Assembly: GCF_002218025.2 (NCBI RefSeq)
Contig: NZ_AP018680.1
Location: forward strand, 1,054,001 to 1,118,000
Source: Vibrio casei
GTDB lineage: Bacteria > Pseudomonadota > Gammaproteobacteria > Enterobacterales > Vibrionaceae
Direction: 5' to 3'
DNA length: 64,000 nt
The notes below the pieces were generated by a model that was not told the origin of the DNA, did not search any database, and saw only the letters and a list, made by a program, of their open reading frames with translations. A program made the position numbers and the translations under genes. Below are positions 1 to 64,000 of the stretch, piece after piece; the first letter of the stretch is position 1, and each line of letters begins with the position of its first letter.

Positions 1-59
1 TTACGTTAACGTAGAGCTAATGATTATTTCACTAATAACAATGAAGTTTAAGGATAGGT

Positions 60-1481
60 ATGGCATTTCAAGATGATTTTTTATGGGGTAGTGCATCGGC
101 GGCATATCAAATTGAAGGCGGGGCAAGTTTAGATGGAAAAGGTCCATCGATTTGGGATACCTACTCACGCATTGCAGGTAATACTTTTAAAAATACTACC
201 GGTGAAGTGGCGATCGATTTCTACCATAAGTTTGAAGAAGACATTGAGCTGATGAAAGAGATGGGCTTAAACGCGTATCGTTTCTCTGTTTCATGGTCTC
301 GCGTAATGGCAGATGGCCGCACCGTGAACCCGAAAGGGGTTGAGTTTTATCATAAGGTTATCGATAAATTGATCGAGGCTGGTGTAGAGCCAATCTTAAC
401 GGTTTATCACTGGGATCTACCTCAAGCACTGCAAGATGAATACGCCGGCTGGGAGAGCCGTGAAATTATTAAAGACTTCACTGCATTTTGTGAGCTGCTT
501 TATAAAGAATATGGCAAAAAGGTGAAGTATTGGGTAACGCTCAATGAGCAAAATATCTTTACTGGCCTAGGCTATGTGCAAAAGCTTCATCCGCCGAAAG
601 TATCGGACTACCAGCGTTTTATTAATGCTAACCACATTGCAAGCCTTGCTAATGCGAGTGCAATTAAGCTGTTCCGTGATATGGGTATCGAAGGTCAAGT
701 TGGTCCAAGTTTCGCTTATGGCCCAACGTATGCCAAAAGTGAAAAACCAGAAGATGTGATTGCGATGGAAAATGCGCAAGAAATCGAAAACTTCTTATGG
801 ATGGATGTCTACGCAAAAGGTGAATACCCTCGCATTGGCTTGAAGCTGTTGGAAAACTTAGGCATTAAAGTCGATTTCCAACCGGGCGATAAAGCCCTGC
901 TTAAAGCGGGCGTATGTGACTTCATGGGGCTCAATTACTATCAATCGGCCACTTTCATCGATCCTAATCAGAAGCAAGACAATGTGCAGGCCGGTAATGC
1001 GGCGCAGGTATCTGTGGTATCAGAAGTGAAAGAGATCCCAACGCAAAAGCTTTATGCTCGCGCTGATAATGACTACCTTAAAATGACCGATTGGAATTGG
1101 GCCATCGATCCAAATGGTTTACGGGTGTCGTTACGTCGTATTACTTCACGTTACGGTGTTCCAATTCTGATTAGCGAAAATGGTCTCGGGGCATTTGATA
1201 CCTTAACGGAAGATGGCAAGGTGCATGATGACTATCGTATTAACTTCTTAAAAGAGCACGTTCAAGCGATTGAAGCGGCGATTGATGATGGCTGTGAAGT
1301 ATTAGGCTACTGTACTTGGTCATTCCAAGACTTGTTTAGCTGGCTCAACGGTTACGCAAAACGTTACGGCTTTGTTTATGTCGACCGTGATGAAGAAAGC
1401 GAAAAAGAGTTAAAACGCTACAAGAAAGATAGCTTCTACTGGTATCAAAAAGTGATTGAAAGTAATGGAAAAGAGTTGTAA
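60..1481 (+). CDS. GH1 6-phospho-beta-glucosidase
   Basis: A 473-aa glycoside hydrolase family 1 enzyme of normal length. The acid/base glutamate lies in TLNEQN (about residue 162) and the nucleophile in ISENGLG (about residue 372). Near the C-terminus the spacing S-x6-K-x-Y in SWLNGYAKRYGF matches the phosphate-binding Ser/Lys/Tyr of 6-phospho-beta-glycosidases; plain beta-glucosidases have Glu at that Ser. The inferred job is cytoplasmic hydrolysis of PTS-imported phosphorylated beta-glucosides. No PTS gene is in view, but the upstream side is cut off by the window. AAGGATAGGT precedes the ATG as a weak ribosome site. Family is sure; the phospho-substrate is inferred. Confidence 0.9.
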   Translation: MAFQDDFLWGSASAAYQIEGGASLDGKGPSIWDTYSRIAGNTFKNTTGEVAIDFYHKFEEDIELMKEMGLNAYRFSVSWSRVMADGRTVNPKGVEFYHKVIDKLIEAGVEPILTVYHWDLPQALQDEYAGWESREIIKDFTAFCELLYKEYGKKVKYWVTLNEQNIFTGLGYVQKLHPPKVSDYQRFINANHIASLANASAIKLFRDMGIEGQVGPSFAYGPTYAKSEKPEDVIAMENAQEIENFLWMDVYAKGEYPRIGLKLLENLGIKVDFQPGDKALLKAGVCDFMGLNYYQSATFIDPNQKQDNVQAGNAAQVSVVSEVKEIPTQKLYARADNDYLKMTDWNWAIDPNGLRVSLRRITSRYGVPILISENGLGAFDTLTEDGKVHDDYRINFLKEHVQAIEAAIDDGCEVLGYCTWSFQDLFSWLNGYAKRYGFVYVDRDEESEKELKRYKKDSFYWYQKVIESNGKEL

Positions 1482-1534
1482 TTATTTTATGACAGACGCT
1501 TTGCTCTGATTGAGTACAGGGTATAACATTTAGG

Positions 1535-1563
1535 TGGCTGGCGTATAAATAGTGCGTCAGCCA
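1535..1563 (+). terminator. Hairpin terminator after the glucosidase
   Basis: TGGCTGgCG pairs with CGtCAGCCA around an 11-nt loop, with one G-U pair, and is followed by TTTT. It lies between the glucosidase stop and the next start. A Rho-independent terminator is likely, though the T-run is short. Confidence 0.55.
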
Positions 1564-1589
1564 TTTTGTATTAATGGGGTGTGAATAGG

Positions 1590-2696
1590 ATGAAATTAGG
1601 TTTTATTGGCTTTGGTAAAAGTACCAATCGTTATCATATGCCCTTTGTGGAAGCTTCTGGTGAATTTGAGGTGGTGGGTTTTTATACTCGTGGTTCTCGG
1701 CATTTTGATATGCCATATCCATCATATAACCAAAACATTCAACGATTTGACAGCGTGGAAGCTTTGCTTTGTTCGGATGTTGAAGTGATTGCCGTCACAA
1801 CACCAGCTTCTTCTCATTATGAGTATGCGAAACAAGCTATTCTTGCACATAAGCATGTCATCGTTGAAAAGCCGTTTTGTGATACGTTAGGCCAAGCAAA
1901 GGAATTGTATCAACTTGCAGAACAGAAACAGGTGAAAATAACGCCTTATCAGAATCGTCGTTTTGATAGTGACTTCTTAACGATTAAGGCGGTATTACAA
2001 CGGAAAGATCTTGGCCGGGTGATGGAGATTGAATCAAATCATACCCATTATCGACCCGACGGTGCCGACTATTCTGGTCATCAATACGATGGTAGTGTAT
2101 ACGGTCATGCGGTTCATTTTATTGATCAAATTGTCAGCCTATATGGCGAACCTGATTCAATCCTCTATGATGTGACCAATCATAAAAATTATTACATCGG
2201 CGCAGGAAAACGTTTTGGCGAGTATGCGGATGATACCCATTCGGAACAAAATAAAGTGCCTGAAGATTACTATGACATCAAATTGATTTACGGTAATTTA
2301 AGAGTTCGTGTAAGGCATTCGCAATTAGTCGTAAAAGAGCCACCTCGCTGGATCATCAATGCGACCGAAGCAACGGTGGAAAAATATTTTATCGATCAGC
2401 AAGAGCGCGATCTTAAACAAGGGATATTCTTAGACACTCCTAGCTTTGGTCAAGACAGCCCAGAGGGTATTTGTACGCTTTATTTTAAAGATCATCAAGA
2501 GGTAATGGCGGCTAACTATCATCATTACACTCAATTCTATAAAAACGTTAAATTGTGGATTGAAGGCAACGCAGAAGCCCCTGTGAGCAAGCCGGAAGCG
2601 CTAGTTGTGATGCATATTTTGGAAACCATCGTAAATAAACAAGCCTTTAAGCCATTAGGAATATTGCCGTTTATAAAAGATGAAGCACGTCGATAA
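1590..2696 (+). CDS. Gfo/Idh/MocA family oxidoreductase (YhhX-like)
   Basis: A 368-aa NAD(P)-dependent oxidoreductase. The N-terminal Rossmann motif is GFIGFGKSTNRYH, followed by VEKPF (about residue 93) and the family signature TPYQNRRFDSDFL. It closely resembles E. coli YhhX in these blocks. The ATG at 1590 is preferred over the in-frame GTG at 1581 because the Rossmann strand starts directly after it. It lies 108 bp behind the glucosidase in the same direction, so a sugar-related substrate is plausible. The actual substrate is unknown. Confidence 0.85.
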   Translation: MKLGFIGFGKSTNRYHMPFVEASGEFEVVGFYTRGSRHFDMPYPSYNQNIQRFDSVEALLCSDVEVIAVTTPASSHYEYAKQAILAHKHVIVEKPFCDTLGQAKELYQLAEQKQVKITPYQNRRFDSDFLTIKAVLQRKDLGRVMEIESNHTHYRPDGADYSGHQYDGSVYGHAVHFIDQIVSLYGEPDSILYDVTNHKNYYIGAGKRFGEYADDTHSEQNKVPEDYYDIKLIYGNLRVRVRHSQLVVKEPPRWIINATEATVEKYFIDQQERDLKQGIFLDTPSFGQDSPEGICTLYFKDHQEVMAANYHHYTQFYKNVKLWIEGNAEAPVSKPEALVVMHILETIVNKQAFKPLGILPFIKDEARR

Positions 2697-2840
2697 CTCA
2701 TCATACTTAAATAGAGGAAAGCCGTTCCTGCTGGTCCGGTTTATTTTACTCTTGCTGAAACTGCATCTTGAAGTTACTTGGGTATATAAGGTGATTTAAG
2801 TATATTGAGTACTATGGACTGAATTAATGAGAATACTAAA

Positions 2841-3245
2841 ATGGGACTCAATATCCAAGATACATTCAACCGCTACCCTGAACATATTCAGAGGCTTCTA
2901 TTACCTATTCGCGCTTTAATTTTTGATATTGCAGACGAGCAAAATTTAGGTGATGTTGAGGAAACCCTTAAATGGGGTGAACCAAGTTATTTGGTTAAAA
3001 GTGGCAGTACCGTTCGAATGGATTGGAAGCCTAAATTCCCTGATCAATATTTCATTTTCTTCAACTGCAATACTAAACTTGTTGATACCTTCCGAGAATT
3101 GCATTCAGATGTGCTTGAATTTCAAGGTAATCGTGCCATTGTATTGAATGTGAATTCACCACTTCCAACGTCCGTGATTAGGCAATGCCTTGAGCTATCA
3201 CTTAACTATAAAACCATTAAACATTTACCGCTGTTAGGGGCTTAA
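2841..3245 (+). CDS. DUF1801 domain protein
   Basis: A 134-aa cytoplasmic protein resembling the YdhG/DUF1801 fold (pattern ETLKWGEPSY then FIFFNCN). Members are small alpha/beta proteins without an assigned reaction. No signal peptide or membrane segment is seen. It is separate from its neighbours, with 144 bp of gene-free DNA upstream. Confidence 0.75.
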   Translation: MGLNIQDTFNRYPEHIQRLLLPIRALIFDIADEQNLGDVEETLKWGEPSYLVKSGSTVRMDWKPKFPDQYFIFFNCNTKLVDTFRELHSDVLEFQGNRAIVLNVNSPLPTSVIRQCLELSLNYKTIKHLPLLGA

Positions 3246-3257
3246 GAAGAAATTAGA

Positions 3258-3565
3258 ATGCCGTTAATTGTCAATATGCCAAAGCCTCCATATTACTTAC
3301 GCAGTCATTTTTACTTCACATCGTACCGGTATAGATAATGGTCAGGGCAAGATATCAGACAAAGTGGCGGAGCTTGACTCACAGCAATCCGGATTTATTG
3401 GGGGGCGAGTCAGCCAGAGAAGATGTAGGTATAGCTGTTTCCTATTGGAAAGATCTCGAAGCGATTAAGAATTGGAAAGTAAATCTTGAACATCGAGAAG
3501 CGCAAAAACAGGGGCATGAAAATGGTGCTCCTCTTTCAAAACTAGAATATCGAAAGTTGAGCTAA
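3258..3565 (+). pseudogene. Antibiotic-biosynthesis-monooxygenase (ABM) gene, two frameshifts
   Basis: Pieces of one ABM-fold protein lie in different frames. MPKPPYY (frame of ATG 3258) is followed by AVIFTSHRTGIDNG in a second frame and GESAREDVGIAVSYW in a third. The first shift is a TTAC tandem duplication near 3293-3300; the second is at a six-G run near 3399-3404. Restoring both gives a continuous ~100-aa ABM domain. Members are small heme- or oxygen-handling monooxygenases. A sequencing error in the G-run is possible, but it would not explain the TTAC duplication. Confidence 0.7.
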
Positions 3566-3600
3566 GTTACGGTATTTAAACATTTACACAAGGATGAACT

Positions 3601-4197
3601 ATGTGGCTTAAAGAAGTTGAATTGGAATCTAACACTGTTAAATTAATTCCGTTGCAAAGAGAACATGCAGATGATCTGGTTGCCGCCGCCAGTGATGGGC
3701 GTTTATGGGATCTGTGGTATACGTCGGTTCCAAATGCTGAAACGATTGAGGCTTATTTGGCTTTTGCTTTTCAAGAGCAAGAACGCGGTGCATCGTTAGC
3801 GTTTACCGTGCTTGATAAAAGCACCAATAAAGTAATTGGCTCGACGCGTTTTTGTAATGCTGATGTAAAAAACCAAAGAGTTGAAATTGGTCATACGTGG
3901 TATGCGAAAAGCTACCAACGTTCTGCCGTCAATACAGAATGTAAGCAATTGTTGTTAACTCATGCATTCGAAATATTAGATGCCATTGCGGTTGAGTTTA
4001 ATACCCACTGGCATAATCAAGCATCACGAACCGCGATCGCACGTTTAGGTGCTAAGCAAGACGGCGTATTACGTAATCACAAAAAAATGGCGAATGGGGG
4101 GTATCGTGATACGGTTGTATTTTCAATTATTAACACGGAATGGCCAGTGGTGAAAATGAGCCTAGAGCAAAAGTTAGCAATGCATCGACAATTTTAG
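3601..4197 (+). CDS. GNAT acetyltransferase (RimJ/RimL-like)
   Basis: A 198-aa GNAT-fold N-acetyltransferase. It has the strand pair VIGSTRFCN...VEIGHTWY, then the RSAVNTECKQLL helix and NQASRTAIARLGAKQDGVLR, which is typical of the RimJ/RimL/YjcK group that acetylates protein N-termini or small amines. It is cytoplasmic. The ATG at 3601 follows AAGGATGA. Its acceptor substrate cannot be told from sequence. Confidence 0.85.
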   Translation: MWLKEVELESNTVKLIPLQREHADDLVAAASDGRLWDLWYTSVPNAETIEAYLAFAFQEQERGASLAFTVLDKSTNKVIGSTRFCNADVKNQRVEIGHTWYAKSYQRSAVNTECKQLLLTHAFEILDAIAVEFNTHWHNQASRTAIARLGAKQDGVLRNHKKMANGGYRDTVVFSIINTEWPVVKMSLEQKLAMHRQF

Positions 4198-4211
4198 GCA
4201 TAAATTCTTCG

Positions 4212-4350
4212 ATGCGGTTTGAAAGGATAACGGAGTTAGCTTTGGAAGAATCTAAAATTTTACGATCAGAGTCATTTTAGCCGTAATTTCAAGAAAGCCG
4301 TTGGTGTCTCCCCTTCCAATTATTTGACGGATAGAACTAGTCGCAATTAA
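4212..4350 (+). pseudogene. AraC-type regulator remnant
   Basis: Only scraps of the C-terminal AraC/XylS helix-turn-helix remain. MRFERITELALEES reads in one frame, then after a shift DQSHFSRNFKKAVGVSPSNY appears, the classic second AraC helix. The rest of the gene is absent, so this is a decayed relic. Confidence 0.7.
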
Positions 4351-4435
4351 CTGGGCAGTGATTTTTTTATTGCCTGTTTTTAAAACGATGCTATTTTAAT
4401 TCGCCTTTAATATCCATCATTTTATTGAGACCACC

Positions 4436-4786
4436 ATGCCGCCTATTTTTATTACGATTTCCCTTTTGGTATGCAGCAATGTGTTTATGACGTTTGCTTG
4501 GTATGCCCATTTAAAAGAATTGGGTAATAAACCTTGGATTATCGCCGCTCTGGTGAGTTGGGGGATTGCATTATTTGAATATCTGTTCCAAGTACCGGCT
4601 AACCGTATTGGCTATACTGTGCTTTCCGTTGGGCAGCTAAAGATCATTCAGGAAGTGATTACTTTGTCGGTATTTGTGCCATTTTCAGTGATGTATTTAA
4701 AAGAGCCACTGAAATTGGATTACTTATGGGCAGGTTTATGTTTACTGGGCGCAGTGTATTTTATTTTCCGTAGTAAATTAGGTTAG
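4436..4786 (+). CDS. DUF486 / DMT-like small membrane protein
   Basis: A 116-aa inner-membrane protein with four predicted hydrophobic helices (about residues 2-22, 33-50, 63-85 and 92-110). It matches the DUF486 pattern (FAWYAHLK, YLFQVPANRIGY, LKIIQEVITL). The family is related to drug/metabolite transporters, but no transport substrate is established. It is a single gene; the start ATG lies just after GAGACCACC. Confidence 0.85.
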   Translation: MPPIFITISLLVCSNVFMTFAWYAHLKELGNKPWIIAALVSWGIALFEYLFQVPANRIGYTVLSVGQLKIIQEVITLSVFVPFSVMYLKEPLKLDYLWAGLCLLGAVYFIFRSKLG

Positions 4787-4828
4787 TTACAATTTCAACT
4801 TCAACTGTAAGTTAATTATTGCTATTGA

Positions 4829-5131
4829 TTATGCCGTTGGTGTCTTTTCCAAACATTTTCGGCATAAACATAGGTCGTTTGGTTTTTCCACTTCCCGCTT
4901 TTCAACATTAAAACACCAGCATGTTGATTTACCTGCAGCAATGTCGCAATGGGTATTCTCATTGCACTCAGGGCAGGGATGTGTGGTTTCAGTACCTGAA
5001 ATTGTTGCTATTATATTCTCTCGTTTCTCATCGTCTAGGTGACGCCAATTTATGATTTCATCGATAGTACGATGACAACCAGAACAGAGGCCACCATTAT
5101 TTTTACATGCCGCAATACAGGGTGTTTTCAT
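4829..5131 (-). CDS. DUF1289 plus cysteine-rich CWC protein
   Basis: A 100-aa protein with two cysteine clusters. The N-terminal DUF1289 motif is PCIAACKNNGGLCSGCHRT; the second is CPECNENTHCDIAAGKSTCWC, ending CLCRKCL, as in the cysteine-rich CWC family. It probably binds metal. I start at the ATG ending at 5131 (MKTPC), since DUF1289 proteins begin there and the upstream extension looks random. Function unknown. Confidence 0.75.
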   Translation of the reverse strand: MKTPCIAACKNNGGLCSGCHRTIDEIINWRHLDDEKRENIIATISGTETTHPCPECNENTHCDIAAGKSTCWCFNVEKREVEKPNDLCLCRKCLEKTPTA

Positions 5132-5294
5132 GATAGATTTTGTGCCCAGGAAGTAGAATGACGCGGACTCTAGCATGGTTGAAAAGCGGAGTCACTTATT
5201 CAAAATTTTTGAACGACATCAACGATACTGACGGACGGTATCCATATTCTTAGCCTTTATAATAAAGGTAGTGAAAGAATAAAAGGAGATCGTG

Positions 5295-6251
5295 ATGGGT
5301 AAGTTAGTTGAAGGCGTATGGCACGATGTTTGGTATGACACCAAATCAAGCGGTGGTAAATTTATCCGTGAAGATGCTGGGTTTCGTGATTGTGTTGAAA
5401 ATAAACCAGATGCAAAATTTCCACCTGAATCTGGTCGTTACCATTTATATGTATCCTTAGCCTGTCCGTGGGCGCACAGAACTTTAATCATGCGCGAGCT
5501 AAAAGGATTGGTTACACATATTAATGTTACTGTGGTTAGCCCTGACATGCTTGAACATGGCTGGGAATTTTCACAACCCGAACCGCTATTTGGTTTTACC
5601 AAAATGCATCAAATTTACACGAAGGCCAAAGCCGATTATTCTGGTCGTGTTACGGTGCCTGTTTTATGGGATAAGAAAAACAATACGATTGTGAGTAACG
5701 AATCCTCTGAAATTTTACGCATGCTTAATTCTGAATTTAATGATTTAACGGGCAATAACGATGATTATTATCCGGCAGCGTTACGTTCACAGATTGATGA
5801 ATGGAATGAATTTGTTTATCCGAATATTAATAATGGCGTGTATAAAACGGGTTTTGCCACCACGCAAGAAGCGTATGAAGAAGCTTTTAATAGTCTATTT
5901 CGCACGCTTGATAAAGTTGATGCACATTTGGCGACTCACCGCTATTTGGTTGGGGATACTATTACTGAAGCCGATTGGCGCTTATTTACGACACTGATTC
6001 GCTTTGATCCTGTTTATGTTGGGCATTTCAAATGCAACTTAAAGCGCATAGCCGATTACCCACATATTCAAGGTTATATGAAAGAGCTATATCAATTTGG
6101 TCATGTGGCAGAAACGGTAAGCTTTGAACATATTAAGCGTCATTATTATTTCAGTCATAAAGGCATTAACCCTACTCAAGTGGTACCGAAGGGGCCTGAT
6201 CTTGATCTAGCGTCAGCACATGGCCGAGATGATGTGCTCGTGAGTAAATAG
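5295..6251 (+). CDS. yqjG: Glutathionyl-hydroquinone reductase
   Basis: A 318-aa omega-type/Xi-class glutathione transferase (YqjG/ECM4 family). The thioredoxin-fold N-half carries the catalytic CPWAHR motif (about residues 57-62). The family reduces glutathionyl-hydroquinones with glutathione in the cytoplasm. AAGGAG at 5282-5287 supports the ATG at 5295 over the GTG at 5292. Length and motif agree well with the family. Confidence 0.9.
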   Translation: MGKLVEGVWHDVWYDTKSSGGKFIREDAGFRDCVENKPDAKFPPESGRYHLYVSLACPWAHRTLIMRELKGLVTHINVTVVSPDMLEHGWEFSQPEPLFGFTKMHQIYTKAKADYSGRVTVPVLWDKKNNTIVSNESSEILRMLNSEFNDLTGNNDDYYPAALRSQIDEWNEFVYPNINNGVYKTGFATTQEAYEEAFNSLFRTLDKVDAHLATHRYLVGDTITEADWRLFTTLIRFDPVYVGHFKCNLKRIADYPHIQGYMKELYQFGHVAETVSFEHIKRHYYFSHKGINPTQVVPKGPDLDLASAHGRDDVLVSK

Positions 6252-6305
6252 AAACGTTATCAAGGGAGTTCTAACATTTTTTGACATAAATTTGTTGGAT
6301 TAAAT

Positions 6306-6343
6306 AAGCCGATCCGTTATATGAAGTGACGATCGGCTTTTTT
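6306..6343. terminator. Bidirectional terminator between yqjG and the Dcu gene
   Basis: A perfect 9-bp stem AAGCCGATC/GATCGGCTT is followed by a T-run on the plus strand and sits between two convergent genes, so it probably ends both. Confidence 0.85.
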
Positions 6344-6374
6344 GTGGGGTATTTAAGCGGTTTTGTTGTTACGG

Positions 6375-7700
6375 TTAACCCATTAATACGGTTGAGATAA
6401 AGTACCCAACCACGGTTGCAGTTGAAACACCCAGAATACCCGGTATAAAGAAACTGTGGTTTAGCACATATTTACCAATTGATGTGGTGCCAGAGCGATC
6501 AAAGGTAATGGCAGCTAAATCGGATGGATAAAATGGGAAGAAGAAATATGCATAACACGCAGGAATAACACCAATTAAAACTTCATGAGGTATACCAAGT
6601 GAGAAGCCTAGTGGGAACATGATCGTCAATACAGCTGCTTGGCTTTTTAAGAAAACCGAAACGGCAAACATGGCGAGAGCAAATGTCCATGGGTGTAAGC
6701 TAACAATACCGCTGATACTGTCGATTAAGAATGATTTATGGTGTTCAATAATGGTGTCACTCATCCAAGCGATACCAAAGATGATGATCACGGCGGTCAT
6801 GCCAGCAATAAAGACGTTACTGTGGACGATTTTTTTTGGCTCTACTTTGGTGATCAGTAAGATAACGGCGCCGACTGCTAGCATGAGAAATTGAATAGCA
6901 ACCGACATGCCAACCCCTTTTGGCAATAAGTCTAATGGTTTACCAAACATGGCAACAAATACCACGGTGGCAATACCCAGTAAGAAGACAGTTAATCCTG
7001 TTTTGGCTTGTTTACTGTCTTCGATTCTAGCTTGACCCTCGGCTTGCACTTCGATCAAAGCGTCTTTAAATTCAAGGTCTTTGCAGCGTTCGATGAAGGC
7101 TTCGTCTTTATCTAAATCTTTGCCTCTAAATAAACTCCAAGTACAGCCGACTAATAACCCGCACATGGTTGCAGGAATTGTGACAAGTAGAACATCAATT
7201 AATGAAATATCGAGGTTGTTCGTTGCAGCGGTTGCCATGACTACCGCTGCAGCGGCAGCAATAGGGCTGGCAGTGATTCCCATTTGTGAGGCAACCGATG
7301 CCATTGCCATTGGGCGTTCCGGACGAATGCCTTTTTTAATCGAAACATCATAAATAACGGGAAGCAGTGGGTAAACACTGTGTCCTGTTCCTACTAGAAC
7401 GGTTAATAAATAAGTACAAAATGGGCCTAAAAATACGATTTGGTTAGGGTGCTTGCGCAGTAATTTTTCAGCATAAGCCACGAGTAATTTCAACCCGCCG
7501 GTTGCCTCTAGTGTTGCGGATGCTGCAACCACCGCAAGAATGATCAACATAACACTGATTGGTGGTGAACCTGGGGCTATCCCGAAGACAAAAGCAAGAA
7601 CTGAAACGCCTAAACCGCCCAGTAAACCAAATGCGATTCCGCCGAAGCGAATCCCCGTAAAAATCACGGCTAACAGCAGCAGCATATGAATGTAGAACAT
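6375..7700 (-). CDS. Anaerobic C4-dicarboxylate transporter, Dcu family
   Basis: A 441-aa polytopic inner-membrane carrier with 10 or more hydrophobic helices. Blocks VVAASATLEATGGL, VGTGHSVYPLLPVIYDV and RPERPMAMASVASQMG are diagnostic of DcuA/DcuB. The family exchanges or imports fumarate, malate, aspartate and succinate, mostly in anaerobic growth. It is monocistronic, ending at the shared terminator. DcuA versus DcuB cannot be separated by eye. Confidence 0.88.
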   Translation of the reverse strand: MFYIHMLLLLAVIFTGIRFGGIAFGLLGGLGVSVLAFVFGIAPGSPPISVMLIILAVVAASATLEATGGLKLLVAYAEKLLRKHPNQIVFLGPFCTYLLTVLVGTGHSVYPLLPVIYDVSIKKGIRPERPMAMASVASQMGITASPIAAAAAVVMATAATNNLDISLIDVLLVTIPATMCGLLVGCTWSLFRGKDLDKDEAFIERCKDLEFKDALIEVQAEGQARIEDSKQAKTGLTVFLLGIATVVFVAMFGKPLDLLPKGVGMSVAIQFLMLAVGAVILLITKVEPKKIVHSNVFIAGMTAVIIIFGIAWMSDTIIEHHKSFLIDSISGIVSLHPWTFALAMFAVSVFLKSQAAVLTIMFPLGFSLGIPHEVLIGVIPACYAYFFFPFYPSDLAAITFDRSGTTSIGKYVLNHSFFIPGILGVSTATVVGYFISTVLMG

Positions 7701-7902
7701 AATCCTTTACCTCTAAAGTAGTAATTTAAATTACATTAGCACTGAAGAAATGAAGGGATATTGATCTAGTACAGCTTCAATTGTGTTTGGATTACAAAGA
7801 ATAATATTTTTTGAAGGAGTGTGAATATATAGGTAGTGAGCGCCTTCATACGTGAGGCGAAGGCGCGGTGTATTATTATTTAACGTCGTTGTACTTTGAA
7901 CA

Positions 7903-9285
7903 TTAAAGCAGAGTCATCGCCTTTTCGGCTAAACGTTTTGCTGCTGCGCGATGTCGAATGAGTAGGTTTTCTAAATCTAACCCAATGACGTGCCCATCAT
8001 GCACACGCCAAACGCCATTAATCATGACGCGATCAGCTTGTTGAGCGCCGCACATGATGAGTGCTGCCAGAGGGTCGTGTGAGCCAGAGAAACGAATGTC
8101 ATTTAATGTGAACATGGCAACGTCAGCTTGTTTGCCCACTGCAAGTGTACCGATATCGGTTCGTCCCATTGCTGCCGCTGAGCCTTTGGTCGCCCAGCGT
8201 AACGCGTCAGTGTGACTCACATTAGCAGAGCCGTAACGCAAACGTTGTAAGTACATGGCCATACGCACTTCGCCAATCATGTTCGATCCATCATTTGAAG
8301 CGGAACCATCGACGCCTAAACCCACTTTAACGCCTGCCGCTTCTAATTCATTATTTCGGCAAATACCGGACGCCAGCATCATGTTTGATGTTGGGCAATG
8401 GCTGATGCCAACACCCGCTTTGCCTAAACGTTTTATTTCTTCATCGTTGAAATGAATACCATGTGCTAGCCATGTTTTATCGTTTAGCCAACCGACGCTT
8501 TCCAAGTAATCAACAGGACGGTGACCAAAACGCTGTAGACAAAAATCCTCCTCATCAATGGTTTCGCATAGATGGGTATGCATCATGACATCTTCTTGAT
8601 GCGCAATGCGGGACGTTTCTTTCATGAGATCGGTTGTCACCGAAAATGGCGAACAAGGTGCTAGCGCGATTTGAGTCATCGCACCATCGTTTCGCTCATG
8701 GTATGACTTAATAAGGCGTACGCTATCATCAATGATAGTTTGTTCTGTTTGAATGGTGTGGCGTGGTGGAAGACCACCTTCGTCTTCACCAAGGCTCATC
8801 GAACCACGAGTTAAAATGGCGCGAATACCAAGTTTTTTTGCCGCTTCTACCTGAATATCAATCGCGTGCTCCAGCCCTACAGGGATGAGGTAATGGTGAT
8901 CTGAAGCTGTGGTGCAGCCTGACATCATCATTTCGACTAAGGCCACTTCTGTGGAAAGCGAATGCATTTCTTCATCAAGGCCAGCCCAAACTGGATATAA
9001 GGTTTTTAGCCAGTTAAATAGCTCTTTATTTAAAGCATCAGGGTAGGCACGAGTTAAGGTTTGATAAAAGTGATGGTGAGCATTGATTAGGCCTGGAGTG
9101 ACAACGTGTTGTCTGGCATCAACTACGGTATCAATCCTATAAGAAGGTTCATTATGTAATGCGACAAGCTCTAGAATAGTATTGCCTTGAATAACCAACC
9201 CACCACGTGCATCTTGTAGACTGCCGGTGTAAACGGCGAGAGGGTTCTTGATCCAAGTTGTTTGATTATTTACGTTGAATGACAT
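7903..9285 (-). CDS. 8-oxoguanine deaminase-type amidohydrolase
   Basis: A 460-aa amidohydrolase-superfamily enzyme. It shows the metal-binding NAHHHFYQTLTRA (about residue 69), HTHLCET, LAHGIHF, SHCPTSN and LGVDGSASNDGS, in the order and spacing of 8-oxoguanine/hydroxydechloroatrazine-type deaminases. It should hydrolyse an aminated purine or triazine ring in the cytoplasm. The next gene upstream on the same strand encodes a purine-type permease, supporting a salvage role. The exact base is an inference. Confidence 0.82.
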   Translation of the reverse strand: MSFNVNNQTTWIKNPLAVYTGSLQDARGGLVIQGNTILELVALHNEPSYRIDTVVDARQHVVTPGLINAHHHFYQTLTRAYPDALNKELFNWLKTLYPVWAGLDEEMHSLSTEVALVEMMMSGCTTASDHHYLIPVGLEHAIDIQVEAAKKLGIRAILTRGSMSLGEDEGGLPPRHTIQTEQTIIDDSVRLIKSYHERNDGAMTQIALAPCSPFSVTTDLMKETSRIAHQEDVMMHTHLCETIDEEDFCLQRFGHRPVDYLESVGWLNDKTWLAHGIHFNDEEIKRLGKAGVGISHCPTSNMMLASGICRNNELEAAGVKVGLGVDGSASNDGSNMIGEVRMAMYLQRLRYGSANVSHTDALRWATKGSAAAMGRTDIGTLAVGKQADVAMFTLNDIRFSGSHDPLAALIMCGAQQADRVMINGVWRVHDGHVIGLDLENLLIRHRAAAKRLAEKAMTLL

Positions 9286-9444
9286 TCATAGTAATCCTTA
9301 GCCTACGCATCCATTTCAGGGGAGCAGGTCTTTATTATATTTTAATTAAAATTCAAGCCCACTTTATAAAAGAGGTGCGGCTAGTTTGTTTAAAAGACAA
9401 GAATAACGCTTGAATATTACAACAAGCGTTATCTTATCTTGAGC

Positions 9445-11004
9445 TTATTTGATGGCGGTATTAGGCGTTAAATTAGATTGACGGTCATTGGTCTTTTTTT
9501 CAGACTGATTCTCATCGGTGTATTCACTCGTACTATTTTTATGCACATCGAGTTGAGCTTCATTTTGCATGACTTCTAACGCTTCAATTCGCATAGCTTC
9601 AATTGTGGCAATGGCTTTTGAAATTGTCGCTTTCGATTCCATTACCTTGGTCGCTGCAGTATGTGCAGTTTCATCACGAGTCATTTCAGCTATTTCTAAT
9701 TTTTTTACTGCCCGTTCCTCTTTATGATTTTGTGGAAGAATGAGATGTAAAATAATGGCGATCAGTGTGCCCGTTGTAATTCCTGAGTGGAAAAACTCTG
9801 CCACCATATGAGGTAAATGCTGAATTAATCTTGGCTCGATAGTGACGGCAAGTCCAGCGGCTAAACTGACACAAATGATTAATGCATTACGGCGAGTATC
9901 TGCCGCTTTTATTAACATGCGAATGCCAGCATAAGCGATCATGCCAAACATAATGAAACCGACACCGCCTAATACTGGTTTTGGTATGGTTACTGCGATT
10001 GCGGCGAGTTTAGGGAACATTCCTCCCAGAATTAATAAGCCACCTGTTGCAGCAACAACATAGCGGCTTGCCACACCTGTTATGCCTACAATCCCTACAT
10101 TTTGGCTGAATGAAGCAAGTGGCATTGCAGTTAACATGGAACCAATCGTACTGGCGATACCGTCGGCTAAAACACCTTGTTTCAAATCTTTACCACTTAA
10201 ATCCTTTTGGCAGTTGGCCGCCAAAGCCATGAAATCGCCTGTTGCCTCTGCAACCACAATAATATAAACCAAACAAATACTTAAAATAGGTCCCCAGGCA
10301 AAGGTCATGCCATACTTGAACGGCTCGGGACCGGCAACCCATGATGCGTTAGACACTTGATCAAGATCGACCATGCCCATGCTAAGTGCTACTAAATAAC
10401 CTCCGACAAGGCCAATTACGATTGCAGAAGCTGCAATAATACCTTTACAATACACCGAGACTGCAATCACGATTCCAAGAGAGATGATGGCAATGAACAA
10501 TTTTGGGAGCGTTGCAAAATCGGCACTGCCTTTTGGGGCGTCACCAATCCAATTCATGGCAACCGGTAAAATAGTCAAGCCGATTAAAGTAATGACGACC
10601 CCGCTGACCACATCTGGAAAAAGTTTTTTGATTTTGTCCATAAAAAAACTGGCTAAAATCACTAAGAATGAACCGGCAAAAGCGGCGCCCATTACGCCAC
10701 TCATACCATCATTTTTACCTATGGTAATGAGTACGCCAAGAAACGCAAAACTCGAACCCATTACAACAGGCAAACGTATTCCAACAGGGCCAAATCCAAA
10801 ACATTGAATAATGGTCCCAATCCCAGCAGCAAGTAGTGCTGCATTAATCAAATCGGCAATTTCAATGGCAGGTAGCCCAACCGATGCGCCTACAATCAAA
10901 GGAACTGCCACAATACCGCCTATCGATGCCAACATGTGCTGCAGCGCAAGAAGTAGAGTCGTGCTCATCGGTGGTCTTTGGTTCAATGTGTACATAAGCT
11001 TCAT
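9445..11004 (-). CDS. NCS2 nucleobase:cation symporter (xanthine/urate type)
   Basis: A 519-aa inner-membrane permease with about 14 hydrophobic segments and NCS2 signatures: QHMLASIGGIVAVPLIVG near the N-terminus, and VVAEATGDFMALAANC followed by DGIASTIGSMLTAMPLASFSQNVG. The C-terminal 90 residues are a hydrophilic, methionine- and alanine-rich tail that is longer than usual. It lies 159 bp upstream of the deaminase gene in the same orientation, so they probably form a purine uptake and deamination unit. Confidence 0.87.
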   Translation of the reverse strand: MKLMYTLNQRPPMSTTLLLALQHMLASIGGIVAVPLIVGASVGLPAIEIADLINAALLAAGIGTIIQCFGFGPVGIRLPVVMGSSFAFLGVLITIGKNDGMSGVMGAAFAGSFLVILASFFMDKIKKLFPDVVSGVVITLIGLTILPVAMNWIGDAPKGSADFATLPKLFIAIISLGIVIAVSVYCKGIIAASAIVIGLVGGYLVALSMGMVDLDQVSNASWVAGPEPFKYGMTFAWGPILSICLVYIIVVAEATGDFMALAANCQKDLSGKDLKQGVLADGIASTIGSMLTAMPLASFSQNVGIVGITGVASRYVVAATGGLLILGGMFPKLAAIAVTIPKPVLGGVGFIMFGMIAYAGIRMLIKAADTRRNALIICVSLAAGLAVTIEPRLIQHLPHMVAEFFHSGITTGTLIAIILHLILPQNHKEERAVKKLEIAEMTRDETAHTAATKVMESKATISKAIATIEAMRIEALEVMQNEAQLDVHKNSTSEYTDENQSEKKTNDRQSNLTPNTAIK

Positions 11005-11434
11005 GACATTTCCTTATTTGTCTATTCCACTATTGTCTATTCCATTAGGGAGTGTGCTTCCTAATCCAAGAGTAATCAGCAGTGATTGATATAATTATTT
11101 TCTGCATTTATGTAGGTATAGAAGTTGTTTAACATTGTTGCAACAATATTGAATACAATGTGTTTTGTAAATTGGTGATGTTAATTTTTGTAACATAGGT
11201 CTAATGCGCAATATTTATGCCAATATTTAACAAGGAGAATTTAGGCTTGAAAGTTGAGGTGTTTTGCTTTTAAGTAATTGTATTAAAAGTTTATTTATTT
11301 TATTTGGTGCATTCTTTATAATGTGATTTAGTAAAATAAAAACAAGAATAAATGTATACAATGATTTATGTTTTTGTATTTATTTTATTGTTTGATAAAT
11401 TTGTAGAAGTGTGAGGTTGAGTATATTGCAGGCG
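11005..11434. other. AT-rich gene-free stretch
   Basis: About 430 bp between the permease start and the tRNA-Tyr terminator. It is very AT-rich with no credible coding frame. It presumably holds the permease promoter on the minus strand. I see no clear operator or RNA element. Confidence 0.5.
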
Positions 11435-11466
11435 AAAAAAAACCAGCGTTATCAGCTGGCTTTTTG
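11435..11466 (-). terminator. Terminator of the tRNA-Tyr cluster
   Basis: Read on the minus strand, CCAGC-loop-GCTGG is followed by eight T. It lies just beyond the last tRNA in the direction of transcription. Confidence 0.8.
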
Positions 11467-11496
11467 TTTCTTACTTTGAGTAAATAAGAGAGATAA

Positions 11497-11581
<85 letters not shown>

Positions 11582-11682
11582 ACAAATTGTGTTTGTTCAT
11601 CTCAAATATAAATGGCTTTGCTTTATATCTAGAACGCTTGTTCGTTACTAAATATCATAGTTAATAATGAGCAAGTGAATAA

Positions 11683-11767
<85 letters not shown>

Positions 11768-11888
11768 ACAAATTGTGTTTGTTCTTCAATAATGCTTACT
11801 GACCTGACTTTAACTTTTCCGTTAAAGTGTAAGTATCTAGAACATCTTATTAATGTTTAAAAGGAATAAACACTAGCAAGTTAAATAA

Positions 11889-11973
<85 letters not shown>

Positions 11974-12160
11974 ACAAGTGCGGGGCAGATAATAGCAAAC
12001 TCTTAAAAGCTGTAAAGGGATTTTTTTAAATAATTGATTGAGTGCTGAGTTTTCGAACAAATGCGTGTTGTGGTGGTATTTTATTGAACAAATTGATAGA
12101 GAATTAAGTCAATAATAAGCAATTTTCTATTCCTTATTATTTACATTGCTTTACGCTCAT

Positions 12161-12186
12161 CAACGATTCTGCTGGTAGAATCGTTG
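12161..12186. promoter_or_regulatory. Perfect inverted repeat before the efflux operon
   Basis: CAACGATTCT and AGAATCGTTG form a perfect 10-bp inverted repeat with a 6-bp centre, ending 23 bp before the adaptor ATG. It could be a repressor operator or an RNA hairpin in the leader. No regulator gene is adjacent. Confidence 0.5.
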
Positions 12187-12209
12187 AAAAATACAAATGG
12201 ATTGGTGTC

Positions 12210-13292
12210 ATGAATAAAAACATTCTCACTTCGTTGGGACTAGCTTTCTCTTTTTTCGTTACTTCTTCTTATTTAGCTAGCGCCGCCACACCGGAAAAAA
12301 GTATCGGCATACCTTCAATTCCGGTTAGTGCTCAGCTGGTGGAAGCGCATGATGTGCAACAAAGCCTAATATTGGTCGCTAAGTTGGTGGCACAAGAGTC
12401 TGTGCAGATTCGGCCAGAAGTATCTGGGCGTGTTGAAAGAATACTGGTTCAATCGAATCAAGCGGTGAAATCAGGACAAGCGTTACTCACATTAGATAGC
12501 ATCAAAGCGAAAGCAACCTTGAATGAAGCCCGTGCTTATTATAATGATGAAAGACGAAAAGAAAGAGAGTACGCGAGCCTTGTTAAAAAGAATGCCATTA
12601 CGCAAACTGAGTTAGATGCGCAGCGTGCGAGCGTTGATATAGCAAAAGCGCGCTTTGATGTTGCCACCGCCGATCTTGCCTACCTCACTCTTAAAGCTCC
12701 TTTCACTGGTACTATTGGTTTTATTGATTTTAGTAAAGGTAAAACAGTGACTGAGAACGAGGATCTGTTTACGCTCGATAACCTCGACAATATGCGTTTA
12801 GATCTTCAAGTACCTGAAAAATATTTATCACAAATTTCTGTGGGTATGGCGGTGAATACAACAAGCCGAGCTTGGAAAGGGCAACTGTTTCCAGGGAAAA
12901 TTACTCATATTAATACCCGTGTGAATAGCACGACACTGAGTGTGCCAGTTCGTCTTGATATTGTTAATTCAAATCATACCTTAAAACCGGGAATGTTGAT
13001 GTCGGCGACCATATTATTCCCCGCTATTCACAAACCTATTATTCCTGTTCAAGCGCTAGAGTATTCTGGCACCAAACGATTTGTGTATGTGATTATCGAT
13101 AATAAAGTGGTGCGTACCGAAATTGTGCTGGGTGCTCGTATTGAAGATAAAATCGTCGTCGAATCTGGGCTAGGTATTGGCCAAAAAATTGTCACTAAAG
13201 GTTTAGTGAATATGCGTGATGGTTTAAAAGTTCATATTGTTGAAGATGACAAGCTTGAGCTTAACGCTTCTGATGATTTAGGAGCCGAGTAA
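12210..13292 (+). CDS. RND efflux periplasmic adaptor (membrane fusion protein)
   Basis: A 360-aa HlyD/AcrA-type adaptor. A signal peptide with an ASA-A cleavage region ends near residue 26. Then come the biotinyl-lipoyl half-motifs (SGRVERILVQSNQAVKSGQ and APFTGTIGF), an alpha-hairpin between them (about residues 95-150) and beta-barrel domains. It bridges the inner-membrane RND pump to an outer-membrane channel. Its stop overlaps the pump start (TAATG), so the two are translationally coupled. No outer-membrane partner gene is nearby. Confidence 0.92.
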   Translation: MNKNILTSLGLAFSFFVTSSYLASAATPEKSIGIPSIPVSAQLVEAHDVQQSLILVAKLVAQESVQIRPEVSGRVERILVQSNQAVKSGQALLTLDSIKAKATLNEARAYYNDERRKEREYASLVKKNAITQTELDAQRASVDIAKARFDVATADLAYLTLKAPFTGTIGFIDFSKGKTVTENEDLFTLDNLDNMRLDLQVPEKYLSQISVGMAVNTTSRAWKGQLFPGKITHINTRVNSTTLSVPVRLDIVNSNHTLKPGMLMSATILFPAIHKPIIPVQALEYSGTKRFVYVIIDNKVVRTEIVLGARIEDKIVVESGLGIGQKIVTKGLVNMRDGLKVHIVEDDKLELNASDDLGAE

Positions 13293-16200
13293 TGTGGTTA
13301 TCTGATGTGTCAGTGAAACGCCCTACGGTCGCGATTGTATTTAGTCTGTTGCTTTGTGTTTTTGGTTACGTTTCCTTCACTAAATTGGCTGTTCGTGAAA
13401 TGCCTGATATTTCTAACCCTGTGGTGACGGTGTCGACAACTTATGATGGTGCATCTGCTAGCATCATGGAAAGTCAAATTACGACCATACTAGAAGATCA
13501 GTTATCGGGAATTAGTGGTATTGATGATATTTCATCAGTGTCACGAAATGGTAGCTCACGTATCAATATTACTTTTGATTTAGGCTATGACTTAACGACA
13601 GGAGTAAGTGATGTACGTGATGCGATAGCCCGAGCTCAACGAGGCTTACCGGATGAAGCCGAGGATCCTATAGTCTCTAAAGATAATGGCTCAGGTGATG
13701 CCGCTATTCACATCAACCTCACTTCGACCAAAATGGATAGAACGCAATTAACTGATTATATTAATCGGGTTTTAATTGATCGTTTTAGCCTTATTTCAGG
13801 AGTGAGCTCGATTGATATCAGTGGTGGCTTAGACAAAGTCATGTACGTCAAGCTTGATCCTAAAGCGATGGCAGGGCTTGGGGTGACAACCTCTGATATT
13901 TCAGGTGCACTTAATCGTGAAAACGTTGAAAATCCAAGTGGTGAAGTGCGTAACGATACGACGGCAATGACCGTACGAACTACTCGTAATTACCTGACAG
14001 CGGAAGATTTTGATTATCTCGTGATCCAAAAAAGCAAAGATGGATACCCGATTTATTTGAAAGATGTCGCGCAAATTTATTTGGGCGCTAAGAACGAAAG
14101 TTCAATGTATAAAAGTAATGGCCAGGTTGGTGTGAGCATGGGCATTATTACTCAAACCGATGCAAACCCACTTGAGGTTGCTCTGCATGTGCGTAAAGAA
14201 GTCAACAATGTTCAGAAATTTTTACCGGATGACACTACGCTAAAAATTGAGTATGACGCCACCGTATTTATTGAGCAATCGATTAGTGAAGTTTATAACA
14301 CCTTGTTTATCACTGGTGGTTTAGTGGTATTAGTACTGTATATTTTTTTAGGCCAAATGCGTGCAACACTAATTCCGGCGGTGACCGTTCCGGTTTCGCT
14401 TATTTCTGCTTTTATGGCGGCTTATTATTTTGGCTTCTCGGTTAACCTGATTACATTGTTGGCATTGATTTTAGCCATTGGATTGGTGGTAGATGATGCC
14501 ATTGTCGTGGTTGAAAATATCTTCCATCATCTTGAAAAAGGCGAGCCACCTTTGCTTGCTGCCTATAAAGGCACCAGAGAAGTCGGCTTTGCGGTGATGG
14601 CGACCACATTGGTATTGGTGATGGTATTTCTTCCTATTTCATTTATGGATGGCATGGTTGGGCTATTATTTACCGAGTTCTCCGTATTACTCGCGATGTC
14701 CGTGATTTTCTCATCGCTTATTGCATTGACACTCACCCCCGTACTTGGCAGTAAATTATTAAAAGCGAATATTAAACCAAGTCGTTTTAATCAGTGTATT
14801 GATAATGGCTTTAAGCGAGTTGAGTCGGGTTACAAACGTTTGTTGACGAAGGCTATTGCTTGGCGTTGGATTGCCCCTATTAGTATTTTAGCGTGTATTG
14901 GTGGCAGTGTATGGTTAATGACATTAGTCCCTAGCCAGTTAGCGCCTAAAGAAGATAAAGGCGTATTGTTTGCTTTTGTTAAAGGGGCTGACGCCACCAG
15001 TTTTAACCGCATGAGTGTTAATATGGATGAAGTGGAAAACCGCTTGCAACCATTGCTAGGCAAAGGGATTTTAAAGTCGTTCAGTGTCGATGCTCCTGCT
15101 TTTGGTGGGCGAGCGGGGGACGAAACAGGCTTTGTTATTATGGTACTGGAAGATTGGGGTAAGCGTGATGTCTCGATACAACAAGCACTGCAAGTGATCA
15201 GTAAAACATTGTCAGGAATTCCTGATGTGCAGGTAAGAGCGATGTTGCCCGGATTTCGTGGTGGTTCAGATAACCCTGTTCAATTTGTTTTGGGGGGGGC
15301 TGATTATAAAGAATTAATGCGCTGGGCTGAGTTCTTGCAACGTCAAGGTGAACAAAGCGGCATAATCACGGATGGGGATTTAGATTACTCAGAGAAAACT
15401 CCAGAACTGGTTGTAAGCGTTGATAAGCAACGTGCCGCGGAACTGGGTATTAGCGTGAGTGATATTGCAGATACACTAGAAGTGATGTTAGGTGGCAGTA
15501 CGGAAACAACTTATTTAGAGCGCGGTGAAGAATACGATGTTTATTTACGGGGGAATGAAAATAGTTTTAATAATGCCTCTGATTTGAGCAAGATTTATCT
15601 TCGCACTGATAATGGCGAATTAGTGACGTTGGATACGGTGACTAAAATTGAAGAAATTGCGTCAGCGAACCGTTTATCTCATACCAACAAACAAAAATCG
15701 ATAACCTTAAGTGCCAATGTTGGCAGTGCTTACACATTGGGTCAGGCTCTGGATTATTTAGATCAGCAAGCTATCGATAACCTTCCGAGTGATATTACCG
15801 TTTCATATAGTGGTGAATCTAAAGATTTTAAAGAGAATCAGTCAAGTGTTTTGATCGTTTTTGGCCTTGCGTTATTGGTTGCTTATTTAGTGCTTGCCGC
15901 TCAATTTGAAAGCTTTATTAATCCATTGGTAGTGATGTTTACTGTACCCATGGGGGTATTAGGAGGCTTTCTTGGGTTGTATTTCATGGGACAAGGCTTA
16001 AATATTTATAGCCAGATAGGTATGATTATGTTGATCGGCATGGTGACTAAAAATGGCATTTTGATTGTCGAGTTTGCCAACCAACTTAGGGATAAAGGCA
16101 TTGAGTTTGAAAAAGCCGTTATTGATGCTTCAGCGCGTCGATTACGCCCAATCCTCATGACGGCTTTCACGACGATTGCGGGTTCCCTACCTTTGGTCTT

Positions 16201-16405
16201 TTCGACTGGAGCCGGTTATGAAAGCCGAGTGGCTGTGGGTACTGTTGTGCTATTTGGTATGAGCTTTGCAACATTAGTGACGCTTTTTGTTATTCCTCAA
16301 ATGTATCGACTTATTTCCGTGAAAACACACTCACCGGGTCATATAGAAGCTTTACTTGAAAAAGAACTCGATCGCGATGTGAAAACCAGACCTGGGCATG
16401 GTTAG
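13292..16405 (+). CDS. RND multidrug efflux permease
   Basis: A 1037-aa inner-membrane proton/drug antiporter of the AcrB/HAE1 type and of full family length. It has 12 membrane helices in the 1+5+1+5 pattern. Helix 4 carries the proton-relay aspartates in ALILAIGLVVDDAIVVVENI. The porter-domain start is VKRPTVAIVFSLLLC and the C-terminal half has RRLRPILMTAFTTIAGSLPL. It is coupled to the adaptor. It ends before a strong terminator. The substrate range is unknown. Confidence 0.94.
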   Translation: MWLSDVSVKRPTVAIVFSLLLCVFGYVSFTKLAVREMPDISNPVVTVSTTYDGASASIMESQITTILEDQLSGISGIDDISSVSRNGSSRINITFDLGYDLTTGVSDVRDAIARAQRGLPDEAEDPIVSKDNGSGDAAIHINLTSTKMDRTQLTDYINRVLIDRFSLISGVSSIDISGGLDKVMYVKLDPKAMAGLGVTTSDISGALNRENVENPSGEVRNDTTAMTVRTTRNYLTAEDFDYLVIQKSKDGYPIYLKDVAQIYLGAKNESSMYKSNGQVGVSMGIITQTDANPLEVALHVRKEVNNVQKFLPDDTTLKIEYDATVFIEQSISEVYNTLFITGGLVVLVLYIFLGQMRATLIPAVTVPVSLISAFMAAYYFGFSVNLITLLALILAIGLVVDDAIVVVENIFHHLEKGEPPLLAAYKGTREVGFAVMATTLVLVMVFLPISFMDGMVGLLFTEFSVLLAMSVIFSSLIALTLTPVLGSKLLKANIKPSRFNQCIDNGFKRVESGYKRLLTKAIAWRWIAPISILACIGGSVWLMTLVPSQLAPKEDKGVLFAFVKGADATSFNRMSVNMDEVENRLQPLLGKGILKSFSVDAPAFGGRAGDETGFVIMVLEDWGKRDVSIQQALQVISKTLSGIPDVQVRAMLPGFRGGSDNPVQFVLGGADYKELMRWAEFLQRQGEQSGIITDGDLDYSEKTPELVVSVDKQRAAELGISVSDIADTLEVMLGGSTETTYLERGEEYDVYLRGNENSFNNASDLSKIYLRTDNGELVTLDTVTKIEEIASANRLSHTNKQKSITLSANVGSAYTLGQALDYLDQQAIDNLPSDITVSYSGESKDFKENQSSVLIVFGLALLVAYLVLAAQFESFINPLVVMFTVPMGVLGGFLGLYFMGQGLNIYSQIGMIMLIGMVTKNGILIVEFANQLRDKGIEFEKAVIDASARRLRPILMTAFTTIAGSLPLVFSTGAGYESRVAVGTVVLFGMSFATLVTLFVIPQMYRLISVKTHSPGHIEALLEKELDRDVKTRPGHG

Positions 16406-16476
16406 GTAATAAAATATGAATAAAAGATATGGCTAGTTGAAAATGAATGTAGAGCCACATTAGAGGGACAAAAATA

Positions 16477-16514
16477 AAAAACTCGCCTGCTTACTAAAAG
16501 CTAAGCGAGTTTTT
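16477..16514. terminator. Terminator after the RND operon
   Basis: The inverted repeat AAAAACTCGC/GCGAGTTTTT has an 18-nt loop and lies between convergent genes, so it can serve both strands. Confidence 0.85.
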
Positions 16515-16567
16515 AACAAGGAAGAATGATCCGGTCATTAGTCCTTTGTATTTTTATATCATTCACT

Positions 16568-17629
16568 CTATTTAATATGAGTAATGGCTTGCAATCTTTC
16601 AAGGTAGGGTGTTGTTGGCTCTGGAATATTGTGATTAACCCATTCAGAGTTGTAATGGCAATTTAAATATCGTTCACCACTATCACAAATGAGCGTCACA
16701 ATAGATCCTGTCTCTCCTCGTTGAATCATTTCATCGGCAATATTTAGAACGCCGAATAGATTGGTGCCAGTTGATGGCCCGACTTTACGCCCTAATATTT
16801 TTTCTAACCAATGAATCGTGGCAATACTTGCAGCATCTGGAATCGTGCGCATTTCATCAATAACGCCTGGAATAAAGCTAGGTTCTACACGTGGGCGGCC
16901 AATGCCTTCAATTTTACTACCAGACTCTAAAGTCAGGTTTGTATTACCCGTTTTATAATAATCGTGAAAAACAGAGTTCTCAGGATCAACCACGCACAAT
17001 TGAGTTGAATGTTTTTGATAACGCAGAAATCGCCCAATCGTGGCCGAAGTACCACCGGTGCCAGCACTCATGACAATCCAAGATGGAATTGGATGGGGCT
17101 CTCGGCTCATTTGACAGAAAATGCTGTCTGCAATGTTGTTGTTTCCACGCCAATCGGTGGCTCGCTCAGCGTAGGTAAATTGATCCATGTAGTGGCCATT
17201 TAACTCTTCTGCTAAACGACGAGATTCTGCATAGATTTGATCGGATCTTTCGACCAAATGTGCTTCACCACCATAAAATTGGATTTGTTCAATCTTTTTA
17301 GTGGCGGTTGATTTCGGCATAACGGCGATAAAGCGCAATCCTAATAAACGTGCGAAATAAGCCTCGGAAACAGCTGTGCTACCAGAAGAAGATTCAATTA
17401 CGGTTGTTTCAGGGCCGACCCAACCGTTAGACAATGCGTATAAAAATAAAGAACGAGCAAGACGATGTTTTAAAGAACCCGTTGGATGGGTGCTTTCATC
17501 TTTCAAATAAATATCAATACCAGCTAGATGGGGTAAATCCAACTTAATTAAGTGTGTGTCTGCTGAGCGTTGAAAATCCGATTCAATCTTTCCAATGGCT
17601 TGGTTAATCCAATTTCTATCTACACACAT
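16568..17629 (-). CDS. PLP-dependent cysteine synthase-like enzyme
   Basis: A 353-aa fold-type II PLP enzyme. The Schiff-base lysine lies in HPTGSLKHRLA (about residue 53). ESSSGSTAVSEAYFARLLG is the pyridoxal/substrate loop and MSAGTGGTSATIGRF binds the phosphate. It resembles the cysteine synthase/cystathionine beta-synthase group, though its loop is SSSGST, not the SGNTG of CysK. It is paired divergently with an Lrp-type regulator, as in cysteine detoxification loci. Desulfhydrase or synthase activity is inferred, not shown. Confidence 0.8.
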   Translation of the reverse strand: MCVDRNWINQAIGKIESDFQRSADTHLIKLDLPHLAGIDIYLKDESTHPTGSLKHRLARSLFLYALSNGWVGPETTVIESSSGSTAVSEAYFARLLGLRFIAVMPKSTATKKIEQIQFYGGEAHLVERSDQIYAESRRLAEELNGHYMDQFTYAERATDWRGNNNIADSIFCQMSREPHPIPSWIVMSAGTGGTSATIGRFLRYQKHSTQLCVVDPENSVFHDYYKTGNTNLTLESGSKIEGIGRPRVEPSFIPGVIDEMRTIPDAASIATIHWLEKILGRKVGPSTGTNLFGVLNIADEMIQRGETGSIVTLICDSGERYLNCHYNSEWVNHNIPEPTTPYLERLQAITHIK

Positions 17630-17647
17630 GGCTCTCTTCCTATAGGC

Positions 17648-17664
17648 ATTCTCATAATGAGAAT
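17648..17664. promoter_or_regulatory. Palindrome in the divergent promoter region
   Basis: ATTCTCAT-A-ATGAGAAT is a perfect 8-1-8 palindrome between the cysteine-synthase-like gene and the Lrp-type gene. It is a good candidate operator for that regulator. Confidence 0.55.
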
Positions 17665-17758
17665 AATTTACCTGTAAACTTGGAGAAAAAGTTTGCTAAA
17701 TAGCCTATTAATTGCTTTTATTGTAGAAAGTTATTCTCTTATTGTGAGTGTGTGGGTG

Positions 17759-18235
17759 ATGAAATCTGTCAATTTGGACCGAATAGATAAAATTCTGCTT
17801 ACATTGCTGCAACAAGATGGTGCGATGTCATTGCATGATCTGTCAGAAGCGGTCAACTTAACGACAACACCATGTTGGAAACGTTTAAAGCGATTAGAAG
17901 AGCAGGGGGTTATTGATAAACGGGTGGCGTTACTTAATCCAGAAGCGCTAGGGTTATCTTTTGTTGCTTTCGTTTTGATTAAAACGAATGATCATTCAAA
18001 TGAGTGGTATCAAAAATTTGTTAATACTACTTGCGAGTTTCCTGAAGTAATGGAATTTTATCGCATGGCAGGGGAATATGATTACATGATGAAAGTACTT
18101 GTTTCAGATATGAAATCGTTTGATGCTTTTTATAAAAAGCTGGTGAACAGTGTGGCAGGCATTTCAAACGTGACTTCAACATTTGCGATGGAATCACTTA
18201 AGTATACGACCGCTTTGCCGATTACATCCTCGTAA
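17759..18235 (+). CDS. Lrp/AsnC-family regulator (DecR-like)
   Basis: A 158-aa regulator. The N-terminal winged helix-turn-helix runs [16 protein letters not shown]...[18 protein letters not shown], followed by the RAM ligand domain (about residues 65-150). The start at ATG 17759 removes an unlikely hydrophobic leader and restores family length. It is divergent from the PLP enzyme across a palindrome. By analogy with E. coli DecR (YbaO), which answers to cysteine, it may control that enzyme; this is inference. Confidence 0.85.
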
Positions 18236-18240
18236 TAACC

Positions 18241-18263
18241 AGCCAGTGAAATGATCACTGGCT
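18241..18263. terminator. Convergent terminator
   Basis: AGCCAGTGA and TCACTGGCT make a perfect 9-bp stem with a 5-nt loop between the regulator gene and tesB, which face each other. The flanking T-run is weak. Confidence 0.7.
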
Positions 18264-18294
18264 TCTGTTACTTATTCTTTTATAGATATCGTCG

Positions 18295-19161
18295 TTATTG
18301 ATTTCTAAATCGCATCACACCTTCTTGAACGGCGGTGGCGACTAGTTGTCCTTGCTGATTATAAATTTCGCCTCTTACCAATCCGCGGGTATTACTGGTA
18401 GTGGGGCTTTCAATCACATACAACAACCATTCATCCATTTTAAACGGACGATGAAACCACATGGAATGGTCAATGGTAGCCACTTGGAATTTAGGCGTTA
18501 ATAGTGATACGCCATGTGGGAATAAGGCCGTCACTAAAAAGCCCCAATCAGAACCATAACCTAATAGGCATTGGTGCAAAATGGGATCATCAGGTAGCTG
18601 CCCGTTTGCTTTAATCCATAAATATTGTTTTGCAGGGAGCTTTTCAGGGTTCAGTGGGTTATTGACAACAACAGGGCGGACTTCAATCGCTTTCTCGCCA
18701 CAAAAGGCTTTTTGAATGTGTTCTGGTAAATACTCAGCTAAGCTTTCGGCAAGTTGAGATTCTGAGGGTAATCCTTCAGGGCCATGCACATTCGGCATGG
18801 TGACCTCTTGATGATCGAATCCTTCATCATCACCTAAATAAGACGCTGTTAAGTAAAAGATAGGGCGGCCATTTTGAATGGCTTTGACACGTCTTGTTGA
18901 AAAGCTTTTTCCATCACGTAATTTTTCGACATCATAGATGATCGGTTTAGTGATATCTCCAGGATGTAAAAAATAACTATGAAAGGAATGGACGGTACGA
19001 TTCACATCAACTGTGGATCCTGACGCAGAAAGAGCCTGCCCAATGACTTGACCACCATAAACCTGCGGTAATCCTAAATTTTCACATTTGCCACGAAATA
19101 GACCAACTTCTAAACGTTCAAGTTGGTGAAGCTCAAGTAATGCTTGTAATTGTTTGCTCAT
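18295..19161 (-). CDS. tesB: Acyl-CoA thioesterase II
   Basis: A 288-aa double-hotdog thioesterase of normal TesB length (QALLELHQLERLEVGLFRG, PQVYGGQVIGQAL, ATIDHSMWFHRPF). It cleaves acyl-CoAs to fatty acid and CoA in the cytoplasm. A GGAGGT site lies just before the ATG ending at 19161, which fixes the start inside a longer frame. The order tesB-ybaY-atl-ffs matches the E. coli chromosome. Confidence 0.93.
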   Translation of the reverse strand: MSKQLQALLELHQLERLEVGLFRGKCENLGLPQVYGGQVIGQALSASGSTVDVNRTVHSFHSYFLHPGDITKPIIYDVEKLRDGKSFSTRRVKAIQNGRPIFYLTASYLGDDEGFDHQEVTMPNVHGPEGLPSESQLAESLAEYLPEHIQKAFCGEKAIEVRPVVVNNPLNPEKLPAKQYLWIKANGQLPDDPILHQCLLGYGSDWGFLVTALFPHGVSLLTPKFQVATIDHSMWFHRPFKMDEWLLYVIESPTTSNTRGLVRGEIYNQQGQLVATAVQEGVMRFRNQ

Positions 19162-19257
19162 CAGACCTCCGTAATGTATTGTCAATTAATAGCTTGAGTA
19201 GCCTAATATTACAAGAGCAGACGCGGTTAACTCAGTGAAAACAAGATAAGGAATACT

Positions 19258-19719
19258 ATGAAAAAGTCATTATTGTTATTTTCATCAATAATTTTAGGTG
19301 CGTCAATGTCTGGTTGCATCACGACACAAGCGAATGATACAAAGATGGCCTCGACAGAAACCGAGCAAGCAGGTAAACCAGTTATGTTAGAAAGCGTATC
19401 TGGAACATTAGCGTACCGAGAGCGTATTGCATTACCAGAAGATGCGGTAATTTCAGTCACGCTGGAAGATGTTTCTATTGCAGATAAAGCGGCAGATATT
19501 ATTGCTACAGACTCTTTTGTCGCGGGTGGCAAGCAAGTTCCATTTGCATTCAAGTTGGATTACGATGCGAATAAAATAATTCCAAACCATACTTATGCGG
19601 TACGCGCTAAAATTGCAGTGAATGGTAAATTACGATTCATTACTGATACTCGTGAAACCGTTATTACGGATAAAGATAAAACTCAGTCAGTTAAGTTAAT
19701 GCTAATAGGCGTTAAATAA
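19258..19719 (+). CDS. ybaY: YbaY-family lipoprotein
   Basis: A 153-aa lipoprotein. Its signal peptide ends at the lipobox SMSGC (about residue 20), and the body is a YscW/YbaY-type beta domain (VSGTLAYRERIALPEDAVIS, FKLDYDANKI). Its position divergent from tesB and next to atl is conserved with E. coli. It is anchored in the envelope; its function is unclear. Confidence 0.85.
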   Translation: MKKSLLLFSSIILGASMSGCITTQANDTKMASTETEQAGKPVMLESVSGTLAYRERIALPEDAVISVTLEDVSIADKAADIIATDSFVAGGKQVPFAFKLDYDANKIIPNHTYAVRAKIAVNGKLRFITDTRETVITDKDKTQSVKLMLIGVK

Positions 19720-19742
19720 TTCATGATTGTTTTCTGTGGTAC

Positions 19743-20048
19743 TTACTCTGGGTGCCACAGATATTGCTTTAAGCTAATTTTTCCTAACCCAGACACCTCA
19801 ACCCCTTCGTCTACGAGTTTAGTTTTCTGTCGGAGTAAATCATTACCTTTCAATGATATTTTACCCTGACTATTTACCACGCGGTGCCAAGGTAAAGTCG
19901 ACCCTTCAGGTAAATGACTCAAAGCCTTACCTACATGTCGCGCATAACCGGGGTAACCTGCCATTTTAGCAATCGTGCCATAGGTGCTAATTTTCCCTTT
20001 TGGGATTTGGTGAATGACAGTAAATATTTGCATATGGAATTCGTTCAT
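19743..20048 (-). CDS. atl: Alkyltransferase-like protein (Atl/YbaZ)
   Basis: A 101-aa homologue of the DNA-binding half of O6-alkylguanine-DNA methyltransferase. The motif is PWHRV where the enzyme has PCHRV, so the acceptor cysteine is tryptophan. This defines the Atl group, which binds O6-alkylguanine and flags it for nucleotide excision repair. The full HTH part (YGTIAKMAGYPGYARHVGKA) is intact. Confidence 0.9.
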   Translation of the reverse strand: MNEFHMQIFTVIHQIPKGKISTYGTIAKMAGYPGYARHVGKALSHLPEGSTLPWHRVVNSQGKISLKGNDLLRQKTKLVDEGVEVSGLGKISLKQYLWHPE

Positions 20049-20288
20049 AGAGATTACTTAGATATCCAATTTAATTGGGTAAATATACCCAATTTTATGT
20101 GCATGAAAAACATTATCGTTATTATTTTAAACCGTGGCAGAGGATAGATATTTCTGTTTATTTATTAGAATTGTTGAAGAACTAAGCAAACAAACCATTA
20201 AGGAAGCAAGACGGTTGCAATTGAAACATTTATCCTAGATAATCCTTTCCATCTTAAAGCAAATTGTTGCTGATAGAGCAAAATCAAT

Positions 20289-20395
20289 GGAGGCCCTGGT
20301 CCTCCCGCAATACTAGTTCGTGAACTTGGTCAGATCCGGAAGGAAGCAGCCACAGCGAATGACGTGTGTGCCGGGATGTGGCTGGGGCTTCCACC
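20289..20395 (+). ncRNA. ffs: 4.5S / signal recognition particle RNA
   Basis: About 107 nt with the conserved SRP domain IV core GGTCAGATCCGGAAGGAAGC and GTGTGCCGGGATGTGGCTGG. The ends GGAGGCCC and GGGGCTTCC pair. It binds Ffh for cotranslational membrane targeting. The 3' end is the insertion site of the Tn7-like element: the 5-bp duplicated target starts at 20395, so the RNA stays intact and its native downstream sequence now lies at 56205 onward. The 5' and 3' ends are approximate. Confidence 0.95.
20332..20351 (+). other. Protospacer in ffs matching spacer 4
   Basis: This ffs segment matches the first 20 nt of the last CRISPR spacer at 16 of 20 positions. Mismatches are at spacer positions 3, 6, 12 and 18. 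The preceding dinucleotide TC would be the PAM; I-F3 systems tolerate weak PAMs. The first transposon base (20400) lies 48 bp past its end. It is the inferred homing target of the element. Confidence 0.82.
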
Positions 20396-20399
20396 TACC

Positions 20400-20476
20400 T
20401 GATGTTTGAAAAATAAGTCTGCATAAATTGCAAAGAAGTTTGCATATTTGCAGGATAAGTCTGCATAGTCTACTTT
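20400..20476 (+). repeat. Transposon left end with three TnsB-site repeats
   Basis: After the terminal TGATGTTTG, three copies of AAGT(C/T)TGCATA begin at 20415, 20436 and 20457, exactly 21 bp apart. These fit Tn7-type TnsB binding sites. tnsA begins 21 bp later, so its promoter lies within or overlaps the end, allowing TnsB to repress its own operon. Confidence 0.8.
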
Positions 20477-20497
20477 TAGTTGTAAGTTTACAACAAA

Positions 20498-21133
20498 ATG
20501 GACTTCGGCATGTTTGATCAAACTAAAAAATCCTCCCACGTTCATAACATCTCAAAATTTATGAGTTTGAAGAACGATGCTGTAGTTCGCACTATGTCGA
20601 TGCTTGAATTCGATATGTGTTTTCATCTTGAATATTCCCCTGAAATTCAAAGCTATACTTCCCAACCTAATGGCTTTTATTACGAATTCAACAATCGTCA
20701 GTGTCGATATACACCTGATTTCAATATTGTTAACTCAAATGGAGATGAGACATTTATTGAAGTCAAGCATTCATCAAAAATCTATGATCCTGACTTCAGA
20801 CGACGTTTCGCTTCCAAACAACAATTCTCGCTTGAGCAACTCAATAAAAAACTCATTTTAATTACTGAAAAGCAAATCCGTATAAACCCTATTTTGAATA
20901 ATCTCAAGTTGTTACATCGTTATTCCGGTTTACAAACGATCTCTGATATTCAATACGCTATTCTTGATGTGGTTCGAAATAGCGAAAGAATACGATTACA
21001 TGACATATCTATGGTTTTAGGAATTACGGAGTCAGAAGCTTTATCTGGCACATTGTCGTGGTTATCCCAAGGGAAAATTCAAGCAGATTTAAAGTCTGGT
21101 GAAATATCGTTAGAAACCCATGTTTGGTGCTAA
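20498..21133 (+). CDS. tnsA: TnsA transposon endonuclease
   Basis: A 211-aa TnsA. The restriction-endonuclease-like core has E in SMLEFD (about residue 38), D in RYTPDF (about 72) and EVK in FIEVKH (about 86). A C-terminal winged-helix region follows. TnsA nicks the 5' transposon ends, so that with TnsB the element moves by cut-and-paste. The stop overlaps the tnsB start in TAATG. The ORF appears intact. Confidence 0.92.
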   Translation: MDFGMFDQTKKSSHVHNISKFMSLKNDAVVRTMSMLEFDMCFHLEYSPEIQSYTSQPNGFYYEFNNRQCRYTPDFNIVNSNGDETFIEVKHSSKIYDPDFRRRFASKQQFSLEQLNKKLILITEKQIRINPILNNLKLLHRYSGLQTISDIQYAILDVVRNSERIRLHDISMVLGITESEALSGTLSWLSQGKIQADLKSGEISLETHVWC

Positions 21134-21962
21134 TGCTTATGGACTTTAATAGTAATGATGGTTTTTTCGATGAATTTAAGTTGGATGAAACTTCAGAGGA
21201 TAGATATGTAGTTGAAAAATCATTAGAAGTAGTTCAGTTTGCTCCTAAAATTTCAATCGATTCTTACCCACTATCTATACAAAATGAGATACAAAAACGC
21301 CTTTCTTATATCCGCTTTGTCAATGCACGGATTAATGGTGGTTGGACTCAAAAAAATTTAACGCCGATATTACGAGAGGCATCGCAAAGTTTGCCTTTAC
21401 CTGCGCCAAAATGGAGAACATTGGTTAATTGGAAAAAAGCTTATTATGAATCAGGAGAGTTAATTCACGCGTTAGTTCCTAGGCATAAAGGTAAGGGTAA
21501 TCGAGAGAAAAAAAATGATTCAGAAAAGTATGTGTTAAAAGCTATTAATGAAAAATACTTAACAAAAGAAAGAGTTAGTGTTTCTGACACTTATGCCTAT
21601 TACAAGTCGCTGGTTATTGTCGCTAATAAATCAATAGTTTCAGGTGGTATTCAACTATTAAGTAAGAGAACGTTCTACAATCGTGTTCAAATGCTTCCTC
21701 CTTATGAAGTTGATGTAGCTCGCTTTGGAAAGCGAATAGCTGATAGAAAGTACCGTTCAGTAGGTCAACAGATACCATGTACGATGCCAATGGAGTATGT
21801 TGAAATAGATCATTCACCGCTTGATGCTATTTTACTTGATGACAAAGGTGACATACCGCTAGGACGGCCTTATTTAACTATTCTTTATGATCGTTTTAGT
21901 AAATGTGTTGTTGGGCTAAGTGTAAACCGGTGTTTGTCAAACTAGTTGTCGCGATCACTACG

Positions 21963-23012
21963 TTATGCACTCTCAGCCTTGACACTATTTTGTTCAGGGT
22001 TTAAGTACACTTCTTTTGGTAAATCCCAATTACGGATATTACCGCTCCAGCGCTCAGGGTGAGCATCTTTAGCACCTTGATAAACTTCTTTTCTATTAGC
22101 CAATATGTCACCCGCTAATCCTGAATGCCTTTGATGTGGGCTGACGTATTTGATGCCACTATGTTTGTGGTTAAAATTATACCAGTGGCTAAATTTCAAC
22201 ACCCAACTACGCGCCTCATCAATTGTTGAAAACCCTTTATACGGATAGTCAGGGCGATATTTACACGTTTTAAATATCGACTCAGCATAAGCATTATCAT
22301 TGCTCACCCTAGGACGATTAAAAGACGACACGACACCTAAACTATAAAGTGTTTCAAGCATTGATGAGCCTTTCATTGGGCTTCCATTATCCGAATGCAG
22401 TACCAGAGGATTATCTTTAACTCCTTCTTTTAAATGAGCTTTCTTAATTAATATTGATGCATTTTCTGCTGATTCGTCATCATGAATTTCCCATCCAACA
22501 ATCTTTCGACTAAATATATCGAGTATCAAATATAAATAAAAATGCAGCCCTTTAGCGGGGCCTGGTAACCAAGTAATATCCCAACACCACACTTGGTTTG
22601 GCCCTGTAGCACAGTGTGTCGTCGGTACTTTTCTCTCTTTTATCTGACTACGTCCGCGAGCGTTTTGCTGTTTTTCTTCATGAAGAACACGATAATATGT
22701 TGATTCAGAAGCAAGATAAATACCCTCATCTGCTAATGTAGGGACGATTTGGCTTGGTGGTAAGCTCTTAAAATCATCGCTATTAACGATGGCTAATATG
22801 TTATCTCTCTCTGCTTTTGATAGCTTATTTTTTGGCTCAGGGCGCTGAGATATTGGTCTACCATCTGTTTTTATGTTCCCGTCAACAGTCCAACGTTGAT
22901 ACGTCCGGACACTGATCCCAAGTTCACGGCAAGCTTTAAACTTTGGCGCACCAGAACTCACAGCTTCATTAACTAGTTTAACTGCTTGAATGCGAGCTGA
23001 GTCGAGGATCAT
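21963..23012 (-). CDS. IS transposase OrfB (rve/DDE integrase), copy 1
   Basis: A 349-aa IS3-type OrfB. An N-terminal helix-turn-helix (ACRELGISVRTYQRW) is followed by an HTH_21-type region and the DDE core: D in VWCWDITWLPG (about 144), D in LVLHSDNGSP (about 208) and E in NAYAESIFKTCKY (about 244). It cuts and joins the insertion sequence ends. Its start overlaps the stop of OrfA by 4 bases, compatible with reinitiation or frameshift coupling. Confidence 0.92.
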   Translation of the reverse strand: MILDSARIQAVKLVNEAVSSGAPKFKACRELGISVRTYQRWTVDGNIKTDGRPISQRPEPKNKLSKAERDNILAIVNSDDFKSLPPSQIVPTLADEGIYLASESTYYRVLHEEKQQNARGRSQIKERKVPTTHCATGPNQVWCWDITWLPGPAKGLHFYLYLILDIFSRKIVGWEIHDDESAENASILIKKAHLKEGVKDNPLVLHSDNGSPMKGSSMLETLYSLGVVSSFNRPRVSNDNAYAESIFKTCKYRPDYPYKGFSTIDEARSWVLKFSHWYNFNHKHSGIKYVSPHQRHSGLAGDILANRKEVYQGAKDAHPERWSGNIRNWDLPKEVYLNPEQNSVKAESA

Positions 23013-23506
23013 TCGTCCTCGGCTTCCCCCCAGATCGCATTTGCTTTTTTTCTTAACACCAATAGTGCTGCGGTTTCAGCGAGTGCCTTATCTTTTCGAC
23101 GTAGCTCCTTTTCTAATTGATTGATCTGTTTTTTATCTTTCTTTGTTTCGGTGGAGAAGGCTTTTTCTTGCTCTTTAACGTTAGCGTTTGCATCTATACA
23201 CGCATTTCGCCAAGCCGATACTTGTTCCACATAAAGACCTTTGCCTCGGCAATATTCCGCTAACTCAGCTTGATTTAAAGAGGCTGTTTCCAACACGACT
23301 GAGAATTTATTTGCTGATGACCACTGCTCAGCATTCTTTCCATCACCTGGCACTAAATGCCCCTTATCAATTGCTTGTTTTCGCCAATTATACAAGGTTG
23401 ATTCACCAATCCCCATCTCGATTGATAATTGGGCTATTGCTATATTATTTGGAGGCATCATCTTCTGAAGAGCCGACTCTTTGCTTTGCGCTGAATAATG
23501 TTTCAT
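23009..23506 (-). CDS. IS transposase OrfA, copy 1
   Basis: A 165-aa first-frame protein. The N-terminal HTH_8-type domain (IAIAQLSIEMGIGESTLYNW) binds the inverted repeats, and a C-terminal lysine/glutamate-rich coiled coil (about residues 110-145) probably mediates multimerisation. It is coupled to OrfB by a 4-base overlap. Confidence 0.9.
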   Translation of the reverse strand: MKHYSAQSKESALQKMMPPNNIAIAQLSIEMGIGESTLYNWRKQAIDKGHLVPGDGKNAEQWSSANKFSVVLETASLNQAELAEYCRGKGLYVEQVSAWRNACIDANANVKEQEKAFSTETKKDKKQINQLEKELRRKDKALAETAALLVLRKKANAIWGEAEDE

Positions 23507-24651
23507 TGTTACTCCACGCCCTCTGTTTAATGGTTGAATATTAAGCGCGACAACTAGTCTGACAGAGAGGGAAACTTCCGTGAGCCAAGCTATAATTCTG
23601 TGCGCAAAGCAATTTTAAACACGGTCCTACAAAAGGATTGGGTAAAAGAAAAATATCCTTGCATAAAAAATGAATGGCCTTGTAGCGGTAAAATCCAAAA
23701 TCTGGTTGTTGATAATGGCGCTGAGTTTTGGAGTAATGATCTTGAAGATGCATTACGCCCATTAGTGTCAAATATTCTTTATACCAAAGCTGGTAATCCT
23801 TGGGAAAAGACCGGTGTAGAGAAGTTTTTCGATAAGTTAAATAATGGTTTAATTAAGAAATTTCCCGGTAAGACCTTTTCACGCACTGAACAATTGAAAG
23901 ACTATAACCCTAAAAGAGATGCGGTGGTGCGGGTTAGTGAGTTTTTAGAACTTTTGCATAAATGGATTATCGATCTCTATCATCAATCTCCAGATGCACG
24001 GGAGACGGGAATACCTGTCCAACGATGGTATGAATCTAAGTTTCGTCCGTCTGAATATAAATCATCAGAAAAAGAACAGCTTAAAATTGAGTTAGGTCCA
24101 GTTCATCATCGAACTATTGGTCTTGGTGGCATTCGTTTATATAACATGAGATATGAATCCAAAGAGTTAATAGAATACCGTAAACAAAATTCATTAGATA
24201 ATTCTGGCAAGCTTTACGTGAAAACTAAAACTGACCCTATGGATTTAAGTTACATATATGTTTATCTGGAAAATGAATTTCGTTATATCAAAGTGCCAGT
24301 TGTTGATAATACAAACTATACCCGTGGCCTAACTTTATTTCAGCATAAAATCGTTGAGAAAGTTCGGCGTTTGAATACACGGTTCAGTGCCGATGAGTTA
24401 AGTTTGGCCGAATCTCGGCTTTATATAGAAGAAAGAATCCAAACAGAAACCAATAGAAGTTCAAATAAAAAAAGGCCCAATGTAAAAGTTGGCAGTACGT
24501 CAAAACTAGCAAAATATCATGAAGTCGGAAGTGATGGACCAACGACAATTATAGCTTCTCAATCAAATTCTCAGCCACCTAAAAGTACTGAGCAGCCTCT
24601 TATAGAGGAAGTGGATTGGGATGATGAATCTGAAGATATCGAGGGCTATTA

Positions 24652-25680
24652 ATGCTAGGACTGACTGAGAAGCAAAAAGCCCAATTGTATAGCTTTAGAA
24701 CTTGCTTCATTGAATACCCTGAAATCACAGAAATTTATAGTATTTTTGATCGTATGCGGTTAAATAAATCGTTAGGAGGTGAGCAAGAATCTCTTTTGTT
24801 GACAGGTGAAACAGGAAGTGGAAAGACAGCATTAATTAATAATTATTTGTCGAAACATCAAACAGTAACAACCTCTACATTTGCATATCAACCTATCTTG
24901 AATACTCGTATTCCGCCAAAAGTAAACGAACTAAGTACAATGCTTCAGCTTCTAAAAGACCTCAATACTCAAACAGGTAGTCGAGCCCAACGTAATCGAA
25001 ATGAGCTAGCGCTAGCTGAGTCAGTTGTAGTTCAGTTAAAGCGAAAAAAAACAGAATTAATTATCTTAAATGAAGTGCAGGAGTTGATAGAGTTTTCATC
25101 AGTCAAAGATCGACAAGCCATAGCAAATACATTGAAATATATCAGTGAAGAAGCACAAGTGTCTTTTGTTCTGGTTGGAATGCCATATTCAGAGCTACTT
25201 GCAGAAGAACCTCAATGGAATTCAAGACTTTCTTGGAGACGAGAGTTACGGTATTTTCAATTAAGTAAAAATAAAGCACATTTCATAAAGGTTATTAAAG
25301 GGTTAGCTAATAGGATGGGTTTTTCAGAACCTCCTGAACTTCATAAAAAAGAGATTGCCATTGCTTTATTTTCGATTTGTAGAGGTGAATTTCGATTACT
25401 CAAACATTTTTTAGAAGATGCAATGCTAACTTGTTTTTTGGCTGGAGGAGCAACGGTGAACTTAGATGTATTAGCCGAAACATATCAATTGAAATATGCA
25501 CAGACAGCATCGAACCTTAACCCATTCTTAAATCCTGAAGGTATCAAAATTTCAGAATTATCGATACCAACAAAGTTCAATCCGTATGCACTAAAGGAAG
25601 AAGATAAAATCATTAGTCGCCGCTTCACGGATGCATTACCGTTGAACCTTTTACTCTCAAAGAGTAGTCTTAAAACGTAA
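24652..25680 (+). CDS. tnsC: TnsC AAA+ transposition regulator
   Basis: A 342-aa AAA+ ATPase. Walker A is GETGSGKTALI (about residue 45). The Walker B strand reads LIILNEVQEL, with Asn where most AAA+ proteins have Asp. Sensor I region is VSFVLVGMPYSELL. TnsC oligomerises on DNA and links TniQ-Cascade target choice to TnsAB. Its start overlaps the tnsB stop (TAATG), so tnsABC form one operon. The protein looks intact and is of normal I-F3 length. Confidence 0.92.
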   Translation: MLGLTEKQKAQLYSFRTCFIEYPEITEIYSIFDRMRLNKSLGGEQESLLLTGETGSGKTALINNYLSKHQTVTTSTFAYQPILNTRIPPKVNELSTMLQLLKDLNTQTGSRAQRNRNELALAESVVVQLKRKKTELIILNEVQELIEFSSVKDRQAIANTLKYISEEAQVSFVLVGMPYSELLAEEPQWNSRLSWRRELRYFQLSKNKAHFIKVIKGLANRMGFSEPPELHKKEIAIALFSICRGEFRLLKHFLEDAMLTCFLAGGATVNLDVLAETYQLKYAQTASNLNPFLNPEGIKISELSIPTKFNPYALKEEDKIISRRFTDALPLNLLLSKSSLKT

Positions 25681-25683
25681 GAG

Positions 25684-25998
25684 TTATTTGTTATGTTGTG
25701 CTTTTAATTGATTCATTAATGCTAACTTATCTTCATCTGAGAGCTTATCAACCGCACACACCAATTCCGCACTAATCTCATCTTCACAAAAGAAGTAATG
25801 TAAAGGCACGTTCAATTCTTCAGCCATACGACGCAATGTACTGATGTCAGGAATGTGACGTCCTTTTTCATAGTGATTCATTCGACCACTTGCCGAGCTT
25901 TGTTCCATACCTATTCTCACCCCCAGTTCTTTTTGGGTGATTTTGGCTTTTTTACGGGCTTCTTTGAGCCTCGCTGGAATTGGGTTGTCTTTTTGCAC
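25684..25998 (-). CDS. xre: Xre-family regulator of the CAST
   Basis: A 104-aa Cro/C1-type repressor. The helix-turn-helix is KITQKELGVRIGMEQSSASGRMNHYEKG split over helices 2-4; a short C-terminal helix region follows. It faces tnsC tail to tail (4-bp gap) and is divergent from the 26100 gene. Two CTTAG-N5-CTAAG palindromes lie between 26028 and 26076 and a third lies at the tniQ promoter, so it very probably represses itself and tniQ-cas. Xre control is known in other I-F3 elements. Confidence 0.88.
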   Translation of the reverse strand: MQKDNPIPARLKEARKKAKITQKELGVRIGMEQSSASGRMNHYEKGRHIPDISTLRRMAEELNVPLHYFFCEDEISAELVCAVDKLSDEDKLALMNQLKAQHNK

Positions 25999-26027
25999 TT
26001 AGGCATCTTTTTTTGTCCTATCGATAA

Positions 26028-26042
26028 CTTAGATTGTCTAAG
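26028..26042. promoter_or_regulatory. Candidate Xre operator O1
   Basis: CTTAG-ATTGT-CTAAG, 30 bp upstream of the xre start codon on the minus strand. The same 5-5-5 palindrome occurs at 26062 and 28360. Confidence 0.75.
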
Positions 26043-26061
26043 TTTTACTTAATTTTGTATA

Positions 26062-26076
26062 CTTAGCAATCCTAAG
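26062..26076. promoter_or_regulatory. Candidate Xre operator O2
   Basis: CTTAG-CAATC-CTAAG, centred 34 bp from O1 (about three helical turns) and 24 bp before the GTG start at 26100. It suits cooperative binding and control of both divergent transcripts. Confidence 0.75.
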
Positions 26077-26099
26077 TTTTTGCGTATGGTTGCTAGTCT

Positions 26100-26630
26100 G
26101 TGTTAGAAAAAAAGAAAGAAAAAGAATTGGTCCGTAACTTTTTGAAAGAAAATGATTTAGTGAAATTTTCTATTCGGGAGCTAACGGATTTATTTTGTAA
26201 GGCTGGATATTCTTTTGATAGTCGAGAAAGAACTTACCAATATGTCTATCGGGGTTTATGCCGATTGGAATCTGAAGGTTGGCTGATTTCTGAAGGTGAA
26301 AAAAGAACCAAAAGATATTTAGTGGTCCACAAAGAAGAGTCTGAAAAGGAGGCTACTAATAACCATAACCTCGTCGATGTCAGGTGTGATGATGCTAATA
26401 AATGGCGAGATGATATGACAAAAGAAAGATCCCAAGCACAGGGAGAACTATCCATTCTTTTAGGTGAAATAGATGAGTATGTCTTTTTAATGCATAAATA
26501 CCGTTCATTGTTTGATCAGATACAACCTCTACTTGTTTCCGCAAGAGAAGAATCAGCAAAATTATTAGGTAAAATAAATGCTTTATCTAATGTGTTATCA
26601 CAGAACAATAACGGTTCAAAACTATGCTAA
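26100..26630 (+). CDS. Winged-helix / coiled-coil protein of unknown function
   Basis: A 176-aa protein starting at GTG. Residues 5-75 look like a winged helix (SIRELTDLFCKAGYSFDSRERT then RGLCRLESEGWLISEGE); residues 95-170 look like a coiled coil. I do not recognise the family. It overlaps the helicase gene by 7 bp, so the two are co-translated. It starts 24 bp after an Xre operator, which places it under the same control as the cas genes. Confidence 0.7.
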   Translation: MLEKKKEKELVRNFLKENDLVKFSIRELTDLFCKAGYSFDSRERTYQYVYRGLCRLESEGWLISEGEKRTKRYLVVHKEESEKEATNNHNLVDVRCDDANKWRDDMTKERSQAQGELSILLGEIDEYVFLMHKYRSLFDQIQPLLVSAREESAKLLGKINALSNVLSQNNNGSKLC

Positions 26631-28003
26631 GAAAGTGGCAGTCTGAATGTGCCGATAAAGCGATCTCATTTTATAAAAATCAATGTAAACATTTCTTATG
26701 CCAGGCAACACCAGGTTCAGGTAAAACCGTGCTAGCCGCAGAGGTTGCTAAGAGATTACTGGATGAAAATAAAATTGATTTAGTGCTATGTTTTTCTCCT
26801 TCGTTGAGTGTTGCAGAAGGAATAAAAGATACATTTTCTTGGAAGTTAAACTGTGCTTTTAATGGAGGACTTGGAGCAATTGGTGCGTCATTCACTTATC
26901 AAAGTTTGGCTTATTTTCCTGATTCTTTTTGGCTGATGTTAAAAAGAAAACGTCTTTTTGTAATTTTCGATGAAATCCATCATTGTGCTGGTGATACGCC
27001 TGAGTCATCAAATGCGTGGGGAGAACAAGTTTTAGTTAAGCTACAACATGTGGCGGATTATACATTAGCGTTAACCGGAACACCGTGGCGTACAGATAAA
27101 GCACCTATTGTTATGGCTAAATATTCTGATCCAGAAGGACAAATTGTCTGTAACTATCAATATTCCTTAAAACAAGCGGTACAAGATGGAGTATGCCGGA
27201 TACCGAAAATCACGCTAATAGATAATGATAATTTATCGGTAACTGAATCCAATGAAAGTAAGTCGTTTTCATCGATTCTAGATTTATTAAAGCATTCAGA
27301 TTTATCTTATCAAAGCATTCTTCATAACGAAAAAGCGATGGATTACCTATTAGGTTTAGGGTGTAAAAAGCTCAATGAAATTAGATCAAAGATCCCAAAT
27401 GCAGGGGGTTTAGTTGTAGCCTCATCCGTCGAGCACGCTAAAGTAATTCAACAAACACTCATAGAGAAGTTTCAACAAACCACTGAGTTAGTGACTTACA
27501 GACAAGAAAATCCATTAAAATTAATTGATGGTTTTAGGCACAGCACAATACAATGGATTGTCAGTGTTGGAATGATTAGCGAAGGAACAGATATTCCTCG
27601 ACTGCAAGTTTGTTGTCATTTAAGTGCCGTGAAAACCGAATTGTACTTTAGGCAGGTACTTGGGAGAATCCTGCGAGTTAATCATAATGGCAATCAAGAG
27701 GCATGGTTATACACTTTTGCTGAAAGCAGTTTGGTGAAATTTTCCGAGCAGATAGAGCAAGATATTCCAGAGACTTGTATGTTTGCCAAATTTGATGATT
27801 TAAAGGGAGGTTTTATCTCAACCTTGGACACATCTAAACCAGAAATAGTATCACGGCTGGAGAAATTAAATATTTCTACTGTGAAATGGCAAGCGAGTGA
27901 AGTCAAAGCTGCATTAAAACATGGTAGGAGTGATTTAATATCTTATGAAAACGATTTGAAACTAGGCCAGTTTAAGCAAAGAATTATTGCTGCATTTGTA
28001 TAA
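26624..28003 (+). CDS. Superfamily 2 DEAD/DEAH-type helicase
   Basis: A 459-aa helicase. Motif I is ATPGSGKTVLA (about residue 29), motif II DEIHHCAG (about 114), motif III LTGTPWRTD, motif V region SVGMISEGTDIPRL, motif VI RQVLGRILRVNH. Both RecA domains are complete, with no nuclease or accessory domain visible. It sits between the tnsABC and tniQ-cas modules behind the xre operators. Whether it acts in transposition, in array-guided silencing or as separate phage defence is not known. Confidence 0.85.
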   Translation: MLRKWQSECADKAISFYKNQCKHFLCQATPGSGKTVLAAEVAKRLLDENKIDLVLCFSPSLSVAEGIKDTFSWKLNCAFNGGLGAIGASFTYQSLAYFPDSFWLMLKRKRLFVIFDEIHHCAGDTPESSNAWGEQVLVKLQHVADYTLALTGTPWRTDKAPIVMAKYSDPEGQIVCNYQYSLKQAVQDGVCRIPKITLIDNDNLSVTESNESKSFSSILDLLKHSDLSYQSILHNEKAMDYLLGLGCKKLNEIRSKIPNAGGLVVASSVEHAKVIQQTLIEKFQQTTELVTYRQENPLKLIDGFRHSTIQWIVSVGMISEGTDIPRLQVCCHLSAVKTELYFRQVLGRILRVNHNGNQEAWLYTFAESSLVKFSEQIEQDIPETCMFAKFDDLKGGFISTLDTSKPEIVSRLEKLNISTVKWQASEVKAALKHGRSDLISYENDLKLGQFKQRIIAAFV

Positions 28004-28084
28004 AATGAAATAGAGATTTGAGTCGAGATCATTATTACTCGGCTTTAAATTCTAAATTGGCTAGAAGCAACTGAGCGAGTTGTT

Positions 28085-28291
28085 GTGTTTAAAGATCGGC
28101 TAAGAACTGATAGCGTTGATCTATTCGAAGGTATTGATGAAGAGTCAATTGTTTCTGGAAGTAATGACCGTATTTTATGTTCGGATCTTGTAAATGCAAA
28201 GAGTCAAGGTCGTACAGAATTACAGTTCCGCGACACTTTGAAATATAACCAGTTTGTTTATGCGGTACGCTGTGAACTGTTGCTTGGCTGA
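28085..28291 (+). CDS. Small open frame of uncertain status
   Basis: A possible 68-aa product starting at GTG with no recognised domain. The same frame stays open for another 13 codons upstream, back to a stop, suggesting a leftover gene end instead of a true start. There is no convincing ribosome site. It lies between the helicase and tniQ. Confidence 0.25.
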   Translation: MFKDRLRTDSVDLFEGIDEESIVSGSNDRILCSDLVNAKSQGRTELQFRDTLKYNQFVYAVRCELLLG

Positions 28292-28359
28292 ATAATTTGA
28301 CTGACTTAACATTTTTGAATTACTTGATGGTTAAATGAAAAAATTGGTCAATACTAAAA

Positions 28360-28374
28360 CTTAGAATAACTAAG
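28360..28374. promoter_or_regulatory. Candidate Xre operator O3 at tniQ
   Basis: CTTAG-AATAA-CTAAG ends 13 bp before the tniQ ATG. It matches O1 and O2 in both half-sites and spacing, and would place tniQ-cas8/5-cas7-cas6 under Xre repression. Confidence 0.75.
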
Positions 28375-28387
28375 TTTTAGGTTGGCA

Positions 28388-29614
28388 ATGAAATTTGAAT
28401 TTACGTATTACCCAGACGAAACGTTCGAAAGTTTTTTACTTCGGTTGTCCCGATATCAAGGCTACGAGCGTTTTTCACATTTCGCGGAAGATATATGGCG
28501 CGACACACTTGGGCAACATGAGGCGATGGCAGGTGCTTTTCCCTTCGAGTTAAGCCGGGTTAACCTATTTCACGCAGAAACAACTAGCCAAATGCGTGTA
28601 AGAGTGTTGATGCACTTAGCCAATCAATTAGAGCTTAAAAGCTTTAGCTTGATGAAAATTGCACTAAGTCATTCCAAGGCAATATTCTCACCCGATTACA
28701 AAGCGGTTTACCGTAATAATATTGATTATCCATTTTCATTTCTAAGAAAAACCTTCACTCCTGTTTGTCCAGAATGCTTAGCAGAGGCGAGTTATATCCG
28801 TCAGCATTGGCAGTTTTTACCTTATCAATCTTGTCATGTTCACCAATGCAAATTATTGCACGATTGCCCTGAGTGTAACTGCCGCATTGGTTATCAATAC
28901 TCTGAAATTATTGACCATTGTGAATGCGGTTATTGTTTCACTGACGCAAAAACAGAACCAGCAAGTGATGCTCAGCAGTCTGTGTCGCAGTGGTTACAAG
29001 TCAGTAGTTCAAACTCAAGCATGACGGAATCACAAGGCTTGTTCAGTTATTCATGTTCTATCTCTGAACGTTATGGGATTTTATTGTGGTACGTGAATCG
29101 ATATGGCGAAGATAAGGATATAAATTTACAGAGTTTTATTGCTTATGCACAACAGTGGCCTCAAAGCTTTTTTTCTGATTTAGATCGTCAATTGGAAAAA
29201 GCGGAACTGGTTCGGGTTAAACCTTGGCATCAAACGTTTTTTAATGAGGCTTTTGGTTCGCTATTAAAAGATTGTCGCAGGCTACCTAATCGTCAAATTG
29301 CTCATAATAAAGTTTTAAGTACGGTTTTAGAGTACATGACAGATCTTGTCATTCGAAATCCTAAAGATAAGAAGTCCAATGTGGGGGATGTTCTATTAAG
29401 CTCTCTAGAGGCGTCTACGTTGCTTTCTTGTACTGTTGATGAAATCTATCGGCTTTATGAGTTTGGTGGAATTAAGGCAGGTGTAAGGCTTAAAATGAGC
29501 AGTAAGTTGGCAAGTCAGCAGTCAGTGTTTACGTTACGAAGTATCGTAGAGTTAAAATTGGCGAAAATGACTTCATCGGTTGATGGCTTAAACTTGTATC
29601 TCCCAGAGTGGTAA
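28388..29614 (+). CDS. tniQ: TniQ (TnsD-like) Cascade-binding target selector
   Basis: A 408-aa TniQ. It begins with the family motif YPDETFESFLLRLSRYQGY and carries zinc ligands in CPECLAEASYIRQHW...CHVHQCKLLHDCPECNC (about residues 128-170), then a helical C-half. A TniQ dimer docks on the Cas6 end of Cascade and recruits TnsC. ATG 28388 is chosen over TTG 28382. It is the first gene of the tniQ-cas operon, 2 bp before cas8/5. Confidence 0.93.
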   Translation: MKFEFTYYPDETFESFLLRLSRYQGYERFSHFAEDIWRDTLGQHEAMAGAFPFELSRVNLFHAETTSQMRVRVLMHLANQLELKSFSLMKIALSHSKAIFSPDYKAVYRNNIDYPFSFLRKTFTPVCPECLAEASYIRQHWQFLPYQSCHVHQCKLLHDCPECNCRIGYQYSEIIDHCECGYCFTDAKTEPASDAQQSVSQWLQVSSSNSSMTESQGLFSYSCSISERYGILLWYVNRYGEDKDINLQSFIAYAQQWPQSFFSDLDRQLEKAELVRVKPWHQTFFNEAFGSLLKDCRRLPNRQIAHNKVLSTVLEYMTDLVIRNPKDKKSNVGDVLLSSLEASTLLSCTVDEIYRLYEFGGIKAGVRLKMSSKLASQQSVFTLRSIVELKLAKMTSSVDGLNLYLPEW

Positions 29615-29616
29615 GG

Positions 29617-31713
29617 ATGGTTAAATTAAAAGACTTAATCAATGAGAAGAATGAAGCTGACCGTCAAATTGTATTGAAGAAAGCCTTCATGCCATATTCT
29701 GAGCTAATAGACGTCGATGGTGATGAGTTTAATGCGTTAACCATTCTATTGAATTTATCGCTCAGCAAACCTGATTGTTCGAATTGGTTAGACTCTGCAA
29801 GAGCGAAAGGTTATCTCATAGATCCTAAGCACATTGATATCATTTGTAATGAAATAAAGTGGCTGCATTCCCATAACCTTAAATTTCCAGATTGCCGGGT
29901 TAAAGACCAGCGTATCATTGCTCATCCTTTACTTTGTGATGCCTCATTTATCTCTAGCGCTTATTTATCTCCGTCACTGGGATGGTCTCATAACTCTGCG
30001 GTGTATAAACACACGGTTTGGCTATTAAGTACCTTTATTTGGCAAGAAGAGATTTGCTGCTTGTTAGATTTGATTCGTAGATCTGAGTCACTATGGTTGA
30101 ATCTTTTAAAACAGTTTGGCCTCAAAGCCGCTTCCTTAAAGCAATTACAACAAGCAATCACTTGTGATTTACCAGAGAAACCTGATTTTCCATCGGAAAT
30201 AGACCGCTTTAGTAAGCAAGTTCGCTTTCCTTGGGAGGGCGATTATTTGTCCATCACACCTGTTGTGAGTCATGCAATTCAACTAGAGATTGAAAGGTTG
30301 GCACGAGATAAAAGTTCGGGGTTAAACTTTACAACTTTGGCTTTTCCTAATTCAGCTAGTATTGGTGATTTATGTGCTTCGGTAGGCGGTAATATGAAAG
30401 CTTTACATTACCCGCTAGGCTTGAATAAAGATCCTAAATCTACTTTCTCTGCTAGTAGAAATAAAACGGGCAAGTGGTTCGATGACTATCAATTAACCAA
30501 TAGAAAATTTTGCAAAGTCTTAAGTCATTTATGCGGTTCTGAGTCATTACATACCGCCAAAAAGCAGCAGAGAGCAAGGCACTTTCAGTTGCGAATAGTA
30601 AGAAAGCAAATTGCGTTATGGTTATTACCGTTGATTGAGTTAAGAGATCACTTAGCTGCTGAAAATGAAGTGTCGCAAGTAAGTGATGATAATTCTGTTA
30701 TAGCAGAGTTTCTTTATGGTGAAGAATGCAAAATCATTAAGCTACTCAATCCATTAAATCAATTATTACAGCAGACCCTTCAAAATAACCAATATTCTAG
30801 TCGTTATGCTTACCATCCGAAGTTGTTAATTCCTCTTAAGCAACAATTACAATGGATTTTAAAGCAATTAAGTAAGCCATCCGTTCCATCAGAGGTGACG
30901 AAAACTCAAGAAAATCAAGAGCAATACATTCATTTAAGTTCGTTGCGAGTAGAGGATGCGAATGCGATGAGTAGCCCATATTTATGCGGATGTTTGTCTT
31001 TAACCGCTATATGGGGTTGTATTCATCATTATCAGAGACAATTTAATCAATCCTTAAATGACTCTGCAGTATTTCAATTTCAAAGCGTGGCTATCTTTTA
31101 TCGTAATGAGAATATCAAGTCATCTGCAAAACTAACGGAGCCTAGTGTACTCAAGGCAAAACGAACCATTTCTCAGGTTAAGAGGTCGACAATTCTTCCT
31201 GCAAGGACGGTGGATTTGGAATTTGATATTGTGATTAAGGTTCAAAGTAAGGGGTGTTTATCCGATTACACCAGACAATTGAAAGCGTCATTACCAAGTT
31301 CACTTGGCGGAGGTTCGCTATTCCAACCGAATCTTCATTCAAAGACTAATTGGCTTGAAACTTATCGTAGTCAAACAGACTTATTTTATCGCATTAAATC
31401 TTTTCCAGCCTTTGGTGCTTGGTTATTCCCTGAAGAGCAGCAACCGACAAGCTTTACCGAATTAACTGAGTTGTTATCAAGCGATGGAGAATTAATTCCA
31501 GTTACCAATGGGTTCCATTTTTTAGAACATCCCGCTGAAAGGATGAACTCGCTGACGGATTTACATGTTTATGCCGAAAATACGACAGGTGTGGCTAAGT
31601 GTGTGAGTGCTATAGATGTGCGTTTTAGTGGCCGGGATCACTTTTTTAAGCAGGCATTTTGGAAGCAAGAAAATAATGAGGCAACTATTCTTATTCAAAA
31701 GGATAAAAACTAG
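29617..31713 (+). CDS. cas8f-cas5f: Cas8/Cas5 fusion, type I-F3
   Basis: A 698-aa fused Cas8-Cas5. The N-half is the Cas8 large-subunit part; the C-half has the Cas5 RAMP-like part with the glycine-rich SSLGGGSLF (about residue 560). It holds the 5' handle of the guide and reads the PAM. A single fused gene, with no cas1 or cas2/3 nearby, is the hallmark of nuclease-free I-F3 transposon systems. ATG 29617 is preferred to the GTG at 29608. Confidence 0.9.
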   Translation: MVKLKDLINEKNEADRQIVLKKAFMPYSELIDVDGDEFNALTILLNLSLSKPDCSNWLDSARAKGYLIDPKHIDIICNEIKWLHSHNLKFPDCRVKDQRIIAHPLLCDASFISSAYLSPSLGWSHNSAVYKHTVWLLSTFIWQEEICCLLDLIRRSESLWLNLLKQFGLKAASLKQLQQAITCDLPEKPDFPSEIDRFSKQVRFPWEGDYLSITPVVSHAIQLEIERLARDKSSGLNFTTLAFPNSASIGDLCASVGGNMKALHYPLGLNKDPKSTFSASRNKTGKWFDDYQLTNRKFCKVLSHLCGSESLHTAKKQQRARHFQLRIVRKQIALWLLPLIELRDHLAAENEVSQVSDDNSVIAEFLYGEECKIIKLLNPLNQLLQQTLQNNQYSSRYAYHPKLLIPLKQQLQWILKQLSKPSVPSEVTKTQENQEQYIHLSSLRVEDANAMSSPYLCGCLSLTAIWGCIHHYQRQFNQSLNDSAVFQFQSVAIFYRNENIKSSAKLTEPSVLKAKRTISQVKRSTILPARTVDLEFDIVIKVQSKGCLSDYTRQLKASLPSSLGGGSLFQPNLHSKTNWLETYRSQTDLFYRIKSFPAFGAWLFPEEQQPTSFTELTELLSSDGELIPVTNGFHFLEHPAERMNSLTDLHVYAENTTGVAKCVSAIDVRFSGRDHFFKQAFWKQENNEATILIQKDKN

Positions 31714-31719
31714 GTTGCT

Positions 31720-32745
31720 ATGAAACTTTGTAAACAATTGAATTATGTTCGCTCTTTAAGTGCGGGTAAAGCGTGTTTTTACTTTGTTGATGCGCAAGAG
31801 AAAATTCAGCCAATCAGCATAGATAGAACACGATTAAGGGCATCTAAAGGCGATTATTCTCAAGCATATACTGGTGAATTGAAACGGAAGAATGTGGCTT
31901 CGTATGAATTAGCACAAGGTAACATCCATTACATTGAAGAATGTTACGTACCACCGACTGTGAATACCATTTACTGTTCATATTCATTGAGAATCAACGC
32001 TAATTCGTTGCAGCCCGAAATATGCTCAGATCCAGAGGTAAGGGCAATGTTAACTCAATTGGCCTCGCTATATGCTGAAAAAGGTGGCTATGAAGAATTA
32101 GCGCAGCGGTATGCAAAAAATATTTTATTAGGGACTTGGTTGTGGCGGAACAGAGCATGCCGATCAGTAAAAATTGAAGTTCTAAACAGTGAACAAGAAA
32201 CGTTTATCATTGAAAATGCGTTGAAGTTGAGTTGGTATGGGCATTGGGATAAGCAGTCACAACAAGCTTTAAAGGGCTTAACCCAATACATCACGAAAGC
32301 GCTTTCAAATAATCAAGATTACTTTTATATGGATATCAAAGCCTCGATGAGTGTTGGTTGGGGGGATGAAATTTATCCAAGCCAAGAATTTCTTGATCAA
32401 AAAGAGAAAGGTAAGCCAACGAAAAAATTGGCAACAACACATCTTCCCAATGGTGATGAAACCGTAGCTTTTCATGGGCAAAAAATTGGTGCGGCTATTC
32501 AGTCTATCGACGATTGGTGGCAGGACAATGCAGATAAGCCACTTCGAGTGAATGAGTACGGTGCGGATAGAGAATATGTCATTGCAAGGCGACATTCGGC
32601 CTTGAATACGGATTTTTACTATTTGGTTAGCCAAGCAGAGCATTGGATTGAAACTTTGCTGAAGTCCGATGATATTCCTGATGAGATGCATTTTATTATG
32701 TCTGTTTTGGTTAAAGGTGGCTTATTTAATAGCGGAAAGGAATAG
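31720..32745 (+). CDS. cas7f: Cas7 (Csy3-like) Cascade backbone
   Basis: A 341-aa Cas7f/Csy3. It has the usual LRASKGDYSQAYTGE opening, the NILLGTWLWRNR block (about residue 130) and a C-terminal thumb region. Copies polymerise along the guide, one per six nucleotides, flipping out every sixth base. It lies 6 bp after cas8/5 and 4 bp before cas6, in one operon. The reading frame appears intact. Confidence 0.93.
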   Translation: MKLCKQLNYVRSLSAGKACFYFVDAQEKIQPISIDRTRLRASKGDYSQAYTGELKRKNVASYELAQGNIHYIEECYVPPTVNTIYCSYSLRINANSLQPEICSDPEVRAMLTQLASLYAEKGGYEELAQRYAKNILLGTWLWRNRACRSVKIEVLNSEQETFIIENALKLSWYGHWDKQSQQALKGLTQYITKALSNNQDYFYMDIKASMSVGWGDEIYPSQEFLDQKEKGKPTKKLATTHLPNGDETVAFHGQKIGAAIQSIDDWWQDNADKPLRVNEYGADREYVIARRHSALNTDFYYLVSQAEHWIETLLKSDDIPDEMHFIMSVLVKGGLFNSGKE

Positions 32746-32749
32746 TTGT

Positions 32750-33361
32750 ATGTCTGGCCGATATTTTTTTGTGGTTAAATTTCTTCCTGATTATGCTGAT
32801 ACCAGTTTGCTATGTGGTCGGTGTATCTCAATCATGCATGGTTTTATCAATAAAAATCCAACGGGAAAGAATGCGGTTGGGGTGAGTTTTCCATTCTGGA
32901 CAGAAGAATCATTGGGTAATGCAATTGCCTTTGTTGCCGAAGATAAAGAGTTGTTGATTGGATTGTCGTTTCAGCCTTATTTTTCACTTATGAAGGAAGA
33001 GGGGTTATTTGAACTTTCAGCTGTATTACCTGTAACTGATGATGCTAAAGAGGTCAGGTTTATACGTAATCAAGCTATTGGTAAAAGCTTCCTAGGTTCA
33101 AAAAGGCGGCGAATGAAACGCGCACAAGATAGGGCTGAAAAGCTCGGAAACATTCAGCCGAATAAAGTTAATGAAGACCGTGTTTTTGATAACTTTCATC
33201 GTATACCACTTTCTAGTCAGTCTACCAATCAAGACATCATGCTTCATGTTCAAAAGGAAGAATGTGTGGATATTAGGCTAAACCACTTTAATTCATACGG
33301 ACTAGCAACGAATCAAGCATGGAAAGGAACAGTGCCTGATCTGAAAAATACCATGTTTTAA
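32750..33361 (+). CDS. cas6f: Cas6f (Csy4-like) guide-RNA endonuclease
   Basis: A 203-aa Cas6f. The likely catalytic histidine is in ISIMHGF (His30, at the place of Csy4 His29). GVSFPFW and the C-terminal YGLATNQAW match the family. The arginine-rich helix SKRRRMKRAQDR binds the repeat stem. It cuts after the stem and stays bound to the 3' hairpin. The start at ATG 32750 follows GGAAAGGA; a longer upstream frame only overlaps cas7 and is not used. Confidence 0.92.
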   Translation: MSGRYFFVVKFLPDYADTSLLCGRCISIMHGFINKNPTGKNAVGVSFPFWTEESLGNAIAFVAEDKELLIGLSFQPYFSLMKEEGLFELSAVLPVTDDAKEVRFIRNQAIGKSFLGSKRRRMKRAQDRAEKLGNIQPNKVNEDRVFDNFHRIPLSSQSTNQDIMLHVQKEECVDIRLNHFNSYGLATNQAWKGTVPDLKNTMF

Positions 33362-33480
33362 GTATGTTGTTTATTATCTTGCAGAATCAGTGTCTTATTC
33401 GTTTTTTTGAAATACAAGGTACTTTAGGGTTTCTGGGCGTAATCATTTGAAAACAGGTGAAGTTATGACTATTTTCTATA

Positions 33481-33726
33481 GTGACCTGCCGAATAGGCAG
33501 CTAGAAAATGACCGCAACCCAGCGGGCGCACAAATGATGAGTGACCTGCCGAATAGGCAGCTAGAAAATCTACTGTAACTTGGGGTAAGACTAACGTAGT
33601 GTGACCTGCCGAATAGGCAGCTAGGAAAGTGGGTTTTGTTGATACCGTTGATAGCTATACGTGACCTGCCGAATAGGCAGTTAAGAAAAGGTCAGGAAGA
33701 AAGCATCCATGCCTGCTGATAAGCAG
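33481..33726 (+). CRISPR. I-F3 array: four 28-bp repeats plus a degenerate terminal repeat
   Basis: Repeats start at 33481, 33541, 33601 and 33661 on a 60-bp period (28 + 32). The stem is CTGCC-GAATA-GGCAG. Repeats 1 and 2 are identical, repeat 3 has one change and repeat 4 ends TTAAGAAA. Spacers 1-3 are 32 nt. After repeat 4 a degenerate repeat with the stem CTGCT-GATA-AGCAG (33713-33726) leaves a spacer of only 19-20 nt (33689-33708), which matches ffs. The array follows cas6 by 119 bp. Confidence 0.93.
33689..33708 (+). other. Short ffs-homing spacer
   Basis: AGGTCAGGAAGAAAGCATCC matches ffs 20332-20351 at 16 of 20 positions. Three of the four mismatches lie at guide positions 6, 12 and 18. 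Counting 20 nt places the insertion 48 bp downstream; counting 32 nt would give 36 bp. Beyond position 21 the match to ffs drops to chance. Confidence 0.8.
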
Positions 33727-33740
33727 TAAAACATATAAGG

Positions 33741-33779
33741 GTAACCCTACTAGGTGTTGATTAGTAGGGTTACTTTTTT
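33741..33779 (+). terminator. Terminator of the array
   Basis: GTAACCCTACTA and TAGTAGGGTTAC make a perfect 12-bp stem with a 9-nt loop, followed by six T. It ends the cas/array transcript. Confidence 0.92.
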
Positions 33780-33880
33780 CATGGAATTTATAGAGTTACG
33801 TGGGCCAAAATTGTTGAAATTATATTTTATCTAATAAAATTGACTTTATATTGGATCATTTTTGAGTTGAGAAGCATATT

Positions 33881-34129
33881 ATGCGCAAAAAACAGTTATC
33901 AGAAAAAGAACTGTTTGAGGGTATGACCCCTTATACTGCACATGCTGATGAAATAGCCATTACTACCTTAATTGAATTAGGAACTGAAGCTTCTGAAAGA
34001 GATTACAGGATGGCTTTAGAGATAGTTGATGTCATATACGATGCCGAGCCCGGTACACCTGAAGGTGTTGAGCTTGAACAGCTAGCTTTATTTGTTGAAG
34101 AGTATGAAGAAAAACATTATCCGATATAA
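33881..34129 (+). pseudogene. HigA-type antitoxin fragment
   Basis: 82 aa resembling only the N-terminal region of HigA antitoxins (ALEIVDVIYDAEPGTPEG...LALFVEEYEEKHYPI). The C-terminal helix-turn-helix that makes up the second half of the family is missing, and no HigB toxin gene is present. It is probably a relic of a toxin-antitoxin pair, though a stand-alone short protein cannot be excluded. It opens the cargo region next to the array terminator. Confidence 0.65.
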
Positions 34130-34848
34130 CGATATAAGTGGAGTGAGCAGTGTTTTTCCTCTTTTTAAAGTGCAAACCTTGCTCACTCACTTCCAAATAT
34201 CGCCCTTTAATAAACGACAAGAGCCACATTATGTGGCTCTGTCACGCATTATCTGTAGTAAATACAGTGGCATTGAATATTCGATACGCAATGCGGGTTT
34301 AAATTAGTACAAATTAGAGGATGTTGATATTAAGTAATAAAAATTCATATTAATTACAGCGACCTCATCGGTACGCTGTCATTTCTAAAACGTTTTTTGC
34401 CCCAAAATGCGTTAGCTAATAACCTTGCAACGGCTACAATGATTTTATTTTTCCATATATTTTCTCATGCTACATGTTGCTAATCCTGTATAGCTTAAAA
34501 TTAGAATAGCTGTTTTTTTTAGTTAGAAAGCTAGGCATGATGAATCAGAGATATAGCTCCGGCTTTCGGTTGGTTTTAGAGTCTGGTTAAATACACAGCT
34601 CTTTATCACGAGTTGGCTTTTGTGAACTATACGGATTGTTTCCGCATTTTATGCTGAGTGAATATAGTGAATATGAGATAAGCTCATACTTTATGAATAA
34701 ATTGAGTAATTTAGCTTTTTGAATGAAAAAACGAATGGAATGATAGACGGAAAGATTATACGGATTTTTCCGTCTATAAAATTGTTAGCATTCATTCAAT
34801 GATTAGCTTTGCTCAATTTCTATGATAAGTAACACAAGAGAGAATAAT
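34130..34848. other. Gene-free stretch with one perfect inverted repeat
   Basis: About 700 bp of AT-rich DNA with no supported gene. ATAGACGGAAA (34743-34753) and TTTCCGTCTAT (34767-34777) form a perfect 11-bp inverted repeat 71 bp before the next gene. It may be an operator or hairpin. Nothing else stands out. Confidence 0.5.
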
Positions 34849-35319
34849 ATGTCTGGTACAGAAAAAAAAGTTGCTATAGTAACTCCTGCTCATAAGAAGA
34901 TAATTATGCTCACAAAAATTGTAAAAGTTGTTAGCCCAATGGTTAATAGATTTTGGCTAATTCTATTTTCGATACTAATTTTTCTAGTTTCATACTTTTC
35001 AGCTTCTTTTGTCGTTGGCAGTGCCTTGGTTACAAAAGCAGGGGTGATTATTACTGTTTTTGGCTTATTACTTACTTTGAAGCACAATTTTCTGTTTAAA
35101 AATTCTGATGCAATTTTAGCGTTACAAGAAACTGAGGGGGCGAGCTTAAAGTCGGTGTGGGAAGGCTATGCTGAGTCTGATCATAATGTCCAAGAAACTG
35201 CTGAACGTTTATCAGATGAAGTATATGGATTTGGCTTAATTATTTTGGGGTCATTAATTGGTGCTTATGGTGATTTATTGCCTTTTTATAAACTTGTACC
35301 TATAGCAGTCTGTCCATAA
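34849..35319 (+). CDS. Small two-helix membrane protein
   Basis: 156 aa with hydrophobic helices at about residues 35-53 and 58-75, and a third weaker one near 128-145. No family was recognised. ATG 34849 is chosen because AAGAGAG precedes it; an upstream ATG at 34822 lacks a site. It stands alone between the antitoxin fragment and the NACHT gene. A role as a membrane effector is possible but unsupported. Confidence 0.6.
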   Translation: MSGTEKKVAIVTPAHKKIIMLTKIVKVVSPMVNRFWLILFSILIFLVSYFSASFVVGSALVTKAGVIITVFGLLLTLKHNFLFKNSDAILALQETEGASLKSVWEGYAESDHNVQETAERLSDEVYGFGLIILGSLIGAYGDLLPFYKLVPIAVCP

Positions 35320-35340
35320 GTGCTTACAAACATTTAAGGC

Positions 35341-35450
35341 TTCAAGATACTTTTCCTAATATGATAGAAGCGTTTTGATGCGACAGATCTAAAATGCTTC
35401 TGTCCAGAAGTGTGCTGAGGGGCATGAAACACGAAAATGCCCCAAAGTTT
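35341..35450 (+). repeat. Cargo-boundary hairpin element A
   Basis: An upstream block (TTCAAGATACTTTTCCTAAT), a hairpin (AGAAGC...GCTTCT, 35366-35401), conserved CTGTCCA, then a second hairpin GGGGCAT/ATGCCCC (35419-35442). Related elements lie at 39858 and 55909. Confidence 0.65.
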
Positions 35451-35735
35451 GTTAGTGTTAATACTCCCACGAGATTTTTTATTCGAGTTTTCTATATAAA
35501 AACTAATGTGTGTTTAACGGATAAGACAGAACTCAGTACACCTAATAGGTGATTCTGGAGAGTAAAGTGTCAACTAATTGTTGGGAAGTCACTAGACACT
35601 CCGCAAGCTTTCTTTACATAGGCTATCCATAACAGACTGATTATAAAAATATTGCTCAAAGACATTACTTAAAAACTCTGTTAGATTTTCTGAGTAATTC
35701 TACACCTTTTTACCTCAGGAAAGTGACTGCTGCTT

Positions 35736-38700
35736 ATGTATTCGAAGCTATATTTACCGCGTAGACTCTCAAGTGAAAGCAAGACTTTCTCGGAAGTAGA
35801 GCTCTTAGCTTTTTCAAGTTGCGTTGTCGTGTTAGCCGAACCTGGAGGTGGTAAAACCGAACTTCTTGGAAGTTTGGCTCAACAGTTGGGTACATCTTCA
35901 TTTACTGCAAACATGTTCGTACAATTAGGTGCTAAGCACGAGAATACACCACTTGTGATTGATGCTTTTGATGAACTTGCCAAAATTGATCAAAGTGGCA
36001 TTCATAAACTTCTGGCAAAAATAACGATAGCTAAGCCCACCCATGTCGTTATTTCTAGCAGATCTAGTGAGTGGGATATAGCTGCCACAAATGCAGTTAA
36101 GAGTTTTTTGGGAATTGAACCATTAGTGGTTAGGCTTTGCGAGTTTGGTGATTCTGAACAACGCGCTATTTTTGAGCACCATGCCCCAGGAGAAGACTTC
36201 ACTAGATTCTATTCAGAAGTAAGTAGATTTGATCTGGAAGCCCTTCTGCCGAACCCCCAGTTCCTGAAAATGTTTGCTGACGCTTACCTTGAAAGCGAAA
36301 GAAACTTTGCAGATAAAAAATCTATCTTCAAACTTGCAGTGGAACGATTAGCTAAAGAAGTAAGTCAAACGTCCTCAAGAACCAGCCTATCACTTTCCGC
36401 GAGTCAAAAAGTCGATATTTCGTCAGAGGTATTTGCCAAACTGCTATTGTCTGGAGCAGAAGGGGTAAGCGTCAGCGAATTCGAAGAAAACCGCATATAT
36501 CCTATGCTTACATCACTTGTTGGTAGCGAACCATCAGTTTTCAATGTCCTTTCTACTAGGCTTTTCAAGCCAGGGGATAGTACTGACCAACACCGTCCTG
36601 TCCACAAAATAGTAGCTGAGTATTGTGCAGCCGCCCACCTTACAAAGCGAATAGTAGACCCTGCAGATGCCCTAACATTACACCAATGCCTACCAATTAT
36701 TGCGCCGAACTCTACCGTAAGAGATGAACTTCGTGGACTACTGGGCTGGATGGCTGCTTTGGGGAATAAGGCTGTCCAACATGCTGCAATTGAACTCGAC
36801 CCTTACGCAGTCCTTGCAAACGGAGACCCTTCTCAGCTAGCCCCCTCATCAAAGCAATTACTTTTGTCTAAACTGAAGGAAATCGAGGAAATGGATCCAT
36901 ATTTTAGGAGAAGCGATTTTTGGCGTAGGTTCAGTGTTGCAGGCTTTTTCACAGAAGGTCTTATCGTAGATACCAAAGCACTGCTTAACCGCCAAGGCGA
37001 TGGGCACCTACGTAATTTAATTCTTGAACTATTGATTGAATCTCCTATTGCTCCCCTATTGACCGATGAGTTACGTCAGATCCTCCTGGAGCCTCAAGAA
37101 GACAAGTATAATCGTATTTATGCAATGAAATGTCTTTTGGATTGTACTACTTATGATCATGAATCAGATTTGACGAATCTTTTATCTGAAGCCACTCCAG
37201 CGTCACTTGAGGTGGCAGCTAAAGGAATGGAGAGCCTTGATTTCAATGCGATCGGATTAACGTTTCTCGAAAAGTTCTTTTTGGCTTGTGCAAATTTATA
37301 TCCAAGCAATAAGCTTCAACTAGAGCGAGTAATTGGAGCTCGTTACTTTATACAATCTCTAATTCTCAGATTAGATAAAGAAAATGTCGAGCAACTGCTA
37401 GATGCATTAACTCGAGATCTTACCTGTATCTGTGGTTTAAAATCATATGAATGCGGTTGTCGAAACGGTATAAGTAAGATTGTCGGCTATATGCTGGACC
37501 ATTATTTTGATATGGCACTACCCCCTTATGAGCCATTGCGCGTTTGGGGCTGGGTTGAAAATTTAAACTTCCATAGAGGTATGGGGCCCAAAGACAGTAG
37601 ATCTGTTCAAGTAATATATGAAAATAGCGAGTTACGACAAGGTATTCTTACTCATGTTTTCAGCGGGATAACGGAGCGTGACCAAATATTTGAGATTAAG
37701 ATGCATAAGTTCGATCTTCACTCACACTCAGGCCTCTGCTTATTTAATGAAGACTTTAAGTTTATAGTTGATCTAGCATTTGATACAGATAACCCTGAAC
37801 TATGGGGGAGTTTTATTGCGAGACATAATAGACACCGTAAGCCAGAGGAAAGAGGCCCAGATGATTTGCGACGCCACATGCGAATTCAGGCATTGGAGAA
37901 GCCGATGTTTATGCGAGAGTGGGTTAAATGCAATAGGGCTGATTCGCTACTTGCGAAAGAAAACTATAAACGATGGGGAGCTAGAAGTAATCGAATGTCT
38001 CGCCGCTATAAACAGCGACAAAGTGATATCTATGCCGAAAACATTCAATATATCCAAGAAAATCGAGAACTAGTTGAGAGTGGTCGTCATTGGGGATGTT
38101 TGGTTAATTTTGCCCAGACCGTGCTTACTGAACCAGAAGAGGTTGCTCTTAAATTTGGCAACGAGGAAATTGTGAAAAGCGCTCTTAAAAGTTGCCATGA
38201 ATTCATTGAACCAGAAGTTCCTAGCTTAAACAAACTGGCTGAATTGCGATGCTCCTCCAAGGGGTTATACGTTGAAACGATCCTTTTCGCATCTTGCATT
38301 GAAATAATGCGTGAATACGGAAACTTAGACAGCGTTAAGCCAGAATTACTCCTAGCTCTAAAGACCAACTTCAATGTTCGATATGATGCGGTTGACGAAA
38401 CCGAGTTCGACGCTCTAAAAGCGGAAGCTAATCGATTACTTTTCCCTAATAATGAATCAATTGAACAGTTTCTCCGTTCCTATGTCGAACCTCAGTTAGT
38501 AGATTCCCAGTGCTCTCATCCGAGAGTAGATATGTTGAAGTATGATGAGATATTTACACCCTTGCGGACAAAGTTACCAATTGAATGGCTTGAACGTTTC
38601 GATGAGTTAGGTCTTTACGCGCTTGATATGTTGTTCGATCTCGCAGCGCAGTTTGGAGATAGAAATAATCTGAATGAAATAATTCTGACTCATTGTTCTA

Positions 38701-39779
38701 ATTTTTTGTCTAAGTTTCCCAAGCTGACAGATGATGAAAAGATCGAAGAAAAGCGCAAGTTTTGGTTTGTTCGAGCCTTCTATTTTCTGGATTTAGAAAT
38801 AGCGAAGCCATATTTTGATTGGCTTAAAAGTGATAGAAACTCACTGCTTCTGTTTGAGGGCCGCTCAAGTAGAATGAGTCGAGACAGTTCTTCTTACTGG
38901 CCAAATCTAACATCTACTAAGATAGAATCGATGTTAGTTGCTTTCTTCAATCAATGGCCGAAGGTTCACCTTCCTAGCAGTTCGGGAACTGGAAGCCCAG
39001 TGGGAGAAACTGCATATCGTTTCCTCACTGAAATTATTTGGTCAATAGGTAGCGATACACCTGAGGAAGCAATTCCCGTCCTTAATCGCCTCATTCAAGA
39101 TCACAGTTTTAGTGATATTCAGAGAAAGTTGAAAAGCATAAAAGCTGAGCAGCTGCGGAAAAAAGCGCTGAGAGATTTCGAGCCACCTATTCCAGGAAAA
39201 ATTGTGGATTTATTGGACAATAACGCTGTTGTTACAGTGGAAGGATTACGACAACTTGTTCTTCAAAAACTTGGAGAATATCAGAAGGATATAGATGGTG
39301 GGGAATTCAATGCTGCTACGAGATATTACACGAAAGATGATAACGGGAAAGTTATACACCGAAATGAAGTTAGCTGTGTTGAGATAATTGCCGAACGTCT
39401 GAACTTAGTACTTCACCCACAAAGTATTACTATTTCGTCTGAACATCAGACTAAAAATCAAAATAGAATTGATATAACAGCAGAGAAAATGATTGGAGGT
39501 AAAAGGCGACTACTCGTAATTGAAGCTAAAGGGCAGTGGCACAAGGATTTGTATACAGCGGCTTCCGCTCAGTTGCATCAACGCTATTCAATTCACCCTG
39601 ATGCAGAACAGCAAGGTATATATCTTGTCATATGGTTTGGTGCCAGAGAAGCTATTGCTGGGCGCAAAAATAATGATATTACTTGTGCACAGGCTCTCAA
39701 ATTGATTATTGAAGAAAGGTTGCCACAAGAGATCAAAGGGCTGATAGATGTATTTGTCTTAGATGTCTCACTTTCCTAA
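35736..39779 (+). CDS. NACHT-type NTPase with C-terminal nuclease-like domain
   Basis: 1347 aa. The N-terminal P-loop is LAEPGGGKTELL (about residues 33-44), with Walker B LVIDAFDEL (about 74-82) and VVISSRSSEWD after it, as in NACHT/STAND ATPases. A long helical middle (about 300-1100) may be the sensor. Residues 1220-1330 look like a PD-(D/E)xK nuclease: NRIDITAEK then LLVIEAKGQW. This is the design of an abortive phage-defence protein. It is unusual in that the nuclease is C-terminal. Start ATG 35736. No partner gene is coupled to it. Confidence 0.75.
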   Translation: MYSKLYLPRRLSSESKTFSEVELLAFSSCVVVLAEPGGGKTELLGSLAQQLGTSSFTANMFVQLGAKHENTPLVIDAFDELAKIDQSGIHKLLAKITIAKPTHVVISSRSSEWDIAATNAVKSFLGIEPLVVRLCEFGDSEQRAIFEHHAPGEDFTRFYSEVSRFDLEALLPNPQFLKMFADAYLESERNFADKKSIFKLAVERLAKEVSQTSSRTSLSLSASQKVDISSEVFAKLLLSGAEGVSVSEFEENRIYPMLTSLVGSEPSVFNVLSTRLFKPGDSTDQHRPVHKIVAEYCAAAHLTKRIVDPADALTLHQCLPIIAPNSTVRDELRGLLGWMAALGNKAVQHAAIELDPYAVLANGDPSQLAPSSKQLLLSKLKEIEEMDPYFRRSDFWRRFSVAGFFTEGLIVDTKALLNRQGDGHLRNLILELLIESPIAPLLTDELRQILLEPQEDKYNRIYAMKCLLDCTTYDHESDLTNLLSEATPASLEVAAKGMESLDFNAIGLTFLEKFFLACANLYPSNKLQLERVIGARYFIQSLILRLDKENVEQLLDALTRDLTCICGLKSYECGCRNGISKIVGYMLDHYFDMALPPYEPLRVWGWVENLNFHRGMGPKDSRSVQVIYENSELRQGILTHVFSGITERDQIFEIKMHKFDLHSHSGLCLFNEDFKFIVDLAFDTDNPELWGSFIARHNRHRKPEERGPDDLRRHMRIQALEKPMFMREWVKCNRADSLLAKENYKRWGARSNRMSRRYKQRQSDIYAENIQYIQENRELVESGRHWGCLVNFAQTVLTEPEEVALKFGNEEIVKSALKSCHEFIEPEVPSLNKLAELRCSSKGLYVETILFASCIEIMREYGNLDSVKPELLLALKTNFNVRYDAVDETEFDALKAEANRLLFPNNESIEQFLRSYVEPQLVDSQCSHPRVDMLKYDEIFTPLRTKLPIEWLERFDELGLYALDMLFDLAAQFGDRNNLNEIILTHCSNFLSKFPKLTDDEKIEEKRKFWFVRAFYFLDLEIAKPYFDWLKSDRNSLLLFEGRSSRMSRDSSSYWPNLTSTKIESMLVAFFNQWPKVHLPSSSGTGSPVGETAYRFLTEIIWSIGSDTPEEAIPVLNRLIQDHSFSDIQRKLKSIKAEQLRKKALRDFEPPIPGKIVDLLDNNAVVTVEGLRQLVLQKLGEYQKDIDGGEFNAATRYYTKDDNGKVIHRNEVSCVEIIAERLNLVLHPQSITISSEHQTKNQNRIDITAEKMIGGKRRLLVIEAKGQWHKDLYTAASAQLHQRYSIHPDAEQQGIYLVIWFGAREAIAGRKNNDITCAQALKLIIEERLPQEIKGLIDVFVLDVSLS

Positions 39780-39857
39780 TGTCACTAGAGTTTGAGATTA
39801 TTTTAGATAGTGAATTGAATAGTCATCTAGCTTTTAGACTGTAACAAGCCCCTTTTT

Positions 39858-39960
39858 CCCAATTTCAGCTTATCCGAAACCATCGGCTTAGTGCGCAAAT
39901 CTAAGCCGTTTCTGTCCAGAACCTTGCTGAAGGGGGGCGTAACTCGAAATTGCCCCATTG
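39858..39960 (+). repeat. Cargo-boundary hairpin element B
   Basis: Perfect hairpin CGGCTTAG/CTAAGCCG (39884-39908), then TTTCTGTCCAGAA and a second GGGGC/GCCCC hairpin. The order and the CTGTCCA core match element A although the stem sequence differs. Confidence 0.65.
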
Positions 39961-40000
39961 TCATTTTCACTCATTAAATTGCTTGTCGTCCTGTTTCGAA

Positions 40001-40032
40001 ATTTCCCTCAATAAAATTCATGTGAGGGAAAT
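40001..40032. repeat. Perfect 10-bp inverted repeat
   Basis: ATTTCCCTCA and TGAGGGAAAT with a 12-nt centre, between the NACHT gene and the reverse-transcriptase region. No T-run follows. Role unknown. Confidence 0.45.
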
Positions 40033-40239
40033 ATATGTGATTGCACAATTATTCATTGAAGGTGAGTAGTTAGAAATCGGTTGCCCGGAGATATGCTGAA
40101 GATGATTTGGAGTCACTTCGGGACAAAAGCGACTTAGATAAAAGCCCTATTTCTTTGAAACTTGAGTCTTAGATTTTTGATTTATGCAATTACACGCACA
40201 GAAATGAAAAGCGAAGTTGATCACCTAATTAAAAAATAT

Positions 40240-40500
40240 TACCTTGTGAGTGCTTTACGCGAAAGGCGTGAAGGGCTGTGACAGATTGTCAATGCATTTA
40301 TCCTTGCAGAGCCAAGATAAACACATTGTCATGAAGCGTAAGATTACCATTGTATAGTCTCCATCGCAGATTACATTATATATCATTTCTAATAGATCGC
40401 GGCGTGTGCCTTTAGGGGCCAGATGATTGGTTAGGCCAGTTAGTTAAAGCCCAAAGGGATACACGGAAAGGCCGCATGTCCACTCCCTTTGGGTTTTGCT
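40240..40500 (+). ncRNA. Candidate DRT2 template RNA
   Basis: About 260 bp upstream of the reverse transcriptase with no conventional gene. It has a hairpin CTTTACGC/GCGTGAAG (40253-40273) and ends with a perfect 10-bp stem CCCAAAGGGA/TCCCTTTGGG (40450-40493) followed by TTTT. DRT2 systems carry their structured template RNA at just this place. One frame (40250-40352, 103 nt) has no stop, which would suit the endless frame made by template jumping. Ends are guesses. Confidence 0.55.
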
Positions 40501-40520
40501 AGAATAGAATCTCTCTTCTT

Positions 40521-41831
40521 ATGAAAAACACTACTGAGCACCCTTGGTTTACCAAGCGAAACTATCTTCATTTTGATATACCTGTCTCAGTTCATAAGGC
40601 TGAACGAATAGCATCCGACCCAATAACGGTTGCAAGGCATGCCTTTTTTCCTTTCATTTCATATAGTTTCCAGCTTACGAAGTTAGATCGAGATACTTCT
40701 ACTGGTAAGCTATACCGCAAGCCGAAACCAAGAGGTGTTGCCTATTCATCTCATGTAGATAGTCATATCTACGCGTTTTATGCTTCTAAACTATCAACCT
40801 TATACGAAAAGCAAATCAAGAAATTAGGATTGCATGAATCAGTATTAGCTTTCCGTAAATTAGATGGAAAAAGTAATATTCATTTCGCAGATGATGCGTT
40901 TAAGCACATAAGTAAGTTTGAAGATTGCTCTGTTATAGCTTTGGATTTCTCTAAGTTCTTCGACACATTAGACCATCAAATTTTAAAAGAAGAATGGAGG
41001 AAATTACTCGGTGAGGATTACTTGCCAAAAGATCACTACAATGTTTTCCGCTCATTGACCAAATTTTCAACGGTCGATAAATGTGCCCTGTTCGATCTAT
41101 TTGATATCTCTCAATATAACCCTAAAGCTAACGGGCGCAATCGGGTTTGTTCACCTAGTGAATTTAGGCAGAAAGTACGTGCTTCTGGATTGATTAAGAA
41201 AAATCCGAATGGAATGATGGGTATCCCCCAAGGCTCACCGATCAGCGCATTACTTTCTAATATATATATGCTCAATTTTGACGCACAAATGAAGAGCTAT
41301 GTTGACTCTGTTGATGGCAAGTATTTTCGGTATTGTGATGACATGTTGTTTATTGTCCCTTCCAAACATCGAGATATGATAGAGAAACTAGCAAATAGCA
41401 AAGTTACTGCGCTAAAAGTAAAAATTAATAGTGATAAAACAGAGATTAGAGACTTTAGAATTCACGATGGTAAGTTGAGTTCATTTGACGAGCATGGTAA
41501 ACAAAAACCGTTACAGTATTTAGGTTTTTTGTTTGATGGGCATTCGATTTTTTTGCGCTCTACTGCGTTGGCTCGTTATTCTGAAAAAATGAAAGGTGGC
41601 GTAAAACTAGCTAAGAAAACGATGGAAAAAGAAAATCGAATCCGTCGTGAAAAAGGTGAGCCAGAGCAAACATACCTATACAAAAGAAAGCTTCACAAAC
41701 TGTATACAGCACGTGGTCAAAGAAACTTTCTATCGTACGGATATCGAGCAGCCAAAATCATGAACTCAAAGAGCATAAGAAAACAATTAAAACCTCTTTG
41801 GCAACGTTTTCAAGATGAGGTATCTAAATAG
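40521..41831 (+). CDS. drt2: DRT2-type antiviral reverse transcriptase
   Basis: 436 aa. It opens with HPWFTKRNYLHFDIPVS and has RT motifs VIALDFSKFFDTLDH (motif A), MMGIPQGSPISALLSNIYM (motif B) and YFRYCDDMLF (the catalytic YxDD), then LQYLGFLFDG. Layout and length fit DRT2 (UG2), which by rolling reverse transcription of an upstream RNA makes a repeated toxic gene on phage infection. It lacks retron or group II maturase domains. The class is from memory of the family pattern, so moderately sure. Confidence 0.8.
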   Translation: MKNTTEHPWFTKRNYLHFDIPVSVHKAERIASDPITVARHAFFPFISYSFQLTKLDRDTSTGKLYRKPKPRGVAYSSHVDSHIYAFYASKLSTLYEKQIKKLGLHESVLAFRKLDGKSNIHFADDAFKHISKFEDCSVIALDFSKFFDTLDHQILKEEWRKLLGEDYLPKDHYNVFRSLTKFSTVDKCALFDLFDISQYNPKANGRNRVCSPSEFRQKVRASGLIKKNPNGMMGIPQGSPISALLSNIYMLNFDAQMKSYVDSVDGKYFRYCDDMLFIVPSKHRDMIEKLANSKVTALKVKINSDKTEIRDFRIHDGKLSSFDEHGKQKPLQYLGFLFDGHSIFLRSTALARYSEKMKGGVKLAKKTMEKENRIRREKGEPEQTYLYKRKLHKLYTARGQRNFLSYGYRAAKIMNSKSIRKQLKPLWQRFQDEVSK

Positions 41832-41910
41832 ATCATTTCAGATAGAGGTAACAGCCCTAATTAAGTTTTATGTCGTGATATTACAGCTAGTAAAATTGAG
41901 CGTTACTTAA

Positions 41911-42507
41911 TCAAGTCTCACAACTCTCCGAAATCCTCAGTGCATCTTCAATTTCAACACCAAGGTATTCAATAGTACTTTCGAGCTTAGCATGACCCAG
42001 AAGTAACTGAATAGCCCTAAGGTTCTTAGTCTTAGCATAGATCAAAGAAGCTTTTGTCCGGCGCAGTGAATGAGTGCCGTATTGAGTTTTATCCAGTCCA
42101 ATATCAGTAACCCAGCGATTCACTAAGGAAGTGTAGTAATGGTATGAAATTGGCTTTCCCTCACGTCTAGGACTAGGGAATAGATAGTCTGTTGGTGCTA
42201 ATCCGTTTTGAATTATCCACTGTGACAAGGTTTGTTGTGTTTTGGGTGTGATTTCGAAGTGTACTTCTTGCTGGGTTTTCTGTTGTTTAACAATGGTTCT
42301 CGACATCACGCAGCCACTACGACTAACATCTTGAACTTTCAAGTTACGTAAATCACACGACCTCAATTTACAATCGATAGCTAAATTGAACAGCGCCAAC
42401 TCAAACAATCTCTCTTCTAATTCAAGTCGAATACGTATACGCCAAATATCCTCCAATTTAAATGCTTTCTTCTGACCTACACGTTTTCCTTTATTCCAAG
42501 CTTCCAT
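41911..42507 (-). CDS. Small tyrosine recombinase
   Basis: 198 aa covering mainly the catalytic domain: Arg in CKLRSCDL, HSLRR (HxxR), LLGHAKLEST and the nucleophile in IEYLG. No N-terminal arm-binding or core-binding domain is seen beyond about 30 residues. It lies between the reverse transcriptase and hsdM on the opposite strand. It may have moved defence modules in and out of the transposon cargo. ATG ending at 42507 is chosen over GTG at 42516. Confidence 0.8.
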   Translation of the reverse strand: MEAWNKGKRVGQKKAFKLEDIWRIRIRLELEERLFELALFNLAIDCKLRSCDLRNLKVQDVSRSGCVMSRTIVKQQKTQQEVHFEITPKTQQTLSQWIIQNGLAPTDYLFPSPRREGKPISYHYYTSLVNRWVTDIGLDKTQYGTHSLRRTKASLIYAKTKNLRAIQLLLGHAKLESTIEYLGVEIEDALRISESCET

Positions 42508-42616
42508 AATGAGCACCTTACCTCATAAAAATGTTCTTTAAGTAAGGCATAAATCAAAGACAATGTGACATCTAATGATATGATTGAAGGAATATTTCTA
42601 AACAAGAAAACTCATT

Positions 42617-44320
42617 ATGAAACAAACAGAACAACAGTTTTTGAAAGAGCTTGAAGCTAAGCTATGGAATGCCGCTGATAAACTGCGTTCAACCTTAGAT
42701 GCCGCGCAATATAAACACGCCGTGCTTGGGCTTATCTTCGTCAAATATGTATCGGATGCGTTCACCTTACGCCAAGAAGAAATCAAAGCTGATCTGTCTA
42801 ACCCTGAAAATGAATACTACTTAGACCCAAGCGATTACTCAGCAGAAGAGCTTGCCGAAGAAATTCAAATCGAACTGGAACAACGTGATTACTACACCGA
42901 GAAAAATGTGTTCTGGTTGCCACAAGAATCGCGTTGGCAGTTTTTACAAGATAACGGCCCATTAGTGATTGGTGGTGCTGATCTTCAAGTTGGCGATAAA
43001 ATCAAAAAGATCACCTCAGTCGGTCACTTAATTGATAACGCTTTAGAAGGCATTGAGCGTGATAATCCAAAGCTTAAAGGTGTACTGAACAAATCCTATT
43101 CTGCGCTACGTATCGACCAAGCCAAACTCAATGAGTTGATCAACCTGATCGCGACGATTCCTTTTGATCATGCCTCTCTTAACAGTAAAGACATCTTAGG
43201 CCATGTGTATGAATACATGCTGGGTCAATTTGCGTTAGCAGAAGGCAAAAAAGGCGGTCAGTTCTATACGCCAGCGTCTATCGTAACCTTAATTGTTGAA
43301 ATGATTGAGCCGTTTGAAGGGCGTGTGTATGACCCGGCAATGGGTTCTGGCGGTTTCTTTGTGCAATCGGAAAAATTCATCGAGCGTCATGCCCATGAAA
43401 AGCAAGTCGACCCGTTAACGCAAAAATCACGCATATCGATTTACGGTCAAGAATACAACCACACCACATGGCAGTTAGCGGCAATGAACATGGCGATCCG
43501 TGGTTTGGATTATGACTTCGGCAAAGAGCCAGCCAGCACTTACACCAATGTTCAGCATCCAGAGCTACGTGCTGATTTCATCATGGCAAACCCACCGTTT
43601 AATATGAAAGAGTGGAATACTGGCGTTGATGAAAACGATCCGCGATTTAAATACGGAATGCCTCCGGCAGGCAATGCCAACTTTGCTTGGATGCAACACA
43701 TGCTTCACCACCTTGCACCAGATGGCTCTCAAGCTCTATTACTCGCCAATGGTTCAATGAGTTCAACCACCAATAACGAAGGTGCTATTCGTCAAAAACT
43801 AATAGAAGAAGATTTGATTGAATGCATGGTAGCGCTTCCGGGGCAACTGTTCACCAACACCCAAATCCCAGCTTGTATCTGGTTCTTAACCAAAAATAAA
43901 ACCGCTCGTAATGACAAAGCAGGCCGTAAACTACGCGACCGTAAAGGCGAAGTGCTATTTATTGATGCGCGTAATCTTGGTTATATGAAAGACCGCGTAT
44001 TACGTGATTTCACCATGGACGACATTCAAAAAGTAGCGGATTTATTCCACGCTTGGAAAACCGGTGAAGCGGTCAATGGCGTGACCTATGAAGACCAAGC
44101 CGGTTTCTGTAAATCGGCCAAGTTAGAAGAAATCACCAAGCACGACTTTGTACTCACACCGGGGCGTTATGTAGGCGCGGCGGATGAAGTCGATGACGGA
44201 ATTCCATTTGGTGAAAAAATGGCAACCTTAACGTCGAAATTAAGCGAGCAGTTTGCCGAATCAGCAACGCTAGAAGCTGAGATCAAGAAGAACCTAGTGG
44301 GGATTGGGTATGAAATCTAA
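42617..44320 (+). CDS. hsdM: Type I restriction system DNA methyltransferase
   Basis: 567 aa. An N-terminal HsdM_N helical domain (LEAKLWNAADKLRSTLDA) is followed by an N6-adenine methylase: SAM site DPAMGSGGFF (about 240) and catalytic NPPF in MANPPFNMKEW (about 332). It modifies host recognition sites with HsdS. It overlaps hsdS by 11 bp. The codon use and slightly higher GC differ from the nearby cargo, suggesting separate acquisition. Confidence 0.95.
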   Translation: MKQTEQQFLKELEAKLWNAADKLRSTLDAAQYKHAVLGLIFVKYVSDAFTLRQEEIKADLSNPENEYYLDPSDYSAEELAEEIQIELEQRDYYTEKNVFWLPQESRWQFLQDNGPLVIGGADLQVGDKIKKITSVGHLIDNALEGIERDNPKLKGVLNKSYSALRIDQAKLNELINLIATIPFDHASLNSKDILGHVYEYMLGQFALAEGKKGGQFYTPASIVTLIVEMIEPFEGRVYDPAMGSGGFFVQSEKFIERHAHEKQVDPLTQKSRISIYGQEYNHTTWQLAAMNMAIRGLDYDFGKEPASTYTNVQHPELRADFIMANPPFNMKEWNTGVDENDPRFKYGMPPAGNANFAWMQHMLHHLAPDGSQALLLANGSMSSTTNNEGAIRQKLIEEDLIECMVALPGQLFTNTQIPACIWFLTKNKTARNDKAGRKLRDRKGEVLFIDARNLGYMKDRVLRDFTMDDIQKVADLFHAWKTGEAVNGVTYEDQAGFCKSAKLEEITKHDFVLTPGRYVGAADEVDDGIPFGEKMATLTSKLSEQFAESATLEAEIKKNLVGIGYEI

Positions 44321-45554
44321 CTGGTGTACTGTTAAGTTGCAGGAAATCGTACTATTTAAAACAGGTAAATTAGATTCAAATGCTGCTGATGAACAAGGCG
44401 ACTATCCGTTTTTTACCTGCTCTCCAGTGACCTTAGCTATCAATGAATATGCGTTTGATACCGAAGCTGTTTTGCTTGCAGGTAATAATGCAAATGGTGT
44501 GTTTTCTGTTAAATACTATAACGGAAAATTTAACGCATATCAGCGAACCTATGTGATTACACCAATCGATAAATCTATAGTTAGTGTGAGGTGGCTTTAT
44601 TTCAGAATTAAGCATGTTACGGCTGAACTTCAACAAATGTCGGTAGGAACGGCAACAAAATTTTTGACTAAGAAAATCCTTGATGCTTATGAAGTACAAC
44701 TACCGCCTATAGTTGAACAGGAGAAACAAGCGCAAATATTATGGAATTTACAAAATAAACTTGATTTAAACACCCAAAACAACCAAACCCTAGAACAAAT
44801 GGCACAAGCTATTTTCAAATCATGGTTTGTTGATTTTGAACCCGTCAAAGCTAAAATGCGTGGCGAACAACCCGAAGGAATGGATGAAGCCACTGCCTCG
44901 CTTTTTCCAGAAAAGCTGGTTAGCGATACGGGGTTGCCTGAAGGATGGAAGCTATCAGAAATTGGAGATGAGGTCGCAGTTGTTGGTGGAGGTACACCAT
45001 CTAAGAAGAACGATAATTTCTGGGTTGGTGGGCACATTCATTGGACCTCCCCTAAAGATCTATCGGGTGTTCAAGATAAGGTTCTGTTAGACACTGCCAG
45101 CAAGCTAACGGAAGCTGGCTTGAAGAAAGTTAGCTCTGGTTTATTACCTGTTGATACTGTCCTGTTATCCTCGCGTGCTCCAGTAGGTTATCTTGCCCTT
45201 GCTAAGGTTCCACTTGCTGTAAACCAAGGTTATATCGCAATGAAATGTGAAAAGGCTCTCCCGCCTGAGTTTGTGCTCCAATGGTGTGTTCACCGCATGG
45301 ATGAAATCAAACAACGAGCCAGTGGCAGTACATTTGCCGAGATTAGTAAGAAGAATTTCAAGCCAATTTCTGTTGTGGTTCCAAGTGAGGATGTGCTCAA
45401 TGCTTATCAAAAATTGGTGAAGCCACTCTATGATGCAATTACATCTAATGTCCGCCAAAGTGAACAGCTTTCAACTCTTCGCGATACCTTGCTTCCTAAG
45501 TTACTGTCAGGTGAGCTTCATTTAACTGATCCTGTAGAGGTTACAAATGTCTAA
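44310..45554 (+). CDS. hsdS: Type I restriction specificity subunit
   Basis: 414 aa with two target-recognition domains. TRD1 (about 1-150) is followed by the conserved helical spacer NNQTLEQMAQAIFKSWFVDF; TRD2 (about 205-380) ends in the second helical repeat SEQLSTLRDTLLPKLLSGEL. It sets the recognition sequence for HsdM and HsdR. ATG 44310 is preferred to TTG 44304. The end overlaps the next gene by 8 bp. Confidence 0.93.
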   Translation: MKSNWCTVKLQEIVLFKTGKLDSNAADEQGDYPFFTCSPVTLAINEYAFDTEAVLLAGNNANGVFSVKYYNGKFNAYQRTYVITPIDKSIVSVRWLYFRIKHVTAELQQMSVGTATKFLTKKILDAYEVQLPPIVEQEKQAQILWNLQNKLDLNTQNNQTLEQMAQAIFKSWFVDFEPVKAKMRGEQPEGMDEATASLFPEKLVSDTGLPEGWKLSEIGDEVAVVGGGTPSKKNDNFWVGGHIHWTSPKDLSGVQDKVLLDTASKLTEAGLKKVSSGLLPVDTVLLSSRAPVGYLALAKVPLAVNQGYIAMKCEKALPPEFVLQWCVHRMDEIKQRASGSTFAEISKKNFKPISVVVPSEDVLNAYQKLVKPLYDAITSNVRQSEQLSTLRDTLLPKLLSGELHLTDPVEVTNV

Positions 45555-46818
45555 TTGGGCTGAAAAATTAAATAGTCATCCGTTACACGATACACTCGAT
45601 CAATTACTAACTTGGGTTCAGCTTGACATAGATGGTATCACTGATGATGTCTCTGAAGTACGGCGTTTCGAAAATGTTATTAGGAGAGTGCAACATAATC
45701 TTAAACAGGTAGACCCTGAACTCGTTGCAACCAATGAACTAGACACTTTTAACTCAGCGCTCAGAAATGCAAACGTTTGGAACCAAGTAAGTAGCTTTCA
45801 CAACAATGGAAATGCGGCTCATATTCGCAATGCCAATAACCATTTAACTAACGCTCTTGCCAGTAAATACTGGTTAGTCTCTCCGATGGAAGGAGGCCCT
45901 AAAGTTGAACAAGATCAATTGCGAGAAATCTATGATGATTTAGCTAGTAAGTTTCACGATTTAAAGGATAAGTTTGAAAGTCTACAAAACGAAAAGAGTG
46001 AGCTAGAGACAGTTATTGAAAATAGAAGGAAAGAAGTTGATCAACAGATATCACAGTGGCAACAACAATTTTCTGAAGCACAGGATAAACGTTCAGAGAG
46101 CTATCAAGACTGGAAGAATAATTTAGAAAAGAATGTCAGTGAATCAAATAAAGAGCTAATTGATAAAACAGAATCAAAACTTGAGAGGTTAGAATCAGAT
46201 ACGAGCATGTTTTTGTCACATTTATCCGAGCAATCTGAGCAAAAGCACAATCGGATACAGGAGTTATATGAATTGGCTTCTGGAGATAGTATTTCTGGCG
46301 GGTATGCTCAAACGGCTACAGGGGAGTCAAATCAAGCGAATCTATGGAGAAAAATATCGTTAGGTTTCATAGTAGTGACCGTCATCTGGCTATTGTTAGC
46401 ATTTGGACTGTATTCCCTAGGAAAATTACATACAGTCGATAGTTCGCTAGAGCAATCTACTGAAATTGTATCTGATAGCATCAGAACAAGAAGCGCATCC
46501 TTAGATTGGTCTAGATACTTACTTACATTTACAATAACGGGCGTTCTTTTGTTTGGAGCTGGCTATGCAGGTCAACAATCTACAAAGCACCGTGATGAAG
46601 CTCGCCGAACACAGCGTTTTGCATTGCAAGTAAAAGCTTTAGATCCTTATATTAGTTCTCTGCCAGAAGAAGAACAGATAAATATCAAAAAGTCCCTTAT
46701 AGAGAAATTCTTCGATGGAGTTGGAGAGCGATCGTCTGTGGATGGTGAAATCCACATACCAGCCAGTATGACTGGAAAGCTTTTTCAGGCCGTTATCGAT
46801 AATGTGAAAGGGAAATAA
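45547..46818 (+). CDS. Coiled-coil membrane protein linked to hsdS
   Basis: 423 aa, family not recognised. An N-terminal globular part (1-130), a long coiled coil (about 132-245), a membrane helix (about 272-292), a short loop, a second membrane helix (about 321-341) and a cytoplasmic tail. It starts inside the last codons of hsdS, so it is made with the restriction system. Such a linkage suggests an accessory defence or control role, not demonstrated. Confidence 0.72.
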   Translation: MSNWAEKLNSHPLHDTLDQLLTWVQLDIDGITDDVSEVRRFENVIRRVQHNLKQVDPELVATNELDTFNSALRNANVWNQVSSFHNNGNAAHIRNANNHLTNALASKYWLVSPMEGGPKVEQDQLREIYDDLASKFHDLKDKFESLQNEKSELETVIENRRKEVDQQISQWQQQFSEAQDKRSESYQDWKNNLEKNVSESNKELIDKTESKLERLESDTSMFLSHLSEQSEQKHNRIQELYELASGDSISGGYAQTATGESNQANLWRKISLGFIVVTVIWLLLAFGLYSLGKLHTVDSSLEQSTEIVSDSIRTRSASLDWSRYLLTFTITGVLLFGAGYAGQQSTKHRDEARRTQRFALQVKALDPYISSLPEEEQINIKKSLIEKFFDGVGERSSVDGEIHIPASMTGKLFQAVIDNVKGK

Positions 46819-46843
46819 CACGATGTTTGAAACCACCTATTCT

Positions 46844-46871
46844 AAATTGCTTTCCGGCGAAATTGAGTTAG
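46844..46871 (+). repeat. hsdS 3'-tail copy 1
   Basis: 28 bp encoding KLLSGEIEL, the typical HsdS C-terminal motif, in a 21-codon relic (from ATG 46823) after the coiled-coil gene. An almost identical copy is at 51225. The real hsdS ends with the same motif (KLLSGELHL). Confidence 0.8.
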
Positions 46872-47067
46872 GGGAACACGGAAATTAACTAGAAAAAATT
46901 AAAACATAGAATCATTGTCGAGTTTGCTTAGGAAAAATAACAATGAATATACGAGCAATATTAGAAAATAACAATTTTGGTTGGTTAAAAGTACAAGTAT
47001 ACGTGGTGAATTGTATTCAAGGGAAAAAAAGTGAGTATCCCACTACTGAAAAGTTAGAGGTTGCACT

Positions 47068-49809
47068 ATGAGTTTTCATGCTTACAGAGCTACTCCCTTT
47101 GAATTCACACATGAGAACAAAGTGTTCAATAAGCTCTATGATCTCTTGCAGGCAGTATGGGAAGATAGAGAAGAACCGTTGCATCTAATTGGTAATGTGT
47201 ATGTAGCTGGGCGTCCGGTGGATGCCCTTATCATAAAATCCCATGCTGTTGTCGTTATCGATTTTAAAGATTACGGTGGTGATGTTTCATTCAGTGAAAA
47301 TGGCAGTTGGTATGCGAACGGTGTGATAGTGAAAGGTGGTGGCAGCACTAACCCCTATCAGCAAATTCGCAACAACAAGTTTACTCTACTGAACTACCTG
47401 CAAGAGAGCGTGGTATTTCAATCAGAGCCGCAGCTTGGGCATATCGCTGGTCTGTGCCTGTTCCATCAGGATATTCGTTTTGATGATAAGCAGATTCCAA
47501 CAGGTATAAGCCGCTGGTTTCATGTCTCGGATATGAGCCATGTAGTAAGAACCATTGATGCTATCACTAGCACCGCAATTGACTTATCTGGCTCTGAAAT
47601 AGAGAAAATTATAACGAGTTTAGATATACCATCGTTTAATCCTGATGGTAACACACCTATCATTAATGCTATCCCCCAGAGTGCAACAGATACTGAGAAG
47701 CGTGTACGATTAACTCCAACCCAGCAACGAGCTATCGATAGCGCTACCTCTTGGCTTACTAGCACTCAAAATACGGTATTGTCAATTATTGGAGCGAAAA
47801 ATAGTGGTAAGAAGACAGTACTCAAGATAATTAAAGATTTACTTTCTGAACAAGGAAAAAGCCCACTATTCCTTAGCCCTAATGCTCGTATCGCGAATAA
47901 ATACAAAGCACTAGGTTTTTCTGATGTGCAATCTATTTATTCTTGGTTATACGCAAGCCGACCAAGTAGGCTTGAGAAAGATAAAGCTTGCTACGATGTT
48001 TCTTTGACAATACCGGATGCAACTCGGGAAGTACTCATATTTCTAGATGCACACTTGTTGGGTGATGATAAGTTTGAAACAGAAACAACACGGTACGGTA
48101 CGGGTTACCTACTACAAGATATGTTGACAGCATTGATTGAAAACAACGCAGCCTTGCCGAAGATGCTATTGGTTGGTGACCCATTCCAATTAACACGAGG
48201 AAGTATTCAACGAAGCTTGCTCATTGGCGAAGTTTTTAAAGACAAGAACATCATGTTTTCAACTTGTGAGTTGAATGAACAAGTAAGCTCTGATGAGCTT
48301 TCACGATTCCAACTACCACTCATTTCTGCACTGTCAAATAACACATTTAGTCGCTTGCCGGATGTTAGTGGGCAAAATGTTGCAGAGGTGGTTGTAGGTA
48401 AGCATACTGATGAAATTGGTCGTGCTCTCGTGGCGTGGCCAAAACGGACTGTATTCTTATGTGCCAAAAACGTTGATGCCTTTAAGGTAAACAGAGGTAT
48501 TCGCAGAAAGTTCTTGATGACTGAAGATATGTCAATTCTAGTTGTTGGGGATGTTGTTGATGTCCACAATAGGGCTGCTGGTATCAATGATGATTTTACT
48601 GATACCACATGGATAAACTCTGGTACTTTTGGGCAGGTTGTCAATGTTGATCCGGAAATAGAAACGAAAACCATCCTACTAAAAGGAAGAAAAGCAGGGA
48701 CTGTATTACATTTTGCAACAGCAACTATTCATTTTGAAGGAGCTGGAAATGTCAGGGTTCGTTACATTCCTGAATACCTTTCTGCTGAAACTCCAGACCT
48801 GACACCTGACCAGCTTGTCGCCCTTAATATTTTTGCTCGCGAAGAAGCTACTGCAAAGCTTAAAAATCAGAAACGAATACTAGATGAAGCTAAAAATCAC
48901 TCCACAGATCAAGAATATCGCTTGAAACAGGAGGAGTACCAAAAGCTGCTAGCATACTCGATCATGAACAGCCCCTACTTCAATGCTGCTAGACTACGGT
49001 TTGCATATGCCCTCACTGTGCATCGCGCTCAAGGCTATATAGGGTGGGAACAGGTATACGCTGATGCCTCATGTTGTCATGATAATGCTAACCATTCATC
49101 AGATAGTTATTTTCGTTGGCTGTATACAGTTACTTGCTGCTCAACAGCAAACATAGGGTTACTGCATTACCCGACTTTAAACCCAATTTCGAATGCAAGT
49201 TGGCAGCTAACTCCGAAAAAAATTAGTCCAATTGTAGTCAAGCCTCGCTTCTATTTTGACCCTGAGCAATCAGCTAGCGATAAATTGCCTGTAGGCTTTG
49301 ATGTTTCTAATACTTTGTTCCCAAAGATCTACCTGACTATTAGTCGACTACTTAAAGGTAGTGAATGGCGTATTAGCGATGTAATTCAAGGTCGCCCCTA
49401 TCAACAAGTTTATGAGCTTGAGAAAAATGACGGTTCATCCGCTACCGTTCAATTCAGCTACAACAAAAAAGATGAAACCACCATTCAATCGGTGAGGTTA
49501 AAGCCGGAGTCTATTGATTATCAAACTGTAGTGTCAATGTTATCTACACAGCCAAACTATCAAAACGAATCCATTGAATCTGCTGCAAACGAATTAATCC
49601 AATATCTGAGTAGCAAAGGGTGGAGCACTGTTTTGGTTGAGGAAAAAACACAGTACAAAGCTTTTTTGACTTTCGTTGGTGTTAATGGACACATTAAACT
49701 GGACTTAAATGTTAGCGGTAAAGGACTGGTATCGTCGATCAAAGTTGAACATGTGGACAGTGAAATAGTTCTAAACCAATTTAGGGAGGGTTTAAATTAT
49801 GTCAACTGA
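47068..49809 (+). CDS. NERD-domain nuclease / UvrD-like helicase
   Basis: 913 aa. Residues 1-120 are a NERD nuclease-like domain (VDALIIKSHAVVVIDFKDYGG). Then a P-loop region IIGAKNSGKKTVL (about 240), whose Walker A has Lys in place of the last Ser/Thr, and a DEAH-like FLDAHLL (about 330). A superfamily 1 helicase C-end TVHRAQGYIGWEQVY lies near 650. The C-terminal 250 residues are unassigned. It overlaps the next gene by 11 bp, forming a pair. Probably a phage-defence nuclease-helicase. Confidence 0.75.
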   Translation: MSFHAYRATPFEFTHENKVFNKLYDLLQAVWEDREEPLHLIGNVYVAGRPVDALIIKSHAVVVIDFKDYGGDVSFSENGSWYANGVIVKGGGSTNPYQQIRNNKFTLLNYLQESVVFQSEPQLGHIAGLCLFHQDIRFDDKQIPTGISRWFHVSDMSHVVRTIDAITSTAIDLSGSEIEKIITSLDIPSFNPDGNTPIINAIPQSATDTEKRVRLTPTQQRAIDSATSWLTSTQNTVLSIIGAKNSGKKTVLKIIKDLLSEQGKSPLFLSPNARIANKYKALGFSDVQSIYSWLYASRPSRLEKDKACYDVSLTIPDATREVLIFLDAHLLGDDKFETETTRYGTGYLLQDMLTALIENNAALPKMLLVGDPFQLTRGSIQRSLLIGEVFKDKNIMFSTCELNEQVSSDELSRFQLPLISALSNNTFSRLPDVSGQNVAEVVVGKHTDEIGRALVAWPKRTVFLCAKNVDAFKVNRGIRRKFLMTEDMSILVVGDVVDVHNRAAGINDDFTDTTWINSGTFGQVVNVDPEIETKTILLKGRKAGTVLHFATATIHFEGAGNVRVRYIPEYLSAETPDLTPDQLVALNIFAREEATAKLKNQKRILDEAKNHSTDQEYRLKQEEYQKLLAYSIMNSPYFNAARLRFAYALTVHRAQGYIGWEQVYADASCCHDNANHSSDSYFRWLYTVTCCSTANIGLLHYPTLNPISNASWQLTPKKISPIVVKPRFYFDPEQSASDKLPVGFDVSNTLFPKIYLTISRLLKGSEWRISDVIQGRPYQQVYELEKNDGSSATVQFSYNKKDETTIQSVRLKPESIDYQTVVSMLSTQPNYQNESIESAANELIQYLSSKGWSTVLVEEKTQYKAFLTFVGVNGHIKLDLNVSGKGLVSSIKVEHVDSEIVLNQFREGLNYVN

Positions 49810-51214
49810 ACAACCTTTCCGGATCGTCGGTAACCTACGTAAATCAGGCCAACTCCAAGAGGCTTGGAGTTACGGTTTTTCCGCATTAGAACAATCCCCA
49901 CAAGATTCATATTTGAAAGGAGCCTTGTTTTGGGTCTGCTATGAATTTATCAAGCAACAGCAAGAGAAGATCGCCAAGCGTGGAGCGTCTTCAAACAACT
50001 ATCGTCCTAGCGATTTTGAGTTTGATAAAATAGAAAGCCTACTGCAAACAATAGTTAATTTTGAGATCCCAGCAGGTGGCTTAGAACACAAAATGTTGCT
50101 GGTTCAGTTTAAAAAGAACCTTGAGTGGTTTCCGACACTGATTCATCTTGTTCTTCGCCAGAAAGCTGCCTTGTTCGATGATGACGCTAAAAAACCATTT
50201 CAAGCTGAAAAGGGTGAAGCACCAAGCTTAATGCTTTCAACGGCACGGCAAGTTGCTAGTGCATGGCTTAGAGCTCGGGAACCTTGGCAGTTAGATTTGA
50301 ATCAAGTGATGGAATTCATCCACCTAACGCGCCAACAAGCATCTGATGTCAAACATATGATTTGGTTGGATTATGATCAGGCAAAATGTCTCATAGTTGC
50401 AGGTCAGTATGAGCAAGCGCGTTCACTTATTTTGCCAATTCTGCGAAAGAAGCAAAAGGAAGCATGGGCTTGGGGGGCTCTGGCCGCGACTTATCAAAAA
50501 CAAAATCGTGACTTGGCAATGAAATTTTTTGCTAAAGGCATCGTGTCTGCGCATGACGTTACTTTTAGCCTGAAGCTTTTTCAGGGGATTATTCCTTTGT
50601 TGCTCGGTAATCAACGGCATGTTGAAGCCTCCATGTGCCTGAAAACTGCTCTTTCGGCATACCAAGCCCATGGCAGGAAGATAAAACCTGAGCTAGAACA
50701 ACTATCTTTGCAACCTTGGTATGACTCTAGTGTTGATGAGAAGCAACTTAATCCTTTTTTAAATTCTATATCTAGAGATGCTCAAGATTACATTTACGGA
50801 CCGACGAAGAAAGTTATCGCTATCATTGAAAACATCCACCGTTCTGGAAAAGGCTTCCATGCTTATGTTACTAGAACATACTCGACTTCTGTTCGTCTCG
50901 GGCTTCATAAAAGCAAAGAGAATCCGAAAGTTGGTGATTATGTAGAATTGACTCTTCGTGAAGAGAATGGTCAAAAGGATGTAGTGTCGTCACTTAGTTG
51001 TGGACCTAAGACATCTTCAGATATTTCTGAAGTCAAAGGGAGAGTAAATATCACCCCTAAAGGCTTTGGGTTTGTAGAGGATACCTACATACCGAGAAAT
51101 CTGGTCGCAGATATGCAGAACGATACTCTTGTGACAGTAACAAGAGTAATGTCATGGGACAAAACTAAATCCAAATACAGTTGGAAGGCAATAAAATTAA
51201 AGCATGAAGCCTAA
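49799..51214 (+). CDS. TPR-like protein with cold-shock-type OB domains
   Basis: 471 aa. Residues 1-300 are helical with TPR-like repeats (GNLRKSGQLQEAWSYGFSAL; AWGALAATYQKQNRDLAMKF). Residues 335-395 and 400-470 resemble cold-shock OB folds (FHAYVTRTYSTSVRLGL; GRVNITPKGFGFVEDTYIP). It should bind nucleic acid. GGAGGG precedes its ATG, inside the end of the NERD-helicase gene, so the two are coupled. No named system was recognised. Confidence 0.72.
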   Translation: MSTEQPFRIVGNLRKSGQLQEAWSYGFSALEQSPQDSYLKGALFWVCYEFIKQQQEKIAKRGASSNNYRPSDFEFDKIESLLQTIVNFEIPAGGLEHKMLLVQFKKNLEWFPTLIHLVLRQKAALFDDDAKKPFQAEKGEAPSLMLSTARQVASAWLRAREPWQLDLNQVMEFIHLTRQQASDVKHMIWLDYDQAKCLIVAGQYEQARSLILPILRKKQKEAWAWGALAATYQKQNRDLAMKFFAKGIVSAHDVTFSLKLFQGIIPLLLGNQRHVEASMCLKTALSAYQAHGRKIKPELEQLSLQPWYDSSVDEKQLNPFLNSISRDAQDYIYGPTKKVIAIIENIHRSGKGFHAYVTRTYSTSVRLGLHKSKENPKVGDYVELTLREENGQKDVVSSLSCGPKTSSDISEVKGRVNITPKGFGFVEDTYIPRNLVADMQNDTLVTVTRVMSWDKTKSKYSWKAIKLKHEA

Positions 51215-51224
51215 AATTAATAAT

Positions 51225-51252
51225 AAATTGCTTTCCGGCGAAATCGAGTTAG
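51225..51252 (+). repeat. hsdS 3'-tail copy 2
   Basis: The same 28 bp as at 46844 with one T-to-C difference, again coding KLLSGEIEL, just after the TPR/OB gene and before hsdR. Confidence 0.8.
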
Positions 51253-51414
51253 ATTCAGTTGTTGCAAAATGAGCAATAACTGTCGTTATTAAAGATTTAA
51301 GTAATGTTTTTAAATCCGAAAAGTTGGTTGAGATAGCATATGTTCCATTTGGGAACATATGCCCAAACAGACAAAACCAAGCGTTACCCTACAAGATAAA
51401 GGTTGATTTTAATT

Positions 51415-54400
51415 ATGAAGATCACGGAAGACCAACTAGAACAGCTTTGCCTCGATTGGTTTAAAGAACAAAATTATACCTATCTGAATGGTTATGATAT
51501 TGCCCCAGATGGTATCTCGCCTGAGCGTGACGACTATCATCAAGTGGTGTTAAAGCAACGTCTGCAAAAACAACTTGCCATCTTAAATCCTAATTTACCG
51601 GAAGAATGCCTTGTTGAGGTGGCGAATACGGTTTCAACGCATGATACGCCTGTATTGATTAAAAGTAACCGCAGCTTTCATAAATATCTTATCGAAGGCG
51701 TACCGGTGGAATATACGGTCTATGAAGCGGGTGAAACCAAAACCAAACATACACATGTTCAGTTAATGGATTTTACTAATCCCGATAACAATGAATTTTT
51801 GGTGGTGAATCAATTCACGATTGCTGGCATCAAAGGCAATCGACGCCCTGATGTGGTGGTGTTTATCAATGGTTTGCCGATTGCTGTCATTGAGCTTAAA
51901 AACCCAGCCGATGAACATGCGGATATTTGGAATGCCTATAACCAACTGCAAACCTACAAAGATGAAATCTCAGACTTATTTGTTTTCAATGAAGCATTAA
52001 TTGTCAGTGATGGTTGGACGGCGCGTGTTGGTTCATTAACGGCCAATAAAGAACGTTTCATGCCATGGAAAACGGTCACTAATGAAGATGATAAACCGTT
52101 ATTAGAATTCCAACTAGAAACTATGGTTCGCGGTTTCTTTAAGCCGGATTTATTGCTCGATTACATTCGATACTTTGTGTTGTTTGAAAACGATAATGAC
52201 AAAATCATTAAGAAAATAGCCGGTTATCACCAATTCCATGCAGTACGAGCGGCAGTTGAAGCCACGGTTAAAGCCAAGCAAGCAGATGAAGCCTTGTTAG
52301 ATGATCGCATGGTGGCGGATAACGTGATCCCATATCAAGTGAGCACAACCAAAGGCTTAGATAAAATCAAACCCGGCAGTGGTAAAGCCGGGGTGGTTTG
52401 GCATACCCAAGGCAGTGGCAAAAGTATTTCCATGGTGTGTTATGCCAGCAAACTTTTACAACAGCCAAGCATGAATAACCCAACCATAGTGGTGGTGACC
52501 GACCGTAATGATCTTGATGGTCAGCTGTATAACACCTTCGGCATGGCGCAAGAAACACTGAAACAAATCCCGCAACAAGCCGATGATCGTGATGCCCTGC
52601 GTGAGTTATTACTTAACCGCCAATCCGGTGGCATTATCTTCACCACGATTCAAAAATTTGCCTTGATTGCTGATGAAACGGCGCATCCAGTTTTATCGAC
52701 TCGCGCCAATATTGTGGTGGTGTCTGATGAAGCGCACCGCAGCCAATACGGAAATAAATCCAAACTGGTTGAAGTCAAAGATGAAAAGGGAGAAGTGAAG
52801 TCGCATAAATATGTGTTCGGTTATTCTAAATACATGCGCGATGCCTTGCCTAATGCGTCTTTTATTGGCTTTACCGGTACGCCAATTGCCATGGACGATA
52901 AAGATACTCGTGGTGTCTTTGGTGAATATGTCTCGGTTTATGATATTCAAGATGCGGTGGATGATGGTGCAACAGTGCCGATTTATTATGAATCTCGCCT
53001 TGCGAAACTCGATATCAATCAAGACAAAATCGAAATCTTGAACGATGAAGTTGAAGAAGAAATTGGTGAAGACGAAGAAACCGAAAGCCGTGAGAAAATA
53101 AAATCACAATGGGCAGCGTTAGAGAAATTGGTGGGTGCTGAGCCACGACTTCAACAGATTGCTAAAGACTTGGTTGAACACTTCACAACACGTACCGAAA
53201 CCTTCCCGGGTAAAGCCATGGTAGTGGCAATGAGCCGTGAGATTTGTGTTGATTTATACAATGCGATTGTAGCGATCAAACCGGAATGGCATCACGATGA
53301 TACCGATAAAGGTGCGATTAAAATCGTGATGACGGGCAGTGCTTCTGATAAAGAAAAAATGCAACCTCATATTCATGATAAAAAGACCAAGAAGCTCTTT
53401 GAAAAACGTTACAAAGATACTGATGATGAACTCAAATTGGTGATAGTGCGTGACATGTGGCTGACCGGTTTTGATGCGCCGTGTTGTCATACCATGTACA
53501 TCGATAAACCCATGAAAGGGCATAACCTAATGCAGGCCATTGCGCGTGTGAATCGGGTGTTTAAAGACAAGCCCGGCGGTTTAGTTGTGGATTATATTGG
53601 TATCGCCAATGAGCTGAAAAATGCCCTGAAAACCTACACCAATAGCCAAGGTAAAGGGCAGCCTACAGTCGATACGGCGGAAGCCTTTGCGGTGTTGATG
53701 GAAAAAATCGACATCGTTCGTGGCATGTTCGCAACTCCTGTTGATGGCAAGGTATTTGACTATCGCCCTGATTTTGAAACTCAAGCTCTGCGTTTATTGC
53801 CGGGTGCGGTGAACCATATATCAGGTTTATCTACCTCGATGTCACAAGCCTCTAAAAGTGAAGACCGTGATGGTAAGCGCCGTTTCTTAGATGTGATGGC
53901 CGCTTTAAGTAAGGCGTATTCTTTATGTAATACCATGGATGAAACCCAAGGCTACAAGAATGAGATTGCCTTTTATTCTGCCATTAAAGCGGCCTTTATG
54001 AAGCATTCTACGGTCGATAAAAAGCGTACTGACGAAGAGCGTAATTCTGCTTTAAAACAGATTTTAGATAACGCAGTAGTGGCTGATGGTGTCGATGATA
54101 TTTTTACCATGGTTGGGTTAGATAAGCCGAATATTGGCTTGCTTTCAGAAGAGTTCTTAGAAGATGTTAAGAACATGAAAGAGAAAAATCTTGCGGTAGA
54201 ATTGCTCGAAAAACTGCTACGTGATGAAGTGAAAGCGCGGATGAAAAATGATGTGGTTCAGGAGAAAAAGTACTCTGAGCGCATTATGGAATCCTTACGT
54301 AAATATCATAACCGTAGCATTGAAACCGCTCAAGTGATCGAAGAGCTGATCCAGTGGGCGAAAGATATGCAAGAAGATGCGGATATGTTGAATAAGCTGA

Positions 54401-54690
54401 ATTTGTCGGTTGATGAAATCGCTTTTTATCGCGCCTTGGTAGAAAACGAGTCATCCGTTCGTGAGCTAGGGAATGAAAATTTGCGTCAACTCGCCATTGA
54501 ATTGACTCAACAGTTACGTAAATCAGCGACGGTAGATTGGCAGAAACGTGAAAGCGTTCGTGCTCGTATGCGTAACCTAGTTCGCCGATTATTACGTAAA
54601 TGGAAATACCCGCCAGATGATACAGATGAAGCGATTAAGCTTATTTTAGAGCAAGCAGAAGTGTTGGCTGATGGTTGGTATGCGGCTTGA
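51415..54690 (+). CDS. hsdR: Type I restriction endonuclease subunit
   Basis: 1091 aa. The N-terminal nuclease has [19 protein letters not shown] (PD-(D/E)xK). The translocase has Walker [13 protein letters not shown] (about 325) and DEAH in VVSDEAHRS (about 440), and a helical C-terminus that contacts HsdM. It cuts unmodified DNA after translocation. ATG 51415 is chosen over TTG 51403. It is about 5.9 kb from hsdS because three genes lie between. The frame is intact. Confidence 0.95.
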
Positions 54691-54710
54691 ATTTTTGTAG
54701 CAAAAAATAT

Positions 54711-54739
54711 AAAGGCAAGGGGTGAAAACTTTGCCTTTT
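54711..54739 (+). terminator. Probable terminator after hsdR
   Basis: AAAGGCAA/TTGCCTTT stem with a 12-nt loop and a short T-run, 20 bp past the hsdR stop. Confidence 0.6.
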
Positions 54740-54959
54740 GCATATTTATTTATCATTTTACTTCCACTTTAGTGGGGGAATCGGTTCGGTCAGAATATAT
54801 TAAGTAATGAATAGAGGGCTATTTCGAGCATCGGCCCTAAATGATTTTTGTCCAAGAAGGCTCTGTTTAAAAACGTACCCGAATGTTGAAGTAAAGATAC
54901 ATGAACACTGGATAATAAGAGTTAAACTTTTAACTTCACACCAGACAAGGAATGTTAAT

Positions 54960-55425
54960 TTGAAAATAATTAAAGCGAGCGTAACTGAACTTGATAAGGT
55001 AAGTCACTTGTTCAATTTATATCGTCAATTTATATCGTCAATTTTATGGCCAAGAATTAGATATGGAGCATGCAAAAAACTTCATATATCAACGTTTAAA
55101 AAAATCAGATTCAATCATCTTTTTAGCATTAAGTGATGCAGATATACCAATTGGATTCGTTCAGCTTTACCCGTCATTTTCTTCTGTTGCAATGAAGCGA
55201 ATGTGGTATCTGAATGACTTGTTTGTCGATGAGTCAGGCCGAAATCAAGGTGTAGCTAGAGGTTTGTTACGTAAGGTCAAAAATTATGCTATTGAGACAA
55301 ATGCCGTTACTGTGAAATTGGCAACAGCAATTGATAATGCAACCGCCCAGAATCTATATGAATCTGAGGGGTACCTAAAAGTAACCGCTTTTGATCATTA
55401 CACGCAAAAAGTAGTTCAAGAATGA
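54960..55425 (+). pseudogene. GNAT acetyltransferase broken by a 13-bp tandem duplication
   Basis: The beginning (KIIKASVTELDKVSHLFNLYRQF) and the rest (YGQELDMEHAKNFIYQRLKK onward) are in different frames. Between them a 13-bp unit (TCAATTTATATCG) is repeated in tandem near 55012-55043; deleting one unit restores a full ~150-aa GNAT with LFVDESGRNQGVARGLL (acetyl-CoA loop). A shortened product from ATG 55063 could still contain the acetyl-CoA site. The start is TTG after AAGGAA. Confidence 0.75.
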
Positions 55426-55880
55426 AGGCAAGGAAAGCAAAAGAGCATGAGTTAGATTTAATTTATTCAATGGGCTTTGATGCTTGGAGTTCTGGTCTTT
55501 CGTTGGAAGAGTATTTAGTTGGTTGTCGTAAAAGTAAAAAATACTCAGCTGGCACTTGGTATGTGTTGGTCGAAAAAGATGAAATCGTATCGTCGCTTAT
55601 TGTATATAACAGTATGTTTAATCTTAAAGAGGATTGCTTTGGTATTGGTTCCGTAGCGACCTTTCGAGAGCTACGGCACAAAGGCTATGCATCTCGGCTG
55701 ATTAATCTAGTAAAATCAGAGTTATTTGATAGCCTCAACTGCAAGGCTTTATATCTGCATAGCGACATTGACCGAAAGTTCTACAGTAGGCTCGGTTTTG
55801 TCAGTATTCAGGGCTCTGACTGCATGATCTACTCAAATGGCCAAGTAGATTTTGAAGGTTCATTGCCAACATATTTTTAG
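55422..55880 (+). CDS. GNAT acetyltransferase
   Basis: 152 aa, GNAT fold. The acetyl-CoA loop is IGSVATFRELRHKGYASRLINLV (split by one substitution from the consensus Q/RxxGxG/A) and the YSRLGFVSIQGSDCMIYS end is typical. It overlaps the preceding broken GNAT gene by 4 bp. Its acceptor is unknown; small GNATs of this kind are common cargo, for example as drug or toxin modifiers. Confidence 0.8.
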   Translation: MKARKAKEHELDLIYSMGFDAWSSGLSLEEYLVGCRKSKKYSAGTWYVLVEKDEIVSSLIVYNSMFNLKEDCFGIGSVATFRELRHKGYASRLINLVKSELFDSLNCKALYLHSDIDRKFYSRLGFVSIQGSDCMIYSNGQVDFEGSLPTYF

Positions 55881-55908
55881 CCTTGATTTATATAAAAGGT
55901 GTCTGAGG

Positions 55909-55985
55909 TTTCAATATACTTTTTCTAATCTGGTACGAACGATTTAATTCTATCCACTAAATCGTTCCTGTCCAAAGCTAAGTTA
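55909..55985 (+). repeat. Cargo-boundary hairpin element C
   Basis: Upstream block TTTCAATATACTTTTTCTAA matches element A. The hairpin GAACGATTTA/TAAATCGTTC (55937-55967) is perfect over 10 bp and is followed directly by CTGTCCA. The second hairpin of A and B is absent here. Confidence 0.65.
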
Positions 55986-56096
55986 ACGGAAAATTATTAC
56001 CCTGAAATGGGTTGTAAATAAATCAAGTGATAAATCGATTAAAATTCAATGAACTTACACTGAAAGTAATTTTCTTACAGGATTATTTCTAATATT

Positions 56097-56204
56097 AACT
56101 TTATGCAGACTTATGCTACAATTTTATGCAATCTTACATTGCAAGGTGGCATGTAACTTATTGAATTGTTTTAAGTGTTATGCAAATTTATATTGCAAAC
56201 ATCA
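56097..56204 (-). repeat. Transposon right end with TnsB-type sites
   Basis: Read on the minus strand, the end begins TGATGTTTGCAATATAAATT and carries TTTGCATAA, AAGATTGCATAAAATTG and AAGTCTGCATAAAG, the same core as the left-end sites but more widely spaced. Such asymmetry is typical of Tn7-like ends. Confidence 0.8.
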
Positions 56205-57888
56205 CTACCTGTAATTCCTGTTTTAAATCAGATACTTACCTTCATTTGAGCGTTATTTCTACGATTTGGTCTAACCTATTGGACTAATCAAAATGAATTA
56301 TATATTTCGTGATAAATCTTCTGGTATTTTTTACTTTCGATTTCAAATCCCGCCACAATTCAGATCCCTTTTTGAAAATAAGTGTGTTATAAAAAAATCC
56401 CTGAAAACATATAACCGCAATGATGCGAGATTAAAAGCGTTAAAGCTGGAACTGGAGGTTAGGGAAAGGATGACGAAAGATGATGAGATAGTGCTGTCTT
56501 ATGTGGTTGCTAAGAAAACATTAGTAATGACAAGTATAGTTAATTATTTGGATGTTAATAAAGCTCCTTCAGTTTTTCTCAAAGCTACTCAAGATCTTGT
56601 TGATAGATACAATATAGAAGACAAGGATAGTTTTGAAGAATTTATTCTCACGGGAGTAGATTTCGACACTGCAAGGTTAAATGCGATATACAATCCTGAT
56701 AAGGGTACGCCAGCGGAACAAGCGAATACCTTTATGAAAATCACACCATTAGCGAAAGAGCTTCCTTTGGCACAAAGAATTCAGCTCAAAACACAACTCA
56801 CTCGATTATTTAACTGTGCCCTTAATGTGCGGAAATGTATTGCGGATGGTAGGTCGGATAAAGTCGGAAAGATTCTTGCGGATTTTGAAAGTTATTTATC
56901 GGAAGAAGGTAGGGCTGAAAAGCTAAGAGCTGGAGAATCAATAGACAGAGTTCAGCAAGCACCTAAACCAAAAGCGGTTAATATAAATACTGTGCTGGAA
57001 AGTTACAGAAAGGAAAGTTTAACCAAGGGCACGTCAGAAAAAACTGTTAATACTAAAGTCGCTCAAGTTAGGACATTGCACGAACTTATTCAGAAACAAA
57101 ACATGCTGGAAGTAAACCGTGATGATGCAAACAAAGGGCTGGAGATGGCAAGGTTGTATCCCAAGGATGTAAGGCAAGAGAGAAATAAAAAACATTTCAA
57201 TGGTCTGACTGCTGACAAAGTTGTGAGAAAAAACAGAAAGTTAGAGTTACCATTAATCAATGAAACTACGGCAAATAGGTACGTTGAAAATGCCAGTACA
57301 ATATATAAGTGGGCTAAGCAACATAATCTGATCTCTTACAATCCGTGGGAAGGTTTAGGGCATAGAACAGATAAGCGGAAGAAAGATAGCGATAAAAAGT
57401 TACCTTTCGATGAGGCTGACTTGAAATTAATCTTCGGGGATAAGGTGTTTAAAGGTGGAGACTTGGGTAAAAGTTCCAAGACACGATTGCCATTAAATTA
57501 TAAATACTGGATGCCGTTAATCGCTTTACATACTGGTATGCGCCCCAGTGAAATAGCACAACTTTATAAAGAAGATGTAGAAGAAATTGAAGGGATTTGG
57601 TGTTTTAAGTTACAAGCGAATCGAGAAGATCAAAGTTTAAAAAATAGAAATGCTTGGCGAATAGTACCTTTACACTCTGAATTGATTAGGTTGGGGCTGG
57701 TGGACTTTATACACCAAGTAAAGGCAGGAGAAAGGTTATTTAAGGAACTTAATTATAGTAAAAATGATAAGTACCTGAGAGCTGTTACTGGCTGGTTTAA
57801 AAAGACTTATGATTTCAATGGGCAAAGTAAAACTTTTTACAGTTTCCGTCATACGGTGTTTGTCAAACTAGTTGTCGCGATCACTACG

Positions 57889-58938
57889 TTATGCACTCTC
57901 AGCCTTGACACTATTTTGTTCAGGGTTTAAGTACACTTCTTTTGGTAAATCCCAATTACGGATATTACCGCTCCAGCGCTCAGGGTGAGCATCTTTAGCA
58001 CCTTGATAAACTTCTTTTCTATTAGCCAATATGTCACCCGCTAATCCTGAATGCCTTTGATGTGGGCTGACGTATTTGATGCCACTATGTTTGTGGTTAA
58101 AATTATACCAGTGGCTAAATTTCAACACCCAACTACGCGCCTCATCAATTGTTGAAAACCCTTTATACGGATAGTCAGGGCGATATTTACACGTTTTAAA
58201 TATCGACTCAGCATAAGCATTATCATTGCTCACCCTAGGACGATTAAAAGACGACACGACACCTAAACTATAAAGTGTTTCAAGCATTGATGAGCCTTTC
58301 ATTGGGCTTCCATTATCCGAATGCAGTACCAGAGGATTATCTTTAACTCCTTCTTTTAAATGAGCTTTCTTAATTAATATTGATGCATTTTCTGCTGATT
58401 CGTCATCATGAATTTCCCATCCAACAATCTTTCGACTAAATATATCGAGTATCAAATATAAATAAAAATGCAGCCCTTTAGCGGGGCCTGGTAACCAAGT
58501 AATATCCCAACACCACACTTGGTTTGGCCCTGTAGCACAGTGTGTCGTCGGTACTTTTCTCTCTTTTATCTGACTACGTCCGCGAGCGTTTTGCTGTTTT
58601 TCTTCATGAAGAACACGATAATATGTTGATTCAGAAGCAAGATAAATACCCTCATCTGCTAATGTAGGGACGATTTGGCTTGGTGGTAAGCTCTTAAAAT
58701 CATCGCTATTAACGATGGCTAATATGTTATCTCTCTCTGCTTTTGATAGCTTATTTTTTGGCTCAGGGCGCTGAGATATTGGTCTACCATCTGTTTTTAT
58801 GTTCCCGTCAACAGTCCAACGTTGATACGTCCGGACACTGATCCCAAGTTCACGGCAAGCTTTAAACTTTGGCGCACCAGAACTCACAGCTTCATTAACT
58901 AGTTTAACTGCTTGAATGCGAGCTGAGTCGAGGATCAT
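57889..58938 (-). CDS. IS transposase OrfB, copy 2
   Basis: 349 aa, identical in translation to the protein at 21963-23012, with the complete DDE triad. Both copies therefore encode an apparently functional transposase. Confidence 0.92.
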   Translation of the reverse strand: MILDSARIQAVKLVNEAVSSGAPKFKACRELGISVRTYQRWTVDGNIKTDGRPISQRPEPKNKLSKAERDNILAIVNSDDFKSLPPSQIVPTLADEGIYLASESTYYRVLHEEKQQNARGRSQIKERKVPTTHCATGPNQVWCWDITWLPGPAKGLHFYLYLILDIFSRKIVGWEIHDDESAENASILIKKAHLKEGVKDNPLVLHSDNGSPMKGSSMLETLYSLGVVSSFNRPRVSNDNAYAESIFKTCKYRPDYPYKGFSTIDEARSWVLKFSHWYNFNHKHSGIKYVSPHQRHSGLAGDILANRKEVYQGAKDAHPERWSGNIRNWDLPKEVYLNPEQNSVKAESA

Positions 58939-59432
58939 TCGTCCTCGGCTTCCCCCCAGATCGCATTTGCTTTTTTTCTTAACACCAATAGTGCTGCGGT
59001 TTCAGCGAGTGCCTTATCTTTTCGACGTAGCTCCTTTTCTAATTGATTGATCTGTTTTTTATCTTTCTTTGTTTCGGTGGAGAAGGCTTTTTCTTGCTCT
59101 TTAACGTTAGCGTTTGCATCTATACACGCATTTCGCCAAGCCGATACTTGTTCCACATAAAGACCTTTGCCTCGGCAATATTCCGCTAACTCAGCTTGAT
59201 TTAAAGAGGCTGTTTCCAACACGACTGAGAATTTATTTGCTGATGACCACTGCTCAGCATTCTTTCCATCACCTGGCACTAAATGCCCCTTATCAATTGC
59301 TTGTTTTCGCCAATTATACAAGGTTGATTCACCAATCCCCATCTCGATTGATAATTGGGCTATTGCTATATTATTTGGAGGCATCATCTTCTGAAGAGCC
59401 GACTCTTTGCTTTGCGCTGAATAATGTTTCAT
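58935..59432 (-). CDS. IS transposase OrfA, copy 2
   Basis: 165 aa, identical in translation to the protein at 23009-23506: helix-turn-helix plus coiled coil, overlapping OrfB by 4 bases. Confidence 0.9.
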   Translation of the reverse strand: MKHYSAQSKESALQKMMPPNNIAIAQLSIEMGIGESTLYNWRKQAIDKGHLVPGDGKNAEQWSSANKFSVVLETASLNQAELAEYCRGKGLYVEQVSAWRNACIDANANVKEQEKAFSTETKKDKKQINQLEKELRRKDKALAETAALLVLRKKANAIWGEAEDE

Positions 59433-59731
59433 TGTTACTCCACGCCCTCTGTTTAATGGTTGAATATTAAGCGCGACAACTAGTCTGACAGAGAGGGCAT
59501 ACGTTTATCAATGAATTTAAACAAAAAGGTGACTATGATGCGGTGCTGTGTGCGTTAGTGGGGCATGAGCATGGGTCGATTACTTTCGATATTTATGGTG
59601 GGGATATTAAACCTGCGGTATTGAAAGAGAGGATAGAGCAGATTAATTTTAAAAATTTACTGGAAGAGGTAGAGCATTGCTCAACATCTAAGTAATGGCT
59701 GGGGGAAATATCCCCCTTATTTTAAAATATA

Positions 59732-59926
59732 TTACTCGGCTAACTTGTCTTTGTTCTTCTGAGTTACAATCAGGAAGACCACATACCCGATCCAAGATGT
59801 AAATGCGGTTATCAGAAACCAAGCAAACTTTGCACCACCGTGAGAGCGTTTCGAGATTAGAACGTGAACGGCTGGAAACCATGTTAGGATTACAAGCAAT
59901 ATTTGCCACAACGTGATGCTACCCAT
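59732..59926 (-). CDS. Small two-helix membrane protein
   Basis: 64 aa with membrane helices at about residues 5-22 and 35-54 joined by a basic loop (SKRSHGG). The size and layout recall the PLDc_N / superinfection-immunity type of small inner-membrane proteins, but the match is loose. It stands alone on the minus strand after the island integrase. Confidence 0.55.
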   Translation of the reverse strand: MGSITLWQILLVILTWFPAVHVLISKRSHGGAKFAWFLITAFTSWIGYVVFLIVTQKNKDKLAE

Positions 59927-60102
59927 TTGAGTTCCTTCTTTGAATAGATAAATAAAAACCCCAAGATACCTTTTGTTATGGAATTGTCAAACGACATCAC
60001 TTAGAATGATGCTTATGAATTGTGTTGAATAAATGCTATTTCTCTAGAAAATGGATCTTAAATATTCTTGAAAAAAAAGCATATTATTAATAAAGGGATA
60101 TT

Positions 60103-61170
60103 ATGGCAGACAATAATAATTTGAATAATGATAAATATGTAAATATTAACATACACAATCAAAAGTTAACAAAGGTAAAACTAGGGTATGAGTGGAAAAT
60201 CATATTGTTATCTTTCCTTCCTGACATGAAAGATTCATTTGGAATTGGTTTGGCTTTGTTACCAATATATATTTTTCTATACTTAATTTTGGAGTTTATA
60301 GCACCTCAGTTAATTGCTATACCTTTAGTTTCGTTTTTATTACCTAATATTTTATACGCTGCATTCAGAAATAAAATATTTTTGAAGGACTGTATTGAAA
60401 AAGATTTCCAATTTCACTTAGTGGAAGGAACAACAAAGGAAGATCTTGAAAGGTATTTAGCTTGTAAAGTTTCAAATGAAATATTTATGAAAGAAAAAGA
60501 TTCATATGAAGATAAAAACAAAAAAGAATATTGTTTCCAATGCAAAAAAGAAATAATTTCAAACTCTAATTTCTGTAGCCACTGTGGATGTGAAGTTTCA
60601 AGTAGTTCAGTTCAGGTGGATTCTAACAATCTAACGATAGAAGTGTATGATCCATGGTTTAATAAAAATCGAATAAAAAAAAGCATTGTTGATGGAGATA
60701 AAAATAAAATAGAAGAATCAGAAGGAAAAGACACCAACAATAAAGCTACAAAACCAGATAAAAAGAACCATCGACTATGTATATCTTCACTAATATTTTT
60801 AATTTTCTTAATTGCATTTAGTAATAACTCTGAGGAAAATAAATTACCCATTGAAGATAAAGTTAGATTATGCAAAGAATACATTGGAGTTATGTTCAAT
60901 AAAAGCACATCAATTATAAATCACTATCGTACACATAAGGGTTTAATTTATGTAGAATATACTAGGCAATTTGACAACACTAATTGGAAATATGTATGTA
61001 GTATTGAAAATGATAAAATGGTTTGGGCTACATGGTTTCCTGATATACAAGAATGGGGAAGATGGAGGTTTGAAGATGAAGTGAATCTTAAATATAAACC
61101 TAAATTTATAAGTTTCCAAGCGCCAGATACAGGCAAAAGAGTTGTGATTGCTTCTGATTATATAAAGTAA
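60103..61170 (+). CDS. Membrane protein with zinc ribbon
   Basis: 355 aa, not assigned to a family. Residues 35-85 hold two hydrophobic helices near a DUF2628-like region. A zinc ribbon CFQCKKEI...FCSHCGCEV is at about 144-167, and a further membrane helix (about 226-243) precedes a C-terminal extracytoplasmic domain. A block resembling YDPWFNKNRIKKSI is also found in the next gene. The low GC and this repetition suggest an accessory island gene. Function unknown. Confidence 0.65.
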   Translation: MADNNNLNNDKYVNINIHNQKLTKVKLGYEWKIILLSFLPDMKDSFGIGLALLPIYIFLYLILEFIAPQLIAIPLVSFLLPNILYAAFRNKIFLKDCIEKDFQFHLVEGTTKEDLERYLACKVSNEIFMKEKDSYEDKNKKEYCFQCKKEIISNSNFCSHCGCEVSSSSVQVDSNNLTIEVYDPWFNKNRIKKSIVDGDKNKIEESEGKDTNNKATKPDKKNHRLCISSLIFLIFLIAFSNNSEENKLPIEDKVRLCKEYIGVMFNKSTSIINHYRTHKGLIYVEYTRQFDNTNWKYVCSIENDKMVWATWFPDIQEWGRWRFEDEVNLKYKPKFISFQAPDTGKRVVIASDYIK

Positions 61171-61236
61171 TTATTATTTAGCTTAATATTCAAAGAGCTT
61201 ACCTTTAAGGTGTTTTGATTTTTAAAAGGATTTTTA

Positions 61237-61917
61237 ATGAAAGTGATAATTTGCCCAGAATGTAAACAGGAAGAATCTAATCAATATGCCAAGTTTTGTA
61301 GTTATTGTGGACATGTAATTGAAACCAAAATAGTTGAGACGGATCCTATTACCAGAAAAGTGGAAGATTATGAACAATGGCTTAATAAAAATAGATATAA
61401 AAAGGCTTATGCTGGTGAACCTGATTTTATGTATGTGAGAAAGGTTAATAAGCAACATAAATATATGCATAAAATGAATCTATCAGAGTTAGTTATTAAT
61501 AATGAAATTAAGGAAGCTGATACATCTCAATCTGCAATTAGAATTGGATTAAAAGAAAACTTGATTACATTAGAAATAAAATATTTAACAGGTGAAACGG
61601 ATAAGTTTCTATTTTTTATCACAGTAAACAAAGAAAAATATGTTGAACCCTTTGTGTCTAAACTTGATGAATGGGATATTCAATATAAATTGCCAGAAGA
61701 TCAAACAACTAAATCAATAAAAAAAATGGGGCTGGCAGGAGCTGTAGGTTTTGCTATTGCGGGGCCTATAGGTGCAGTTGCAGGAGCTTATATAGCCAAT
61801 GGTAGAGACATTCCGATCATTTTAAAACATAAAAAAGTTAATCTAGTATTAAAAGGAAAAATTAAAGATCGTTTTATTGCGGAGCTTCAAGAATTAGATT
61901 TTTATAATAAAAATTAG
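61237..61917 (+). CDS. Zinc-ribbon protein with glycine-rich membrane segment
   Basis: 226 aa. An N-terminal zinc ribbon CPECKQEE...FCSYCGHV, then YEQWLNKNRYKKAY, which parallels the block in the preceding gene, and near the end a glycine/alanine-rich helix (LAGAVGFAIAGPIGAVAGAY, about 166-185), as seen in membrane-inserting proteins. Probably paired with the 60103 gene, 66 bp upstream. Function unknown. Confidence 0.62.
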   Translation: MKVIICPECKQEESNQYAKFCSYCGHVIETKIVETDPITRKVEDYEQWLNKNRYKKAYAGEPDFMYVRKVNKQHKYMHKMNLSELVINNEIKEADTSQSAIRIGLKENLITLEIKYLTGETDKFLFFITVNKEKYVEPFVSKLDEWDIQYKLPEDQTTKSIKKMGLAGAVGFAIAGPIGAVAGAYIANGRDIPIILKHKKVNLVLKGKIKDRFIAELQELDFYNKN

Positions 61918-61990
61918 GTTAATATAGATCGACTTGCTTAACGTCTAAGTAGTGGCGAGGGGGAAAATATCCACCTTTCTTTAAAATATA

Positions 61991-62548
61991 TCATTTTAAG
62001 CGGTAGTAAGTATCTCGGCTGATTCCGGCAAGTTTACAGGCTTTACTGACGGGAAGTTTATTGGTTTCTATAAGAGACTTCACTTCCTCAACGGCTTTTA
62101 GTGTAACGGGGGAAACCTGTTTGCCTTTGTACTTGCCTTCGGCTTGGGCACGTTCGATGCCTATTGCTTGCTTCTCCAGAATTTGTTCTCGTTGCATTTC
62201 AGCAACACTGGCAAAAATAGAGGCAATCATTTTACCTATTCCGTTAGTTACGTCCCCACAACCTAAATCGTGTACCTTTAGACTAACACCAAGATCTTTA
62301 CACTTGTCTAGGAAACCTACTGCATCCGCTGTATTACGTCCTACTCGACTCATATCATACACTATTACCGTATCACCAGATTTAAGAGAATCCACCAGCT
62401 GACTAAAGACTGGGCGGTTGACTAAATCTTTGCCTGATTCCTGTTCTTCCAATACGACATCAGCCTTGTAATGCTTGAGAAGTTCAGCTGATTGCTGTTT
62501 TACGTTCTGGTGTTTGGTGCTGGTGCGAGCATAGATGTAAGTTGTCAT
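61991..62548 (-). CDS. Serine recombinase (resolvase/invertase)
   Basis: 185 aa of the small resolvase/invertase family. The nucleophile serine lies in YARTSTKHQN; then VYDMSRVGRNTADAVGFLD, and a C-terminal helix-turn-helix VSKACKLAGISRDTYYRL. It catalyses site-specific strand exchange. It may resolve or invert a segment of the island; its recombination sites were not identified. Intact. Confidence 0.88.
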   Translation of the reverse strand: MTTYIYARTSTKHQNVKQQSAELLKHYKADVVLEEQESGKDLVNRPVFSQLVDSLKSGDTVIVYDMSRVGRNTADAVGFLDKCKDLGVSLKVHDLGCGDVTNGIGKMIASIFASVAEMQREQILEKQAIGIERAQAEGKYKGKQVSPVTLKAVEEVKSLIETNKLPVSKACKLAGISRDTYYRLK

Positions 62549-62913
62549 AGTTAAACCTCCTGTCCGATTTGATACCTATATCATACTGTGTCAGATTAAG
62601 ATTGTAAAGTAATCTATATCGGACAGTTGTTGGGTGAACGGTAACACTATAGTCAAAAAAGACAGTATTTCGGGGAATAAAGACACATTAAAAAAGAGGT
62701 TATTGCGACACTTAGTGTACGGTTTTAAAGGGCTGAGGGTAAATAAAATGGTGTTTTAAAAAAAGTTGTGTTAATGCAGTGTAGCGTGTGCAAGTTGTTT
62801 AGCAAAATCCTAGAGTTAAACCTTGATAAATACCGTGTGCAACTAGAACGGTTATAGTAACATTGCCAGCACCATAGGAAATGAATATAAAAATTGGTTT
62901 GAAATAAATTTAA
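62549..62913. other. Gene-free stretch beside the resolvase
   Basis: About 365 bp without a supported gene. The part next to the resolvase start (62560-62630) has TATATCATACTGTGTC and a partly mirrored AATCTATATCGGACAG, which could include its crossover site. No other element is clear. Confidence 0.4.
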
Positions 62914-63588
62914 ATGAAAATAAAAACCACATTAATACTGCTAAGTGTTTTACTAATCGGTTGCAGTTCGAATATTGATATTGACAAAGATATTGATGGA
63001 AAACTTGATGCTTACAGTGTCATTCAGAGAAATCTATGTCCTGATCAGCTCAAAAATTTCCAATACAATAAAACCGAAAAACGAACTAATTTATCTTATC
63101 AATGTGGTTCATCATCAATTAAAACTAGGATAACCATTGGTCAGAGTGTGGATGCGAATTTATTGTATAAATTTGTACCTAACGACTATTTTATGACTTA
63201 TTCGGGGTTTGAGCTTGAAGAAATTATTCTCTTATATAAAGAATACTTTTCTGACAATACAATGGATATCAAAGAAATATCAGCTTCCGGTGGCGGATTC
63301 GACTTTAGCACCAAAAGTCATCAAAATGTAAACTTGATTGCTGACGTAGGCGATGGTAAAAGAGATATTATCGAGATGCATGAGCAAACGATAGATTTTT
63401 TACATAAATTCCAAGCTTTTAGCTGCAAAGGGCAACCTCTAAAAGTTCAGGAAATAAAATGGTTCAAGTATGCATACAACATGAGCAGTGCCAAAGTTTC
63501 ATGCAATGGAGATATATATATCATCCCTAATTATGCTAATGACCTTAATTTAGAAAAATACACAACTGAGAAAATTTTATTTAAGTGA
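62914..63588 (+). CDS. Putative lipoprotein
   Basis: 224 aa with a lipoprotein signal peptide ending LLIGC (Cys17). The mature part is hydrophilic and has three or four further cysteines (LCPDQ, YQCGS, FSCKG, VSCNG) that could form disulfides. It lies 7 bp upstream of a second lipoprotein gene, so they form an operon. Family not recognised. Confidence 0.68.
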   Translation: MKIKTTLILLSVLLIGCSSNIDIDKDIDGKLDAYSVIQRNLCPDQLKNFQYNKTEKRTNLSYQCGSSSIKTRITIGQSVDANLLYKFVPNDYFMTYSGFELEEIILLYKEYFSDNTMDIKEISASGGGFDFSTKSHQNVNLIADVGDGKRDIIEMHEQTIDFLHKFQAFSCKGQPLKVQEIKWFKYAYNMSSAKVSCNGDIYIIPNYANDLNLEKYTTEKILFK

Positions 63589-63595
63589 GATTGCT

Positions 63596-63835
63596 ATGAA
63601 AAAAACGTACTTATTAGCTATGAGTCTACCAGTTTTTTTAGCAGCGTGTTCTAATACAGAATATGCTGAATCGATGCCGAATCCCAAAGAAGAAGTCGTT
63701 GAGTCCCGTATGGATATAGTGCAAAATTTAGATGCTGTTTATTGCAAGCAAAAAGGGTTTTCAGCTTTTAATGAGTCTACTAAATATTATACATTTTCCT
63801 GTAAAGATGGCGCACCATTCAGAATACCAAAGTAA
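63596..63835 (+). CDS. Small putative lipoprotein
   Basis: 79 aa with signal peptide and lipobox FLAAC (Cys18). Its end (YCKQKGFSAFNESTKYYTFSCKDG) has two cysteines and resembles a short stretch common in Vibrio lipoproteins. Probably exported with its upstream neighbour. Function unknown. Confidence 0.65.
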   Translation: MKKTYLLAMSLPVFLAACSNTEYAESMPNPKEEVVESRMDIVQNLDAVYCKQKGFSAFNESTKYYTFSCKDGAPFRIPK

Positions 63836-63852
63836 ATCAAGAACCAGCATTA

Positions 63853-64000
63853 CTAAATAGACAAGCGAGGATGGAAATCATCTTCGAAAAACCACTCCAT
63901 ACCCTCGTTTGACATCTTGTTTTGAGATTGCTTCGAAAGTTTAGTGCTGGATTTGAATACTACTATCATGCGTTTGTCGAATGCTCGCAGGGATGATTGC
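63853..64000 (-). CDS. Possible partial gene running off the window
   Basis: On the minus strand one frame is open from the window edge to TAG at 63853, giving a 48-residue C-terminus (FDKRMIVVFKSS...GMEWFFEDDFHPRLSI). No family is recognised. It could be chance. Confidence 0.3.
   Translation of the reverse strand, partial: QSSLRAFDKRMIVVFKSSTKLSKQSQNKMSNEGMEWFFEDDFHPRLSI

Follow-up and report, generated by a model that had tools for sequence, protein, structure and literature searches.

In the parts of the I-F3 CAST literature on which we draw here, models tie the licensing of transposition to base pairing at the distal end of a 32-nt guide (PMC12774636, PMC13345079, PMC10188703). Mismatches at guide positions 25–29 are reported to abolish I-F3 transposition, with pairing at 25–29 and 31–32 needed and mismatches at 13–17 and 19–23 tolerated (PMC12774636), and the insertion distance is described as the sum of the guide, TniQ, TnsC, and TnsB footprints (PMC13345079). 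By a review's account, spacers shortened in the model system had little or no effect (PMC12774636, PMC13345079, PMC10188703), which we understand to mean that transposition was slight or absent; short guides therefore do not appear to be tolerated by the model I-F3a system. The I-F3b att sites and atypical crRNAs are named in the portion of PMC11406308 consulted here.

Shortened guides are described elsewhere. According to the sections of the I-F1 study used here, the number N of Cas7 subunits in type I-F follows from spacer length L as L = 6N − 4, so that 20 nt corresponds to four subunits and 32 nt to six, and I-F1 Cascades carrying a spacer shortened by 12 nt assemble, bind, and form R-loops while Cas2/3 is not triggered (PMC7296934). 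These engineered complexes resemble the arrangement proposed below in that a 20-nt spacer goes with four Cas7 subunits and an R-loop still forms, and differ from it in being laboratory-made and concerned with interference rather than transposition. Type V-K CASTs, as far as the consulted parts of the sources describe them, also dedicate a shortened guide to homing, in the form of a truncated, delocalised crRNA (PMC11406308, PMC12719977); unlike the elements considered here, they use a Cas12k effector, mostly target tRNA genes, and have no Cascade and therefore no Cas7 counting. Our search of the literature, which took in sources in part and the main paper on I-F3 guide categories not at all, turned up no natural 20-nt guide described for an I-F CAST, and a natural short homing guide in I-F3 CASTs is new as far as we have checked, with a prior description possible. 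Petassi 2020 is said to be the key paper on these guide categories, and Klompe 2019 reportedly contains a length series for Tn6677.

The closest described arrangement is the I-F3b element of pS44-1 from Aeromonas salmonicida S44 (which we take to be AsCAST), in which the TnsA, TnsB, TnsC, TniQ, Csy3, and Cas6f genes stand in the same order as in the element reported here and an ffs-type homing guide likewise precedes an atypical last repeat. The ffs guide of pS44-1 is 32 nt long, with the next repeat 60 bp on, whereas that of our element is ~20 nt; the full-length pS44-1 guide may be why the short class went unnoticed. Our main reading, to which we assign a probability of roughly 85%, is that the last guide of the array is ~20 nt long and ends in its own repeat-derived hairpin, likely working in a shortened Cascade, with four Cas7 subunits rather than six, which would bring insertion 12 bp nearer the PAM.

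A CAST beside ffs with a short terminal guide unit

The window analysed here, 64,000 nucleotides of the Vibrio casei contig NZ_AP018680.1, contains a CAST of 35,805 bp (20400–56204, plus strand, both ends present) that starts 9 bp past the end of its attachment gene ffs (4.5S/small SRP RNA; 20294–20390, plus strand; Rfam RF00169, 70 bits). The ends of the element match and are flanked by perfectly matching plus-strand copies, read directly from the sequence, of the 5-bp target-site duplication (TSD) CTACC (left, 20395–20399; right, 56205–56209); the left end carries three TnsB-site-like repeats with a period of 21 (20402–20467) and the right end (56187–56204, minus strand) reads TGATGTTTGCAATATAAA. 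All transposition and Cascade genes lie on the plus strand: tnsA (20498–21133; Pfam PF08722), the 5′ part of tnsB (21124–21945; matching the N-terminal part of TnsB, PDB 30jv / 9y7b) and its 3′ part (23600–24652; PF09299; matching the C-terminal part, PDB 30ga / 9y7b), tnsC (24652–25680; PF05621 TniB), tniQ (28382–29614; PF06527; best solved relative 7u5d TniQ), the cas8/5 fusion (29608–31713; 7u5d Cas8/5, E 2.5e-118), cas7 (csy3; 31720–32745; PF09615; 7u5d Cas7, E 5.4e-96), and cas6 (csy4; 32669–33361; PF09618). Because an IS3-family element (21928–23571, minus strand) interrupts tnsB, this copy of the CAST is probably immobile, and because that element and a second copy at 57854–59497 share all 1644 bp (100% identity), the inactivation was probably recent.

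The TniQ of the window matches 7u5d at E 7.5e-91 and the 6lnb/6v9p set, which we take to represent Tn6677 of type I-F3a, at E 1.1e-36, placing it nearer the I-F3b than the I-F3a machinery. In a structure comparison of these proteins, 7u5d, identified as the A. salmonicida TniQ-Cascade in the consulted part of PMC12774636, was the nearest solved structure for TniQ, Cas7, and Cas8/5, and PseTnsAB for both TnsB parts. The element thus unites tnsA, a split tnsB, tnsC, tniQ, and cas8/5-cas7-cas6 with a 5-bp TSD and Tn7-like ends adjoining an att site, as in I-F3 CASTs; as in I-F3b, an array-terminal guide with an atypical repeat matches the ffs att site, and insertion, 48 bp past the end of a 20-nt protospacer, falls in the ~48–50 bp range of that type. 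The homing spacer is 19–20 nt rather than the 32 nt (six Cas7) of I-F3b and, because the other I-F3b features are present, we treat the element, as judged from its sequence, as a variant within I-F3b. A type V-K assignment was rejected, the effector genes being cas8/5, cas7, and cas6 with no Cas12k and the guide array-terminal rather than delocalised; so was a type I-F1 CRISPR-Cas system, the Cas2/3 nuclease (TIGR02562) having no match in the window's genome, an absence that agrees with an I-F3 CAST. All 25 named relatives of the element are Vibrio or Vibrionales records, the nearest being from V. rumoiensis (TniQ identity 92%). Elsewhere in the window, an RT-12 RNA and, after it, a Drt2-type reverse transcriptase (40390–41831) are likely cargo that the transposon carries for defence, type I restriction-modification genes (hsdM, hsdS, hsdR; 42617–45554 and 47068–54690) surround a PDC-M16A/B pair with TOTE-type domains, and three tandem tRNA-Tyr genes occupy 11497–11973.

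The array (plus strand throughout) consists of three 28-nt repeats (starting at 33481, 33541, and 33601), each with a 32-nt spacer and hence a period of 60 (33481–33660), followed by a fourth 28-nt repeat (33661–33688), whose last 8 nt (33681–33688) would, on the model of type I-F crRNA, form the 5′ handle of the homing guide. The homing spacer that comes next (33689–33708) is 20 nt by the 6N − 4 rule and 19 nt by strict repeat alignment, in which 5 nt are set aside before the stem as in a normal repeat; the repeat-derived hairpin CTGCT-GATA-AGCAG, a predicted Cas6 site, stands at 33713–33726, separated from repeat 4 by 24 nt, and an intrinsic terminator (fold and T-run; 33737–33777) lies directly 3′ of the unit. 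The degenerate repeat with an intact 5-bp stem 19–20 nt past repeat 4, which a sequence-only reading of this DNA had pointed out, is therefore present as described. That reading had also put the shortening at exactly 12 nt; from repeat end to hairpin end, the unit measures 38 nt against a canonical 52 nt and is thus 14 nt shorter. The motif CTGC[TC]N4-5[AG]GCAG occurs at five sites in the 64-kb window, namely the four repeats and the terminal hairpin, and because it is restricted to these, the terminal hairpin is, on sequence grounds, a derivative of the repeat and not a chance structure. Folded alone, the guide RNA retains three of the five hairpin pairs in its minimum-energy structure because spacer bases compete.

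In ffs, the guide faces a TC PAM (20330–20331, plus strand, read from sequence) and a 20-nt protospacer (20332–20351, plus strand) that it matches at 16 of 20 positions, with mismatches at 3, 6, 12, and 18. Extended by a base, the match is 17 of the first 21 positions and then collapses, in agreement with the earlier reading, and the transposon start at 20400 lies 68 bp from protospacer base 1, or 48 bp past a 20-nt and 36 bp past a 32-nt protospacer, as that reading had reckoned (48–49 bp for 19–20 nt, 36 bp for 32 nt).

Guide length, target match, and insertion distance among relatives

To place this unit among its relatives, an alignment of eight TniQ proteins was searched against 329 Vibrionaceae genomes (79 matched) and 394 genomes across the order (20 matched, partly the same genomes); we counted the 76 genomes with a TniQ match of 1e-78 or better (64 from the family search and 12 from the order search) and left out the weaker ones (4.5e-47 or worse). 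Arrays could be read in 74 of the 76, those of G333 and G274 being cut by contig ends. The survey of other ffs-inserted I-F3 elements that the sequence-only reading had proposed bears out its expectation of a shared shortening: a short ffs guide closes 52 of the 74 arrays and a full-length one another 11, and in the other 11 no ffs guide could be read (G176, G257, and G322, which have a second target, and G348, G160, G125, G090, G466, G623, G504, and G494). A guide but no ffs was read for G195 and G426, ffs is cut by a contig end in G233, and G141 and G142, which have ffs with a long-type end, stand outside the guide counts. Besides the genus of the window, four further genus labels (g26, g33, g46, g61) include genomes with the short unit. 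Eleven plasmid records had a match, and among the five examined, one carries a short ffs guide, three a full-length guide, and one a guide to another target; the short-guide plasmid (pTHAF190c_c, L303) looks as if ready to home after transfer. Cas2/3 (TIGR02562) was detected in three of 60 searched CAST genomes (G203, G220, G102), all of the short class and too few for a claim.

Full-length ffs CASTs (e.g. G080, G111, G493) share with the short class the target gene, the protospacer start, and a mismatch at most sixth positions, and differ from it in guide unit and insertion distance. From repeat end to hairpin end, the unit measures 38, 39, or 40 nt in the short class (n = 52) and 51–54 nt in the long class (n = 11), around the canonical 52; the distribution is bimodal with no intermediate, and the commonest short unit, 38 nt, is 14 and not 12 nt under canonical (G063, G068, and G102 of the short class and G357 of the long were measured by eye, and G426 was not scored). 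All 51 short arrays scanned have a repeat-like hairpin (50 by script, G167 by eye), which in G063 and G068 is weaker, with four pairs. Pairing is kept in 99.5% of the 205 hairpin cells of 41 distinct short units. At one of the pairs, U-A stands in 36 rows and C-G in the five others, which all have CCGCC...GGCGG in the normal repeat and may reflect a single shared event; covariation is weak, the observed number of cells with a double change being reached in 0 of 500 shuffles and that of pairs with a double change in 285 of 500. No further 5-bp GC-rich stem with a 4–5 nt loop was found downstream in any of 50 short arrays within the range searched. Over that range, a full-length guide with a later hairpin was thus rejected as a candidate, the next feature in the window being the terminator; a guide of ~60 nt ending at a downstream hairpin, which the earlier reading had named as one result that would overturn it, finds no support. 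In G102 (L135, L261) the short unit follows an apparent second, decayed short unit, as in tandem short guides; given these apparent tandem copies, the short unit may act as an independent repeat-spacer unit. The homing guides of five arrays (L022–L026) from a more distant TniQ group, which by resemblance we take to be I-F3a, have a terminal hairpin of another kind, unlike their array repeats, and a separate repeat-like unit further on.

Guide and ffs could be compared in 58 elements (48 of 52 short, G282, G233, G195, and G102 falling outside, and 10 of 11 long), which reduce to 41 distinct short and 10 distinct long pairs. The protospacer starts at the same base in all 58, with a TC PAM in 55 and CC in three; a TC PAM is given for 96.6% of ffs CASTs in the part of PMC12774636 that we used. 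Outside the sixth positions, positions 1–20 match at 0.95 in the short and 0.89 in the long class (41 and 10 distinct pairs), whereas positions 21–32 match at 0.76 in the long class and at 0.27 in the short, close to the 0.25 expected by chance; the match ends after position 20 in the short class only. At positions 6, 12, 18, and 24, the match is 0.00–0.02 in the 41 short and 0.00–0.20 in the 10 long pairs, below the chance value of 0.25 in counts uncorrected for kinship, and mismatch at these flipped-out positions may be preferred beyond being tolerated. Five elements (L228 in G003, L244 in G080, L155 in G084, L154 in G091, L153 in G082) hold a second ffs-like copy between array and right end that mismatches its own guide outside the sixth positions as well, as if shielded from it.

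Offsets were counted from protospacer base 1 to the first transposon base, with transposon ends called by a motif list drawn up after sight of the sequences. An ffs locus was available for 51 short elements. The transposon end can be read in 50 of these, at an offset of 68–75 bp (68–72 in 49), and is unreadable in one; common ends give 68 (n = 34) or 69 (n = 5), and TGTCGC-type ends 69–72 (n = 10) or 75 (n = 1). In the long class, all 10 elements with ffs read have offsets of 79–83 bp, with no overlap, and the central prediction of the sequence-only reading, that the insertion distance counts from where a short guide ends, agrees with this separation (68–75, n = 50, versus 79–83, n = 10). Counted past the protospacer end, the two classes come together, at 48–49 bp for common short ends (20-nt protospacer) and 47–51 bp for long (32-nt protospacer). 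Within each class, the offset is nearly constant over 1–3 nt of unit length (38–40 nt, 68–69 for common ends; 51–54 nt, 79–83), so that it takes two levels ~12 bp apart, a pattern expected if Cas7 subunits are added or removed whole.

In 46 of 50 short and nine of 10 long elements, ffs and TniQ share a contig and are no more than 50 kb apart; in four short and one long (G387) they are on different contigs. G208, whose TniQ orientation is opposite to ffs, was kept in the counts. A TSD backs 23 offsets: 10 short with common ends (68–69), five short with TGTCGC-type ends (69–75), seven long (79–81), and G176 (83). Part of this support comes from terminal matches with three mismatches in nine (e.g. 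G004, G031, G082, G173); the TSDs of G173, G407, G371, and G091 come from a second search only, which also replaced a weak first match for G084. No TSD was found for G203, G034, G164, G260, G130, and G322 (six of 20 in one search) or, in another, for G357. The CAST of the short-class genome G102, at offset 75 with TSD CTGGC, lies outside the tight range and is inserted a few bases from the apparent end of an older long-class element in the same ffs.

Lineage and rival readings

One fully supported branch of a 70-row TniQ tree separates short from long ffs guides, with the bootstrap unsettled and long branches flagged, and transposon end sequences differ between the two sides as well; judged from this tree, the ffs contrast is one evolutionary split. 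Because the split is single and the ends differ, other lineage traits could contribute to the offset. A further comparison comes from inside the short clade, where G176, G257, and G322 have another target, presumably, as judged by eye, the 3′ end of an AraC-like gene; G176 and G257 carry full-length guides and G322 a 42-nt unit. G176 (unit 52 nt, TGTCGC-type end, TSD GCGTT) has an offset of 83 and G322 (unit 42 nt, TGTCGC-type end, no TSD found) an offset of 69; beside the element of G257, no matching target was found. The shift expected by the earlier reading thus recurs at a second target, in two elements. Because G176 (83) stands against G322 (69) and the short ffs elements (69–75) of the same end type, guide length, beyond lineage or end type, appears to go with insertion distance, with two elements as the control.

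These observations also bear on the strongest rival, that the guide is truly at least 32 nt, with the terminator or trimming fixing its 3′ end, and that the short class inserts 12 bp nearer through a smaller TniQ/TnsC/TnsB footprint. Given the single TniQ-tree branch and the differing ends, a lineage-wide change of transpososome geometry might mimic the shift, yet G176, inside the short clade and with a full-length guide, inserts at 83 with a TSD while short-guide elements of the same end type insert at 69–75. A 32-nt reading of the short guides should moreover fail, because mismatches at 25–29 abolish I-F3 transposition: short-class matching past position 20 is near chance, whereas pairing at 25–29 and 31–32 is reported as needed in the consulted part of PMC12774636, and none of the 50 short arrays offers a further Cas6-like stem in the range searched. 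We regard this rival as improbable.

Lower still do we rate the idea that the short unit is a decayed remnant kept by hitchhiking, with homing left to another guide or a TnsD-like protein. The interrupted tnsB of the window, of which the earlier reading says nothing, and the other homing guides of some clade members (G176, G257) would fit it; a remnant would drift, however, and positions 1–20 outside the sixth positions match at 0.95 over 41 distinct pairs, the hairpin is kept, and 50 readable elements insert at a near-fixed distance from exactly this protospacer. Nothing spoke for an assembly artefact or for a hairpin arising by chance beside the last repeat; recurrence and motif count refute both and leave them next to no probability: 52 of 74 arrays, drawn from many genomes, have the unit, as does the plasmid record pTHAF190c_c, and the motif occurs elsewhere in the window only at the four repeats.

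A proposed shortened homing Cascade and its implications

Under our main reading of a ~20-nt terminal guide, Cas6 would cut after the terminal hairpin to yield a crRNA of ~46 nt, and this guide would load a Cascade with, from the published relation L = 6N − 4, four Cas7 subunits, at the end of which TniQ, TnsC, and TnsAB would dock; the 32-nt spacers of this array would direct the same Cascade machinery to other targets. Variation of 1–3 nt in unit length would be absorbed as slack before the hairpin, keeping whole subunits. Since insertion distance is a sum of footprints, the loss of two Cas7 subunits should shift insertion by 12 bp, as is seen. Licensing would follow 20 bp of pairing, and the checkpoint places in short guides would correspond to positions 13–17 and 19–20. 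At these positions, short guides match at 0.71–1.00, and long guides at 0.80–1.00 except for position 13, at 0.10; the expected contrast between short and long guides thus appears at position 13 only.

It is possible that a short guide homes to a chromosomal gene without provoking cutting by a resident I-F1 system, by analogy with the truncated I-F1 R-loops that left Cas2/3 untriggered. The full proposal, which we advance tentatively and at slightly less than even odds, is that one lineage of I-F3b has a natural four-Cas7 homing Cascade in which a 20-bp R-loop would license transposition, the checkpoint would lie 12 nt earlier, the shift would be exactly that of two Cas7 subunits, and the guide would be inherently safe, since an I-F1 system borrowing it would bind and be unable to fire Cas2/3.

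A large natural group of I-F3 elements thus likely homes with 20 nt, unlike the published far-end licensing of a 32-nt guide. Two guide lengths that start at the same base of the same gene, with insertion ~12 bp apart, amount to a natural test of the Cascade-length ruler and of the licensing checkpoint. An I-F targeting complex with a short guide would also be smaller, and such guides suggest a route by which a mobile element may target its host's chromosome without exposing the host to a resident nuclease.
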